NCBI GenBank assembly: GCA_963565915.1
Contig: OY751493.1
Span: forward strand, 2,356,001-2,420,000
Direction of reading: 5' to 3'
Length of the DNA: 64,000 nucleotides
From: Entoloma clypeatum
Taxonomy: Eukaryota; Basidiomycota; Agaricomycetes; Agaricales; Entolomataceae
Shown here: one piece after another, positions 1-64,000 of the stretch
Layout of the letters: every line of letters begins with the position of its first letter
Position numbering within the stretch: the first letter of the stretch is position 1
Made by a program: the position numbers and the translations under genes
Notes under the pieces: model-generated
What the model was told of the DNA's origin: nothing
The model's input: only the letters and a program-made list of their open reading frames with translations
Databases searched by the model: none

Positions 1-1394
1 TGCAGGGAAGCTGTATTCGTTCAACGGAACTCTTGCTTGTTTCAAATATCGCAGGAAACCAAGTTCGCTCTCCAGAAGAAAGAGAAGGCTCTTCCCAACC
101 TTTCCCGCGCGTGCTGTTCGTCCCACACGATGGATATAATCCCTCGGGTCGTCTGGAGGGTCATATTGCACAATCCAATCCACTCGTGGAATATCTAACC
201 CACGAGCAGCTACGTCAGTGCAGAGAAGGATGCCAGACTTGGCGTTAATGAATTCGAAAAAAGTATTCGTGCGCTTCTGCTGCTTCTGCTTCCCCTGAAT
301 ACGGGATGGTCAGTTGGGCTATGAAAATGAGGAATGACACACATGAAGATCCAATACGGGAACATCGATGTAATTCAAGAGTTCGCCGTGGTACTTGACA
401 GAGTTACAGCTTGAGAAAAAGACAATGACTTTCTTCTTCAGGTTCTTTTTGAGGAACGTAAAAAGTAGAAGAAAACGGCGGTCAGATGGGCAAACGACGT
501 AGCCCTGCGAAAGTGTAGAAACGGTACTGGTCGCTTCCTCTTTATCAACATCCACATGAACTGGTCCTGGTCGAAGAGATATGCGTGCAAGATCAGCCAC
601 TTTGGTGGTTTGTGTTGCGGAAAACAGCATGGATTGTCGATTTTCTGCAGGATTCGCATGAGAAACAAAACAAAGTGCGTTGGGGCTCCTCAGACCATTC
701 GGTAATATTTTGATTATTTGTCTCATTTCCTCCTCGAACCCAACTTCCAGTATTCGATCCGCCTCGTCAATGACGAGTGCTTTCAGGTTCCGGAATACAA
801 ACCCTTTTGTATCCTTTCTCGAAAGACAGGAATATGTTGAAAATGATCTGCGCATAGATCCAATGGAAGTTGACGTACCCTGAGGTGGTCCAACAGACGT
901 CCGGGGGTTGCTACAAGGAGGTTGACGCCTTTCACGAGTTTATCTGCTTCCGCCCTGCGATTTGCTCCACCCATCACTATTCCAAAAGTTTGGGAGTGGT
1001 GGGCCATCAAGTCCTTTGCGACACCAAAGATTTGCAAAGCCAACTCTCGGGTTGGAGTGACGATAATGATGCCAGTGCCTAAGAAAGCATTAGGGAACTG
1101 AGGGAACAACGATGGGGAAAACATACCGTTCAGAGGTTTGAACTTGAGCCTGTGAAGTAGTTCTACTGCGGGTGTAAGAAAAGCAAGTGTTTTTCCGGAC
1201 CCAGTCCGAGCAGAACCGAGGACGTCCTTTCCAGCAAGAAGCAAAGGGATCGACTTAGCCTGAACGGGAGTCATCGTGGTAAGGCCCATATCTACGAGGC
1301 CTCGTCTTGTTTGTTCAGAGAGATCCAGCGTCGAGAATGGCTCTCGTTTTTCGTCAGAGCCCATGGATGTTGGGGCATCTTCGGGAGTCGTCAT
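1..1394 (-). CDS. HAS1: DEAD-box ATP-dependent RNA helicase Has1 (3' end outside window)
   Basis: Nucleolar helicase of the Has1/DDX18 family, needed for 40S and 60S ribosome biogenesis. Five exons close in frame: 1394-1127, 1078-879, 813-696, 644-343 and 294-1 (introns of 48, 65, 51 and 48 bp), giving 394 visible residues. Motifs in order: Q-motif region (TPVQ), Walker [18 protein letters not shown], the Has1-typical [52 protein letters not shown] and HRVGRTARG. The Has1 signature stretches QTFGIVMGG and [14 protein letters not shown] separate it from other DEAD-box families. The start at 1394 (MTTPED) is preferred to an in-frame ATG at 1451; it gives a short N-terminal extension. The C-terminal region after LNEYSFP is cut by the window edge. 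The family assignment is secure; the exact start is less so. Confidence 0.93.
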
Positions 1395-1774
1395 ATTATC
1401 GTGCAGCTGGTCTAAAAAATCAATGTGGTGGCTTATGTAACGTGCCACCACCTCCCTCTAGTCTGCACTATATATTGGCAGACACTTCTCAGAGAAGTCT
1501 AGGCTTGCGATACCCACGATCACCCGTCAAGGACAATGAGGAGGAGGAGGAGAAAGCGAGAGCGAAGGGGAGAAGGAAACCGCAGACGGGGACCTCGCCG
1601 AGATACAAGCAGGTATCATGGAGCAATGTAAACTCGTATGTTCTTTATATATAATGGTATCGTCTGGTTCTTATTCAGTTCCTCAACTTCCCATGTCTAC
1701 TGATACATGTTGCTAGCTAGTGGATACAAGGTGGATGTGCGTGTGTATGCTACCTGTGCTACTAAGATACCTCA

Positions 1775-2321
1775 TCAACGCCGCCACAATTGTCCGCCGC
1801 CTTGACTGGAACCACTTGATGCAGTACCGCCGTCGCCCGCGTTATCTTGCAATGCGCACATTCAGGGATTGTCTCACAGTACGAAACATGCACTCACTGG
1901 AGAGGATATTGATAAGGCCCCCAACGCCATTAACAGACCCACCAGCGGCGTGGCCCCCGTTCCCGCTGTACGCATTTCCACTGTTATGGTCCTTCGGCGA
2001 ATAGCCATTGGATCGCGATCTGCCGCCGAGCGCATCTCCCGAACCAGCGTCTCCCCCGTCTCCTCCGTTGTCTGTTGTAGCCGTGATACAGTAAGCATGT
2101 TGTCAGACAGAGCACCATGGTGTCGACAAACTGGACAAGATATTGAGAACTGAGAAACCAAGGAGATCGCTATGGCCATGCGACGCATCGCCAATCACAG
2201 AGCCGCCGGATGCTTGTCCCCCTGCACCGCCGTAGGCGTTATTGTTATTGTCGCGGTAATCCTGTAGAGGGATGGCGAGAGCGTGGATGGCGAAGAGGAC
2301 GAATGAGAAGATGAGACGCAT
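1775..2321 (-). CDS. Small secreted Gly/Asn-rich protein with two internal repeats
   Basis: Three exons (2321-2132, 2071-1898, 1845-1775) join in frame to 144 residues; introns are 60 and 52 bp. A signal peptide is plain at the N-terminus (MRLIFSFVLFAIHALA, then IPLQDY). The mature protein is rich in Gly, Asn, Ser and Ala and contains two related blocks of the form NAYxGxGGxAxGGSV...LxNILSNN. Both introns are phase 1 and lie at the same place in the repeat, directly after LS, so exon 2 looks like a duplicated repeat unit. I recall similar small secreted proteins from agaricomycetes, but no function is known to me. The first donor (GTTTGT) is weak. The gene is divergent from the Mpv17-like gene. 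No other gene model fits the stretch. Confidence 0.72.
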
Positions 2322-2498
2322 GATGAAGAATAGAAATGTTGGGGTGGGTAGGCTGTTTGGGTGGTGGTCGATACGAGAGGAAAAGGGCAGTCGGTGAGTA
2401 CCATGCTTTATAGGCGGGTGGTTGTTGTGGGGTGTTTGGCGGAGACGCGTCGCGCGTCCGTCATATGATCTCGCAGGTGGAACATTTCAAGTCTGGCC
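2322..2498. promoter_or_regulatory. Divergent promoter between the secreted protein gene and the Mpv17-like gene
   Basis: The two start codons face away from each other across 177 bp, so both core promoters and 5' UTRs must fit here. A TTTATA stretch lies at 2409-2414. No factor-binding site is claimed. Confidence 0.4.
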
Positions 2499-3415
2499 AT
2501 GGCTGGTTTCTATCGACACTCCTTCGAAACCCACCCGCACCTCACTCTCGCACTTATCGGCGCCTCGCTCAACGCCCTCGGCGATGTCCTTGCCCAGTCT
2601 GCGGAAAACGCAGTAGGTGCCTTCGCTGGTGCAGACCCAGACACCTGACCTCACCGGACAGCTGGCGGCCACAAATCACGACAACCGTTCTCGATACGAT
2701 GTCTCTCGAACTCTCCGTTTTTTTCTTTTCGGTTTCACCATTAGTGCGCACCTGCCCCATTCCAACGCTGTGCTCACTTCCCTTCTCTCTCCAAGGTCCA
2801 TTCTTAGGGCGCTGGAACAGTGCTCTTGAGCGCTGGTTCCCGCTGCGACCATTTTCAAGCCCCCAAAATATCAGTTTTCAGGCATTGTACAAGAGAGTTG
2901 CCTGCGATCAGCTCTTGATGTGAGCGCTTTCGGGATATTCTTTGTTTCGTCTTGACTGACTTGTCCCCAGAGCTCCTACAGGGGTACGTTGTGCCAGATC
3001 AAAATCACAAATCCGATCCGCGACTAAGAGGCTAGCTTGCTGTTTTCTTCGGCTCCATGGGCGTTATGGAGCATAGAAACCTTGGCCAGATCAAGGCGAA
3101 ATACACTGACCTATACATGCCCGCTCTGTTGACAAACTGGAAAGTATGGCCACTTGCCCAGGTCAGACCCCTTTCTATGTCCTCGTCGTTTTCCGACTGC
3201 AGTTACCACTGCCAGCTCATAAATTTCCGGCACATGCCCCTCCCTTATCGTGTACCCTTCCAATCCGCCTGTGGTATATTTTGGACCCTCTATTTGTCTC
3301 TCATGAATGCGAGGTATCTCGGGACTTCCTTCGCCTGCAACTGTTCTGATCGTCATTTAGGGAGGGTAGATTGCAGGACACGGAGGCGTCTTTTGTGGCA
3401 GTCGAGCGCAATTGA
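2499..3415 (+). CDS. Mpv17/PMP22 family membrane protein (Sym1-like)
   Basis: Seven exons (2499-2612, 2662-2743, 2796-2919, 2971-2983, 3036-3161, 3216-3313, 3361-3415) close in frame to 203 residues, the normal family length. Introns are 47-54 bp. Family landmarks in order: an N-terminal HPHLTLALIGASLNALGD segment, RTLRFFLFGF, PFLGRWN, DQLL.APTG, GSMGVMEHRN, TNWKVWPLAQ, then the hallmark LINFRHMPLPYRVPFQS and W.LYLS. Four hydrophobic segments are expected, as in the Mpv17 (inner mitochondrial) and PMP22 (peroxisomal) proteins; the sequence does not say which membrane. Exon 4 is only 13 nt. The first intron has a CTGAC branch site 17 nt before its acceptor. The 3' end lies 108 bp from the convergent UTP4 gene. 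Confidence 0.9.
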
Positions 3416-3522
3416 AAACTTTCAAGTCACGGCTTCTGTCATGATATCGTTTCACTCACATTCTGATAATATCTTTTATCTCGTATCAGTTAGATCTTAT
3501 ATAGACACGCAATGATAATCAG

Positions 3523-6436
3523 TCAGGTTGCGCCATATTTATGTCTGAAATAAGCAGGTGGTAATTCAGAGAGTACATCCACCAATGGTCGTTCTACCAC
3601 AACCAACTCCCCTTCATCCAAAAAGCCGACAAGGAGAATCGGACGATAATGGGTAATCATTTTGAAGTCATTGATGTTGTCATCGTCTTTTCCAGGAGGT
3701 GTATCCAGGAGTTTTACACTCTCCCTGCCCCGCTTCCGGTTAGATCCAGTGATTGTAGCATTCTTTAATGGTAATTTGCAAATCCAAGTCGAGCTCCAAA
3801 ATACGGCACATACAGGGGCTTCACCAGCGGTCGGTGAAATGTCGGCCGATCTGAATGCAACACCAAGGACGGGGTCATGTGAATGCCTAAATCGTCGTGG
3901 GAGGTTATTGCAGATCTCCTTGCCCCACGCTGGAAATTGCTGGGATTCGACATCATATATCTGGAGAGAATTATCGGGGAAAGCCACAACAAGGATGTTC
4001 GGGCGGTTAACATCAAAAGAAAGGACATGCACTGGTTTGGAGAAAGATGGAAGAACACTATGATGCTATAACCGATTACGTTGAGAAGACGGGCTTGGAG
4101 ATGGTAATGTAGAACGCAACTTACCTGTATGGAGTCAAGGTTAAAGATATGCGTCCGAGCACAATCATCTGATGTTGCCAACCATTGACCATCGGAACTG
4201 ATGGCAATCTGGATGACATTGGCAATGGAGGGCTTGATGTCGCCCTCATTTTCATAACCCACACGATGAGGTTCCACGGTCGCATCTTGCATTACCAGGT
4301 CATCGCCGCCGCTTGCGGGTCCTTTTCTGACGCTGTCACGGCTCCTCGAATCTTTGAGGCGGTGATGGTCAAACCTTCGCAGAACGCGAGGCATATCGCC
4401 TGTGAGGTCGATAACAAGAATATGAGACGACATGGAAGTAGACATCACTAATTTCGAGTTATCTGGGGCAAATTGAAAGGCTAGACCTCCTGTAGAGCTC
4501 GAACCACAGTGGGCTCGCAGTAAGGAAGGAAGGTCCCTTATCCTGCAAGGAGTGAGACGTCCTTTTGTCTGCGTTTGCGCGAGTCAATCCGTTAGCTGTA
4601 ACATTGGCACAAGAACCACTCACGTCGGCCGTGAGTTTGAAGAGTTTCGTTTCATACATGTCCGAAGCAACCAGCCATCGTCCGTCATCAGAGATCGCAC
4701 TTGCGACAAGGTTTGTATGCACATTGAGGTTCATGTCCAAGACCTTTTCCCACCCACCAGCGTTTATGTGGGTATCAAGTGAAGCGCAATCCTCTTCTTT
4801 CGCACGGGGTCTCGTCAAGATTCGCCATATACTTAAACCAGAATTTCGCATACACGTTACAAGTCTTGCCTTTCGAGCTAACTTGATTGCAGAAGACGAA
4901 GAAGCTCCGGAGTTATATGCTAACCTTCGATGATATGAATCTTCGAAGGTACAATCGCTGCTTGTTGACAATGGATTGATGGCTTTGAAAATCGTCGTGG
5001 AAGGCAGCGCGACTGGAGTCACGACGACTGACATATCAAGACCTCCGGATGCAAGCACTGGCGCCACATCCAAGGGGAATATTCGATGATGGGGCGAAGG
5101 AAGAGGAGTGTAAGGAGGCCACGTAGCCAACGCTCGTACATCATGGGAATGCATTCTCCGTGAACACGATTGAATCCATCGGTTGGATGGGTGTTTAACA
5201 GATCTGGTCGTCTGTTCTGCACTGCTCGACTTGATTGATGAGAACTGGGTTATCTTCTGGTCCACGCCTGAGGTAAAGATTGAGTTTCCCTCCTTGATAT
5301 CTCATCAGTAATGAGTATACCGGCAAAAAAAGGTGAAGGAAACGTACAGGCCCAATGGTTAAACATAAGACATCCGCTCCGTGCCCTTGAAAGCTCTGTA
5401 ATTGCGTGCCTGTCCGTGCATCCCAGAATTTTATAATGCCCAATGAGTCCCCTGAGACAATCGTCCCGTCCCTATTGTTCCATTCAGCAGAGGTGGTCAA
5501 AGATCAGACAGGACTGACCCAAGGACGCCAATCGTCCACACGAGAGTTCGCTCTCCTCGAATCTTGTCTGTACCCATCCTGTCGAGAATTTGGCCGCTCG
5601 GAACGTCCCATTTTCGGATGCTGCTATCTGAACAGCCTGTCACTAACCATGCATCGCTCCATTTATCTATATCGTCATCTTTGTCGTCCTCACTACCACT
5701 CGCAACTTTACCCGCACGTTTGGGAATGGGAGGGCCCCAAGCAATGCTTAAGAGTCGACCTTTCACGCGATCGAAACGGCGATGATGGGTCAAGGTGTCG
5801 TTGGAGACAGAGAGCAAGCGCACAGTGCCGTCTTCGCAACCGAGGGCGAGTAACGTAGAGGCAGGATTTACAGCCATGCACCAGATAGAACCCCCTTGCG
5901 AGTTTATTGTTCTCTGCCAATTGTCAGGTCTGTGCAGACTATACAGAGCAAAAATTGACTTACTCGAACGTGACCAAGATGCGTATTCCACTCAAGCAAG
6001 TCGCTGCCCCCACCAGAGCTGAATAAACGCAAATCGGAAGACGAGGGAACATCATCCGCGTCCAAGTCGTCGGGATAGCGTATTACATATGTGATAGAGT
6101 CTACCTTTGAAGGATGAGGGCCTGATAAAGTCTCGATGCCGTCTCTCAATCTCGCGCCGCACAACAAACAGTTTGACGTACTTTTCTGATGACCCACGCC
6201 TGTGAAGACTGGCGCTCACGTCCGTCCCCTGTCCATTCGCAAAGGTCAATGTCCCCGTTGGCGTGACCGACGGCCAGAGTCCCAAACTTCACGGATGGTT
6301 TTGCAGCAACTAATTTCTTGCGGTCGGTCCGGAGTGATGGAAGAGGCAATGGAGGAAATGAAATGCAAGTGATGGCAGAGGGTCTGTAGTCGACGAAACG
6401 ACAGCGATGAACAGTGAGCGTCGTTGCTTCCGCCAT
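3523..6436 (-). CDS. UTP4: U3 snoRNP/SSU processome WD40 protein Utp4 (Cirhin)
   Basis: Subunit of the t-UTP subcomplex, which acts on nascent pre-rRNA in the nucleolus. Start at 6436 (MAEATTLTVHRCRFVDY), matching the Utp4 N-terminus. The coding frame is carried by at least six exon blocks: about 6436-6207, 6140-5960, 5930-5510, 5470-5350, 5270-4480, and 4460-3523 with an intron near 4115-4035. Short introns separate them. WD-type blades are visible: FGTLAVGHANGDIDLCEW, SGGGSDLLEW, LLALGCEDGTVRLL, LVTGCSDSSIRKWD, TIVSGDSLGIIKFWD, ASGGLDMSVVV and WLATSDDCARTHIFNLD. The C-terminus has the family motif HYRPILLVGFLDEGELVVVERP. Exon edges are approximate except the two ends. The gene starts 113 bp from TIM10, head to head. 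Confidence 0.9.
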
Positions 6437-6549
6437 CGCGAAGGATGAGACCGTAACTTTTTCTTTTTTCTTTGTGAGAGAGGTCACGTGGTACTACACT
6501 TATAAGTTATGATGCACGTTTTGCCTGGATATTTGAACTTTTAACCACC
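6437..6549. promoter_or_regulatory. Compact bidirectional promoter between UTP4 and TIM10
   Basis: Only 113 bp separate the two divergent start codons. The interval is AT-rich, with a TTTTTC run next to UTP4 and CTTATAAGTTATG near 6499-6511. Co-regulation of the two genes is an inference from spacing only. Confidence 0.45.
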
Positions 6550-6952
6550 ATGTCATTCCTTGGACGAGGACCCGGAAATGCCTCAGGTGGAGGCATCAAT
6601 GTCGATAAAATAGACATGGCTATCACAGAGTGCGTCCGGCTTATTGCGTTCCTGTCGATTCTACTTATCTCGAGCAGGTTGGATACCATTACAGACTTTT
6701 TCAATCGCATGGTTTCGTCAGTGTCTCCCTCGAACATACACCGCCTTGTATTCATGAATTTAGAGCAGGTCGTGCCATAGTAAATGCATCAGCGGCCGAT
6801 ATGCAGAAGCAGAACTCAACAAGGGCGAAAGCATATGCATTGACCGTTGCGTTGCCAAGTTCACAGAGGTGCAGAAGAAAGTCGGAGAAAAGTTGCAGAG
6901 TCAGAGCGCTGCCAACAAAGCCAGTGTTCCAGGTTCATTCGGGTCAATATGA
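6550..6952 (+). CDS. TIM10: Mitochondrial intermembrane-space chaperone Tim10
   Basis: Small Tim protein that, with Tim9, escorts hydrophobic precursors across the intermembrane space to TIM22. Three exons (6550-6629, 6678-6716, 6769-6952) give 100 residues; yeast Tim10 is about 93. The twin CX3C motif is complete: CHSKC and CIDRC, 16 residues apart, forming the two disulfides of the helical hairpin. Flanking family residues are also present (ITELDTITDFFNRMVSS, RYAEAELNKGESICIDRC, KFTEVQKKVGEK). Donors are GTGCGT and GTCAGT; introns are 48 and 52 bp. The second donor choice is forced by the SSCHSKC frame. The gene is convergent with the At2g23090-like gene. Confidence 0.93.
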
Positions 6953-7077
6953 GATTGAGATTTTGGCGAAGGACTCCTACTATCGTAATAATATTCTTCC
7001 AGCCAATGGCTGACATCCAGAGAGAGGAACGCGCAGCAAAACTACGCCTGAACGGCTGGGCAACCGACTCGCAGGTA

Positions 7078-7469
7078 CTACTTTGCGATACCAGGGAAGC
7101 ATTGCTCTATTGTCTTGTTGTGCCTCTTGTCGGCATGTTCAGTGAGGCTGGTTTGGGACAGATCCTTGTTAACAATCAACAGACGAACTTGGTTCATAAC
7201 GCACGCAGGGGCACGTGTTGTGATCAACTGGAGCAGAGTTGGTGAGTGGAAAATGTTCTGAAACATGTGTAGACTCGAGCGCTCACGAATGGCTGTTTGC
7301 AATCACTACAGACAATTGATTTCGCAGCATCGTTCACTTTTGACTGACTTTTTGCGCCTTTGAGGCCCTTGTCAGCGTTGCGCTCCCGCTTTTGTTGTGC
7401 TTTGGCACCCTATAAAACGGCGTGGATACGAGATGGTAAAGATGGGGGGCATGAACGTACGTTTCCCAT
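7078..7469 (-). CDS. At2g23090-like small zinc-binding protein (4F5/SERF-type N-terminus)
   Basis: Four exons (7469-7461, 7409-7287, 7227-7205, 7147-7078) give 74 residues, close to the family's usual 70-80. The N-terminus MGNGAKAQQKRERN is the basic 4F5-like start. It is followed by a C2H2-like zinc site: CSDCKQPF in exon 2 and LTEHADKRH in exon 4, with PFLITTRAPA bridging via exon 3. The ending QCFPGIAK is typical of this eukaryotic family, whose function is poorly known. The first coding exon is 9 nt (Met-Gly-Asn) and the third is 23 nt. All splice sites are GT..AG (GTACGT, GTGAGC, GTGCGT). Because of the tiny exons, simple ORF calling misses the gene. Confidence 0.88.
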
Positions 7470-7792
7470 GTGAGTTTGCGAAGGTCGAAGGTCCAATATA
7501 CAGTACTTGCTATGTATGTAGTTAGGTAAGCGGAAGTGGTCTTGTGATCTGAAGTTTGAAGCCACACGCGAAGCTGGGTGTTTGGAATGCCTTAGGGTTT
7601 TGCGTTTCATTCAAGGATTCTACATATTTATTGTCGAGCACCGACTCTATTCCGAATGATGGATCTCCCAAATGTGCCTCCGCGCTGATGTTCAGATTGC
7701 CACACAGCTACAGCTCATACAAAGAGGATCGGAGCACCCAATTACCCGCCGAGCCTATGAAACAGTGTCCAGACAAGTATGTGAAGATACCC

Positions 7793-10700
7793 TTAAAAGT
7801 GATGGATATGAAAATCACTTGATGCATCAGAGAGATATGATATTTCTGCTTCATCTTCGACGATGAAGCTACCAATATGGTACTCATCAGGTTCATCTCT
7901 GACATGCGGTGAACTGGAGGCGTGTGCTCGCGAAGGCATTTTGGGGCCAATTCCGAACGCTCCGCGCCTGATGGGGCGATTTGCAAAGACAGGAGCACGC
8001 ATACCGATGGGAGCTTGAGTGAACAAGCTCTGGCGGTAAGCTAAAGTCTGGTCATAAGAAGGCGAAGCCTGTGTCTCTGCCAATTCCTCCAAGAACCTCC
8101 GGTCGGACTCATCTTCTACATCACCTTCCGAGTGGGACGATCCTTCACTGAGTTCATCCCCTGAATGGATAGCAGCGAGATCAAGGAGTGAATTTGAATG
8201 CATGGGTCTTGACCAACGCTGGTGCAGACGTTTACGTGGTGGTTGCGAGACCTCAACATTCGGAGATTCAATATGAGAACGCCTTCGCTTAGGTATCGAT
8301 CGCACAGGGAACGAGGCTTCTGGCAAGTCTTCGCTTTCGACAGAGAAGGATGGCTGGTGGCGGATAGGTTGTGGAATATCGTCTTTATTGCGTTTCCGAT
8401 GACGCGAAGGGGTTGAGTTTTCACCAGGTTCAATGGACCTATCTGCGTCGACTGTTCGTGGCCTATCGTACGGAGTCCCCATTGTTGGAAGACACTGCAA
8501 GCTGGTCCAACCGGAAGACGAATTGGAGGGAATAAATGTAAGGAAATCGACCGCTTCTGGTGAGACCTGGGTTCGGCGTTCGGCAGGGGAAGTGTCGACA
8601 ATGTCGATATCTGGATCATCATCATCATCATCATCAACGAGCCAGGCCATATCTTGGTCGCCGCCATAATTAAGTGAGGCGGTGCATTCATGTGGGTGAA
8701 CTAGAAAAACAAATTGGATTTTCCATGAGAATGAGAGGGAGAACAAATACCATCAGTTTCAGAACATGAGAGGTCAATAACAGCAATAGGGGATCTTGGG
8801 GGAGACCGTTTATGAGTGGACGGGCGGCATGGGGCGGGCGGTCCAGGCGTCAAAGAACATCGACGCAGTACGACGCCTTGTTCGATATCAACGTCATCCA
8901 CATCGTCCATGCCTTTATTCGAGAACTGGCTGGATCTTGGTTGGGCAGGAGGTTTCTTTTTACGCTTCTGCACGTTCGTCTTAGATCTATACAACTCCGA
9001 TGTTTCCCCGCCGTCCTTGGAAGCCAGGGGCATTGATTTGGTACGGCGCGGAGTTGTGATGGATCCTGACTCGATGTCGATGTCGGTGTCATCGTCCTCG
9101 CCAGCGCGGTCAAAATCTCTCTGAGGGACGACTTTTGATCTCCTGGCACCCTTGATTAGAAGATCGGCAACACGGACAAATCCAGTGCTAATTCCAGCCC
9201 TCGACATATCATGGTTTCGCTTGCGCTTGCCTATTGATGAAGCAGACGGGTGCTCTTTGGTCCGTGGAATCCTTTTCTTCCCTCCATCTTCTCGGACGTA
9301 CTCTTGTATGTCCATCTTTTGTTCCAAGCATCGAGGCTTAATATGCTGAGGAAGCAACCGAGCGACATCTGTGTACATTTCCAGTTGATCGCCACGTACT
9401 ATTGTTTTTTGGACTTCTTTATACGTGACTCTGGCTTTTTCCATATTGAACTCCTCGCGTCCTTCCGCAAGCAAAACATGAACAAAACCTGCGCGTTTGC
9501 GTCCGGTTCGTCCGAGGCGCTGGAGCTGCATGTGCACATACAAGTTTATCAGATTACCAAAAAAATATCAAACTATACAACGCACCATACGAATCGGTGT
9601 TTTTTGAGCATCATAACAAACGATCATATCAACCTCGCCAATGTCTAATCCTTCCTCTCCAATGCATGTCGCAACCAGTACATTAAACTCTCCACCTTTG
9701 AACTTCTGGATGACCTGTGAAGGAGATGCGCTGATGGAAAGGAGTCAGAAATGATGGCTACATACCTCTAACTGTTCCCTTTGACCGAGACCCTTTCTCC
9801 CTTGCTTATCAGTTCCTTGACCGATGAACTTGTGAGCCCTTATTAGTGGTCGTTCAGCATCCAAGGTCTCCACAATCTCGTCGACAGCCTCTCTAAAGGT
9901 CACAAAAATCATTACTCTGGTTTTGTCCGGCTCGTCCTCTTCTCCGCCGTGGTTCCCGATCTTCTCACCGAAGTGTTGCACAACCAATGTTTTCAAGAGG
10001 TCCAATTTTGGATGCAAAGGAAAGCCCTGGCAATGTTGAAGCTGAAGTTGCCGTACGATCGTTTGAAAGGATGGATCATTCCGTAATTTCTTCTGTCCAG
10101 AAGCAGCAGCAGCCTTTCCCGAGTCTGGCTCGCTATCTGGCTCCCGGGATACTTCTTGCAGGTAGGTATGACACATACCCATAGTACCTTCCATCTGTCA
10201 TCAGAGGTCAATTAGGCTTCTAGAATGAAGAAGGCTCGATGAGGCCACGTGCCAAGTACCCCATTGCTCGCGCCAATGTTGCCAATTGAGAAAGGGGTCC
10301 ATATGCCCACCTCTGATGATTCTCAAGGCTGCTCATGCGGGCCTGTGCTGCATATGGATGCAAATTCACCGGGTTCAGCGATCCTCTGAAAATCCCTGCT
10401 CGCTGAAGAGGTTTGAGTTGCATCTGCAGCAATTCGTAAAGAAACGGAGGAGGCCGTAATTCTCACGAAGTCGCACCTCCATGAACTGAGTGAGTAGATC
10501 TTTGATCTTATTGATGTCGTCGGTCATATTCACGATATGCTGCTTGATGGTCTGGGATCCCACAACGCTGAATATCCTCCTGGTTTCCACAAACAAGAAG
10601 ACGTACTTTGTGATGGAGGTACTGCTTGAGATCCAAGCTACTCTCATCCCGAATCTCGATCCGACTTATATGAAGGCCATCGATGAGTTTCTGTACTGCT

Positions 10701-12125
10701 TCGGGATTGCCCCCGGGAGTGGCTGTGAGAGCCAAAATTCGATGATAGGGGTTTTTAGCCATGAGGAAGCGAACAACTTGGTTGTATGCGTAGTCTCCAG
10801 TCGCTTTGTGAGCCTCATCTATATTTTAGACATATGTTAATTGCATTGCAGCCGTCGCGCGAAAAAATCACCAATGACCAAGAGAATTATATCACGGGGA
10901 TCACAATTTTCCGAAACGAGATCATTCACTAGTGTTTGAGGAGTCATATAGAAGACTCGTTTCTCTTTCCACTTTTGACCTAATCGTCAGCAGGGTATAT
11001 GTCTTGCTAAAGCTCGTATACTCACCGCTCGCGCTCGCAGTGCTTTCTGAACTTGGCCCGTCAATTCTATGGCATCGCTCCCTGGAATGCCACATGTCTC
11101 ATGGCATGCGTCAATCTGCTGTGCCACAAGCGGTTTTGTGGGTGCCACGAAAACTACCTTGCCTTCAGGGAACCAACGATAATCTGTTGAAATAGATGTC
11201 TGTGAGATATTACTCTGATAGGATCACAAATGAATAACCTCACAATTTAACATAACAACCCCAGCAATAAAGGTTTTCCCTAGGCCTGTCGGAAGCGCAA
11301 CGATGGTATTATCAAAAAGGCAGTGTTTGACAATATTATACTGGTAATCGCGCTTGGGTCTATTCAGAGGATATATCCAATGCTTCGCCTCGAGCAAGTC
11401 GGGGGATAATTTCATAGGAAGAGGCTGGTGTTAAGGACAATGTAAGTCTCCTCATGGAAAAAAAGAAAGGCTGTTTACTGGGCTGAGTAGTGTAAAAAGA
11501 AGGGAGCGTAAGCGCCAACAACTGTCAGCAATTGATGGTGCTCACCCGACTAACCCAAGGCCAAGTTCAGAAAGTAGTGGAGATGTTTTGAAAGAATTTA
11601 CTCACCGGACACAAAAGGTGGGGGAAACTGATCGAACTCGACATCGCTTTCCTCCCCATCTTCACCCTTCGCCTTTTGTTTTGTTTTGATATTTACCTGC
11701 TTTATGCCACTCCTTGAAAACGCAGTTTGATCCCATTGCTTGGTTCGAGGCACTGGTTGCTCGATCAAACTCCGGGATGAAGACTTTGTTCGTTGTATTT
11801 GGGATCTAGGCTTTGTGAGAGGCGGAGGCAAAACACCGCCAAGTAGGGTTGTTTGGTGGGTAGCTGAATTGTTCTTGAAAAGACCAATAGGTTGCGCTCT
11901 GCTACGGTAGGCGTCTTCAATAGAATGGTCAAGCTTTTGAAGTTCATCCTCGTCGACATCAAATGTCAAGTCGTAGAAGGAACTTTCTGAGGCAGAGAAA
12001 GCTTGGAAAGTGGGTTGGCCATGCGGTGGCGCTTTCGGACACAAAAGAGCTGCCTCTATAGCATCAAGCTCCTCGAACGCCGCGCAGTCCAAGACATCAT
12101 CCTCAAAATAACCATCCGAGCTCAT
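7793..12125 (-). CDS. MPH1: FANCM/Mph1-type ATP-dependent 3'-5' DNA helicase
   Basis: Superfamily 2 helicase that unwinds D-loops and fork structures in recombination repair. Start at 12125 ([20 protein letters not shown]), the conserved acidic Mph1 N-terminus; an in-frame ATG at 12251 is possible. Helicase core: [17 protein letters not shown] then Walker [12 protein letters not shown] (about 11340-11260), [15 protein letters not shown] (about 10820), ALTATPGG (about 10725), the long Mph1 insert (RHGGL-like region, about 10400-10250), [14 protein letters not shown] (about 9920), QGRKGLGQ, and motif [14 protein letters not shown] (about 9535). The C-terminal third is low-complexity with basic and acidic patches, including an Asp run from a CAT trinucleotide repeat at 8608-8635. 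It ends [10 protein letters not shown] at 7793. At least eight short introns are present; interior exon edges are not all resolved. Confidence 0.9.
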
Positions 12126-13280
12126 CCCAGAGTGAAATTCCAGAGAAAGAACCGAGAATGAAGACAAGAATTGGTCAGTTCGACGCTGAAGTGGACCTAC
12201 TGTGCTTGAACTTTTCGCGTCGCCATCACGTGCGACCATTACGGCAGGCATTGTGCACGGAATTTGGAATTCCTACTCACAGCGGGGTTGATATTTCAGC
12301 ATGAATGTTGATGTAGGATTGTTTCTAATTCCATCAGGCAGCGTCATTCAGATTATCGAAACCTTCACGCCCGACCGTCGTCTTATCAAGGACTGTGGAA
12401 AGGAGATGCTACATATAACATTGCTCGAGACTTAAATATTAAATGAGCGGGAGTCATAGAGAAGATTGACGCCAGTGCTAGATAATGGCCAGCAGTCTAT
12501 GGTGTTTCAAATGCTGGTTTATTGCGATGCAAAACGATTCCACGCCCATTATGAGGTTTATGCACAACGAAATATGTCACATATTGTGACTTGCGTGACC
12601 TTCCGCCAAAAGCGTGACATTGAGAACACACATCCGATGTGGACACATGAAAGCCTGTTTTTGGTGATCCTGACACATTTTCCGCAGGGTGGCATGATTG
12701 TCATGATTCCACTGTAGGTGTTACGATAGTATGGGACTTTCGAAGGATCAATCTACTTTGTTCGTCGCGCCAATGACCAACGACACAAACTTAAGATCTA
12801 TATCCTCCAATTGGCTGTGCATATACAGAGAAGCCAGGATCGAACTCGCCACTCATAAGTATGTCCACCTTGCGGCGTCGACTTTCTACAAGCATGCTCT
12901 TTCACACTTCGACATTGCTTCGACAACAAAATTGTCTTCAAGCAACTTCATTCTTTTTCATTAAACACAACCACTCTAACTTAGACTTTGCATTAAGTAT
13001 CTAGAACTCCCCAGCCCAGCAATGTAACACTCCTGTTTGTCTTAATTGTCTATGAACTGTCAAGGATCAAAGCGGCTTCATAGTATATTCGGGAAATAGG
13101 GGGCGTGTGACGCTGGGTGACATGTTGATAGTCCTGGTACGGTGGAATAGACTCAGCATACACTGTTACAGTCAAGCACCCAACTCACATCCCGTTCCGT
13201 CTCTTTTCTCTTTCCTTGTCTCTTCTTGCCCACTCATTCATTGTGATCCCTGAGAACCCCTCAGTCGAATACAAACCGCC
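12126..13280. other. Intergenic region between MPH1 and the yippee gene
   Basis: I see no coding exon with codon logic or homology here. The last 80 bases before 13281 are strongly pyrimidine-rich (TCTCTTTTCTCTTTCC and similar), as often in fungal promoters and 5' UTRs. A tRNA-like scrap at 12835-12870 is discussed among the rejected items. Confidence 0.6.
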
Positions 13281-13760
13281 ATGGGCATGAGTTATCGTCG
13301 GTATCTAGCCGGCGAGCGTATTTATGGTTGCTCTAATTGCGGGACCCATCTTGCAACCATTCATTCAATGATTTCAAGGGTCCGCCACTCGTCTTCTTCA
13401 TTCGCTACGTACTTGATACCCGTAACAGGCTTTCAACGGTCAGCATGGAAGAGCTTATCTCTTCGACGGCGTGTAAGCCATCATCCATATATTGTTCCTC
13501 AGTCCTGACTCCTCTCCAGCGTCAACGTTATTGAAGGCGAACCCAATGATCGCCCCATGACCACCGGTAACCACACCGTCCGAGACATATACTGCTGCAA
13601 ATGCGGAGTCACTCTTGGGTGGAAATACGTATGGATCTCTTTGTATATTCACTTTGGTCCATCTGATGGCACATCGCAGGACAAAGCTTATGAAGCATCA
13701 CAGAAGTACAAAGAAGGCAAATACATCCTCGAGCGTAATCTGCTCGTGGACGTCCAATAG
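13281..13760 (+). CDS. Yippee-like zinc-binding protein
   Basis: Four exons (13281-13379, 13429-13472, 13520-13628, 13680-13760) give 110 residues, a typical yippee length. The protein follows the family almost end to end: [87 protein letters not shown]. The two CX2C pairs (CSNC and CCKC), about 52 residues apart, bind one zinc in the yippee/cereblon fold. Introns are 47-51 bp. Yippee proteins are linked to the GID ubiquitin ligase or cell-division roles in other eukaryotes; here only the family is certain. Confidence 0.93.
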
Positions 13761-14293
13761 GCTGCCTCCTCGGACTTCATCCTCTTCGACACATCAGTTT
13801 ACCTGGCTAACAACATTGTTCACCACAACCCATTTCTCCTGGTCCTCATCAGAGAAGGATGCGAGTCACGCCAGCCACTCGGTCCAGAGTAACATCTCGG
13901 ACACGGAGAGTTTCGTGCTCGCCTCAACATTGTTTACATCGGAGATCTAGGGTCTCTCATCGCGGGAGTTGCTTACCTCACTCCCAACTGCCCACCTATA
14001 ATATGTCATTCCGACAACTTTGAGTATCTTCCTCTATATGACGAGGTACATACTTGGAAGGAACATCGAAGGAATTTTATTTCATTGCTGGCAAGGTGGC
14101 GGTGCAATTCGATTGTTCCTGGGAATGCCGAGAATTGCCGGTGGATCCCCAAGCTAACGGGTTCCCCAAAGTCGAACAAAATATGACCCCAACGTGAAAG
14201 CAGTTAAAAGTACTCAAGAATCCCACTCTGGGCTACCGCAGCCCTGCCACCTTGCTGTCGCCGACAAACCTCCCCACACACCTACGTGTCACG
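13761..14293. other. Intergenic region downstream of the yippee gene
   Basis: Contains the 3' UTR of the yippee gene and the promoter of the next small gene. No coding exon or repeat is recognised. Confidence 0.5.
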
Positions 14294-14626
14294 ATGGGTA
14301 TGTCAATTCCTCATGCATATCGTCTCCCCTTTCTTGATGACAATCGTCACTTCCCAGCGACTATGACAATCTCACGTCCTGTCGTTTCCTCCCCTCTCGC
14401 GGATGCCTCACAAGCCAGTCGGATCGCTGCCACTCCTCGCATCCTACCGCGACGGAATACATCATTTCCATCTTCGCGGGCCCTCCGCCCTTTCCCCACT
14501 GTCTCCCATGTTTTCCATCCCTCCTTGGAAAACAAGCCCCCCATCAAGTTGATCAAACCGTCAAAAAACCAGAAAGGCACATTCGTACTCGACCTCACAC
14601 AAGCGGAATTCAGTAGACGAGAGTGA
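14294..14626 (+). CDS. Hypothetical 90-residue protein with a 4-nt first coding exon
   Basis: I do not recognise this protein. The best model is a first coding exon of four bases (ATGG, 14294-14297), a 60-bp intron (GTATGT..CCCAG) and a second exon 14358-14626 that ends in TGA. The product begins MATMTISRPVV. It is rich in Pro, Ser and Arg, predicted soluble and largely disordered, and ends LENKPPIKLIKPSKNQKGTFVLDLTQAEFSRRE. An unspliced in-frame reading from upstream is also open, so the start could differ. The support is the open frame, good splice consensus and codon regularity, not homology. Confidence 0.5.
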   Translation: MGMSIPHAYRLPFLDDNRHFPATMTISRPVVSSPLADASQASRIAATPRILPRRNTSFPSSRALRPFPTVSHVFHPSLENKPPIKLIKPSKNQKGTFVLDLTQAEFSRRE

Positions 14627-15447
14627 TGGCATAAATTATCCATCCAATTGCTCCATACCAGTACCTACCGGCACCCACCCACCATTGGCTTTTGCCTGCA
14701 GAACACTGGTTCCACCACATCATCGTTGTATCATTTGCGCGGCCCACTACAGACATATTTTTGTGCCCTGGGCTATATCATCCATCCTTCTTTTGACGAT
14801 AGTGTAACCTATTTATGACTCCCAGCTTCCTTCCCTGTAATCCTTACTACTTGTAGTCAGTAGATTGTTTCATTGAGCATTCGCATATGGCGTATATCTT
14901 AGCGCCCAACCATTGACACAAGACTACATTTCGTCGTTGATACAAAACTTAAGCAGGTGTAGAAATAGAGTGTGTAGATCATGAATGATGGAATTCTGCA
15001 AAGGTCCATGTTGACTGGGAATGAATTTGTTATATACTATCCTTGATGGGGTTTTTAAAAGGGACATCAGCTCTAAAAATCTGTTATTTTGCCTCTCATA
15101 TGTTCCACACTACACAGTTTTCCTTTAGGTTTCATTTTGAGCCAGCAGTATACCTATTCTATAGACCTGATCATTTGAACATCAAAATGAATGAAAGATA
15201 TCTTGTGGACTGTTAGGAATATACAGACAAGCTGAACTGCCGGACTGAGTAATCCTGTACAGTTTATCTTAGTAAGCACAGATGTAGTATAAATACTGCC
15301 GTGGTCGCTGGCAGAATCAGATCAGATCTTGACCATCAATTCTCACCGTCCTATACAGGAAGTCTAATCAGTCACACTTACCTATTGCTGCTAAAAGGTT
15401 ATGGGCCCCACGACCTAATTAATTAAGCAGTCAACTACACTCACATC
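14627..15447. other. AT-rich intergenic region before the first repeat element
   Basis: No gene seen. The last eight bases (15440-15447, CTCACATC) are the left target-site duplication of element G1. Confidence 0.5.
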
Positions 15448-17626
15448 TAGTGTTCAAGGGTTCAGTCCAGTCTGGTTTTTTGACCAAAAATTGATGAACT
15501 GGAGACTGGCAGTTCATTTTTTTTTCTCAAAGTCTGAAAAAACTGGACTGGACTGGTAAAGACTGGTTTAAACCAGTTTAGACTGGTAAAATCCTCAACC
15601 ATTTATAAACCTACCAAAAGCCTGTTTTTTCAATCAAAAACTTGAAAATATACTCAATTTGTTATCAATAACATGTTTCTCAAGCATTTTGGATATAAAC
15701 TCTTGTAAAAATGATTGAAAACTGTATAAGAAACATCTTTGCCCATAAAAGTACAGTTTTTGAATGAATATATGGTCAATGTAAGGGCAAGGCCCTAGAG
15801 GAATAGAGAATGATTAAGGGCAAGATCCTGGATGAATAGAGAATGGTCAATGATTGAAGATCTGTGGTATTCCTTTTTGCAATTTTTCCAATTCACATTA
15901 TCCCCTGTCACTCCGATACTCCTCCGACCTCCTCCGACACCACTCCGACATATCTCCGATCATACATTCCAACATGCAGACCCTTGTCCAACAATCAGTA
16001 ACTTCTCTGCACCTCCAATCCTGATCCCTTCAACACTCGACAGTATCAAGGTTTCCCTCCTCAAAACTGGACATGCTCCGCACTTTCTTCGCTTTCCGCA
16101 TCCTCTGACTCTCCTCCGACACCACTCCGACATATCTCCAATCATAGGTTCCAACATTCAAACCCCCATCTGATAATAGATGGCTTCTTGATCCCTTCGA
16201 TCCCAACCTCTCTGATGCCTCCTCGAAGTCCAACATGCTTCACATCCATCTGATCCTTCTGATGTGCTCCGCACTTTCCACCCACTGTTTGCAGATAACC
16301 ATGCCAAGATCTGTTGGTTAATGAAGAGTGGATGTGCTGCTGTCACGTAGCATTTTTCTCAACATCGGAAAATGTCGGACAAGTCGGAGCGGAGTAGCGG
16401 AGGAGCAGATGCGATAAGTGCGACATTGGCAGAAAGGACCTGGCTTCAACTTGTGCGTTGCGCCCCACTCTTTGATGTGGTCCTCAATTTCGGATTGGCA
16501 GATGTCGGATGAGCGGATGAGCGGATGAGCGGAGGTGACGGAGAGAATGCTCAAAGGCAAGTAGAGACAGATGCGAATGAGGTGTAACATATGATATTTG
16601 AACTGAGGTTCTATGACAGGTTTGGTACACTATTTATAGTAGACTAGAATGATCAGCATTACTATAAGTGATGTGCAGATATCGGAGTTGACCATCGGAA
16701 CATTTGGAGTACGGAGAGTAGCAAATGAAAAGTGAACAACATATGTCTACTTGTAAGTATGGTTGAGATGTTACGTAGTAGAAGTATAATCAAATATAAA
16801 TAGAATGTCATCGGAGCGGATGTCGGATCGGATGAATCGTCGGAGTCGTTGGATAAGTCGAATATGAATCGTATGGTTATGACAGCTGCACACTTTGTCG
16901 ATCGTGTTATCCAACAAGAAGGTTGTCGGACCGGAGCTCTGAACTATCGGAGTTGGGACCCTCCGCACCTGTACCCAATTCTGATGATTCCGATCCTCCG
17001 ACATTGAACCTCTCGATTCCAGACTGCATTGGATTATCAACAATGGTGTGTTCACTACTTATTCATTTACTTTACTTTACTCTACTTTACTTCCTCCCCA
17101 CCACCTCCGACCTCCAACCATGTTCCGCGTCGCATGCACTTCCGACGACCATGCATGCGTTCTCATCTCTACTCCCGATCATCCTCATATTTCAACATTC
17201 CTACTTATATTTCCAATTCTCGTCGTCTATATAGCTACCCAGCCCTGCAGGGAAATCCTTAGAACTTTCTCTTTGGATCTCTCTTGCAAGGTGTGTCTTG
17301 TATTGTATGTCATTGACTTCAATTTAATCTTTGGATCTCCCTTGCAAGTTGTCCAACGTCGGAGTTGCTTCAGAGCACTTTGGAGTTGTTGGATCGTAAG
17401 GTCGCCCTTACAGTCAAAAACTGGAACCAGTTCATATTTTTCAGACCCAAAACTAGAACTGGGGATGAACCAGTCCAATTTTTTTCCAAATTTGGAGAGA
17501 CTGGAGACTGGTTGAGCTCAAAATCAGTGAGACCTGAACTGCCAGTTCAGGTCTCTTCCAGTCCAGTCCAGTTCAATCCAGTTCAGGTTCATTTTCCAGT
17601 TCATAAGACTGAACCCTTGAACACTA
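15448..17626. mobile_element. G1: hAT-like non-autonomous TIR element, interrupted by a solo LTR
   Basis: Both ends read TAGTGTTCAAGGGTTCAGTC in inverted orientation. They are flanked by 8-bp duplications CTCACATC (15440-15447) and CTCGCATC (17627-17634), which differ at one base. The TAGTG start and 8-bp duplication point to the hAT superfamily. Removing the nested LTR (15780-17412 plus one GTCAA copy) leaves about 540 bp with no coding capacity. The subterminal arms carry many copies of ACTGG/CCAGT words, some as perfect palindromes such as GACTGGTTTAAACCAGT (15560-15580). It is probably an internally deleted relative of G2 and G3. Confidence 0.75.
15780..17412 (+). mobile_element. Solo LTR (or LTR-like remnant) related to element A, inside G1
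   Basis: Begins TGTAAGGGCAAGG, ends CGCCCTTACA, and is flanked by GTCAA on both sides (15775-15779, 17413-17417). The last 170 bases match the A LTR (TTAGAACTTTCTCTTTGGATC, CTTGCAAGGTGTGTC, AAGGTCGCCCTTACA). At 1.63 kb it is much longer than the 0.49-kb A LTR. The extra length is CTCCGAC/GTCGGAG-rich sequence with a direct repeat of about 38 bp at 15926-15964 and 16110-16148. No protein domain is found, so it is called a solo LTR. Confidence 0.6.
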
Positions 17627-17693
17627 CTCGCATCACTCACATCAAATGTTGTTCTTATACAACATGCCTATCACCAGAGTTGAGCACAAATAG

Positions 17694-18265
17694 TTGTCAT
17701 CTATTGTTAAGCTATCGGACCCTTTGGATGGCACAAACTGGAATCTATGGCGGAATAATATCCATTGTATACTCAAGCTGTGCAAAGTCCTGTTCTATGT
17801 TGAGGGAAAGGTTGTGAAGCCTGATGAAGTAATGGATCCTGACTTCTGCAAGGCTTGGGAACATAATGATGACTACACACAAATCTTAATGTCACACGTG
17901 ATCAGAAGATCCACATCAGTGAAGGGACCTCTGAAGAAATCTGGAAAAGGCTCGAATCTATCCACAAAGTCAAGGGGGCCCAAACTGCCATCACTCCTCT
18001 ATGTAATCTTTATGGCATGCATGCTAACGATGACACTAACATTGTTGAGCACCTCACAAAACTCAAAAAGTACTATATAAAGATCAATCAGGTCAAGGAC
18101 AAGACATTCTGAATTTCTGAGACACAGTTCAAAGCCATCATTGCCATGACCCTTCCATTGTCATGGGATATGTTCATGAAGAGCTATATTGGTGAGTGCA
18201 CCGGTGAAACCCCCAATGATCCAAAGAAGCAGATGTCCTCACAAGCTTTTATGGTGACTCACAAA
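17694..18265 (+). pseudogene. Ty1/copia gag fragment (UBN2-type), broken
   Basis: The reading LDGTNWNLWRNNIHCILK is the N-terminus of copia gag. It continues with a -1 shift near 17905 into SEEIWKRLESIHKVKGAQ, ITPLCNLYGMHA and VEHLTKLKKYYIKINQV, which is the UBN2/retrotran-gag core. There is a stop at about 18109. The fragment ends at ACAAAATTGTCCCAATG (18257-18273), which resembles a Tc1-like terminal repeat. No zinc knuckle, protease or RT follows, so it is a short relic. Confidence 0.7.
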
Positions 18266-18492
18266 ATTGTCCCAATGTTTTGCACCTTTTGATTGTTTCC
18301 ACAATAGTTCAACAAATACAACAGTTAAAAACAATGTGTTGGTGCATCAAAGATATTATCTGATCATGGCCATGCAATGACCAAACAATTATGTAATTTT
18401 AATCAGAATCAATGGAGATATATATAATTTAATTTGATTACTCATTGGGACAATTTTGTGAGGGAGTATTCAAAATATAGTAATCAGTAATT

Positions 18493-19050
18493 CTAATACT
18501 TGGCCTTAATAACTCCTTCCAACCTTCTAGGCATACTTTCAATTAAGTTCTGACACACCTCTGGGGGTATATTATTCCACACTTCCTCTATCCTCCCCCA
18601 AATATCTCAGACTCCTTTTGATGGTGTTGGATATTCTTTAAGCCTGTCCTTGATGTGAAGCCAGAGGTGTTCAATGGGATTGAGGTCCGGAGACTGTGCA
18701 GGCCAATCCAGAAGAGTGATATCATTGTCTTCCATCCACTTTCTGGCCTTCTTGGAGGTGTGCTTGGGGTCATTGTCCTGCTGAAAGATGACCTCCTCCT
18801 CAAATATCCCACTCTCCTCCATACTGGTCAGCATTCATCTTCCCCTCAACCTCTGCAAGCCTTCCCACATCTTCCCAACACATACACCCCCAAACCATAA
18901 TGTTTCCTCCTCCAAACTTCACTGTACCCTGAATCTCCCTATCAATCAACCCCTGTCCCTTCTCTTTCCACACCCACTGCCTTCCATCTGACCCAAATCT
19001 ATTAATTTTTTGTCTCATCTGACCAAATAACCCTCTTCCAGTCCTCCACA
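18493..19050 (-). pseudogene. Tc1-like transposase, C-terminal half
   Basis: Reads VEDWKRVIWSDET, then (after a one-base slip in an A run near 19010) INRFGSDGRQWVWKEKGQG, NIMVWGCMCW, then VIFQQDNDPKHTSKKA, WPAQSPDLNPIEHLW and a C-terminus ending at the stop 18493-18495. The DDE triad positions are visible: the Asp in WSDET, the Asp in QQDNDPKH, and the Glu in NPIEHLW. Its N-terminal half is found 36.7 kb away. Confidence 0.85.
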
Positions 19051-19369
19051 CATCAGCAAACACCAATATTTGCCAAAGATGGTTGCAGCTGGCCTATGTT
19101 CCATGCAGCTCTTCACAGCACTGTGAAGTCAAAGTTTAAGCTTTGAAGTTCTTTGTAGAGTGTTAGGTGATACAGTTTCTATAGAGTAATACATAGATCT
19201 TAAGGGAATACAGAGCTCTGTAAAAGTAACTGAGAACCCTTTGCAACATCTTCATAGAAACATGATAATATAATACAGCAATTTATGAAAAAAGTGAAAT
19301 TTTTGATTGAGTCTGAGTGTTACAACATGAAAAATGTACAAGAAAAGATGTCTCTTTTGTCTGCGTGTC

Positions 19370-19730
19370 ATACCTCTCGTTCTTGCCCTCTCGCCATGTC
19401 CCCTTGTGAAGTCCCCCATCCCATGGGCTACAGGTCCCTTGCCACATCCCCTTGCGAAGTTCCCCACCCCACGCATCCCTTGGCAGTGTGTTACCACATG
19501 CCGCCCATCCAGTTACCCACCACTGTCCTGCTCGTTGTCTCTCGCCACATCCCCTCGTGAAGTCCCCCATCCCATGGGCCACATGTCCCTTGCCATGTCC
19601 CCTTGCGAAGGCCCCCGCCCCACACGTCCCTCGCCATGTCCCTTGCAAAGTCCCCTGCCCCACACATCCCTTGGCAGTGCATTACCACACGTCCCCACCA
19701 CGGTTGCCCACTGCCATCCTGCTCATCTGT
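19370..19730. repeat. GC-rich minisatellite inside X
   Basis: Imperfect tandem units of roughly 35-45 bp built on CCATGTCCCCTTGCGAAGTCCCC and CACCCCAC. Open frames through it on both strands are a by-product of the repeat and are not called as genes. Confidence 0.75.
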
Positions 19731-20310
19731 GTTAGTATGCATGTGTGATGTGGCACAGAAGGGTGCTCACCAGAAGTGGCGACTTGTCTTGGGTTTGGTG
19801 TGACATTGTATGTCTTTTCATTTCCCCCATAGTTTTGTAGCTTTGTACATTTACTTTCAAATGAAATTGTTTCTTCATACTGTCAGTTTTCTGTGTTAAG
19901 TGAATTCAATGGTTTAATAGTTTTATGTCATTGAAGCAACACAGTCTGCAGAGGTACATAGTCATGAGAGGTTCTACAGAGTGCTACAGAGGTTGGTAAT
20001 GAAAGTGCATAGACCTGCAAAAGATGGTGGTGAAGCTGCACAGAGCTGCAATAGAACTGCATGTAGCATATACCTTGTCTTTGGATCTTCAGTAGTGTTT
20101 CTAAGTCCAGTCTCAAGAACCTAAAACCAGACCGAAACCAGACCTGAACAAACCAGATTGAGACCGGACTGCAGTCTCAAGTTTTAAGGTTTTCGATCAC
20201 AACCAGTTCTCGGTTCTCTCCAAATTTTAAGATTGAAAGACCGGCCAAAGACCAGTTCGGACTGGTTTAAACCAGTCTTTTTCACAGAACGCTCTGAGGG
20301 CTCAGCACCA

Positions 20311-20403
20311 AGCAAAATTTGTGCCATCAGTAAGACTTGAACTCTCAGCCTCTATAGTATATACTATTATTCTAACAACTTAACCAACTAAGCCACAGAA
20401 CCA
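20311..20403 (-). other. tRNA-derived (SINE-head-like) sequence with pol III A and B boxes
   Basis: On the minus strand TGGCTTAGTTGG (20395-20384) matches the tRNA A box and GAGTTCAAGTC (20344-20334) matches the B box, at normal spacing. The acceptor and T stems do not pair well and the middle is AT repeats, so it is not a working tRNA gene. It may be a decayed tRNA or the head of a SINE. The matching part of G3 lacks it, so it is probably an insertion in G2. Confidence 0.45.
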
Positions 20404-20589
20404 TTGTAATTTCTTGCTCACTCACTCTACATACCCACTTTTTCACTTCCCAAATAGGCCACTTCCCAAATAGGCACAACCAGCCAAAAAAGACAAAAGG
20501 TGTGTGTGCACCCCCCCCTGCCCCGATCACATGTAGACACAGGCTTTCAATCTATAAATATATTTTAACCTTTTCAACATGTGTGCCCC

Positions 20590-21440
20590 TCATTGCAAGG
20601 TCAGGAATGGGTGGATGCATCGTTTCGACGTTGGATGACACACATCAAGCGCACATCAAATGTGTCAAATACATGTAAACAAATCCCCCAAAACATCGCA
20701 CATCTGCTTATTATGTCTACACAGGAACAAGTAAGGGTTTCTACTATATCAATTATGTAGGAGGGGATTATATCTCACTCAATATGTATTGTTTTTCTGA
20801 AATTTTGCCACTGATTTTAAGTTATAGAGGTGCCGTGCTCTGCAACAAATAATAGTAAACAATGCACAAAATGCATTGCACAGGCGCGTGCGGTGCCTTC
20901 CTCATAGCCTAATAATAGCTTAAAGTGATAGAACTACTTATGGGATATGTATTCACCTTCTGACACACTTTGTATAATTTTTAGAAGTCTAGATATGATA
21001 GAAATAATGAAATGTGCAGATTTCAGTAAAAGTGTTATATCTCCATAATGAATCAACCAAATTTGAAAAACAAATGTGCTATAAGATCCCCTGAATGTGG
21101 AGAATCCAAATCTGAAATAAAATTTTTTGGTCAAATTTTCGACCTATTCTGCTCATATTCACCTTATGAAGTCCTTGAATTGTGTTTGAATGGTCTCAAT
21201 AGGTTCACATGCAATGGTTAAATAGTATATATATATTACATGTAATCTAATGTGGTTGTGGAAAGGAGGAAGTAAGAAATATTGCTTTAAGGGAACTCAT
21301 GCTGCACTGTTTATCACGATTTACAGGGTGTTTTGATACATCATTCTGCTACATAGACTCTCTACCAGACATAGCTAATGTATGTAACTGTATATATACT
21401 TACTATTGGTTTCAAGTATCTCTACATAAGTTATGAATAA
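20590..21440. repeat. AT-rich conserved core shared by G2 and G3
   Basis: Matches 60190-61060 in inverted orientation over about 0.85 kb, for example ATTTCAGTAAAAGTGTTATATCTCC and TCGTGATAAACAGTGCA-type blocks. A 66-codon open frame (minus strand, 20934-21134) is kept in the other copy with an in-frame 3-nt gap. Coding status is unproved. Confidence 0.6.
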
Positions 21441-21599
21441 TTTTTGGGACTGGTGGTGCCACAGTTTGGGCATCAAGAGTACAAGTTTTGATGATGTGCA
21501 TCGCTCGGCATTGACTGCCGAGCATTTTCAGCAATCACCGAAACTTGAACCATAAGTCGATTGCCAGCAAAACATTCCCACAGTTTTCTTTTCCCCCAC

Positions 21600-21927
21600 C
21601 TCCACTCCATCTGGCCACCACCTCCGCCCAACAGCCACCACTCCCACCCAATGCTGTCCCTTCGAGCCCAACGGCCTCCACTCGTGTCCAACGGCCCATC
21701 TAGCACCCAACGGCGTCGTCTCATGCCCAACGGCCCCTTTTCGTGCCCAACGCCGTCCCTTCAAGCCCAATGGCCCCCACTCGTGCCCAACAGCCCCCTC
21801 TAGTGACCAACGGCCCCTTTTTGCGCCCAACGGCGTCCTCTCATGCCCAACGCCCTCCCTTTGAGCCCAACGGCCTCGACCCCTGCCTAATGCCCTCCCT
21901 TTGAGCCCAACGGCCTCGACTCATGCC
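21600..21927. repeat. GCCCAACGGC minisatellite of G2, left part
   Basis: Tandem imperfect units of about 22-24 bp with the core TGCCCAACGGCC. It is split by element E and resumes at 28496-28710. Confidence 0.85.
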
Positions 21928-22297
21928 TGTTATGCGTAACAAACCGTTCCAAGGTTCGGGCAGAGTATGCAGGAAGATGGAAAGGCGAAGAGCAATGTGA
22001 TTGCTAAATCTAAGGAATGTAGCTATGGTACATGAGGTTTATATAGTACTGACTATGAGCGGTAGCGAATGAGTCAGTAACTGCGGAAGGCAGTGCGCAT
22101 GAGTAAGGCGACTGCGGAAGGCTATGCACTAATGAGTAAGCTGACTGTGGAATGAGTCAGACAGCTGCGGAAAGCGAGTCAGCGCGGGAGCGAAGTATAC
22201 TAAAGGAAATAAAGTATAATACGATATGTGTAAGCGGGGGCCGATGAGTAAAAATGAAAAGGTAAGCGTATACGTCCGTAGTCGTTAGTCCGTAACA
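21928..22297 (-). repeat. 3' LTR of E
   Basis: TGTTATGCG..CGTAACA on the plus strand; 370 bp, the same length and sequence as the partner at 28126-28495. Confidence 0.93.
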
Positions 22298-22334
22298 TGT
22301 TCCCCTCCTCAAGGTCTGTGTCCTCACAGACTAC

Positions 22335-22703
22335 CTACTCCCATCCATCGTTGCCATTTGGATCGGCCCAGGCAGGGTCAACTCGGTTACCCCAATCCTT
22401 TATCAGTTCATCGTTTACCGCCGTGGCAAACTCTAAACCTCGAACGGCGAGGCGAAGGCGTCGATTCTCGACAGCAAGGGTGTTGGTATAGTTTTTGAGG
22501 ATGAGCTTCTCCTCAGCAGTGGGGGCGGTTGGTAAATCGGAGAGGGTATGAAGGCGGATATGCATCTGCCGGTGGAGGATGTCGGCGACGGAGGTTTCGA
22601 GCGCATGGATCTGGTCGCGCATGGAGAGCGCTTCGCCGATGAGGGTGGTGATGGTGGGGTTGATATCGGAAGCATCGGTGGAGGCGGCGGTGATGTTGGA
22701 CAT
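22335..22703 (-). CDS. ORF3 of element E, 122-residue helical protein downstream of pol
   Basis: A complete ATG-to-stop frame lying between the pol stop (22821) and the 3' LTR. The product is Ala/Leu/Glu-rich with a strong helical, coiled-coil-like middle (ALSMRDQIHALETSVADIL, then NRRLRLAVRGLEFA) and an acidic Trp-containing tail (DPAWADPNGNDGWE). I do not recognise it. It is not a chance frame: a diverged copy follows another E-type LTR end at 58837-59216, with the same MRDQIHALKTSL and LHRQMHIRLH core. It may be an accessory protein of this element family. Confidence 0.6.
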   Translation of the reverse strand: MSNITAASTDASDINPTITTLIGEALSMRDQIHALETSVADILHRQMHIRLHTLSDLPTAPTAEEKLILKNYTNTLAVENRRLRLAVRGLEFATAVNDELIKDWGNRVDPAWADPNGNDGWE

Positions 22704-22820
22704 GGCAGAAATGATGTTTGAAAGGTATAAGAAGAACGGCGTGTTGGGCGAGAAGAGTTGGAGCGGGGAACTCGATGTGACAGAAGTCGATATGGAAAAT
22801 GGTTCTCAAAGTTTGTTCTT

Positions 22821-25800
22821 TTATCGTGGACGCGATGGATTTTGCCGATGAAAATCTCGGATCAAGTCTTGAGCGTTCTGAACATTAGTCCGAGGTTCCC
22901 ACGTGTTCTCTTCTGGGCCATACCCTTCCCATTGGACAAGGTACTGGATCTTTCCACGGAATTTCCGAGAGTCTAGGATCATGGAGACATGGTATTCTTC
23001 TCGTCCTTCGACGATGATCGGATCAGGGGCTGGCTTCTTTTTCTGAATGGCATACTTCGGGGTTTCGTATGGTGATAACAGGGTCTCGTTGAACACAGGG
23101 TGGATCATCTTCCAAGTTTTGGGAAGATCAAGACGGTATGCGCTAGCTCCTTTCTTCTCTAGGACTTTGAACGGTCCGTGTCGGAGGGCGTCAAGTTTCT
23201 TTGAGGGACGATCAGTCCTGATGTTAGTCCCTTCCAGCCACACCTTGTCTCCGATGCGGTAATTCCGAGACGGGCTTCGTCGTGTGTCAACTGTTTTCTT
23301 CATCTGATCCTGGGCCTGTTTCAGTGCTGCGTTGGCTTCTTCTCGTGCCTGTTTGAGTTTTTTCAAGAAGTCGTTTGCCGCTGGATTGGTGTCTTCCAAC
23401 ACAAGTTCTCCCTTCCAAGGATGCAGACCATAGTTGAGATAGAATGGTGTGTACTTTGTCGCTTGATGTTCTTTGTCATTGTACTGGAATTCTGCGATTG
23501 CGATCCATTCCGCCCAATCATCTTGTAGATGGTTGACAAAGTTTCGTAAGAACACCTCGGTTTCCTGATGCGATCGTTCGGCTTGTCCATCAGTTTGTGG
23601 ATGGTATGCAGTGGACAGGTTTCTCTTGATTCCCAACATGCGGCAAAGTATCTCCATGAACTTCGCGGCGAACTGTGGTCCTCTGTCGCTAATGATCTTC
23701 TTAGGGATCCCATGAAGCTTCCATATCTGGTCCTGATAGATCTTGGCTAATCCTTCAGCCGATAGTTCCACGGTTGTCGGGATGAGATGAAGCATCTTTG
23801 AATGTCTGTCCGTGATGACCAGAATTGCGTTCTTCCCATCAGATTCTGGTATCGGTCCCACGACGTCAATCCCTATGTCTTCCCATGGTTGACTTGGCGC
23901 GGTGTTAGGGTGTAGAGGGGCATGTCTCCTTTGGCGGCTGATCTTGTTACGTTGACAGGTGTCACACCCTTTCACATACTTCTTTACGTCATGTAGGATG
24001 GTGGGCCACCAGTAGGTGCGAGTGAGGAGTTCATGTGTTCGATATTGTCCTGGATGTCCTGCCACTGGTGCGTCGTGCGCTTCAAACATCAGTTCTTGGC
24101 GCAATTGTGGGTCTGGTGGAACATAGACTCGTTCTCCTGCGTAGGTGATGCCATTTTCCTGCTGGTACCAGTGAGGATTCTTCTTCAGACCCTGGGCTAC
24201 TTCTGTCTCCATGCGATTCGAGGCCTTGATGCGTGCGATCCATGGGTTTTCGATGGTTGTGATGTTTCCGATTTTGATGGAATCAGATGTTTCACCCCCT
24301 TCAAAGAATTGTTCCTCCGTGAACATCTCCATTTGTATCACATCTTCTGATTCCAATCGTTTTAAAAATAGTCCCTCCTTGAGCATTTGGTCGCTGTCCT
24401 GCGGCTCGAGTTCCGTCTCATACCAGGGTAAACGTGACAGGATGTCTGCTTTCGCGTTTGTCTTCCCAGGTACATGTCGCAATTTGAAGTCATAATCTTG
24501 TAACTTCATCTTCCAGCGCCTCTGTCGTTGGTTTAGGTCCTGAGGGCGCCGGAAATACTCCAGGTTTTTGTGATCGGTTAAGATCTCGAAACGTTCCTTG
24601 GCTTCAAGTAGATAATGTCGCCAGTCCTTCAGTGCTTCCATGACTGCCAAGAGTTCCTTGTCATATATCTCGTAATTCTGTTCGGCCGTGGACATGGTCC
24701 GCGACAAGAACGCGATAGGATGCCACTTGTCGTCTTGTTTCTGTGAAAGTACCGCTCCAATCACATAACCCGATGCATCGGTTTCGACCCTGAACTGTCC
24801 GTCCGGTTTGGGCAATGCCAAGACTGGTGCCGTCGTGATTGCCCGTATGAGACCTTCAAATGCTTCTTGCGCCGCTGGTCCCCATGTGAATGCTGTATTC
24901 CCCGTAAGTGTTGTAAGTGGCTTTGCGATGTTTGAGTATCCTTCAATGAAGCGTCGATAAAAATTGGCAAATCCCAGGAACCTCTGGACTTCCTTTTTTG
25001 ATGTGGGTACTCGCCAGTTCCGGATTGTGTCCACCTTTTCGGTTTCCATCTCAACACGTCCTTCTCCAACGACATATCCCAATATGGGGCATTTCGTTAC
25101 TTCCCAAAGACACTTCTTCTCCTTTAGGAACAGGTCATTGTCTGACAGAATCTGCAAGATCTCTTCGGTGTTCCGGGCGAGTTCTTCCTTGGTTTTACCA
25201 ATAACCACTATGTCATCCATGTAAATCACACAGATGCGCCGACGGATCTGATCCCTGAATAGGCTGGCCATCATCCGCGAGAACGTTCCCGGGGAGTTGC
25301 AGAGACCGAAAAACATGACCAATGGTTCAAACAATCCTCGGCTGGTCAGGAAGGCGGCTTTCCATTCGTCACCCTTCTTGATCCGCACGTTATTGTATCC
25401 CCACATGATGTCCATTTTGTTGAAGTAGACTGCGTCCTTCAATACATCCAAGAGGTCGCTGATGCGTGGGAGTGGGAATTTGTCCTTAACCGTGAATTTA
25501 TTGACCGTGCGATAATCCTGTACCAATCGTTTGGAACCGTCTTTCTTGTTAATGAAGAAGCAGGGTGATGCATAAGGGGATTTGGACGGTCGGATCTTTC
25601 CGGTTGCCAGGCCTTCATCGATGAATTCGTCCAGTTCTTCTTGCTCCTTTTGGGTCATAGGATACGTGTTTCCTCCTAGCTCCTTTGGTGCGTCCGGTGT
25701 AAGTTCGATGCCGTGGTCCCATTCTCTTTCCTTTGGGATCTTGTCAAAGTTTTCTTTTTCAAAGAGATGGGCAAAACGTTCAACGTATGAGGGTCGTTTG

Positions 25801-26429
25801 GTTGTGGGAGGTGGTGTGGGAGTAACTGCTTCCAATATGGGGTCTCCGGGCTTCCATTTCTGATCCGATTTCTTGGGCGCGTCCTTGTCTCGTACTTCCA
25901 CCATGCGAACCCGATGTTTGCGACCATTAAGGTTAACCCTGAAATCCGAGTGTTTGGTTTGACATGTTGATGGGCACCGGTTGAATGTTACAGCACCGGT
26001 CGTCCAATTGATTGTGGGGTTGTGGTGTACCAACCAGTCATGTCCCAAAAGCATGTCCGTTCTCCCAATGTCCAATACCATTGCTTCCATGGTTTCCTGG
26101 TGTGTTCCTAAGTCCAGCTTGACTTCGGCAAGTTTTTCTGCTTTCTGTTGTCGGTTCGGCGATCCATCCGCATTTAGGATTGATATGGGCTTTATTCCAC
26201 GTGTGGGAAGGTTCTGTTCGCGTACTATTCTGGGATGGATACATGTGCGTTCACATCCGCTATCAACCTCGGGTCGAATGGCCTTTGGTCCTCGTCGTGT
26301 TTTGATCTGAGCTTGCAGCTTGATCTCTCGTCGTTTCGGAGGTTTATCTCCCTTGACAATCTTAGTTGACGCAACGGCTCGCTTTGCAGGGATAACATAA
26401 GTTATATTGTCTGTAACTGCACCAGGCAA
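22821..26429 (-). CDS. Pol of element E: protease, RT, RNase H, integrase, chromodomain
   Basis: One uninterrupted frame of 1,202 residues. Aspartic protease DSG at about residue 56; RT core with the catalytic YMDDIVV at about 400 and upstream [16 protein letters not shown]; RNase H with [15 protein letters not shown] and TDHKNLEYF (about 555-640). The integrase zinc finger is [10 protein letters not shown] (about 800-850), then DDE residues in [18 protein letters not shown] and GQAERSHQE. The chromodomain [17 protein letters not shown] lies near 1,170. The frame has no ATG at 26429 and runs on upstream into the gag end in the -1 frame, so it is probably expressed as a Gag-Pol fusion. The protein looks complete. 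Confidence 0.92.
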
Positions 26430-26470
26430 GCGAGTTCGTTTAATGGATAAGGGTCGCGACTTAGCGTCGT

Positions 26471-27334
26471 TTAATCGGACCCTTCGGGAAAATCCTTCTC
26501 ATCAGTCTCTATGGTGATGGTTTCATCATCGGTATCTCCATCAGACACCTTCCTAATCTTTCCAGAGTTCTTCTTCGGCTTGCGGCAGTTGCGCGCGATA
26601 TGTCCTTCTTGGTCGCAGTTGAAACACTTACGACCATCTTTCTTCTTTGGGGCTTTGCAGTCTTTGGCAAGGTGACCAAAGCGCTGACAGTTGTAGCAAC
26701 GGGCTACTCCTGCTTTGTCGATCTCCATGGCTTTGCCTTGACCACCATAAGTGGTGCCCGATCCGGTGCGTGTGTCGCCACCCCCTCGGATGACTAATGC
26801 ATGTCCCTCCATCTGTCGTCCCTTGTTTCGGATCTCCTTTGCGTAATCGGTGTACGTCTTGCCATCGCTAGCCACTTGTTCAGAAATTCTGCGGTTAACG
26901 TTCTTTTCCAGGATGTATTTCCCAGTTTCTTCGCCAAGGTTTGACAGCTTCAAGAGCTCTTCGAATTCGTCCAAGAATTCGTCAATGGTACGTTTCTCCT
27001 GTTTCAGGACTTTGAGTCTCGCCTTGGCCGCTGCCGACTTGTTGGCAATAGAGAATCACGTAGCGATGTCGTCTGAGAATCCTAACCAGGTGATGTTCTC
27101 GCCATCGGTGGCAAGATCGTCTAACTTGTTGCTGGCCCAGTGTTTACCGGACCCTTCCATCATGCGGGATAACACCGCCAGGATCTTCTGATCGTCGGAC
27201 AGGCCCTTCTGGAACCTGATGTATAGTTTGGTGGCTTTCCACCACTCGTCAAAGGTGTGTCTGTCTTTGAACATCCCAGGATCTTTGATGATCTTGGATG
27301 TATCCATCGTTTGCACTGTTGGTGCTTCTGCCAT
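26471..27334 (-). pseudogene. Gag of element E, interrupted by one TGA
   Basis: ATG at 27334 (MAEAPTVQTMDTSK). The capsid region begins FKDRHTFDEWWKATKLYIRF. A TGA at 27056-27054 stands where the sister element F has CGA (IATRFSIANKS). The frame then continues to two zinc knuckles, CYNCQRFGHLAKDC and CFNCDQEGHIARNC (CX2CX4HX4C), and a TAA at 26473-26471. Apart from that stop the gene is intact, about 287 codons. The ATG lies only two bases after the ORF0 stop (TAGACATG). Confidence 0.85.
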
Positions 27335-27336
27335 GT

Positions 27337-28065
27337 CTAGAACCTGCGGAGTAAGAGAGGTGTCGGGTTGTTGGGATGAAGATGGGGTTCGGGATACAGG
27401 TAAGGATTGAAAATGAGTCCCTGTTCTAGGCGTCTGTTCGATATCTGACTGCGCGGAGTCAAAAGTAAATTCGTCAGGGGACTCGTCGGCGGAATCGGTG
27501 GCAAAACGTTCGGGGTATTTCCTCTGTAGATCTCTAAGGAATCTCTGTTCCTGCGCGTCTGTTGGTCGCGAGAAGGGGTCAAGTCTCTCGTTTCGTGCCC
27601 AACGGTTGTACTCGGTCTGTTGTTCGTTGGTGGTGAAGTGGGCGTAGATCTGCTGCTTCGAGTAAGACGTGGTGATGCGGCTCTGGGACGTCTCGATGTG
27701 AGCGTCCTAATCAATCTTCTGATAACGGTTGTCTGGACACCGATAAACTCTCTGATCTCTGTGATCCGACCTGTCTGAGGTCCTTCTTGAACGCGAAAGC
27801 TTTCGAGTTCATTCTGTCGGGCGTTGTAACACGCGATCTGGTGTTGCCGAGCAAGATGGATGCTCTCTGCTATCTCGCCGTGGGGGCGATGCTCGTCGTT
27901 GTCTAGTTCTTCGTCAAGCACCTGCTGTAGGATGCGACGGATCTCCGATTCGATGTACTGCTGGATAAGCGTAAAATCGATACTGTCTCGAGGACTTAGC
28001 TCCTCCTGTCGGGCTTCTGGCGTGCTGAATGGGTTACTGGTAAAGTCTTCAAAGAAGCGCGACGT
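27337..28065 (-). CDS. ORF0 of element E, upstream of gag
   Basis: An open frame between the primer-binding site and gag, ending in TAG at 27339-27337. It has no ATG near its start: the codon homologous to the ATG of the sister element F is ACG here (28065). From that point it is about 242 residues. The first half is helical (IESEIRRILQQVLDEELDND, AESIHLARQHQIACYN). The second half is Pro/Ser/Thr/Arg-rich and probably disordered. No known domain is recognised. The stop overlaps closely with the gag start, suggesting coupled translation. F keeps the first half with four CGA-to-TGA changes. Confidence 0.5.
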   Translation of the reverse strand, partial: TSRFFEDFTSNPFSTPEARQEELSPRDSIDFTLIQQYIESEIRRILQQVLDEELDNDEHRPHGEIAESIHLARQHQIACYNARQNELESFRVQEGPQTGRITEIREFIGVQTTVIRRLIRTLTSRRPRAASPRLTRSSRSTPTSPPTNNRPSTTVGHETRDLTPSRDQQTRRNRDSLEIYRGNTPNVLPPIPPTSPLTNLLLTPRSQISNRRLEQGLIFNPYLYPEPHLHPNNPTPLLLRRF

Positions 28066-28112
28066 CTTGACTCGTCTGGTAGTTGCTCTCTTCGCTCTGG
28101 GCGAACCTAACG

Positions 28113-28123
28113 AGATTTAGCAA
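28113..28123 (-). promoter_or_regulatory. Self-priming primer-binding site of E
   Basis: Two bases inside the 5' LTR the element reads TTGCTAAATCT. This is the exact complement of AGATTTAGCAA within the LTR (28209-28199), which lies 34 nt downstream of TATATAAA (28243-28236). A Tf1-like fold of the RNA 5' end onto this site would prime reverse transcription. Confidence 0.75.
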
Positions 28124-28125
28124 CT

Positions 28126-28495
28126 TGTTATGCGTAACAAACCGTTCCAAGGTTCGGGCAGAGTATGCAGGAAGATGGAAAGGCGAAGAGCAATGTGATT
28201 GCTAAATCTAAGGAATGTAGCTATGGTACATGAGGTTTATATAGTACTGACTATGAGCGGTAGCGAATGAGTCAGTAACTGCGGAAGGCAGTGCGCATGA
28301 GTAAGGCGACTGCGGAAGGCTATGCACTAATGAGTAAGCTGACTGTGGAATGAGTCAGACAGCTGCGGAAAGCGAGTCAGCGCGGGAGCGAAGTATACTA
28401 AAGGAAATAAAGTATAATACGATATGTGTAAGCGGGGGCCGATGAGTAAAAATGAAAAGGTAAGCGTATACGTCCGTAGTCGTTAGTCCGTAACA
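28126..28495 (-). repeat. 5' LTR of E
   Basis: 370 bp. It holds the TATA box (28243-28236) and the presumed transcript start AGATTTAGCAA (28209-28199). Confidence 0.93.
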
Positions 28496-28710
28496 ATGCC
28501 TAACATCCTGTCTTCAAGCCCAACGGCCTTGACTCATGCCTAACACCCTGCCTTCGAGCCCAACAGCCCCCCACTCATCTCACTCACGCCCAACGGCGTC
28601 CACTCATGCCCAACATGCCCACTCACCCCCAACAATGCCCAACGTGTCGTGTCCACTTGCACCCAACATGTCCACTCATGCCCAACACTTCCACTTGCGC
28701 CCAATGGTGT
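28496..28710. repeat. GCCCAACGGC minisatellite of G2, right part
   Basis: Continues the array broken by E at 21927; the ATGCC duplication is part of the repeat unit. Units become irregular towards 28700. Confidence 0.8.
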
Positions 28711-28906
28711 CAGATGGCGAGACTCAGAATACATCCAGTAGCACACTCGTAACCTAGTACAGTACATATTACAAGTCTGGACCGGTTTAAACCGGTCCAG
28801 TCTCATCAGACCTGAATACATGGACTGGTCAGACCGGTCTCTCACTGGTCTGGTCCGGTTTTCCAAGGTGACTATGTAAAATTGAGACCGGTGCAGTCCT
28901 CGGTCC
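28711..28906. repeat. Palindromic arm of G2 (ACCGGT words)
   Basis: Contains GGACCGGTTTAAACCGGTCC (28779-28798), a perfect 20-bp palindrome, and further ACCGGTCT/AGACCGGT words. The last five bases, GGTCC, are the target duplication of element A; the arm resumes at 55604. Confidence 0.65.
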
Positions 28907-28937
28907 TGTAAGGGTGACCTTACGATCCAAGACTCAA

Positions 28938-29659
28938 TGTTATATCCGTCTCCGAATCTCCGATCCACTCCGATCGTCCTCCGACTTTCCGGACTTTCCG
29001 GACATCCGTTACCTCCACATCTCCGCACGTTGCCATCGTGCATTTCATATTCATAACTCCATGCCTTTATGCATTTCATATTCATATTCCCGTTTACTTA
29101 TGCATCGCCTTTTCCGCATGGTCCGTTGACCGACATCTCCGATGTTCGTTACAGTCGCTGGCAACTTACACCACAACTCTGGACCTACTCCGACCATCTC
29201 CGTAAAGTAATCTCATTTAGATATTTAAGCTTGTACCATACCTGTAGTTCCTCAGTTCGAATATCAACAAAGTTCACTCCTCTACTCCCCGTTCATGCCA
29301 GAGATCCTCGCTGTGGTACAATACGCCGACGACATCCTCATCTACTGCTCTTCCTCCATCGTTACCCTTCGACGAGCTCAGTACTGTGTCCGAGTCACAA
29401 CTCCGACGTCGTCCGACCATTTCCACGTCAACGTGTCTCTCACCGAGATCTTTCCGAGGACCTCCGCATCTCCGACCTCTCCTCCGACCTCCTGAAATTG
29501 GGACACCTTATCCAACAAACGGCGGCGCAACACATACGTTGAAGCCACGTCCCTCCCCTTCGTCGTTCCTCCGCATTCCCGGAGTTCCGCTCCGGCCTCA
29601 GTCCTTCGTCCGACCTCCAACGGACTCCGACGAAGCTCCGACTTTTCACCTACTTAACA
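28938..29659 (+). repeat. 5' LTR of B
   Basis: TGTTATATCC..CTTAACA. TATTTAAG at 29222-29229 is followed 32 nt later by the presumed transcript start AGTTCGAATAT (29254-29264). Frames across the LTR, including one reading VVQYADDILIYC, are discussed in the findings. Confidence 0.92.
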
Positions 29660-29661
29660 GT

Positions 29662-29672
29662 ATATTCGAACT
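29662..29672 (+). promoter_or_regulatory. Self-priming primer-binding site of B
   Basis: ATATTCGAACT, two bases after the 5' LTR, is the exact 11-nt complement of AGTTCGAATAT at 29254-29264 in the LTR, next to the expected transcript start. Confidence 0.75.
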
Positions 29673-29699
29673 CAAACCGTTTTTGGATTCCTGCTAGTC

Positions 29700-30857
29700 A
29701 TGGCACTCCGAAACACCAAGACAGCAAAAGCCGCAGAAGCTGGCACTTCTAGGCAACAGGTTCTACAAAATGTCGAACAACGTTTAACAGAACTATCCCC
29801 CGTAACTCCCACTACTCCGACACCTCCGGGTTTTCAGCCCATCACACCTCCGCATAATATTCCGATCCCCACTTCCCCCATAGAATCCGCACCCCCGTCT
29901 CCTCAGAATATTTTCGGCCCACAAGCCCTTGCGGATGCTTTCCTCTTAATGACCAATGAACTCAAACGCAGCAAAGGTCACAAGCATCATAAAAAGGCTA
30001 AGGATCCGGACACCTTCGACGGTTCCGATCCCCGGAAACTGAACCAGTTCATCCTCCAATGCACATTGTTCTTCCGCGACAACTCCGAGTATGACGATGA
30101 CTCTGCCAAAATCACTCTCGCCATCTCTTTCCTCCGAGGCACAGCTCTCGATTATTTCGAGCATTTCATCATCGAACTGGACCCGGATAACCCCCCGGAC
30201 TGGTACGAAGATTGGTCCGCATTCCTCCGCACACTCCGCACGGAATTCGGGGTCATTGACCCCGTTGCGGATGCTGCTGACTCTCTGGACAATCTCAAAA
30301 TGCGCGAAAATCAACATATTCTCAAGTATAATATCGAGTTCACACGCCTTGCTGCCAAAACGCACTGGGACAGCTCCGCCCTGCATCACCGGTACTACTC
30401 CGGGTTGGCGGAGCGGATTAAAGATGTCCTTGGGACTCAAGCAAAGCCAAGCACGTTACCAGCACTTAGGGAGCTAGCACAGACTATTGATGCTCGCCAC
30501 TGGGAACGTCATCGCGAGAAGTCCCGCTCCGACAAGTCCGCATCCAAATCCGACAAATCCGAAGCTAAAACCCCCTCCGCAAACTCTGATAAAAACTCCA
30601 AAGCCAAACCACAGACACAGAACCAGGGCAAACAGTCGAAGCCTTCCTCCGCTCCCAAGTCCGACATCTCCGACAAACTCGGAAAAGACGGAAAGCTAAC
30701 TCCGGAGGAACGCAAACGCCGTTTTGACAACAACCTCTGTATGTTTTGTGGCAAAGCTGGACACATCGCGAAAGATTGCCTGAAGTCTTCGTCCTCCGCC
30801 TCTAAGGCTAAGGCGCGCGCTGCCCAAGCCAAGACCACGGACGAAACAAAAAATTAG
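29700..30857 (+). CDS. Gag of element B
   Basis: 385 residues from the first ATG after the LTR to TAG at 30855-30857. Pro/Thr-rich N-terminus, then the retrotransposon gag core (KAKDPDTFDGSDPRKLNQFI, RGTALDYFEHFI, FGVIDPVADAADSLDNLKM), a Lys/Ser-rich linker, and one zinc knuckle CMFCGKAGHIAKDC (CX2CX4HX4C) near residue 355. It forms the particle shell and binds RNA. It overlaps the pol frame at the slippery site. Confidence 0.9.
   Translation: MALRNTKTAKAAEAGTSRQQVLQNVEQRLTELSPVTPTTPTPPGFQPITPPHNIPIPTSPIESAPPSPQNIFGPQALADAFLLMTNELKRSKGHKHHKKAKDPDTFDGSDPRKLNQFILQCTLFFRDNSEYDDDSAKITLAISFLRGTALDYFEHFIIELDPDNPPDWYEDWSAFLRTLRTEFGVIDPVADAADSLDNLKMRENQHILKYNIEFTRLAAKTHWDSSALHHRYYSGLAERIKDVLGTQAKPSTLPALRELAQTIDARHWERHREKSRSDKSASKSDKSEAKTPSANSDKNSKAKPQTQNQGKQSKPSSAPKSDISDKLGKDGKLTPEERKRRFDNNLCMFCGKAGHIAKDCLKSSSSASKAKARAAQAKTTDETKN
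30848..30854 (+). promoter_or_regulatory. Probable -1 ribosomal frameshift site A AAA AAT in B
   Basis: The heptamer fits X XXY YYZ in the gag frame and lies directly before the gag stop TAG. After a -1 slip the reading continues TTA GCG GGC into the open pol frame without a break. GC-rich sequence with short inverted words follows. No stem was computed. Confidence 0.7.
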
Positions 30858-33800
30858 CGGGCAGTCCACAGGACTCTGTACGGCCTGAGGACTGCGTTGA
30901 ACCCATCCGTAATACCGCTCTACTCAACGCTTCCGCTCTTTCCGATCCCAATTCCCTCCGTGTCCGACTTACATCTCCGCTTATCTCCGATTCTTCTCCG
31001 ATAGCCGCCCTTGTGGACTCCGGCTCTACTCATTGTTTTATTGACTCCCGTTATGCTTCATCCTATAAACTCCCTTTCACCTCCATACCTCCGATCGAAC
31101 TTAAATTATTTGACGGAACGTCCAACTCCATCATTACTCAGGCGGTTGATCTCCCTGTATACTTTTCCTCCGGTGAATATATGGCCATTACAGCCTACGT
31201 GACTCCGCTCGATTCCTCCTGTTCTATGGTTCTTGGATACAACTGGCTCACCCGCTACAATCCTATGATTGACTGGGTATTGGGCAGTATTACTTTCCGT
31301 CCACAGCTCTTGAAGGAGTCTCCGACCTTGACGTCTTCTGCCAGGTCAGCTCCGCTACCTCCGCAGACCTCTCCCGATACTCCGACCTCCGACTCCGGCA
31401 CACCCGCTGCTACTCCGGACGTTGTTCCGAATATTGCATTGATAAATGCAGCCGCATTTGTGCGCGCCTGCAAACTTCCGGGTGCCCAATCCTTCCGAAT
31501 TCACCTCTCCGACCACACGATCTCCGCCCAATCCGTTTCTATGTCCGAGGAACCTCCGGACCTCTCCCATATCCCAGAGGAATATCACGATTTTGCCGAT
31601 GTTTTTAGCAAGACAAAAGCAGACACCCTCGCTCCGCATCGTCCGTATGACCTCCGCATCGAGTTAGAAGACGGATCGACTCCCCCTATTGGCCCTATGT
31701 ACTCCATTTCACAATCCGAACTATCTGCCCAGCGAAACTTCATAGACGAACATTTGGCCATTGGCTTCATTCGCCCCTCTCGCTCTCCGCATGGCGCTCC
31801 GGTCCTCTTTGTCCGAAAGAAGGACGGTTCCCTCCGCCTGTGCGTCGACTATCGGGGCCTGAACAAAGTTACCAAGAAGGATCGATACCCTCTTCCGCTC
31901 ATCTCCGACCTCCTTTCCACTGCCGGAAAAGCGCGTGTTTATACCACTCTCGATCTCCGGCATGCATATCATCTTGTCCGCATTGCCGACGGAGATGAAT
32001 GGAAAACCGCTTTCCGCACTCGTTACGGATCGTTTGAATGGCTTGTTATGCCTTTTGGACTATCCAACGCCCCTGCTGCTTTTCAGCGATTTGTGAATGA
32101 CATCTTCAGTGACCTCCTCGATGTTACAGTGGTGGTCTACCTTGACGACATTCTCATTTACTCCGACGACCCCGCCAAGCACCCCGACGATGTCAAGGAA
32201 GTTCTCCGACGTCTCCGCAAGAACGGACTTTACGTCCGCTCCGACAAGTGCGAATTTTCTGTCGACACAGTCGAATATCTTGGTTTCATCCTTTCTCCCT
32301 CCGGTCTCCGCATGTCCGAAACCAAGGTGAAGACCATTCAAGAGTGGCCTGAACCTCGGAAAGTGAAGGACGTACAGTCTTTCCTAGGATTCGCAAATTT
32401 CTATCGACGTTTCATCCACGGTTATTCGGACATCGTTGTTCCGCTCACCCGACTCACCCGGAAGGGTACTCCGTTCCGTTTCTCCGACTCCGCACGGAGT
32501 GCGTTCAACGAGTTGAAGCTCGCGTTTACCAAAGCACCGGTCCTCACTCATTGGATTCCTGATCGACCTATTATCATCGAGACGGACGCCTCCGACTACG
32601 CACTTGGTGCTATTTTGTCCATCCGGACCTCCGACGAGGAGATACACCCAGTAGCGTTCCACTCCCGCACCTTCACCGCCCCGGAACTCAACTACGACAC
32701 GCACGACAAGGAGTTACTTGCTATCCATGAAGCATTCAAGGTATGGCGACATTACCTTGAAGGCTCCGCTGCTCCGATCGACGTTGTCACGGACCACAAG
32801 AACCTGGAGTATTTCGCCACTACAAAGGTTCTCACCCGCCGACAGGCCCGGTGGTCCGAGTTCCTCTCTCAGTTCAATCTCTTGATTCGCTTCCGCCCCG
32901 GACGTCTCGGTACCAAGCCGGACTCTTTGACTAGACGATGGGACGTCTATCCCAAAGAGGGGAATAGCGACTATGCATTGGTAAACCCAAGCAACTTCCG
33001 ACCAGTCTTTTCCCAAGAACAGCTGTCCGCATCTCTCCGAGCTACGGAGTTGTTCACCCCTGTTCTCCGCGCCACAGTCATAATGGACATTGAACAGTTG
33101 CACTCCAACATCCTCCGTTCACTCCCATCCGACCCAATCTATGCCGACCATCTCAAGGAGCCCAAACCGCACTGGTCCGTAGACTCCGACGGTTTCCTCC
33201 GTCATAGTGGTCGCATTTATGTCCCCGACTCCGATAACCTCCGGCTCCGCACCCTCCGCAACAAGCACGACCATATTCTCTCCGGACACCCCGGACAGAA
33301 CAAGACAGTTAGTCTCATTCAACGAGATTATACTTGGCCTGGTGTTCGAGACTTTGTCAAAAAGTACTGCAAATCCTGCACCACTTGCATGCGCTCTAAA
33401 CCCCAACGCCACAAGCCCTATGGTATGCTGAAGCAACTCCCAGTTCCGAACCTTCCGTGGAACTCCATATCCATGGACTTCATCGAGACACTTCCGACCT
33501 CCGGCGGTTTTGACGCAATCCTTGTTATTGTTGACCGAATGACAAAACAAAGCATTTTTGTTCCGACTACGATCCACTGCACCTCCGAAGATCTAGCCAC
33601 CTTGTTCATCCTGCATGTGTTCTCCAAGCACGGAGTACCGGAGCATGTCACCTCCGACCGAGGCCCGGAGTTCGTCTCCCGCTTTTTCCGCTCCCTCGGA
33701 AAAGCCCTCAACATGACTCTGCACTTCACCTCTGGCTACCATCCTGAAGGCGACGGTCAAACCGAACGTACCAACCAGACCTTGGAACAGTACCTCCGCA

Positions 33801-33999
33801 TTTTCTGTAACTATCAACAGGACAACTGGTCCGAACTACTTCCGCTTGCGGAGTTCGCGTACAACAATGCTCCGAGTGCTACGACCGGGATCTCGCCCTT
33901 CTTTGCCAATAAAGGTTATCATCCGAACCTCTCCGTCCATCCGGAGCGCGACCTCGCATCCGCCCGTGCCCGACAATTCGTCGTAGACCTGGACGAGCT
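30854..33999 (+). pseudogene. Pol of element B, part 1 (protease, RT, RNase H, integrase), cut by element C
   Basis: Open from the frameshift site to the insertion of C. Protease LVDSGSTHCF at 31010; RT with VRKKDGSLRLCVDYRGLNK and the catalytic VVYLDDILIYS at about 32130-32165. RNase H ETDASDYALGAILS and TDHKNLEYF; integrase zinc finger HPGQNKT..CKSCTTCMRSK. DDE residues lie in SMDFIETL, TSDRGPEFVSRF and DGQTERTNQT. The run reads into the C LTR (SSAYHSHPHVI) and stops at 34039. Removing C and one AGCT joins GAG CT with T CAC in frame (DELHQELKS), so B was intact before C arrived. Confidence 0.92.
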
Positions 34000-34163
34000 T
34001 GTAAGCTCCGCTTACCATTCACATCCCCACGTGATCTAAGAAGTCCGATATATATACTCATCGCACATATCTGTAGTTTCTAGTTTTCTCTCCCCATACA
34101 ACAACCTTGTTTCTTCAGCTGTCCGAACCCTCCTGAGTGGACCGACCGAGGTCAGGTCTTCAC
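34000..34163 (+). repeat. 5' LTR of C
   Basis: TGTAAGCTCC..GGTCTTCAC, 164 bp; TATATATA at 34049-34056. The end base is uncertain by one or two because the LTR does not close in a clean CA. Confidence 0.88.
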
Positions 34164-34166
34164 TTT

Positions 34167-34177
34167 TGAAGAAACAA
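34167..34177 (+). promoter_or_regulatory. Self-priming primer-binding site of C
   Basis: TGAAGAAACAA just after the LTR is the exact 11-nt complement of TTGTTTCTTCA at 34107-34117 in the LTR. Here the distance to the TATA box is about 58 nt, longer than in the other elements. Confidence 0.65.
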
Positions 34178-34793
34178 TCGTTGCCCTCGGGCTAAATATC
34201 TTGGACCCTGAACATCCCGGACCCTGAACGTGAACATCCCAGACCCTGAACATTCCCCCCCCCCCCTCCCTGGCGGCTCTCCCACGCTGGACTCCCCTCT
34301 CGATCCCCTGACGCCCTCGACAGACTCGTCGGACTCGATTGCCACACACTTCCATAACGGCACCGACAGACCCAGCCTTCTAGCACGATTACAAGGTGCT
34401 ATTGACTCATCTCTCTCTCTCTCTTCCTTGTCCTCAACGTCCCTGCCCCAGTCCCCCCTCAATTTGCCTGTCCTCTCTCCCTCCCCACGACCGCATATAG
34501 CCACCCCAGAACCTAGTTCCTCAAAGCCCGACACCAAACGACCGCATATAGCCACACCCCCAAAGTCCGACCCGCTTTTCCAAATATCCTCGGAATCATC
34601 GTTGTTCTCCCGACTCTTTGACACCTCCGCGCACTCACGGACCCCCCTTGTTTCACCACAGTCCCTCCCTGTCCTGCCCCTGGTTTCCCCCACGCCGACC
34701 CCCCTCCTGTTCCCTCCCAGCCTTATTCCCGACGACTCCGACTCAGACTCTGACTCGAGCTCCGAGTACTTGTTCTCCGGCCATCATAGCACA

Positions 34794-37700
34794 ATGTATT
34801 CATACTCTGGCCTCGCCATGCCCACTGTTCCCGCCTCTGCAGAACCATTGGCTCGCCTCCTGAATGAAGGCACCATTGGCAAACCACCCATGGTCTCCGA
34901 CGGGAAGCTCACCCTACCCGTGACGCAGGCTTTCGAAATCGCCGCGGCACGTTATTTTAACCACAAAGCAATCCTCCCAGCCAACCAGGTCCGCCAAGTC
35001 CTTCTAAATTTTTCTACACCTTCGATCTACTCTTGGGCATCCACAAACCAAGACACCCTCGCCGCACTATCTTTCCCGCAATTCATGACAGAACTCAAGA
35101 AGAGATGGCTCCCTGTTGACTGGGAGGACGAGATTGTTGCCCGGGTCATCAACCACCAGAACCCCAACCACTCCTTCTGGGAATGGAGCAATGATTTCTG
35201 TGCTGCGAATGCTCTGATGTCTCACCGCCCTGCCATCCACGTTGCCGCCGACAACATCCGTGAATATTTAATTATACGTATGATCCCAACGCTGCGAACT
35301 GCATACCGCCAGAACAACTCCGTCGGCATTCTGCAAAATGCATCCCCAGGCATGAATCCAGATGGGACTCCACGCGCAGCGACCCTGCCTACCGGCCTTC
35401 TCGACAGCATCCCATCCTTCGAGGCCTGGCAACTCCACGTCCGGCTGATTGACGAGAAGCTGCGTGCAGAGCGCTCCGTAATGTTCTCCGCCATTGCCTC
35501 CCACGTCATGCAACATACCCCTCCCACCCCCACCACCAACGCCAATGTTTTCCCCTTGCCTCCCCGTCCCAATATTCCCCCACCCCCCCGGCCCACGACT
35601 ACGGCCACCACATCAAACTACAGCAATCGTATCTCACGCCCCAACGACGCCATCGGTATGGAACCCCTCACAGACGACCAACGCAACCTCCTCCGACAGT
35701 TTGGTGGTTGCTTCTCCTGCCGAGAATTCTACACATCCCACGTGGCTGCCCAGTGCCCCTACCGCCGCCCAACAGTTGAAGCCGTCGCAAACTGTAACCA
35801 GGCGGGTGCTGTGGCTGCCGCCACGGCCAAACGCGCTCCCGATAACAACCCCACGATCGTCGCCTCCGTCTCGGTCTCCCCAGCACCTATTGAGTCTACA
35901 CCCACCGTTATTGCAGCGGTGATGACCCCCCCTCGCCGCACTCCTCTCCTTCCGGCCCCTGCCCCCCCAGTCACCCCTCACCTCCCTCCCCCTCCTGTCC
36001 ATGTCCCGTTCTCCAATAACTTTTACCCTGAGCTTAACTCCTCATCTCCGCCCCATGCCAGATCAATCCCTGTTTCTGCCATCTTCGACAACCAGCCCAT
36101 GGCCAGCGGGGACAACTCCTCATCCTCTGAAGATGACGCGATCTCCATCGACTATAACGAAGGCTTTGCCTCAGATGAGTATGTATCTTCTCCCCTCACT
36201 TCTCTTCCTTCCCCCAATGCCCCCACTCCCCTCTCCAATTCCTTCTCCCTCCCCGAACACATCTGGTGGCCCTGTGCCATCGATGCCCCTGCCACCTGTG
36301 CCCCGACACATATTCGTGCTCTTATTGACACCGGTTGCCCACCAGTCCTGATTTCTGAAGAAACCGTTGACGTCTTCGCCCTCACCCGCCATCGCGCATA
36401 CAAAAGCTTTGAAATCTCGGGCGCTTACAGTGGGGATGAGGACGCCTGTCGGGTCACACATTATGTTAAACTGCACTTACAATCGACAGACGCCTTATGG
36501 ACCTCACACGTACTACATGCCTTCATAGTCCCTAACCTTCATGCAGATATTATTCTTGGCCTCAGCTTCATTAAGCAAAATAGAATTGTCATTGACGTCG
36601 AATGCAACACTGCGAAATGCAAGGATGACGGTTACGACCTCTTGAACCCCCCAGACCTCAAGAATGTGCGGAGGAACCCTCCCCTGTCCCCACCACTACG
36701 CCGCAAACTCGAGAGGAAATTGATCCTAGAGGGCCGTCTTGCCTTCAGACTACGCCACAAATCCGTCCTTGGAGAGCTCGGTGAACTTTTCGCGAAGAAC
36801 CCCAAGCGCTTCGACTTCTCTGCACATACGATTGGGGACGTCAACATCGTCGCTCTAATCAGATCCCGTGTCGAACAACTCGCTCTCGCCGACAGTCTTT
36901 CCGGATTGGATGCGAAATTCAAGAAACTTTTCTCCGACTGCTTCCCCTCCGACATTCCCCATGTCGACCTGCTACCCGACGATGTCCATCATCGCATTGA
37001 AATCAAGCCCGGCTCCACCTTTGCCACTTCCCGTCCGTACTCCTGCCCCCGCAAATATCGCGATGCTTGGAGGATGCTCATCAACCAGCACATCGCAGCA
37101 GGACGAATCCGACCCTCCTCCTCCCCTTATGCTTCCCCTTCCTTCATCATCCCCAAGGCTGATCCTGAGGTCCTTCCCCGATGGGTGGTAGACTATCGTT
37201 TACTCAACAAAGTCACAGTTCCTGATGCCTTCCCCCTGCCTCGTATCGACGATATCCTTGCAGACTGTGCCAAGGGAAAGATCTGGGGAACGATAGACAT
37301 GACTAATTCATTTTTCCAGACCCGCGTCCACCCCGACCATGTCAAGTATACCGCAACATTAACGCCGTTTGGCCTTTGGGAATGGACCGTCATGCCCATG
37401 GGCTGCCGCAATGCCCCCGCCACCCACCAACGGCGAGTGTCACTGGCCCTCAAGGACCACATTGGCAAGATCTGCCACGTGTACCTGGACGACATTGTCA
37501 TCTGGTCCAAAGACCTCCCAGAGCATGAGGCCAACATCTCCACCATCCTTAAAGCACTGCGCCAGGCTCACCTGTTCTGTTCCTTGAAGAAGTCCAAACT
37601 ATTTTGCCACGAAATTGATTTCCTAGGTCACCATATCTCAAGCCGCGGGATCGAGGCCGACAAATCTAAAATCCAGAAAATTCTCGACTGGCCGCGCCCA

Positions 37701-39863
37701 AGGAACGCCAAGGAGGTTCGTCGCTTCCTGGGCCTCGTCCGCTACATCGCTGCATTCCTACCCCGCCTCGCTGAACATACTGCGATCCTGACCCCTCTCA
37801 CCAAGAAAGACTGTAACAATGTCTTTCCCAACTGGACAAAATCGCACCAGCATGCCTTCGATTGCATCAAATCACTTGTCACTTCCTGTGATTGCCTCAC
37901 CTCCATCGATCACGTCAACCCAGGCGACAACTTGATCTTCCTCACCTGTGATGCCAGCAAACGACGCATAGGGAGTGTCCTCTCATTCGGCCCCTCGTGG
38001 AAGTCTGCCCGGCCTGTGGCTTTCGAAAGCCGAGCCCTTCGCGATGCGGAGAAACACTACCCGGTACACGAACTCGAGCTGTTATCCATTATCCACGCCC
38101 TCCGTAAATGGCGGTCTGATTTGCTAGGCTCACACATCCACATCTACACCGACCACAAAACCCTTCAAAACTTCGAAACACAACGCGACCTGTCCATGCG
38201 CCAGGCGCGATGGATGGAATATATATCCCAATACGACCACTCCATTACATACATAAACGGAGAAGCCAACAGCGTTGCGGACGCAATGTCACGCTTTCCT
38301 GATAGAGGCGACCCTGCGCAAAGTCCTTGCCCCACACCGGACTCCCCCACCTCCGTCGCTGCCATATTCCGTATCTCCTCCGACGATTCCTTCACATCAG
38401 ACATTCGCACTGGATACGCAAACGATGGCTGGTGTTCAAAGCTAATCAACGACCTCAAGGGTAATAGTGTTGATGTCAAGTTTGGCCTGAAAGTGAAAGA
38501 CGGCCTACTGTTTGTTGGCAACCGCCTCGTCATACCAAACATCAAAAGCCTTCGGGAAGGGATTTTCCGCCTTGCACATGACAACCTCGGCCATTTCGGT
38601 GGTGACAAGACCTACGAGGCCCTTCGACACGAGTTCTACTGGCCCAACATGCGCCGCGACCTACTCAATGCCTATGTCCCATCATGTTCTCAATGCCAAC
38701 GTAATAAGTCACGCACCTCCAAACCCCCTGGTCCCTTACATCCGCTCGCTATCCCGGATGGCCGCTTCAAATCGATCGCCATGGACTTTATCGGCCCGTT
38801 ACCTTCCGACAATGGTTTGGACTGCCTCCTCACGATTACTGACAGACTTGGTGCCGACATCCAACTTGTCCCTTGCCGAACCGACACATCTGCGGAGGAA
38901 CTGGCTGACCTTTTTTTCGACCATTGGTATTGCGAAAATGGATGCCCCGAGGAAATGATTACGGACCGCGATAAGCTCTTCATGTCGAAATTCTGGAGAA
39001 GCCTAATGACTCTCACAGGGATTAAGCACAAAGTTTCAACCTCTTACCATCCTCAAACAGACGGCGCTTCCGAACGAACGAACAAGACCGTTATCCAAAG
39101 CATCCGTTTCCTTGTCGATCGCGATCAAGTGGGCTGGGTTAAGGCACTGCCAAGGGTTCGTTTCAGCATTATGAACACTGTAAACTCATCAACAGGCTAT
39201 GCACCATTCATGTTGAAATCGGGCCACCACCCCCGCCTCATTCCACCGCTGGTACGGGGTGCACCCAGTTCGGCCACGGATGATCCAGCTCCCGCAACTA
39301 CCTTCATCCGACGACTCTCGAGTGACATTGCAGAGGCTCAGGACAGGCTGCTGGCCGCGAAGTTAAATCAGGCACACAACGCAAACCTCTCACGCGGGCC
39401 GGACCCTCATTTCCACATTGGCGACAAAGTCCTTTTATCCACAGAACATAGACGACGGGACTACATACAAGCAGGAGATGGACGCGCAGCGAAGTTCATG
39501 CCTCGTTACGATGGCCCCTACCGCATAACACACGCATTCCCCGACTCCTCAATGTATGGACTTAGCATGTCAAGCGCATCGAGGGTACACCCGAAGTTCC
39601 ACGTCTCCCTACTGAAGCCATACATAGAAAATAACCCCGAGCTGTTCCCGAGTCGCGTCCGACATCCGCCCGCCCCGATCGTAACTGAGGATGGCCAGGT
39701 GGAATGTTTCATCGAGAGGATCATTGATGAACGTGGAAAAGGAAAAAGGCGACAGTACAAAGTCCGGTGGCTTGGCTACGGCGAAGACGATGACGAATGG
39801 CTGCCAAAATCTCAGCTTGAAGATGCGGCCGCACTCGATTGCTGGGAATCTCGGAATGGATAG
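34794..39863 (+). CDS. Gag-Pol polyprotein of element C
   Basis: A single frame of 1,689 residues from the first in-frame ATG. It is open a further 188 codons upstream to 34230 (Pro/Ser-rich, no ATG), so an upstream non-AUG start is possible. Gag contains a variant zinc knuckle CFSCREFYTSHVAAQC (CX2CX6HX4C). Protease LIDTGCPPVLI (36322); RT with VVDYRLLNKV and CHVYLDDIVIWS (about 37470-37505). RNase H TCDASKRRIGSVLS and TDHKTLQNF; integrase zinc finger HFGGDKT..CSQCQRNK. DDE residues in AMDFIGPL, TDRDKLFMSKF and GASERTNKT. The chromodomain FIERIIDERGKGKRRQYKVR / WLGYGEDDDEWLP (about 39705-39830) presumably steers integration to marked chromatin. No stop or shift is seen. Confidence 0.93.
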   Translation: MYSYSGLAMPTVPASAEPLARLLNEGTIGKPPMVSDGKLTLPVTQAFEIAAARYFNHKAILPANQVRQVLLNFSTPSIYSWASTNQDTLAALSFPQFMTELKKRWLPVDWEDEIVARVINHQNPNHSFWEWSNDFCAANALMSHRPAIHVAADNIREYLIIRMIPTLRTAYRQNNSVGILQNASPGMNPDGTPRAATLPTGLLDSIPSFEAWQLHVRLIDEKLRAERSVMFSAIASHVMQHTPPTPTTNANVFPLPPRPNIPPPPRPTTTATTSNYSNRISRPNDAIGMEPLTDDQRNLLRQFGGCFSCREFYTSHVAAQCPYRRPTVEAVANCNQAGAVAAATAKRAPDNNPTIVASVSVSPAPIESTPTVIAAVMTPPRRTPLLPAPAPPVTPHLPPPPVHVPFSNNFYPELNSSSPPHARSIPVSAIFDNQPMASGDNSSSSEDDAISIDYNEGFASDEYVSSPLTSLPSPNAPTPLSNSFSLPEHIWWPCAIDAPATCAPTHIRALIDTGCPPVLISEETVDVFALTRHRAYKSFEISGAYSGDEDACRVTHYVKLHLQSTDALWTSHVLHAFIVPNLHADIILGLSFIKQNRIVIDVECNTAKCKDDGYDLLNPPDLKNVRRNPPLSPPLRRKLERKLILEGRLAFRLRHKSVLGELGELFAKNPKRFDFSAHTIGDVNIVALIRSRVEQLALADSLSGLDAKFKKLFSDCFPSDIPHVDLLPDDVHHRIEIKPGSTFATSRPYSCPRKYRDAWRMLINQHIAAGRIRPSSSPYASPSFIIPKADPEVLPRWVVDYRLLNKVTVPDAFPLPRIDDILADCAKGKIWGTIDMTNSFFQTRVHPDHVKYTATLTPFGLWEWTVMPMGCRNAPATHQRRVSLALKDHIGKICHVYLDDIVIWSKDLPEHEANISTILKALRQAHLFCSLKKSKLFCHEIDFLGHHISSRGIEADKSKIQKILDWPRPRNAKEVRRFLGLVRYIAAFLPRLAEHTAILTPLTKKDCNNVFPNWTKSHQHAFDCIKSLVTSCDCLTSIDHVNPGDNLIFLTCDASKRRIGSVLSFGPSWKSARPVAFESRALRDAEKHYPVHELELLSIIHALRKWRSDLLGSHIHIYTDHKTLQNFETQRDLSMRQARWMEYISQYDHSITYINGEANSVADAMSRFPDRGDPAQSPCPTPDSPTSVAAIFRISSDDSFTSDIRTGYANDGWCSKLINDLKGNSVDVKFGLKVKDGLLFVGNRLVIPNIKSLREGIFRLAHDNLGHFGGDKTYEALRHEFYWPNMRRDLLNAYVPSCSQCQRNKSRTSKPPGPLHPLAIPDGRFKSIAMDFIGPLPSDNGLDCLLTITDRLGADIQLVPCRTDTSAEELADLFFDHWYCENGCPEEMITDRDKLFMSKFWRSLMTLTGIKHKVSTSYHPQTDGASERTNKTVIQSIRFLVDRDQVGWVKALPRVRFSIMNTVNSSTGYAPFMLKSGHHPRLIPPLVRGAPSSATDDPAPATTFIRRLSSDIAEAQDRLLAAKLNQAHNANLSRGPDPHFHIGDKVLLSTEHRRRDYIQAGDGRAAKFMPRYDGPYRITHAFPDSSMYGLSMSSASRVHPKFHVSLLKPYIENNPELFPSRVRHPPAPIVTEDGQVECFIERIIDERGKGKRRQYKVRWLGYGEDDDEWLPKSQLEDAAALDCWESRNG

Positions 39864-39908
39864 AAGCTTTCGAAAACGGGTGGTTCAATTTTTCAGAGGT
39901 TGGGAGAG

Positions 39909-40072
39909 TGTAAGCTCCGCTTACCATTCACATCCCCACGTGATCTAAGAAGTCCGATATATATACTCATCGCACATATCTGTAGTTTCTAGTTTTCTCT
40001 CCCCATACAACAACCTTGTTTCTTCAGCTGTCCGAACCCTCCTGAGTGGACCGACCGAGGTCAGGTCTTCAC
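39909..40072 (+). repeat. 3' LTR of C
   Basis: 164 bp, matching the 5' LTR base for base as far as I can read. Confidence 0.88.
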
Positions 40073-40076
40073 AGCT

Positions 40077-40629
40077 TCACCAAGAACTCAAATCTACAAT
40101 CCTAGAAGCTCAACGACGTTATCAAGGCCCCGCCGATCTCCGGCGTGCTCCGCCCCCTCCGCTCGAAGTAGGACAGCAAGCTTTTGTGAAGGCTAAGTTT
40201 TTCCGCACTACACGACCCTCCGTAAGGCTGTCTGAAAAGTACCTTGGCCCCTTTGACATCCTTGCCAGGAATGGTACACACTCTTACACCCTCCGACTTC
40301 CGGACACCATACGCGGTGTTCACCCCGTTTTCCACATCTCCATGCTGGAGCCATCTGTTCTGAACGACATTCCGAACCGGACAGTAACTCCGCCTCCTCC
40401 GGTCGACGTTGAAGGAGAAGTGGAATACGAAATCGCCGAAATCCTTGACACCAAACTGGATCGTCGGCGTTCTTGCAAACTGCTCTACCTAGTCCGTTGG
40501 CTAGGCTATGAAGGAACCGATGAGGAACAGTCCTGGCTACCCGCCACGGAACTCGAACACGCGACGGACTTAGTCGCGGACTTCCACTCCGCGTATCCGG
40601 AGAAACCGGGCCCCTTATCACACCTATAG
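40077..40629 (+). pseudogene. Pol of element B, part 2 (integrase C-terminus and chromodomain)
   Basis: Continues the frame interrupted at 33999: HQELKSTILEAQRRYQG, then the integrase C-terminal GPFDILARNGTHSYTLRLP and GVHPVFHISMLEP. The chromodomain EYEIAEILDTKLDRRR, LVRWLGYEGTDEEQSWLP follows, ending in TAG at 40627-40629. Frame and residues agree with the uninterrupted family. Confidence 0.92.
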
Positions 40630-40699
40630 AAGCACGCAAGACTCTCATATTGCAAAAAAATAATAAAAAATAATGAAAAGAAACTAGAGGGGGGAGGGG

Positions 40700-41651
40700 C
40701 TACTGGGTTTTGGCCTTTTTGGCCGGCGGACCCTCATTCTCCGACCCTTCCTCCGACTCCTCCGTTTTTTCCCCTGTTTCTTCCTCCGCTTTCCTCGCCT
40801 GCTTTTTCTCCTCCTCCATTTTCTCCGCTTGCAGTTCCGCAAGCTCCCCCTCGTCCAACCCCTCATCCTCTTCCTCGTCCTCTTCCACACTTTTTGCCTC
40901 CCCTCCGTCATCCTCCGACTCCGGAGCCGCCGCCTCCAGCAAGAAGTTCCGGTAGGCGAGGTGGTTGTTTAAAATTTGCAGCTGCCGGAGCAGCGCCCAA
41001 CCGACCCTCGCCGACCGCTCCTCTCTCTCCTCCAGAGCCTCCCGGAGCTCCCGGAGCTCCTCCGCGACCCCTGCGCCGCAGCAGTTCTTTGCCCCGCTCG
41101 GGCCCGCGACCTCCGCGACGGCCTCCTCCGTCTTCCCCCGTTTACGCTTCGCCCTCGTCTCGCCGGTTTTCAGGCAAACCCGTTTGCCGTCTTTACACCG
41201 CTGGCATGCGGTGCCTTTCCCCTGCCTAAGGAGACTGTCAGTAAGAAAAAGAAGATGAAAAAAAAAAAGCGGGTACTCACAATGGCCACTTGCACTCCAC
41301 CTTCGCCTGCGCACAGGCCTGACACGCCTCCCCCCGGACCTCCGATTCCTCCGCTCCGCTCTCCACCCTCTGTTTCCCCGCCTTCTTCGCCCTCTTCCTC
41401 TCCGCCTCCGCCTCCGCCTTCGCCTCCGCCTCTGCCTTCTTCTTCGCCTCTGCCTCCCTCGCCCTCCTCTCGGCCTCGGCCTTCTTCCTTGCCTCCGCCT
41501 CCTCCTTTTCCTTGCGTATCTGCGCCAGACAGCGCAGGAGCTCCTCTTCGGAGTCGTCTAGGTTGGCGCTGGATCGGGGGGGCTGTGTGCTCGAGCCTTG
41601 GGGCATGTTGGTGGTAACTGGAAGAAACCCTTGAAAGCCGCTCACCTCCAT
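40700..41651 (-). CDS. Antisense Zn(II)2Cys6-type gene carried by element B
   Basis: Two exons on the strand opposite to gag and pol, 41651-41281 and 41225-40700, joined by a 55-bp GTGAGT..CTTAG intron, give 298 residues. Exon 1 has an acidic start, a long Ala/Glu/Lys/Arg helix and CQACAQAKVEC. Exon 2 begins QGKGTA then CQRCKDGKRVC. Together CX2CX6C-X10-CX2CX6C matches the fungal Zn(II)2Cys6 binuclear cluster, and the intron splits the cluster between its halves. After it come KRKRGKTEE, a leucine-rich coil (ELRELREALEEREE), acidic stretches and a basic tail (PPAKKAKTQ). A nuclear DNA-binding role is inferred from the cluster. The ATG is 75 bp from the 3' LTR, which may supply the promoter. 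MPQGSS (41606) is an alternative start. Confidence 0.7.
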
Positions 41652-41726
41652 TAAATAACCGAGACCACATGACCTTGTTTATTTTCTCGCGGTCTTCCAT
41701 GGGTGTCAGACCTAAGAGGGGAATAC

Positions 41727-42448
41727 TGTTATATCCGTCTCCGAATCTCCGATCCACTCCGATCGTCCTCCGACTTTCCGGACTTTCCGGACATCCGTTA
41801 CCTCCACATCTCCGCACGTTGCCATCGTGCATTTCATATTCATAACTCCATGCCTTTATGCATTTCATATTCATATTCCCGTTTACTTATGCATCGCCTT
41901 TTCCGCATGGTCCGTTGACCGACATCTCCGATGTTCGTTACAGTCGCTGGCAACTTACACCACAACTCCGGACCTACTCCGACCATCTCCGTAAAGTAAT
42001 CTCATTTAGATATTTAAGCTTGTACCATACCTGTAGTTCCTCAGTTCGAATATCAACAAAGTTCACTCCTCTACTCCCCGTTCATGCCAGAGATCCTCGC
42101 TGTGGTACAATACGCCGACGACATCCTCATCTACTGCTCTTCCTCCATCGTTACCCTTCGACGAGCTCAGTACTGTGTCCGAGTCACAACTCCGACGTCG
42201 TCCGACCATTTCCACGTCAACGTGTCTCTCACCGAGATCTTTCCGAGGACCTCCGCATCTCCGACCTCTCCTCCGACCTCCTGAAATTGGGACACCTTAT
42301 CCAACAAACGGCGGCGCAACACATACGTTGAAGCCACGCCCCTCCCCTTCGTCGTTCCTCCGCATTCCCGGAGTTCCGCTCCAGCCTCAGTCCTTCGTCC
42401 GACCTCCAACGGACTCCGACGAAGCTCCGACTTTTCACCTACTTAACA
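41727..42448 (+). repeat. 3' LTR of B
   Basis: 722 bp; differs from the 5' LTR at three positions that I can see (C/T at 41970 and 42339, A/G at 42383). Confidence 0.92.
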
Positions 42449-42453
42449 CTCGA

Positions 42454-42855
42454 ACTCAGATACTTGCAAGGGAGATCCAAAGTTTAGATTGAGCAGTCTG
42501 ATAAGTAATACAACACACACCTTGCAAGGAAGATCCAAAGAGAAAGTTCTAAGGATTCCCCTGCAAGCTAGTGAGATAAATAGTAAAATGAGATATGAAA
42601 CAAGAGATAAAACGAGACACATGAATGATGAGCAATGATCGGGAGTAGCGATGAAGGATGAATGGAAACAAGATGAATGATAGTACCTGCGATCCAATGT
42701 GCGGAGTAGTGGATGGGGGCGGAGTCGTCAGATGTGGAGAGGTGGATAAGATGTCGGAGACAGCGGATACGATTGGAGGACGTCAGAGATGGTGGAATAG
42801 AAAGGAAAGGAAGAAAGGAAAGGAAAAGTGAAAAGTGAAAGTGGTTGGCCTTACA
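42454..42855 (-). repeat. Remainder of the 3' LTR of A (first 31 bp at 28907-28937)
   Basis: Ends GGCCTTACA. It contains the inverse of TTAGAACTTTCTC and a TATTTAT TATA element. The rebuilt LTR would be about 433 bp, 58 shorter than the 5' LTR because one copy of a GATCC..CTTGCAAGG unit is missing. Confidence 0.8.
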
Positions 42856-42881
42856 TCACCCCCCCTTCAAGGCACGGCGTC

Positions 42882-45502
42882 TCAACGTGTCAGGCGAAAC
42901 GAGTCGAATATCGCAGCGGCGATCCACCGTGGAGCTCCCGGATGATGTCGGTAGAAGTCACAGACTAGGCGCGGAGTGTGGACATTGTCTTCTGCTTCCC
43001 AGGAATTCTCTTCATAGCCATATCCCTTCCATTTGACCAATAATTGAAGCTTGCCTCGATGCAGTCGGCTGTCCAAGAGGTTTTCAACATCATACTCTAA
43101 TTCTTCTCTGACTGCCGTCGGAGGCGGAGGAGAGCGGACTTGGCATTGGAAGGGGTCGTCGGGAACTAGTGAAAGTTTGATGACATGGAATACTGGGTGA
43201 ACGCGGGACATGGAAGGGGGAAGGCAAAGTTTGTAGGCATGTGTTCCGACAGGTCGGACCACTGGGAAAGGGCCTACATATCGATGTGCAAGCTTTTTTG
43301 TGGGTCGGGTGGTTTTGAGGTCTGATGAGTCTAAAAAGACCTTGTCCCCCGGGTGGAATGTCGGAGTGGTGCTCCGATGCTGGTTGTAGTATCGCGCCAT
43401 GTCGTCTTTTGCCTTTGTCAGTGCTGCGTGAGCCTCCTCTAGAGCGGACTTCATCCACTGGCTGAAATCCACTACTGCCTCGATCTCCGTCCGCTTCTCG
43501 CGAGGTTCAAATCCCATGCGCGGATGGCGGCCAGTGTCAATGTAGAATGGAGTTTGACGTGTCGATGCGTGAACATGGTTGTTGTATGCAAATTCAGCCA
43601 TCGGAAGCCATTCGTCCCAATCGTCTTGACGTTCATTGATGAATAGGCGAAGGTATTGTTCCAATCCTTGATTGACCTGCTCTGTCTGTCCGTCCAACTG
43701 CGGATGGTATGCTGTCGAGGCAGCAACCTTCATGTTAAGCAGCCTGTATAGTTCGCGTGTGAACTTGGCGACAAACTGTGGTCCTCGGTCAGAGACAATG
43801 GCCTCCAGTAGTCCGTGGAGTTTCCAGACATTTTGAACATAGGAGCGTGCAGTCCCGAGTGCGGAGATGTCGGAGTGCGTCGGGATGAAGTGTCCCCGCT
43901 TCCCTACTGAGTCCACTATGACCATGATAGCGTCGTAGCTGTGGGCTTCTGGTAGTTCAGTAATGAAGTCAACACTGGTTACTTGCCATCGCTCCGTGGG
44001 GACCGGTAGCGGATTGAGCTCTCCGGAGGGCGGAGTGCGTCGGACCTTGGTGCGGAGGCAAGGGTCGCATGTCTTGCAATATTGACCTATTAAACGAGAC
44101 ATGTGTGGCCACCAGTAATTGCGCGACACCAGTTCCAAGGTTTTCCACCATCCAGGATGTCCGGCCACCGGAGTGTCATGGTGTTGTGTGAGGATCCAAT
44201 GATGCAGTTGGGGATTGTTAGGAACATAGATATGATCCCTGAAGTAGAGCAAACCTTCCGCTTGCCTCCACTCCGCACTACGGAGACTGACCCCGCTCTG
44301 ACGGTCGGAAGGGATTTGACAACCTCCGCCACACTATCCTGCAGTAACCCCTCTCGGATTCCCTGTCAGACCTGGCAGAGGACATTGTGTTCTTCCCCTT
44401 GAACAGTTACCCCCCGCATTTCTCGCACTGCAAACAATTCTGGTCAAAGAAGGATGATGTTTTCGTTGTCCCGCGATCCGTCTCCATGGTCCGCTCATCG
44501 GGACAAAGCATTGGACTTGCCCATTGACTTGCCAGGTCGATGGTGCATTTTGAAATTGAAACAAGCGAGGTATAAGGACCATCTAGCCTGTCGTTGATTT
44601 AGTTTTTGAGCTGTCATGAAATACTCAAGATTTTTGTGGTCCGTCCAAATCTCCACTGTCTTCTCCGCTCCTTCAAGGAAGTGCCTCCACTCCTCCAATG
44701 CACGGACCAATGCCAACATCTCCTTGTCATAGATCTCGTAGTTGCGTTCCACTGGACTAAGGCTTTTGGAATAGAATGCGACAGGGTGCCACTTACCGTC
44801 CTCTGTTGGTTGGGACAGTACTGCTCCGGTTGCAAAGTCCGAGCTATCCGCTTATATCCGCCACTCCTTTCCATGATCAGCTAAGACCAGGATCGGAGCG
44901 GATGTAATCCTCCGCTTCAACTCCGCAAATGCGGACACTTCTCTCTCCCTCCAAGACCAGAGGTGCCCTTTCTTCGTGAGCTCGAAAAGAGGGCGCGCGA
45001 TGTCCAAAAACCCTTCAATAAAACGGCGATAGAAGTTAGTGAATCCCAGAAAGGACTGTACTTCTTGGACGTTTGTCGGAGCAGGCCACTCTGCGACCCC
45101 CGCTACCTTCACCGGATCCATCTCTACGTGTCCTTGTTCAATAATAAGGCCTAGGTATTCAATGCACGTTTGTTCAAACTCGCATTTCTCTGGTTTTAGA
45201 TAGAGTTTGTGTCCGTGAAGTTGTTCCAGTATGATCCGTGTGACTCTCCAATGCTCCGCAAGGGTCTCCGTGAAGATGAGTATATCATTGAGGTAAACAC
45301 AGACTACACCTTCAGTGATAAGGTCCTGAAAGATCTCGTTCATCATAGTCTGGAATGTGGATGGACTATTAGTGAGGCCGAAGAACATCACCAATGGTTC
45401 ATAGAGTCTGTGATTGGTCCGAAAAGCGGCCTTCCACTCGTCTCTGGGTTTTATCTGCACATTGTTGTAGCCCCAGAGGATGTCGAGCTTGGTGAAGTAT
45501 TG
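42882..45502 (-). pseudogene. Pol of element A, part 2 (RT to chromodomain), degenerate
   Basis: Minus strand from the D insertion: YFTKLDILWGYNN, then QIKPRDEWKAAFRTNH and the RT active site CVYLNDILIF (Asn replaces the first Asp). RNase H follows, with a TAA at 44854-44852 where the family has Glu ([17 protein letters not shown]), and TDHKNLEYF. Shifts between 44495 and 44252 separate this from the integrase: LDSVGKR-type core, SDRGPQFVAKF, DGQTEQVNQG. The chromodomain LLVKWKGYGYEENSWE precedes the stop at 42882. The last 456 codons are free of stops. It is clearly non-functional because of the changed RT site, stop and shifts. Confidence 0.85.
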
Positions 45503-45703
45503 TGTATAGCAAGCTTCCAGGCTAGCCGGAGATTCCGTAGTATACCTTACATAATGTCACAGTCACATTCCTTACATATATAGAGACACGAGGTGCCAGC
45601 AACACATATACCTTTGGCTCTTATCTTCCGTGCAGTTCAGAGGGTTTCGTGGTCTCCTCTTTCCTCTTCGTGCTTGCAGCCTTCAGGTTGCTACGTCCAT
45701 ATA
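45503..45703 (+). repeat. 5' LTR of D
   Basis: 201 bp. A TATATA run at 45577-45582 is the likely core promoter. Differs from the 3' LTR at about four positions (2%). Confidence 0.85.
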
Positions 45704-45705
45704 TC

Positions 45706-45721
45706 TGGAGCCCACCACGAG
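45706..45721 (+). promoter_or_regulatory. tRNA-type primer-binding site of D
   Basis: TGGAGCCCACCACGAG begins two bases after the LTR. A TGG start pairs with the CCA tail of a tRNA. No 10-11 nt match to the LTR exists, unlike A, B, C, E and F. The tRNA was not identified. Confidence 0.55.
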
Positions 45722-45851
45722 AGGAAAAAGGTCACCTTTGCTGTTTCTGTCATCTGACCAAATTTTTTTCTGCTGACCTGTCGACGCTGCCAAAATTGCT
45801 TTTGCCGTGCCGAAGCTGTTAACATCTGACAAGAAGAAGAAAGACTGGACC

Positions 45852-48725
45852 ATGCCGCCGCCGATAGGAACACACCAGCTGCCATGCCGAGAGACAGCCC
45901 AGACATCACACCGCGTGTTTACCGACCCGATGTTTTCAATCTCATACCGACATAGCCGCCTGAAGTTTCCGGACCCAGATACTGTTGTCAATACAGAAAG
46001 GACCGAAGATCAGGGCAACAGTTCACCAGACAGACCGACGTTCGAGCACGAAGGCACTGACGGTGACGTTGACGCAGTAGAATCAGACTTCGATCTCAAC
46101 TTCTCCAGCTTCAATCCGTCACCAACCAAGCCATCAACGCCCGTTCCGCCATCACCACCACCTAATCCACCCTTATTACCGCCGTCATCACCATCATTGT
46201 CACTGCCACCACCATTGCCAATCATGGCGACCCCCAGCTCCAACTCCAAGAATGTTAGCGACATGCCAGCGCCAGGAACGAAGAACGCCCCTCGCTTTAA
46301 CTCCAAGCACCCCTGCGAACTAGGCGAATTCCTCATCGACTACGAAGCGCTCGCAGAAGCATGCAACCTCACGGAGGAACAAAAGGTGCATACCATATTG
46401 AGATACATCAACCCGGCAGCACGAGAGTTTTGGAAGTCCCTGAAGGGATACGATGAGAGGGTGTGGGATATGTTCAAGGCGGACATTGTTAAAGTCTACC
46501 CATGTGGAAAGGGAGGCGACGCCTACGCGTACAAAGACTTCTTGAGGCTGACTGAACGATATATTGCTGATAACGACCCCACCGAGGGCGCCTTTTCTGA
46601 ATTCTACCAGGATTTCAAACCAATCACCAAGTACCTCATCAAGAAGAATCAACTCAGCGAGAACGAACACGACCGACTATTCTATGAGAGCATCCCGGAG
46701 ACACTACGCACCAAGATCAAAAAACACCTCAAACAACTACCGACATTTTCGGGAACGAGACATACGGACACAGAGATGGTCTATGAAGAGGGTATGAAGG
46801 TCTTCATGGAGGACAACATGTACAGCGACAGCGACGACAATGGTGACGGGGACGAGAGGGTGGCCAAGAGGAAGAAAGGCAAGATGAAAGTGAAGGTGTA
46901 CAGCTCAACGGAGGAGGAAGACGATAACGAGGAGGAGGACGACAACGAGGACGAGCAGGTTGTAAAGCGGAAGGAGAAGGTGAAGGTGAAGCAAGAGGTG
47001 AAGACGACGAGGGTGGCGTTAAAGGAAGACGAGGGAAGGACCAAACGCGAAGACGAGATCAAGTTGCTGATGAAGAAACTACAAGAGCTGCGCGTCACAG
47101 AACCAAACTCACAGGCATTCCACGTCTGTTACATGCAAATGGCCAGCATCGCCCCGGAAACCATGATGACGCGCCTCGACAACTCACTTGCGATATTGGC
47201 ATCAGCCCCAGGCCCGCAATCCGCGCCCGCATACCTTCAGGCGGCCCAACAACCACAACAACACGCTTACATGAACGCATACACAAACCCCAGCAATACT
47301 TATCGGCTGGCACCATCGAACTATGCCCATCAGTCAGGACCACCTCAACAAACAACGTATCAATTTTGCAGAGGTTACGGACAGGGTTACCAAAACACGT
47401 GTGGCACCACCTGGCAACAACGAGGCGGCAGAACAGGACGAGGAGGTCCGCAGAGGACGTTCACCGACGAGAGGTCAGCGTTCCTCGGCTGCCACTTCTG
47501 CAACGCACAAGATCATTACATGCGCGAGTGCCCCATCGCACGGGAGTACGAACAAACAGGAAAAGCGTGTTTTGACAGCCAAACACAATGCTACTATTTC
47601 CCAAACAACGGTTACCAAGGCGCAGGGGACTACGCCAGGTGTCATGACGGTGGTATCAGGGCATCTATCGACCTACGAATTCAGGAGATCAAGCAAAACA
47701 CGCGTGTACTGCCGCCGCCAACCACGGCAACCGGAGCCTACATCAGATGTGTCACACCTGAACAAGCCGAAACCCACGCCGTGATCCATGAGGAAGAGAA
47801 GGGAGCAAAGGGAGCAGATGACGAGGAGGTTAGCGAGGCGGATGACGAGAACAAAGACGAGGACGAGAAGATCGTGATATGGAGCGCGTTTGAGGAACTG
47901 GAAACGCTGTCGGTGGAAGGGCTGGCATACGTGACGAGGTTGAGGAAAAAAAAGGATGAAGAAGATGTGAGCGAGGAGAAAGAGGAAATGGAGAAGGGAA
48001 AAGAAAGGAAGACAACGACGAAGAAGACGAAGAAGAACAACAGACAAAAGGGCGAGACGGAGATGAGGGAAGAAACGAGCGATCTTGATGCGAGGGAAGA
48101 GGAAAATAATACCGTCATGGGAAAATTGCAGAGGGTCGAGGCGAGCGTTGCGACGGATGGTATTAGTATTGACTACGTTCCAGAAAGACCACTACCACCA
48201 CCACCAGCTTTTACTTACGAATCCCAGATAGCTAATTTAAACCCAGGAGCTATAAACCATGTCTACAACCAGATCGTGGACACCGTCATACCAAACCTCA
48301 CGCTCCACGACCTACTAGCGGTCAGCCCAGAGCTGAGGAAGAAAATCGTCACCAATGTACGCACTTATCGGGTACCCAACGCCGTGGAAAAACCGACGAC
48401 GACAACGCTCCTCACAACGGTACCCGAGGGCATCGACCTTTGGCATGTTGTCCCAGTCCGCGAGCTTACGGTTGAAGTGGAAGGAAAGAAGGAGATAGCG
48501 GTGCTCGATGACGGATCAGAAATCGTCGTGGTGAGGAAGGATCTGTGGGAGGAATTGGGGTTTAAGGTGAATAAGGAGCGGCTAATGATTATGGAGACGG
48601 CGAACGGAGGGAAAGAAGCGATGGAGGGATGCGCAGAATACCTGAAGATCACCGTGGACGGCATGCCAACGTGGGCACACATGTACGTCGCGCCAAACGC
48701 GCCATTCCGATTGCTACTCGGATGA
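45852..48725 (+). CDS. Gag and protease region of element D
   Basis: About 957 residues from the ATG at 45852 (the frame is open from 45807). Pro-rich N-terminus; capsid core starting FNSKHPCELGEFLIDYE and AAREFWKSLKGYDERVWDMF; long Lys/Glu/Asp tracts. One zinc knuckle CHFCNAQDHYMREC. Near the end is a protease-like AVLDDGSEIVVVRKDLW (DDGS in place of DSG or DTG) and NAPFRLLLG. The stop TGA at 48723-48725 stands in the protease motif LLLG-R-PWQ, where CGA is expected, so it is a nonsense mutation in a once longer gag-pol frame, not a true gene end. Confidence 0.8.
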   Translation: MPPPIGTHQLPCRETAQTSHRVFTDPMFSISYRHSRLKFPDPDTVVNTERTEDQGNSSPDRPTFEHEGTDGDVDAVESDFDLNFSSFNPSPTKPSTPVPPSPPPNPPLLPPSSPSLSLPPPLPIMATPSSNSKNVSDMPAPGTKNAPRFNSKHPCELGEFLIDYEALAEACNLTEEQKVHTILRYINPAAREFWKSLKGYDERVWDMFKADIVKVYPCGKGGDAYAYKDFLRLTERYIADNDPTEGAFSEFYQDFKPITKYLIKKNQLSENEHDRLFYESIPETLRTKIKKHLKQLPTFSGTRHTDTEMVYEEGMKVFMEDNMYSDSDDNGDGDERVAKRKKGKMKVKVYSSTEEEDDNEEEDDNEDEQVVKRKEKVKVKQEVKTTRVALKEDEGRTKREDEIKLLMKKLQELRVTEPNSQAFHVCYMQMASIAPETMMTRLDNSLAILASAPGPQSAPAYLQAAQQPQQHAYMNAYTNPSNTYRLAPSNYAHQSGPPQQTTYQFCRGYGQGYQNTCGTTWQQRGGRTGRGGPQRTFTDERSAFLGCHFCNAQDHYMRECPIAREYEQTGKACFDSQTQCYYFPNNGYQGAGDYARCHDGGIRASIDLRIQEIKQNTRVLPPPTTATGAYIRCVTPEQAETHAVIHEEEKGAKGADDEEVSEADDENKDEDEKIVIWSAFEELETLSVEGLAYVTRLRKKKDEEDVSEEKEEMEKGKERKTTTKKTKKNNRQKGETEMREETSDLDAREEENNTVMGKLQRVEASVATDGISIDYVPERPLPPPPAFTYESQIANLNPGAINHVYNQIVDTVIPNLTLHDLLAVSPELRKKIVTNVRTYRVPNAVEKPTTTTLLTTVPEGIDLWHVVPVRELTVEVEGKKEIAVLDDGSEIVVVRKDLWEELGFKVNKERLMIMETANGGKEAMEGCAEYLKITVDGMPTWAHMYVAPNAPFRLLLG

Positions 48726-51700
48726 CCGTGGCAGAAGAGTGTAAGGATGGGGAAGGAAGAGACAGGAGAGAGGGTGCAAGTGACGATACATGACCAGAAG
48801 CATGGGAGCGAGAAGCTCAGAGTGATAGAGATGAAAGAGCGGAAAAGAGGAAGTGAAGGGAAGGGGGTGATGTTTTATCAAACGGTGGAGGATGTCGCGA
48901 AGGCATGGAAAGCAGAGACAGCGTTGACGACGATATACAGCGAAAGCCACGACGCACCACCGCTGCTATCGATCACGAAAGATGGCACACTTCCGGGAAA
49001 CTCACCGCTCATGGATTTTCTCCTGGCATTGACCCTCGTTTACGATACTGAACGACACGTCCTCGCATACAAAAAGGCCGCAAGAAGGATCTATCCAGTA
49101 TCCACGACAATGCCCGAGTACGCCAAGGTTCGACGCCAATTCCCTGAGGACCCATTGAAGACGCTTCCAGAACTGTTGTTACACCCACCAGAATTCATGC
49201 CTGGAACGCGCTTGACAGAGGAAAGGATAGAACGGCTAGGGGTGTGGAAGAACGAGTTTTTGTGGCCAGAAGAGAGGAAGATTGCGGCAACAATGTTGAA
49301 GAACAATGAAATGGTGTTGGCGTGGACACAAGCAGAGGTGGGAAGGTTCAAGAAGGAGTATTTCTCGCCAGCCGTCATCCCCGTCGTTGAGCATGTACCA
49401 TGGGCAAAGAAGAGCTTACCGATTCCACCAGGTATACGTGACCGAGTTTCAAACTAATCAAAGCCCGGATCGATGCAGGGACGTACGAACCGTCAAGCAG
49501 TTCCTACCGACATCAATGGTTCTGCGTCGGGAAGCCCAAGGATGAGACGGGTACCGATACCATCCGAATCGTACACAACCTCGGGCCACTTAATGGAGTC
49601 ACGGTCAAGGACGCCGCCCAGCCACCACTTGTCGAACACTACGCTGACCAGACAGCCGGACGGGGAATCTACACGGGAATCGACCTCAAGTCGGGATATG
49701 ACCACCACAGACTCGATAAAGGGTCCCGCGACCTTACTGCGTTCGACATGCCACTCGGTACACATCGCCTTACGGTTCTACCACAAGGATGGACAGGAAG
49801 CCTGGCCATCTTTCACACCGACGTCGCCTTCATCCTACAGAACGAGGTCGAGAAAGCGCCGAGCTTTTCAGATGATATAACGGTGCTGGGACCACGAACG
49901 AGGTATGAGACGGAGGACGGAGGGTACGAGGTGATGAAGGAGAATCCGGAAGTGAGGAGGTTTGTGTGGGAGCACTTGGTGGATATGAATAGGGTGATGC
50001 ATCGGTTGAACCATGCGGGAGCCACAGTTTCGGCGGACAAACTGAAGTTATGCGTGGCGGAACTAGAGGTAGTGGGGCAGCTATCAACGTACAAAGGGAG
50101 GGTTCCAGATCAGGGGAAGGTGGTGAAGATCAGGACATGGCCAAGGTGCAAGACAGTGAGCGACGTGAGGGGATTTCTGGGGACAGCAGGGACACTGAGG
50201 CTCTGGATTCGTGGCTTCGCCCACAAGGCATGCCCACTTGTTGAGCTCACGAAGAAGGACGTGCCTTTCGAATGGACAGGCAAGCACGACAAAGCAATGG
50301 AGGAACTTAAAACCGCGGTAATTAATTGCCCAGCCATTCGCCCCATTGACTACACAGCATCCTACACCGTCTATCTGTCCATCGACTCATCTGTACGCGC
50401 ATGCGGCTTCATACTCGGACAATTCGACAACCAAGACCGACGCCGCCCTACCCGTTTCGGCTCCATCGCATGGAATGAACGCGAAGCACACTACTCACAG
50501 GCAAAGATCAAACTTTACGGGCTCTTCCGCGCGCTCAATGCCGTCAAGATCTTTGTCGTCGGAGTAAGGAAGTTCCGGGTGGAAGTCAACGCTAAATACA
50601 TCAAGGGGATGATCAACAATCCCGACGCGCACCCAAACGCTGCCATGAACCGCTGGATCGCAGCAATTTTACTATTTGACTTCGAACTCGTCCACGTACC
50701 AGGGAAGAATTTCAAGGGACCAGATGGATTGTCGAGGCAGGAAGGAACAGAGGATGAAGGGGACACAACAGAGAAAGAAGCGGAGGATTGAGTGGATGAG
50801 ATTCTGGGATGCGGGATTTGGGTAGTGGGGAGTTTCTACGTGGCAGCATTAAACGGGACCAAGGCAGATGGGGAGAGGGCAACAGTGGTGAGTTTGAAAG
50901 AGAAAGAGACAGAAACGGAGGAGACAGTGGGAGTACCAGAAACGAAGGAGGCGAAACAAAGGGATGAAGAATTAAGGATGGTAATGGAATTTCTGGCGAC
51001 GATGAAGAAGCCGATCGGCCTTGACGATAAAGGGATCAAGGCTTTCATTACACGGGCATCAAGGTTTTTCGTTAGCGGTGGTCGACTATGGCACAAGAAC
51101 ACCACGAACGGACGCCACCAACTCGTAATATTCCATCACGACAGATACCGGATTTTACACCAAGCCCACGACCAGTTAGGACACCGTGGGGTCTACGCTA
51201 CATGTCATAATATCGCAGACCGCTTCTGGTGGCCCATGCTTGACGAAGATCTCAAATGGTACCTGAAGACATGCCATCCATGCCAGACCCGATCCATGGA
51301 GAAGGTCGTCCTACCGCCTACAGTCTCGACGCCGGCAAATCTATTCCGGAAAATTCACGTCGACAATATGCACTTACCAAGATCGAAGAAGGGCTACAAG
51401 TATCTGGTACAGGGAAGATGCAGCCTGATACAATGGGGAGAGTTCGGGATGTTGAGGAAGGAGAATCAGTGGACATTGGGGATGTGGCTAATGGTCGAGG
51501 TGATGTGCAGATGGGGACCAGTGGAGGAAATAGTGACGGACAATGGATCGGTGTGGATAGCGGCAGTGGAGTGGCTCGCAGAGAAGTACAAGATCCACCA
51601 TATCCGTATTTCAGCATACAACTCCCAGTCCAACGGCTCCGTCGAAAACGCGCACCGAATGATCCGTGAAGCCCTCGTCAAAGCCTGCGGCGGCGACATG

Positions 51701-52281
51701 AGCGAGTGGGACATCCACATACCACACATCTTCTGGGCGGACCGAGTGACAGTACGACGCACCCTTGGGACATCCCCTTATCAGGCAGCAACAGGCGCGG
51801 AACCGCACCTACCATTCGATATCACGGAGGCGATGTTCCTATTCCCCGAATTCAAATCCAAACTCACCGACGCTGAACTGATCGCGAACTGAGCCATTCA
51901 GCTGGAGCGCCGTGATGACGAACTCGCCAAAATTCATGACCGTGTCGTCCGCGCGCGTTTTCATCCATTGCCCAGTTTGAGAAAACCCACGCAAATATGA
52001 TCCACAACTACAACTTCGCAGCAGGGGAGCTTGTCATGGTTCTTAAGAAGAAGATTGAGAAGAGTACCAGCAGGAAGTGTCGCCCTCGCTATTTCGGACC
52101 CATGCTCGTCGTCAAACGCCTATGCTCAGGAGCCTATCGCCTCGCAGAGATCAATGGCGCACTTTCGAGGCTCAAGTTCGCTGCCTTCCGCCTTTGTCCA
52201 TACCACGCGCGCTCATCAAGATTCGTCGATGTTACTCAGTATGTGGATGCACAGGACCTTGGAGGGATAGAAGATGATTGA
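48726..52281 (+). pseudogene. Pol region of element D (RT, RNase H, integrase), broken
   Basis: Same frame as gag to about 49447, where one T is missing (family-like reading KLIKARIDAGTYEPSSSSYR continues one frame over). RT: VGKPKDETGTDTIRIVHNLG, IYTGIDLKSGYDHH, MPLGTHRLTVLPQGW, catalytic SFSDDITVLGP (49865-49876 encode FSDD). RNase H: VYLSIDSSVRACGFILGQ. TGA at 50789-50791, then the integrase: zinc finger H..H..CHPCQTR, HVDNMHLP, VTDNGSVWIAAVEWL, SNGSVENAHRMI. TGA at 51890-51892 (LIAN-R-AIQLE expected), a second one-base loss near 51965, and a C-terminus ending at 52281. I see no chromodomain. Confidence 0.82.
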
Positions 52282-52351
52282 AATTAGAAGGAAGAGGGGT
52301 TCGAAGAGAGAAGATCAACTGAGACGCTCGATATTTCAAGTGTGGGGGAGA

Positions 52352-52552
52352 TGTATAGCGAGCTTCCAGGCTAGCTGGAGATTCCGTAGTATACCTTACA
52401 TAATGTCACAGTCACATTCCTTACATATATAGAGACACGAGGTGCCAGCAACACATATACCTTTGGCTCTTATGTTCCGTGCAGTTCAGAGGGTTTCGTG
52501 GTCTCCTCTTTCCTCTTCGTGCTTGCAGCCTTCAGGTTGCTACGTCCATACA
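52352..52552 (+). repeat. 3' LTR of D
   Basis: 201 bp, TGTATAGCG..CCATACA. A GTGTGGGGGAGA polypurine tract stands directly before it. Confidence 0.85.
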
Positions 52553-52556
52553 ATTG

Positions 52557-53791
52557 AGCGCGTTGAAGTTTATTGATCAGTTTGGATATGAGCAGAAGCA
52601 GATACTTGTTTTTGATAGTTTTGGAGTTGAGTGACTGGTAGTCTTGTACAAGACGAAGGGAGCCATCCTTCTTCTTGATGTAAAATACCGGAGATGCCAT
52701 CAGAGACTTGGAAGGGCAGATTTGACAAGTTGCAAGGTTTTCCTCTCGGAGCAAGCAGATATACCTTACAACCCGCCGGAGAGGCGTCCGGAACAAGTTC
52801 AATGGTGTGGTCCCAAGTCCGCTCTTCCGGTAAGGTGTCGAAAGAGGTCTTTGAGAATACGTCTTCGAAGTCAAACAAGTGGTCTGGTACAGAGTCGCGG
52901 AAAGATTTAGGTTTTTGGTTACTAAGGCCTCTGATAGACGTTGCGAGATATTGGATGAAGCACAGATGAACTCCGCCTCCGCGGGTACTGTTCCGACAAA
53001 AAGGCGATCTCCCTCCTCAAACTCATCCTCTTCCTCAGCATCTTCCGCTAACTCCTCCGCTTCCTCTCCTTCTGTGACATCCTCCACCCATGGGCCACAT
53101 GGAGCCTCCTCCTCTAGACCGGACGTCGGAGTGGAACCCATCCGACAGGCTCGGATGCGGACTTGTTCAAACTTCCGCTCCTTCCGCTCTTGGGCTGCCT
53201 CCTGGTGGCATGTCCTGCATCATGCAGGACACCGGCTCATCTTCACTTCCCCTGACGTCCAATCTACCTCGGGGTTGTGTTCTTTGAGCCAAGTGAAGCC
53301 TAACACAATTTCTTGTTTTCCCAAACTTGTGACTGCAAGCTGGGTCCGTTCTGAGTGATCCCGGTAGCGGAGCACTACATCCAACACCTCCGTTATTGCT
53401 CCGGCCTCGTTTGGAGTTCCGTTGTTGTTGTATACCAGAATTGCGCATTGTAGTTTTTGAGTAGAGAGTTGATGTTTCTTGACCAGAGTGTGTTCAATAA
53501 ACGACCCTGTTGCCCCGCTGTCGAGTAAGGCCTTTTGTGATAGTGTGTCTTTGGTGTCAGTAGTTTCAAGAACTATGTCTAGTTCAATAGAATTGTCGGA
53601 GTGAGCAGAGGCGAGGACATATTGTTTTGGAAGCCGACGCTACCATTTAGAGAGGCAAAGGCGGATGGGATTTGCGGAGTTGGGTGCGACTATGGGATCG
53701 TTTACAGGCTTAGAGATGGAGGGTATAGGATCATATTGTTCCATAAATAAGACAGCATAACGATTTTTAGCAGACAACGAGGGCGCACTGT
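52557..53791 (-). pseudogene. Pol of element A, part 1 (protease region and RT N-terminus), degenerate
   Basis: Pieces in different frames: an acidic linker, FEDVFSKTSFDTLPEERTWDHTIEL, then SPVFYIKKKDGSLRLVQDYQSLN and ISKLINKLQRAQ up to the D insertion. A protease-like stretch with a GSTGSF-type core is readable around 53510-53530 on the minus strand. At least two frame changes separate the blocks. It belongs with the downstream part at 42882-45502. Confidence 0.75.
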
Positions 53792-54946
53792 TCACTCGCT
53801 GGGGGAAGGAAAATCCTCCTGTCCTTCCTCTGACTCCGCAGACTCCGTGGGCAGAACGGAGTTGCCTTCCACTGCGTCCTTGACCATGAGTTGTTCCATA
53901 ACAAACTCGTCCTGCTCCTCCATTGTCATGAAGCAAACATCGAAGCGAAGGGGGCATTCATGACTAAAGTGACCCGTTTTGTTACATCTGAAGCATGCAT
54001 TGGCATTCTTGCCTTTGACGCGTGAAGTATCAATGTCCATTGCATTGGGGTCCCTTGTCAGTGGAGCGGATGTGGATGTGAGCGGAGCTGTACGCGGAGT
54101 GAATGGAATGTAGGGGCGAGGGAATACTGAGGTGCCAGGTACTTGTGGTCCGACAACGTTGCAGAAGGCGGAGGTGCGGGTCGGAGCAGTGGCTTTGAAG
54201 GCTTTGTTGGCAATCCTATTGTCGTCATTGACTCGTGCTGCAGAGTACCACTCATCGGGGTTGTCATCCGTAGGCCGTCCATGGGTCAGGGTGGCAATCT
54301 CATTCTGAATGTCGGAACGGAGACCATGGCGGAATTTGAGTACAATCTTGGTATCCTCCTGATAGCCCGCTTTGTCAATGTAGTCTTTGAACTTGTCAAT
54401 ATAGGTCTCGACATCCTGTTGACCTTGATAATAGAATTCTCCTTCGAGGATCAGTCTCGCATCCTGTTCCTCATTCTTCGGAGTGAACTCCGCTGTAAAG
54501 ACTGCATGGAAGTCCACCCAAGTCCGATAAGGCGGAGCACCGGTCCTCTGCTCCTGTCGGATAATGCAATCCGCAAAGCGTGCTGCACGTCCACTCTTCA
54601 TGAAAGATAAGGCCCAATAAATTTTAACGTGGTCGTCTGTGAACTGTTCCAGAGCCAGCCCCATAAACAATTCACAGGAGTTTAGAAAGGTCCAGCCATT
54701 TGCGCGCGATCTGTTGAAGTCCGATGGATTGGCAGGTTTTGCTCGACGCACGCCCAGATTGGCCGGAGCGAGCGGAGCGGGTATAATAGCGGGTGCGGGA
54801 GCAGCTGGGATAGGTGGCTGAGCTGGGGCAGGAATTGTGTTGAAGGCGAGGAGGAGTTGGTCAAGTTCAGTCGAGATATCAGTGAGAGTTTGATGTTGTT
54901 CCTGGAACTTGTGCTCGAGCTGTTCAAGGTGATTGGGGTCGTCCAT
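53792..54946 (-). CDS. Gag of element A
   Basis: A full 384-residue frame from ATG 54946 to TGA. N-terminal coil (LEQLEHKFQEQHQTLTDIS), Pro/Ala-rich linker, gag core (AKPANPSDFNRSRANGWTFL, ALSFMKSGRAARFADCII, QDARLILEGEFYYQGQQDVE) and one zinc knuckle CFRCNKTGHFSHEC near residue 315. It stays open although pol of the same element is ruined. That may be chance or recent loss of pol. Confidence 0.85.
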   Translation of the reverse strand: MDDPNHLEQLEHKFQEQHQTLTDISTELDQLLLAFNTIPAPAQPPIPAAPAPAIIPAPLAPANLGVRRAKPANPSDFNRSRANGWTFLNSCELFMGLALEQFTDDHVKIYWALSFMKSGRAARFADCIIRQEQRTGAPPYRTWVDFHAVFTAEFTPKNEEQDARLILEGEFYYQGQQDVETYIDKFKDYIDKAGYQEDTKIVLKFRHGLRSDIQNEIATLTHGRPTDDNPDEWYSAARVNDDNRIANKAFKATAPTRTSAFCNVVGPQVPGTSVFPRPYIPFTPRTAPLTSTSAPLTRDPNAMDIDTSRVKGKNANACFRCNKTGHFSHECPLRFDVCFMTMEEQDEFVMEQLMVKDAVEGNSVLPTESAESEEGQEDFPSPSE

Positions 54947-55095
54947 TACTATGCGCGGAGCAGAATCACCAGTTACGGAGAGGTAATTAGAAGAACTGGA
55001 AGGGGTGTGAGATGTATCGGAGTCGGACGCGGATGAAGCTGCTCTGAAGCGCAGAATCGTGACAACGATGCAATCGGACCCAGTCCAATTAGAAG

Positions 55096-55105
55096 AGAAC
55101 TTTCT
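55096..55105 (-). promoter_or_regulatory. Self-priming primer-binding site of A
   Basis: Two bases inside the 5' LTR the minus strand reads AGAAAGTTCT, the exact complement of AGAACTTTCT in the LTR (55293-55284). That site begins 32 nt after a TATTTAT element (55325-55319). Confidence 0.65.
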
Positions 55106-55107
55106 AT

Positions 55108-55598
55108 TGTAAGGGCGACCTTATGATCCAAGACTCAAACTCAGATACTTGCAAGGGAGATCCGAAGTTTAGATTGAGCAGTCTGATAAGTAATACAACA
55201 CACATCTTGCAAGGGAGATCCGAAGTTTAGATTGAGCAGTCTGATAAGTAATACAACACACACCTTGCAAGGGAGATCCGAAGAGAAAGTTCTAAGTATT
55301 CCCCTGCAAGCTAGCGAGATAAATAGTAAAATGAGATATGAAATAAGAGATAAAACGAGATGCATGAATGATGAGCAATGATCGGGAGTAGCGATGAAGG
55401 ATGAATGGAAACAAGATGAATGATAGTACCTGCGATCCGACGTGCGGAGCAGCGGATGGGGGTGGAGTCGTCGGATGTGGAGAGGCGGATAAGATGTCGG
55501 AGACAGCGGATACAATCGGAGGATGTCGGAGATGGTGGAATAGAAAGGAAAGGAAGAAAGGAAAGGAAAAGTGAAAAGTGAAAGTAGTTGCCCTTACA
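55108..55598 (-). repeat. 5' LTR of A
   Basis: 491 bp, ends TGTAAGGGC/GCCCTTACA. It contains a direct duplication of about 58 bp (55150-55207 and 55208-55265) that is single in the 3' LTR. Confidence 0.85.
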
Positions 55599-55879
55599 GG
55601 TCCTTCCTTTTTGGGGGTCAAAAACAAGACTGAACTGAACTTTCAATCACTAATCTTCAGCACTGCAACCAGCTGCACAGGGTTGCATAGGTGACCCAGA
55701 GTTTGCTGATGCAGTCCACTCTCTGTACATCTGAGCAGGTGCTAAGCTCTCCTTTCTATGCCTTACACTGAGGAAGGGCTTTTTCTTCTTCACCACAGCC
55801 TTGTATGAATGTTTTCTGAGTACCCTTCTGACTGTTTCTGAGGAGATTGGAGTAGGGATGAGAGTGTTGATATATTTAG

Positions 55880-56685
55880 TAGTGATGGACAGGGGTAACC
55901 CATGGGTAAAAAATCCATACCCGTACCCCTACCCTCGAAAAACCGTACCCCCTCGTCAAGGGTAAGGAAAACCCTCACCTACAGGTGAGGGCTTTCGAGG
56001 GTATGCGGGGGTACGGAATACCCACAGGACAGCACACAAGGGTAGACACCCTTGGTGCTATGCAGCCTGTCTGTGCGCCGCGCGCCATTGCGGACCTTGT
56101 GGGGGTGCATGTGTGACCCTCCTCGCTCCTCATGCACATGTCGCGTCCCAGTGCTCTCGCGTACTACACCCACCCTGTTGTGGACCTCCCAGCCCACCTT
56201 CCCTTCTCTAGCCACTGCCTTTGCCTCCCGCGCCATTTGGCGGACGGGTAGGTGGTGGCAGTGGGCGAGTATGGAATGGTGAGGGCTGTTAGGCAAGAGG
56301 GCGTGAGTGGGGCCGTTGGGCATGATGGGGGACCGTTGGGCGTGAGTGGGGACCGTTGGGTGCAAAGGGGGGGCCGTTGGGCATGAAGGGGGGCCATTGG
56401 ACGCCGTTGGGTGTGAGTCGACATGAGTGGGTGTGAGTCAATGTGAGTAGGGGCTGTTGGGTGCGAAGGGGGGGCCATTGGGCATGAGTAGGAGGGATAA
56501 AAGTATCAACATCAACATCAACTTGTTGATTGTTGATTGTTTGGCTCAACCAAACATCATGTGACCCTCCAAACCCATCTGAATGGTGCAGGTTTTTGGA
56601 GGGTAAGAAATTCTGACCCTCATCCTTATCCTCCCTTACCCTTCACCAAAACCCTGAGGGTTTTGTGTACCCTTGTCCATCACTA
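55880..56685. mobile_element. K1: hAT-like TIR element in the transposase of T
   Basis: 806 bp with inverted ends TAGTGATGGACARGGGTA and an exact 8-bp duplication ATATTTAG (55872-55879, 56686-56693). Arms contain GGGTA/TACCC and CCCTCAGGG words. The middle is a GCCCAACGGC-type minisatellite (56270-56490). No transposase is found. A truncated second copy lies at 57935-58800. Confidence 0.82.
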
Positions 56686-56778
56686 ATATTTAGTGGCCTG
56701 AACAGCATTGGAAGCCTTGCCAGTCCTGATTTGTGAAATAATTGATCAGATATTGGTAGGTGTATGCTTGGAATGATG

Positions 56779-57153
56779 CCCAGTCGAGCTGGGATCATGA
56801 TTCTTCAGGGCTTTCATCAGGTTCAAATGGGATATTTGAGTTAACCAATAAACCATCCAACTTATTATGTTTGGGTGGGAATTATCTTGACATCCGATCA
56901 TTTTTTCCAGCTGATTCCCACTCAGTAAGGGCTCAGTCCTGTTTCTCGACCAATCAGAACCGACTTGGAACCAAAAAACCCCCTGAGAAACCCTGATCAA
57001 ACCCCTCGAGTTTCCCGATATGACTCACAAATGGTTCAACCTTTAGGGTTTGAGTGGAAACCATCAAATTTGTCATTTAAACCAATTTTAACCCACTCAG
57101 CCCTGAAAAAGCCCTAAAAAATCGGTGAAAAATCACAATCCCAGCTGACTGGG
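56779..57153. mobile_element. M: 375-bp MITE in T
   Basis: Ends CCCAGTCGAGCTGGGAT and its inverse ATCCCAGCTGACTGGG, with AATGATG duplicated at 56772-56778 and 57154-57160. Non-coding. The 7-bp (perhaps 8-bp) duplication suggests a hAT-type or similar transposase in trans. Confidence 0.7.
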
Positions 57154-57490
57154 AATGATGGCCAGCAAGAGGAGTTCAGCAGTTAGAAAGAAGATTCTGA
57201 AGTACTCTGGAGATGATAAACCTCCCAACACCCAGTTTGGAAGCAATGTGATGAGTGGAGTGGTCATTTGAGACCAGAAAAAGAATGTTTTCCTTCTGAG
57301 AGGAGAAGATAGGATGCACAATGGATTGGAATATGAAAAGAGAATCAAGACTGCTTATACAGCTTGCAGTCAGACACCATTTGATGTAAAGTTACCATAT
57401 CAATCATCAATCAAGGGTTCTATGGCCCTGGCAATGATCTACCATCAGATTCTGATATTTCTGATATCCACTCACATAATTGTCCCAATG

Positions 57491-57647
57491 TGTTCCTCAA
57501 TCAAAATAATTATAACTCCAGATATAATAGTTCAGATTTTATAATTATTTTTTTGATGGATACCCCTGATTCAGTGCTTTGTTTCATTTATCAAGGCCTT
57601 GATTTTATTTGCATTTCTACTGCTGATATTCAGCAAATACCTGAAAT
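57491..57647. other. AT-rich flank of T
   Basis: Outward extension of the T terminal repeat and host sequence. Nothing else seen. Confidence 0.4.
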
Positions 57648-58836
57648 TGTTATGTGTAACAAACCATTCCAAGGTTCGGGCAGAGTGTGCAGGAAGTGGA
57701 AAGGCGAAGAGCAGTGTTATTGCTAAATCTAAGGAACAGGACTATTGTACAAGGGTTTATATAGTACTGACTAGGATACGGTAGCGAGGTGAGTCAGTAC
57801 TGTGGAAGGCAGTGTGCATGAGTAAGGCAACTGCTGAGTAATACTACTGCAGAATGTGAGTCAGCACGGGAGCAAAGTATCTAAAGGGAGATGTAGAGTC
57901 ATAGCAGATAAGTAAGAGGGGGCCGGGTCGGGCCTAGTGATGGACAAGGGTACACAAAACCCTCAGGGTTTTGGCGAAGGGTAAGGGAGGGTAAGGGTGA
58001 GGATCAGAATTTCTTATCCTCCGAAAACCTGCACTGTTCGGATGGGTTTGGGGGGTCACATGATGTTTGGTTGAGCCAAACAATCAATGATTAACAAGTT
58101 GAAGTTGAAGTTGATACTTTTATCCCCCCCACTCATGCCTCACGGCCCCCCTTTGCGCCCAACGGCCCCTACTCGTGTCGGCTCACACCCACTCACATTG
58201 ACTCACGCCCAACGGCGTCAGCTCACACCCACTTGTGTCAACTCATGCCCAACAGCGTCGACTCATGCCCAACGGCCCCCCTTCACGCCCAACAGTCCCC
58301 ACTCACCCCCAATGGCGCCGACTCGTGCCCAACAGTCCCCCGTTGTGCCTAATGGCCCCCCTTCGTGCCCAATGGTCCCCACTCACACCCAACAGCGTCG
58401 ACTTGTGCCCAACAGTCCCCCGTTGTGCCTAACGGCCCCCCTTCACGCCCAATGGCCCCTACTCACGTCGACTCACACCCACTCGTGTCAACTCACACCC
58501 AATGGCGTCCAACGGCCCCCATTCATGCCCAACGGCCCTCACTCGCGCCCAATGACCTCAACTCACGCCGAACGACCTCCCTTTGCACCCAACAGCCAAT
58601 ACTCATGCCCAAGCCTTCACTCACACCCAATGGCCCTCATTCACGCCCAACGGTGTCGACTCGTGCCCAACTGCCGCCAGTCACGCATAACAACCTCCCT
58701 CCGTATGCCCAACGGCCACTGCCCACCATCCTATACTTGCCCGCTGCCACCACCTACCTGTCTGCCAAATGGTGCGGGAGGCAAAGGCAGTGGCCAGAGA
58801 GGCGGATGACATCCGCATACCATAGAATCTGTAACA
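57648..58836 (-). repeat. E-type LTR remnant interrupted by K2
   Basis: Starts TGTTATGTGTAACAAACC like the E LTR, keeps TTGCTAAATCT (57720-57730), and is broken at 57935 by K2. It resumes at about 58801 (GATGACATCCGCATACC) and ends CTGTAACA at 58836, followed by the same polypurine tract as E. Confidence 0.7.
57935..58800. mobile_element. K2: second copy of the K element, one end lost
   Basis: Begins TAGTGATGGACAAGGGTACAC and runs through the same arm as K1 into a long GCCCAACGGC minisatellite (58130-58720). The far TIR is not found. The long frames in it (for example 58087-58809) come from the repeat. Confidence 0.7.
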
Positions 58837-59216
58837 TGTTCCCCCCTTAAGCTCTGTGTCCTCACAGAGTCATTGTCCCCATCCCTCATTGTTGTTGGGA
58901 TCGGACCAGTTCGGACTCTCCTTGAGGCTCCAATCATATATCAGCTCTTTGTTGATGGCAACAGTGAGCTCGAGGCCTTTGATAGCCAGTCAAATACATT
59001 GATTTTTGATAACAAGGGTGCTGGTGTAATTCCCGAGAATGTGTTTCTCCTCAGGGCTGGGGTCAACGGGGAGGTTGGACAGCAAATGAAGCCGGATATG
59101 CATCTGGCGATGAAGGAGATCGGTGAGGGAAGTTTTGAGGGCATGAATTTGGTCTCTCATGGAGAGTGCTTCATTCATGAGGGCGGCGATGGCAGGGTTG
59201 ATGTCGGTGGTGGAAG
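58837..59216 (-). pseudogene. 3' end of an E-type element with a decayed ORF3
   Basis: Directly inside the LTR remnant come the polypurine tract (AAGGGGGGAACA) and a frame related to ORF3 of E: NEALSMRDQIHALKTSLTDL, LHRQMHIRLHLLSNLP, KHILGNYTSTL. The stop and start regions are altered. It is cut at 59217 by G3. Confidence 0.7.
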
Positions 59217-59439
59217 TAGTGTTTGAGGGTTTGGTTTGGTTCGGTTTTTTGCCTCTGAAAGGCATGGACCAAGACCGAGACCGGTCTTTCAAAACCGCCG
59301 AACGGCAAAAGACCGGACCAGACCACAAAGGACCGGTCCCTTGGACTCACAGAGGGTGGACCAAACCGGTCTGCACCGGTCAGAACCGATTTTGTATAAT
59401 ACATTTGATCTAAATATATACCAAGGTCGTACATAATGT

Positions 59440-60020
59440 CAGTGGGCGTGAATGGAGGCTGTGAGAGGGTGTTGCGCGCAAGAAGGGGCGGTTGGACTTG
59501 GGTGGTTGGACTTGAAGAAAGGGCGTTGCGCACAAAGGGAGGGCATTGGCGCAAGTTGGAGGGCAGTGTGCACGAAGGAAGGGCATTCAGCGCCAGTGGA
59601 TGCCGTTGGTCGCTAGAGGGGGTCGTTGGGCTTGAAGGAAGGGCGTTGCACATGAAAGGAGGCCCTTGGCGCAAGTTGGAGGGCAGTGCGCGCGAAGGGA
59701 GGGCGTTACATGCGAAAGGAGGGCATTGGCGCAAGTTGGAGGGTGGTGCGCGCGAAGGAAGGGTGTTGGGTGCTAGAGGGGGCCGTTGGGCAGGAGAGGG
59801 GGCCGTTGGGCACGAAGAGATGCCGTTGGGCATGAAATGGGGCGTTAGACATGGGTCGTGGCAGTTGGGCACAAGGGGCAGCTGTTGGGCTCAAATGGAG
59901 GGCGTTGGGCGCGACTGGACGCCGTTGGGCGCTAGAGGGGCCCATGTGGCATGAATGGTGGCCATTGGGCATGAGTGGTGGCTGTTGGGCAGAAGTGGTG
60001 GCCAGATGGAGTGGGAGGGG
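59440..60020. repeat. GGGCGTTGGGC / GCCCAACGGC minisatellite of G3
   Basis: Imperfect units of 20-40 bp on the theme GCCGTTGGGCGCTAGAGGG. Same core as in G2, K1 and K2. Confidence 0.8.
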
Positions 60021-61355
60021 GGATAAAAGAAGTGTGGGAACGTTTTGTTGGCTGTCTGTCAAATTATGGTTCGAGTTTCGGCGATTGCCGAAAGTGCTTG
60101 GCAGTCGATGCCAAGCGATGAACATTGATGAAACATAAGGCCTCGATGCCCAAACCGTGGCATCACAGGCCTCAAGATGACTTTGAACTTATGGATAGAT
60201 GTATATAGAGTCATAAAAAGTACATATATAGTTGGGAACTCAAGCTATGTATACTAGAGAATCTGTATTCTAAAATGATGCATCAAAACACACTGTAAAT
60301 CGTGATAAACAGTGCATCACCATGGGTTTTCTCAAACACAAAAACAACCTTTTGTTACTTCCTCCCTTCCACAACCACTGTAGTCTATATGTACTGTATA
60401 TATACCATTGTAACATTGTATGTAAATCTACTCAGACCATTCAAATCAAGCCCAAGGACTTAATAAGGTGAATAGAAGCAAAATAGGTAGAAAATTTGAC
60501 CAAAATAGGTAGAAAATTTGACCAAAAAATTTTGTTTCAGCTTTGGATTCTCCTCATTCAGGGGACCTCACAGCACTGTTTTTCAAATTTGGTGCATTCA
60601 TTATGGAGATATAACACTTTTACTGAAATATGCACATTTCATCATTTCTATCTTATCTAGAGATCTAAAAATTATACAAGGTGTTTCAGAAGGTAAATAC
60701 ATATATATTGATGAGTTCTGTCATGTTAAACTATTATTAGATCATGAGAAAGGCACCGCGCGCACCTGCGCGATGCATTTGCACATTGTTTACTGTTGTT
60801 TGGTATAAAGCGTCGCATCGCTATATGCTCAAATCCGTGGCAAAAATTCATAAAATAAATACATATTTATTGACATATGATACTCTGGTACATAATTGAT
60901 ATAGTCTGTAAGCTTACTTCCTCATGTGTAGCCATATTAAGGAGAAATGCGATGTTTTTTGAGTTTGTTTACATATATTTGACACATTTGATGCGCGCGT
61001 GTCGCGCATCATCCAATGTCAAATCAACGCATCCACCCATTGCTCGCTCCGCAATGAGAGGCACACAGATATAACAAAAATAACACAGTAATAATAGTAC
61101 AGATACAACAAAAATAGCACTGTAAACACAGATACAAAAAAAATAACACTGTAATCATATGTTTTAGCTATGTTTTCACCATGTTTCACTCAGTTCTTAA
61201 CCTTTGTGACTCTGAGCACGAGTTTATATACAAGCTAGAAATGTATTCCACTCAGTTGTAGCTTCAAAACAAGCCTTAGACCAATGAAATTGGACTATAA
61301 ATATCTAGAATATTATGCAGATTACTGAAAAATCACCAAAAATAGTAGAATATTA

Positions 61356-61371
61356 GGGGGGGGGGGGGGGG
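61356..61371. repeat. Run of 16 G
   Basis: A homopolymer next to the G3 arm; its length may be imprecise in the assembly. Confidence 0.9.
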
Positions 61372-61583
61372 TTGGAGGTGTATTCCAAAGGGCAAAAAGA
61401 CCGGTCTAGACCTGTTTAGACCGGTCTTTTTGCGGTCTAAGTCAAAAAAAAAATCTAGACTGAACTGCAGTCTAAATTTTCTAAAACGTATAGACCTTAG
61501 ACTGTGGTTCAGTCCAACATGGTCTATTTTTCAGTTCAATTCAGTCCGGTTCAGGTCTATGTAGACTGAACCTTTGAACACTA

Positions 61584-62384
61584 ATGATGAAACAGGGTCC
61601 TTAGGCCACAAAGGACAGAAAGGATTTTAAAAAAGAGGTATATTTGTGGCCGAAAAGACAGGTTGTGTAAGAAATATAGATGGAATTGGTCCTTCATGTC
61701 CCTACTGTTGGGCAGCGCACAATATGAGATTAGGTGATTGGACGAAACAGGGAATATGCACTGGTTCTCTAGCCCATGCGAACAGCTGGCACATGGTGCA
61801 GAACGGTGCTAAGAGGGCTCTGGGGTCTGGGTGAGGTGTGGAAAATCAAGAGGAGGCGGGAAAGTGGGGGAGGCAGGCAGGGAAAGGACCCCACATCTCG
61901 GGCAGTGGGAGGACATCTGGTTGTTTTGGCAGTGGCAACGGCAATGGAAAGTACCACTGTGAATGGCCTATCAAAGAATGATTGTAGTACATGTAAATAA
62001 TTACTTTACAGGCAAGGTAGACATTTGGGAAGCATTGAGAGGTGTGGTACAGCTGGCAGATGTTTGGGAACACATTGAGAGGTGAGGAAAGGCTGGCAGA
62101 TATTTGGAACATGGCAAGAAGCACAGATGGTCAGATACCATCATTGCCAGTAGTGGCAAGCTGTAGGAGCTGGGGATCGACGAGAAGAAGCCCCAAGATG
62201 GAGGGGAGGCCATTGTTGATGATGGAGGGGCCACAGGAAGTGGGGAGAGGCACAGGAAAGGGCCCTAGTCCCTGTTGACAACATGGGAGAGTCGTGGGAA
62301 GTGGGGGGAGGCGTGAAAGGCTGGGGGGAGAGGGGAGGGAGGGTCCTGAAAGAGTTCTAGGGAGTGGGGCAGGCATTTGGTGGC
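61584..62384. other. Non-coding flank with a short direct repeat
   Basis: No gene seen. GCATTGAGAGGTG..CTGGCAGATGTTTGG (62031-62072) is repeated as ACATTGAGAGGTG..CTGGCAGATATTTGG (62072-62109). GGGGAAGTGGGG-like words fill 62160-62360. Confidence 0.45.
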
Positions 62385-62759
62385 TGTATTACAGGTTCTA
62401 CAGTATGCGGATGACGTTGTCATCACTTTTACTTCTCGGCCCGACTCGGCGCCCTCTTATGAATACATTATGTTGCAACATCTATTTCCATTCCCTTCGC
62501 TGCCACTCTGACTTATTCCACAGTAGCTTTACTCAGCTCCGCAGTATGTATGACTCATTGTACATAGCCTTCCGCAGTCGCCTTACTCATGTGCACTGCC
62601 TTCCACAGTACTGACTCATCCGCTACCACCTATAGTCAGTACCTATATAAACCCCTTGTACTAGAGTAGATTCCTTAGATTTAGCAATCACATTGCTCTT
62701 CACCTTTTCACTTTCTGCATACTCTGCCCAAACCTTGGAACGGTTTGTTAAGCATAACA
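62385..62759 (+). repeat. 5' LTR of F
   Basis: About 375 bp, ends GCATAACA. TATATAAA at 62644-62651 and presumed transcript start AGATTTAGCAA at 62677-62687, 33 nt on. Confidence 0.8.
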
Positions 62760-62761
62760 AG

Positions 62762-62772
62762 TTGCTAAATCT
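62762..62772 (+). promoter_or_regulatory. Self-priming primer-binding site of F
   Basis: TTGCTAAATCT, two bases after the LTR, exact complement of 62677-62687. It is kept unchanged although the surrounding LTR has drifted from E. Confidence 0.75.
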
Positions 62773-62819
62773 CGTTAGGTTTGCCCAGAGCGAAGAGAGC
62801 AACTACCAGATGAGTCAAG

Positions 62820-63246
62820 ATGTCGCGCTGCTTTGAAGACTTCACCAGTAACCCATTCGCCACACCAGAAGCCCGACAGGAGGAGCTAAGTCCTTGAGAC
62901 AGTATCGAGTTTATGCTCATCCAGCAGTACATCGAATCGGAGATCCGTCGCATCCTACAGCAGGTGCTTGACAAAGAACTAGACAATGACAAGCATCGCC
63001 CCCATGGCGAGATAGCAGAGAGCATCCATCTTGCTCGGCAACACCAGATCACATGTTACAACACCTGACAAAACAAACTCGAAAGCTTTTGCGTTCAAGA
63101 AGGACCTCAGACAGGTCGGATCACAGAGATCAGAGAGTTTATTGGTGTCCAGACAACCATTATCAGAAGATTGATTAGGATGCTCACTTTGAGACGTCCC
63201 AGAACCACATCATCATGTCTTACTTGAAGCAGCAGATCTATGCCCC
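62820..63246 (+). pseudogene. ORF0 remnant of F
   Basis: ATG at 62820 (MSRCFEDFTSNPFATPEA), homologous to ORF0 of E, where this codon is ACG. TGA codons at 62895-62897, 63066-63068 and 63225-63227 each replace a CGA of E. The Pro/Ser-rich second half is deleted, but the CTAGACATGG junction to gag is kept. Confidence 0.7.
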
Positions 63247-63251
63247 TAGAC

Positions 63252-64000
63252 ATGGCAGAAGCTCTGGCAGTACAAACAATGGATACATCCAAGATCATCA
63301 AAGATCCTGGAATGTTCAAAGACAGACACACCTTTGATGAGTGGTGGAAAGCCACCAAACTATACATCAGGTTCCAAAAGAGCCTCACAGATGATCAGAA
63401 GATTCTTGTGGTACTATCCCGCATGATGGAAGGGTCCGGCAGGCACTGGGCCAGTAACAAATTAGACGCTCTTGCTGTTGACAATAAGAACATCACCTGG
63501 CTAGGTTTTTCCGATGATATCGCCACACGATTCTCCATCGCCAACAAGTCGGTCGCTGCCAAAGCAAGACTCGAAGTCCTGAAACAAGAGAAACATACCG
63601 TTGATGAATTCTTGGATGAATTCAAAGAACTCTTGAAGCTGTCAAACCTTGGCAAAGAAACTGGGAAATACATCCTAGAGAAGAACATCAACCGCAGAAT
63701 CTCTGAACAAGTGGCTAGTGATGGCAAGACATACACCAATTACGCAAAGGAGATCCGTAACAAGGGACAACAGATGGAAGGACACGCAATGGTCATCTGA
63801 GGTGGCGGCGACATGCGCACCAGATCAGGTACCACTTATGGTGGTCAGGGCAAGGCCATGGAGATCGACAAAGCAGGAGTAGCCCGTTGCTACAACTGTC
63901 AACCCTTCGGTCACCTGGCTAAAGACTGTAGCGCTCCAAAGAAGAAAGATGGTCGCAGGTGTTTCAACTGTGACCAAGAAGGCCATATCGCGCACAACTG
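63252..64000 (+). pseudogene. Gag of element F, one TGA, 3' end outside window
   Basis: MAEALAVQTMDTSKIIKDPG through the capsid region, without the stop found in E (IATRFSIANKS). A TGA at 63798-63800 replaces the CGA of E (VI-R-GGGD). The frame then continues to zinc knuckle CYNCQPFGHLAKDC and the start of a second one (CFNCDQEGHIAHN) at the window edge. Confidence 0.85.

Follow-up and report, generated by a model that had tools for sequence, protein, structure and literature searches.

A Ty3/Gypsy chromodomain LTR retrotransposon family, here called B, carries between pol and the 3′ LTR, on the opposite strand, a gene with one predicted intron whose product contains a Zn(II)2Cys6-like cysteine cluster. 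The antisense frame is real and not a chance ORF, purifying selection acts on it in B and in a sister family, and the gene is a long-lived accessory gene of this LTR retrotransposon lineage. On balance, we lean towards the reading that it is a self-encoded, self-acting DNA-binding regulator of the element, for which the structure and conservation of the gene, the selection on it, the location of every fetched B-type locus within an element, the same design in the sister family and the excess, spacing and conservation of a candidate target word, CTCCG(A), form the basis. Retroelements with antisense genes have been described before, among plant Gypsy elements and human retroviruses; the present gene contains an intron, evolves under selection in both of two diverged families and resembles a DNA-binding regulator in shape. 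Moreover, the candidate word is denser than codon usage explains, which makes the role of an antisense gene testable by means of one protein and one motif.

Structure of element B and its antisense gene

The copy of B described here lies in the window, by which we mean the whole 64-kb stretch of DNA that was analysed, and a nested element interrupts it. The features are listed below with the evidence for them in brackets.

28938..42448, plus strand: element B, a Ty3/Gypsy chromodomain LTR retrotransposon (LTR pair and Pfam domains)
28938..29659, plus strand: 5′ LTR of B, 722 nt, 99.58% identical to the 3′ LTR
29658..30857, plus strand: gag frame of B, running from stop to stop (matches to a zinc knuckle and to DUF4939 fall below the Pfam cut-off)
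30812..33994, plus strand: pol of B, portion 5′ of the nested insertion (ORFs, Pfam)
about 33995-40072, plus strand: nested chromodomain element D with 169-nt LTRs, interrupting B pol; it served as motif control
40073..40629, plus strand: pol C-terminus of B with SH3_Tf2-1 and chromodomain, 3′ of the nested insertion (Pfam)
40700..41225, minus strand: exon 2 of the antisense gene, with the second half of the Cys cluster, a basic stretch, a coil (LRQLQILNNHLAYRNF), an acidic region, the basic end PPAKKAKTQ and the stop (gene model, copies)
41226..41280, minus strand: predicted intron, 55 nt, phase 2, GTGAGT...ACTGACAGTCTCCTTAG, four codons past Cys 3 of the cluster
41281..41606, minus strand: exon 1 of the antisense gene, with the N-terminus, a Lys/Glu-rich coil and the first half of the Cys cluster (gene model, copies)
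41607..41726, minus strand: spacer 5′ of the antisense gene, with the TATA-like TTATTTAA and the polypurine tract AAGAGGGGAA
41727..42448, plus strand: 3′ LTR of B, 722 nt, 99.58% identical to the 5′ LTR

Element B has Pfam matches to RVT_1, RNase H, Integrase_H2C2, rve, SH3_Tf2-1 and Chromo, and its PR, RT, RNase H and integrase in Gypsy order, together with the chromodomain and the LTRs, place it in the Ty3/Gypsy chromodomain class. The window copy is flanked by the 5-mers CTCAA and CTCGA. Since exact 5-bp target duplications are present in 16 of 17 other full copies (those with both LTRs), and since the LTR pairs of 17 B copies with both LTRs are 98.9–100% identical, family B has moved recently.

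The antisense gene is arranged tail to tail with B pol, the stop of pol ending at 40629 and that of the gene at 40700, and its 5′ end points towards the 3′ LTR, which starts at 41727. The predicted protein has 283 aa from an ATG at 41606 on the minus strand, and its cluster, C-X2-C-X6-C-X10-C-X2-C-X6-C, is interrupted by the intron. The initial annotation, which had described two exons on the opposite strand encoding this cluster with coil, acidic and basic regions, is borne out by the gene model, and the intron interval that it gave is exact; the gene also lies in its span of 40700..41651, the right end of which is 45 nt beyond the predicted ATG. Element D, in which no antisense gene was seen, does not belong to this system.

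The start codon is a prediction, with the context ACCAACATGCC in 45/45 copies. A further in-frame ATG upstream, with no stop between, is present at varying places in 33 of the 45 (10 close copies have it 39–45 nt away, and 23 diverged ones mostly at 63 and 93 nt), so that the N-terminus of the protein may be longer than modelled, which counts against the reading as a regulator. The TATA-like TTATTTAA is found 51–52 nt upstream of the antisense ATG of B in 43/45 copies, and the polypurine tract AAGAGGGGAA near the LTR likewise in 43/45.

Conservation of the gene among copies of B

The genome that was searched comprises 60 Mb in 20 contigs, which, together with introns of 50 nt and the Gypsy chromodomain elements, points to a fungus. 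The search for the antisense gene yielded 40 copies scored by DNA and at least 152 exon-wise protein matches, with identities down to 47%. Two sets of copies were examined: a close set consisting of the window copy and the 20 best further copies (n = 21), and a diverged set of 24 copies hand-picked from the protein matches, mostly for being near full-length. The predicted spliced frame is intact in 21/21 close copies, which encode 277–287 aa; their coding lengths differ by multiples of three, and the T-run of the intron varies freely, giving introns of 51–63 nt. Twelve of the 24 diverged copies pass the end filter with a proper intron, one (L032) is intact but fails this filter with its end KTAKTQ, and 11 are broken or doubtful, the last being a further point against a regulator. 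L032 was omitted from the 13 diverged copies of the dN/dS test though its frame is intact. For L052, the best fit contains a 105-nt 'intron' spanning a stop; it was kept in the 91-pair dN/dS test and dropped from the disjoint-pair and splice-signal tests.

The donor GTGAGT, the word CTGAC and the acceptor TTAG occur in 33/33 copies, 21 close and 12 diverged, the latter chosen for an intact frame. The introns of these 33 intact copies are 46–63 nt long, a length that is not a multiple of three in 28 of them, and no intron loss was seen in the intact copies examined. Because the gene is coded antisense, the sense genomic RNA cannot splice the intron out, and the intron survives each round of retrotransposition; the antisense placement is a simple account of how an intron persists in a retrotransposon.

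At each of the 44 B-type loci fetched, 20 of them close and 24 diverged, the gene is flanked by an LTR on one side and by pol on the other. Conversely, starting from pol, a match to the antisense gene lies 1.0–2.1 kb downstream on the opposite strand for at least 71 of 86 B pol matches and at least 30 of 40 pol matches of the sister family, and no match to the gene on the same strand was found downstream of pol among the matches listed for these 86 and 40. This pairing left out 3/129 pol matches (88–89% identity), and it scores the window copy and L053 as misses though both have the gene. The position between pol and the 3′ LTR and the antisense orientation, kept in most copies, are those by which antisense frames of the plant aORF-3R type are recognised.

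Purifying selection in B and in a sister family

For the B gene, the median dN/dS is 0.28 with a range of 0.19–0.68 (91 pairs). The permutation null keeps base and CpG context and was applied to 7 disjoint B pairs with 350 substitutions; both this test and the regional one use 14 of the 34 aligned B copies. The nonsynonymous share in the disjoint pairs is 0.529 against an expected 0.713 (z −8.2), and six of the seven pairs are also low when taken singly (7 or fewer of 300 permutations); the seventh, L039-L051, shows no constraint and thereby speaks against the regulatory reading. By region, pN/pS rises from 0.18 in the cluster, its lowest value, through 0.22 (first coil), 0.43 (acidic region) and 0.51 (second coil) to 0.99 (first 20 residues). 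The antisense gene has a pooled pN/pS of 0.31, versus 0.39 for the pol C-terminus. In the diverged copies, the DNA of the antisense gene is 75–89% identical, whereas the LTR and pol flanks are mostly 91–98% identical; this greater divergence of the gene is again unfavourable to a regulator, and it is due partly to changes in repeat length and partly, in all probability, to exchange of segments.

The pol matches in the genome fall mainly into two sets, B (about 90–100% identity) and a sister family (84–86%). In all 4 sister copies followed beyond pol, an antisense spliced gene model is present at the place equivalent to that in B, reading TCDRCIVKGVECERDE, intron, NKSSCKGCIKDKKKCEV and the end GPSNKKQRTK. 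Its intron splits a codon four residues past the third Cys in phase 2, which is the position and phase of the B intron. Ten further sister genes were taken as short stretches without flanks, of which L069 was dropped since no start was found and L064 had its N-terminus trimmed. The cluster is exact in 13/13 sister genes, with X8 as the middle spacing and introns of 48–53 nt, and purifying selection is evident here too (z −9.1, 6 disjoint pairs). The antisense proteins of B and the sister family align at the cluster only (hhalign E 0.013, probability 3.4%), another point against the regulatory reading, and the case for common descent of the two genes therefore draws on their location, orientation, cluster, intron and overall build. 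Two sister copies, L053 and L054, are mosaic relative to each other, exon 1 being nearly identical and exon 2 having a dS of 0.54, which points to exchange between subfamilies.

These data bear on the idea that low-complexity, CT-rich sequence merely yields long frames by chance. Several frames of the region are indeed open over about 100 aa or more, the coil and tail are of low complexity, and the sense frame that shares third codon positions with the gene has z values of −6.7 in B and −7.2 in the sister family, nearly as low as those of the gene; for B, this must follow from the shared positions. That sense frame is nevertheless stopped in both exons in 33/33 B copies, and in the sister family in exon 1 in 13/13 and in exon 2 in 9/13. 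Coding of the B gene region on the sense strand is rejected on the grounds of these stops. Furthermore, the splice signals are invariant, unlike the T-run of the intron, and selection is found within the cluster itself and in the sister gene. With intact copies, selection in both families, splice signals and stopped sense frames, we consider an artefact refuted and leave it only a vestige of probability.

Alternatively, the ORF might be incidental and the antisense transcript might itself be what matters, acting as a non-coding or double-stranded RNA in the silencing or tuning of the element. Antisense RNAs with such roles are discussed for retroelements in the accessible parts of PMC7264820; the frame-specific purifying selection in two families and the conservation of the start context, splice sites and six cysteines argue against such an RNA here, and we give it a small chance. 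The initial annotation had claimed an antisense, intron-containing gene on an LTR element, with an intron that survives reverse transcription and possibly a long life as an accessory gene. The copies agree on each count, with the frame intact in every close copy, the intron and its splice signals retained, every fetched B-type locus in an element and selection in two families; the frame is thus neither absent from other copies of B nor unconstrained there.

Nature of the predicted protein

The consensus of Zn(II)2Cys6 clusters is C-X2-C-X6-C-X5-12-C-X2-C-X6-C, and its cysteine spacing is found in 32/34 B copies (the exceptions are L033 and L052) and in 13/13 sister copies, all of them close or chosen as intact. 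The Pfam family PF00172 scores 8.6 and 13.2 bits on the cluster pieces against a cut-off of 21, and no PF00172 match is listed for the whole B and sister proteins; a weak match to ADD_DNMT3 is also below its cut-off. When a profile of the clusters of both families was compared with the PDB, five hits with E values of 0.15 to 4.5 were obtained, all individually insignificant. They are led by PPR1 and GAL4 (GAL4 twice), these three spanning the cluster, and they include Pho7 and C27B12.11c, which cover only 11 positions; all four proteins are Zn2Cys6 transcription factors. A single-sequence PDB search gave one match, to the coil, which is insignificant. Judging from its sequence, the protein appears to be Zn2Cys6-like and not a member of PF00172. 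The type assigned by the initial annotation, Zn(II)2Cys6, therefore stands as to cysteine spacing and lacks backing from PF00172, which stays below its cut-off in both families. That PPR1 and GAL4 lead the PDB hits favours a self-acting regulator; the insignificance of these hits and the PF00172 scores weigh against it.

The six-cysteine spacing, the coil after the cluster and the acidic region are shared with fungal Zn(II)2Cys6 factors such as PPR1 and GAL4. Unlike in these factors, the PF00172 cut-off is not reached and the B cluster lies in the middle of the protein. Many Zn(II)2Cys6 factors have a middle homology region, which Pfam scans of the B and sister proteins do not show.

In a large protein set, perhaps poor in fungal proteins, no relatives were found with the whole B protein (E 0.001), B residues 88-212 (E 0.01) or sister residues 96-225 (E 0.1); the whole-B search was limited to scoring the 7996 candidates with the most words in common. 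A scan of viral contigs with B pol gave no relative either. These searches bear on donation by the host, according to which a captured host transcription factor gene still acts on host genes. Zn2Cys6-like clusters are typical of fungal host regulators and the PDB profile hits point the same way. However, all 44 fetched B-type loci are in elements, the protein set, limited as it is, holds no relative, and the proteins of the two families align at the cluster only, so that any capture must be old. The suggestion of a captured host regulator made in the initial annotation is thus unsupported; an old capture from the host is possible, and a gene still serving the host has a slim chance.

A dispersed candidate target word

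CGG triplets in DNA are bound by Zn2Cys6 factors. The word CTCCG(A) on the sense strand contains, as its complement, a CGG triplet, and both families are saturated with it. Element B has 129 CTCCG versus 18 CGGAG in 7433 nt, whereas window positions 1-14000 have 26 of the two words with both strands summed, and the density drops within nested D. Against codon-preserving shuffles, CTCCG is the most over-represented 5-mer of B pol, with 54 observed versus about 21 (z 9–10), and it is also in excess in B gag (16 versus 7.0); the excess of the reverse word CGGAG in B pol is modest (8 versus 3.1). In the antisense gene of B, the sense strand has 19 CTCCG versus 11.4, and the opposite orientation 5 versus 0.8. 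For sister pol, the top 5-mer is TCCGA (55 versus 16), and CTCCG occurs 42 times versus 13. No CTCCG excess over the shuffles is found in D (16 versus 13.3) or in the gag of element E (0 versus 2.3). Enrichment of plain CCG/CGG triplets is weaker and less specific than that of the 5-mer (z 3.9 in the B LTR, 5.8 in B gag-pol, −2.7 in D), for which reason CTCCG with codon-preserving shuffles was adopted. A maximal-order Markov ranking of k-mers does not show the motif, we think because shorter background words are enriched too. The density of one motif in one orientation makes B comparable to elements with a VANC-type system.

The word is also non-randomly placed. Neighbouring CTCCG 8–11 nt apart number 28 versus 7.8 in B and 17 versus 5.7 in the sister family, the expected values coming from positions jittered by at most 60 nt. 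Of the B pol CTCCG sites, 25/52 are identical in the sister family, while the identity baseline at aligned places is 1276/5660 for other 5-mers (22.5%, both directions pooled) and 50/148 for other NNCCG. In both families, TCCG-type words form an array within the first 60–90 nt of the LTR, which places it immediately upstream of the antisense gene; the first 90-nt bin of the B 3′ LTR holds 9 of its 27 TCCG words and 5 of its 16 CTCCG. Across the genome, CTCCGA-N2-5-CTCCGA occurs 3954 times versus 41 for the reversed control, and the three such sites that were fetched are all in LTR elements.

In the 24 diverged copies, CpGs within CTCCG are changed less often than other CpGs in the LTR (49/219 versus 99/272) and in the antisense gene (124/394 versus 226/604), these cells not being independent. 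In the pol C-terminus, the changes are 36/116 within CTCCG, 101/293 in other CpGs and 88/296 in other CCG, which is not clearly lower for the word; that its CpGs are not better kept there counts against a self-acting regulator. CpG-type decay (TG/CA) is frequent in the old copies L029-L052.

The motif in elements without the gene

Family C is represented by L058 (1-6401), the one copy examined whole, the pol of which is 44% identical to B pol over 786 residues. Its pol has a motif excess on both strands (CTCCG 21 versus 9.6, CGGAG 24 versus 8.6), yet L058 has no antisense gene and no half-cluster in any frame. The motif is thus not confined to gene-bearing elements as in a VANC-type system, and it is not tied one to one to the gene. 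For family C, use of the protein in trans, loss of the gene and reading of the word by a host factor are all conceivable; the last speaks against the regulatory reading, since the motif may then serve a host factor. Family C (L058 and window 42445-55505) shows the CTCCG/CGGAG excess in gag and pol on both strands, and its end stretches (LTRs) have CTCCG without CGGAG. The motif-rich sites L059 and L060 proved to be the end of a C-like element and a further element whose LTR is rich in the motif. No paired cluster was seen in either; in L060, the half-cluster pattern matched three times, once in that LTR and twice between stops.

Another explanation grants that the gene is real and lets its protein do something else, such as assisting Gag, integration, nuclear import or binding other DNA, the CTCCG arrays being an older, unrelated feature recognised by a host factor or by proteins that bind the sense RNA. 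The family C copy with the motif and without the gene fits this, as does a motif that is strand-biased and lies within the coding sequence of both strands; one-strandedness in B, as would also be seen for an RNA signal, is equally a point against the regulator. On the other side, the best PDB profile matches of the cluster, at insignificant E values, are PPR1 and GAL4, factors of this kind recognise CGG triplets, the LTR-edge arrays lie just upstream of the antisense gene in both families, and a direct spacing near one helical turn suits a DNA-binding protein. We regard a different function with an unrelated motif as possible but rather doubtful.

Proposed role of the antisense gene

For the self-acting regulator that we favour, antisense transcription would most likely be driven by a promoter where the 3′ LTR borders the element interior, and the RNA, after removal of its one intron, would most likely encode a nuclear protein that combines a Zn2Cys6-like cluster with coiled coils, an acidic region and basic tails. 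The protein, binding zinc through its cluster, would recognise CGGAG/CTCCG words in the DNA, in the arrays at each LTR edge and scattered over the element body, would autoregulate its own promoter and would act on the LTRs or the chromatin of its family. As an outcome, LTR activity would be set or copies kept from silencing, whether by activation and anti-silencing or by repression.

A complete self-targeting system is a more tentative proposal, to which we give less credence than to the regulator itself: the zinc-cluster protein would bind CTCCG(A), and the word would have accumulated mostly in one orientation, at near helical-turn spacing, in the LTRs and on both coding strands. If true, a self-targeting regulatory or anti-silencing code would extend over an entire LTR element and be used in trans by the gene-less family C.

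Comparison with known systems

VANC, the anti-silencing protein of Arabidopsis VANDAL elements, is likewise coded by an element with a dense short motif. It differs in several respects: the motifs of VANDAL21 are mainly non-coding and often in tandem repeats, while those of B are in coding sequence too; binding is demonstrated for VANC21, while the B motif is a candidate target; and the gene-less family C carries the B-type motif as well. Pfam scans of the B and sister proteins list no VANC-type, bZIP or TRP28 domain.

According to the accessible parts of PMC7264820 and PMC11963269, antisense ORFs of plant Gypsy elements (Grande gene23, RIRE2, Retand/TRP28) lie between pol and the 3′ LTR in most copies and are suspected of a nuclear or DNA-binding role, their function being open. 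The B gene is like them in place, orientation and presence in most copies. They differ in that Grande, RIRE2 and Retand are found in plants, with Retand belonging to a non-chromovirus lineage, while the B gene has an intron, is zinc-cluster-like and resides in elements over which a motif is scattered. Neither paper uses the words 'intron' or 'zinc' in its main text, and PMC7264820 asks, in its accessible parts, for a look at antisense and spliced transcripts.

A second parallel is HBZ of HTLV-1, described in the accessible parts of PMC10186651 as an antisense, spliced gene expressed from the 3′ LTR whose product is a bZIP factor that downregulates viral expression; among the APH proteins of HTLV-2 to 4, APH-3 and APH-4 suppress 5′ LTR transcription (PMC10186651). 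An antisense spliced gene beside the 3′ LTR is also the layout of the B gene model. HBZ, unlike the B protein, is a retroviral bZIP protein, no sequence relation is claimed, and the promoter and effect of the B gene are predictions. By analogy, the antisense regulator of B is perhaps HBZ-like in layout and VANC-like in action.

Surveys of fungal LTR elements describe, in their accessible parts, a gag-pol-chromodomain design (PMC2864245, PMC3248453, PMC3411680), which B shares. The words 'antisense' and 'zinc' are absent from the main text of these three papers, and a figure legend in PMC2864245 names an additional ORF of unknown function. Among the open-licence papers matched by literature searches, no title or abstract beginning mentions an antisense zinc-cluster gene carried by a fungal LTR element. 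An antisense accessory gene is of a known kind; one that bears an intron, is zinc-cluster-like and belongs to a chromodomain element strewn with a candidate target word was not found among these papers.

Other repeats in the window

Elements are nested in the window across 28938-55505, with D within B pol and B within an LTR of element C; Gypsy element E (repeats at 45503 and 52352) is also nested in C. Related arrays with a 20-nt repeat unit are present at 21666-21963 and 58168-58605. Long inverted copies at 26586-28174 and 62711-64000 are 88–93% alike and look like parts of another repeated element.
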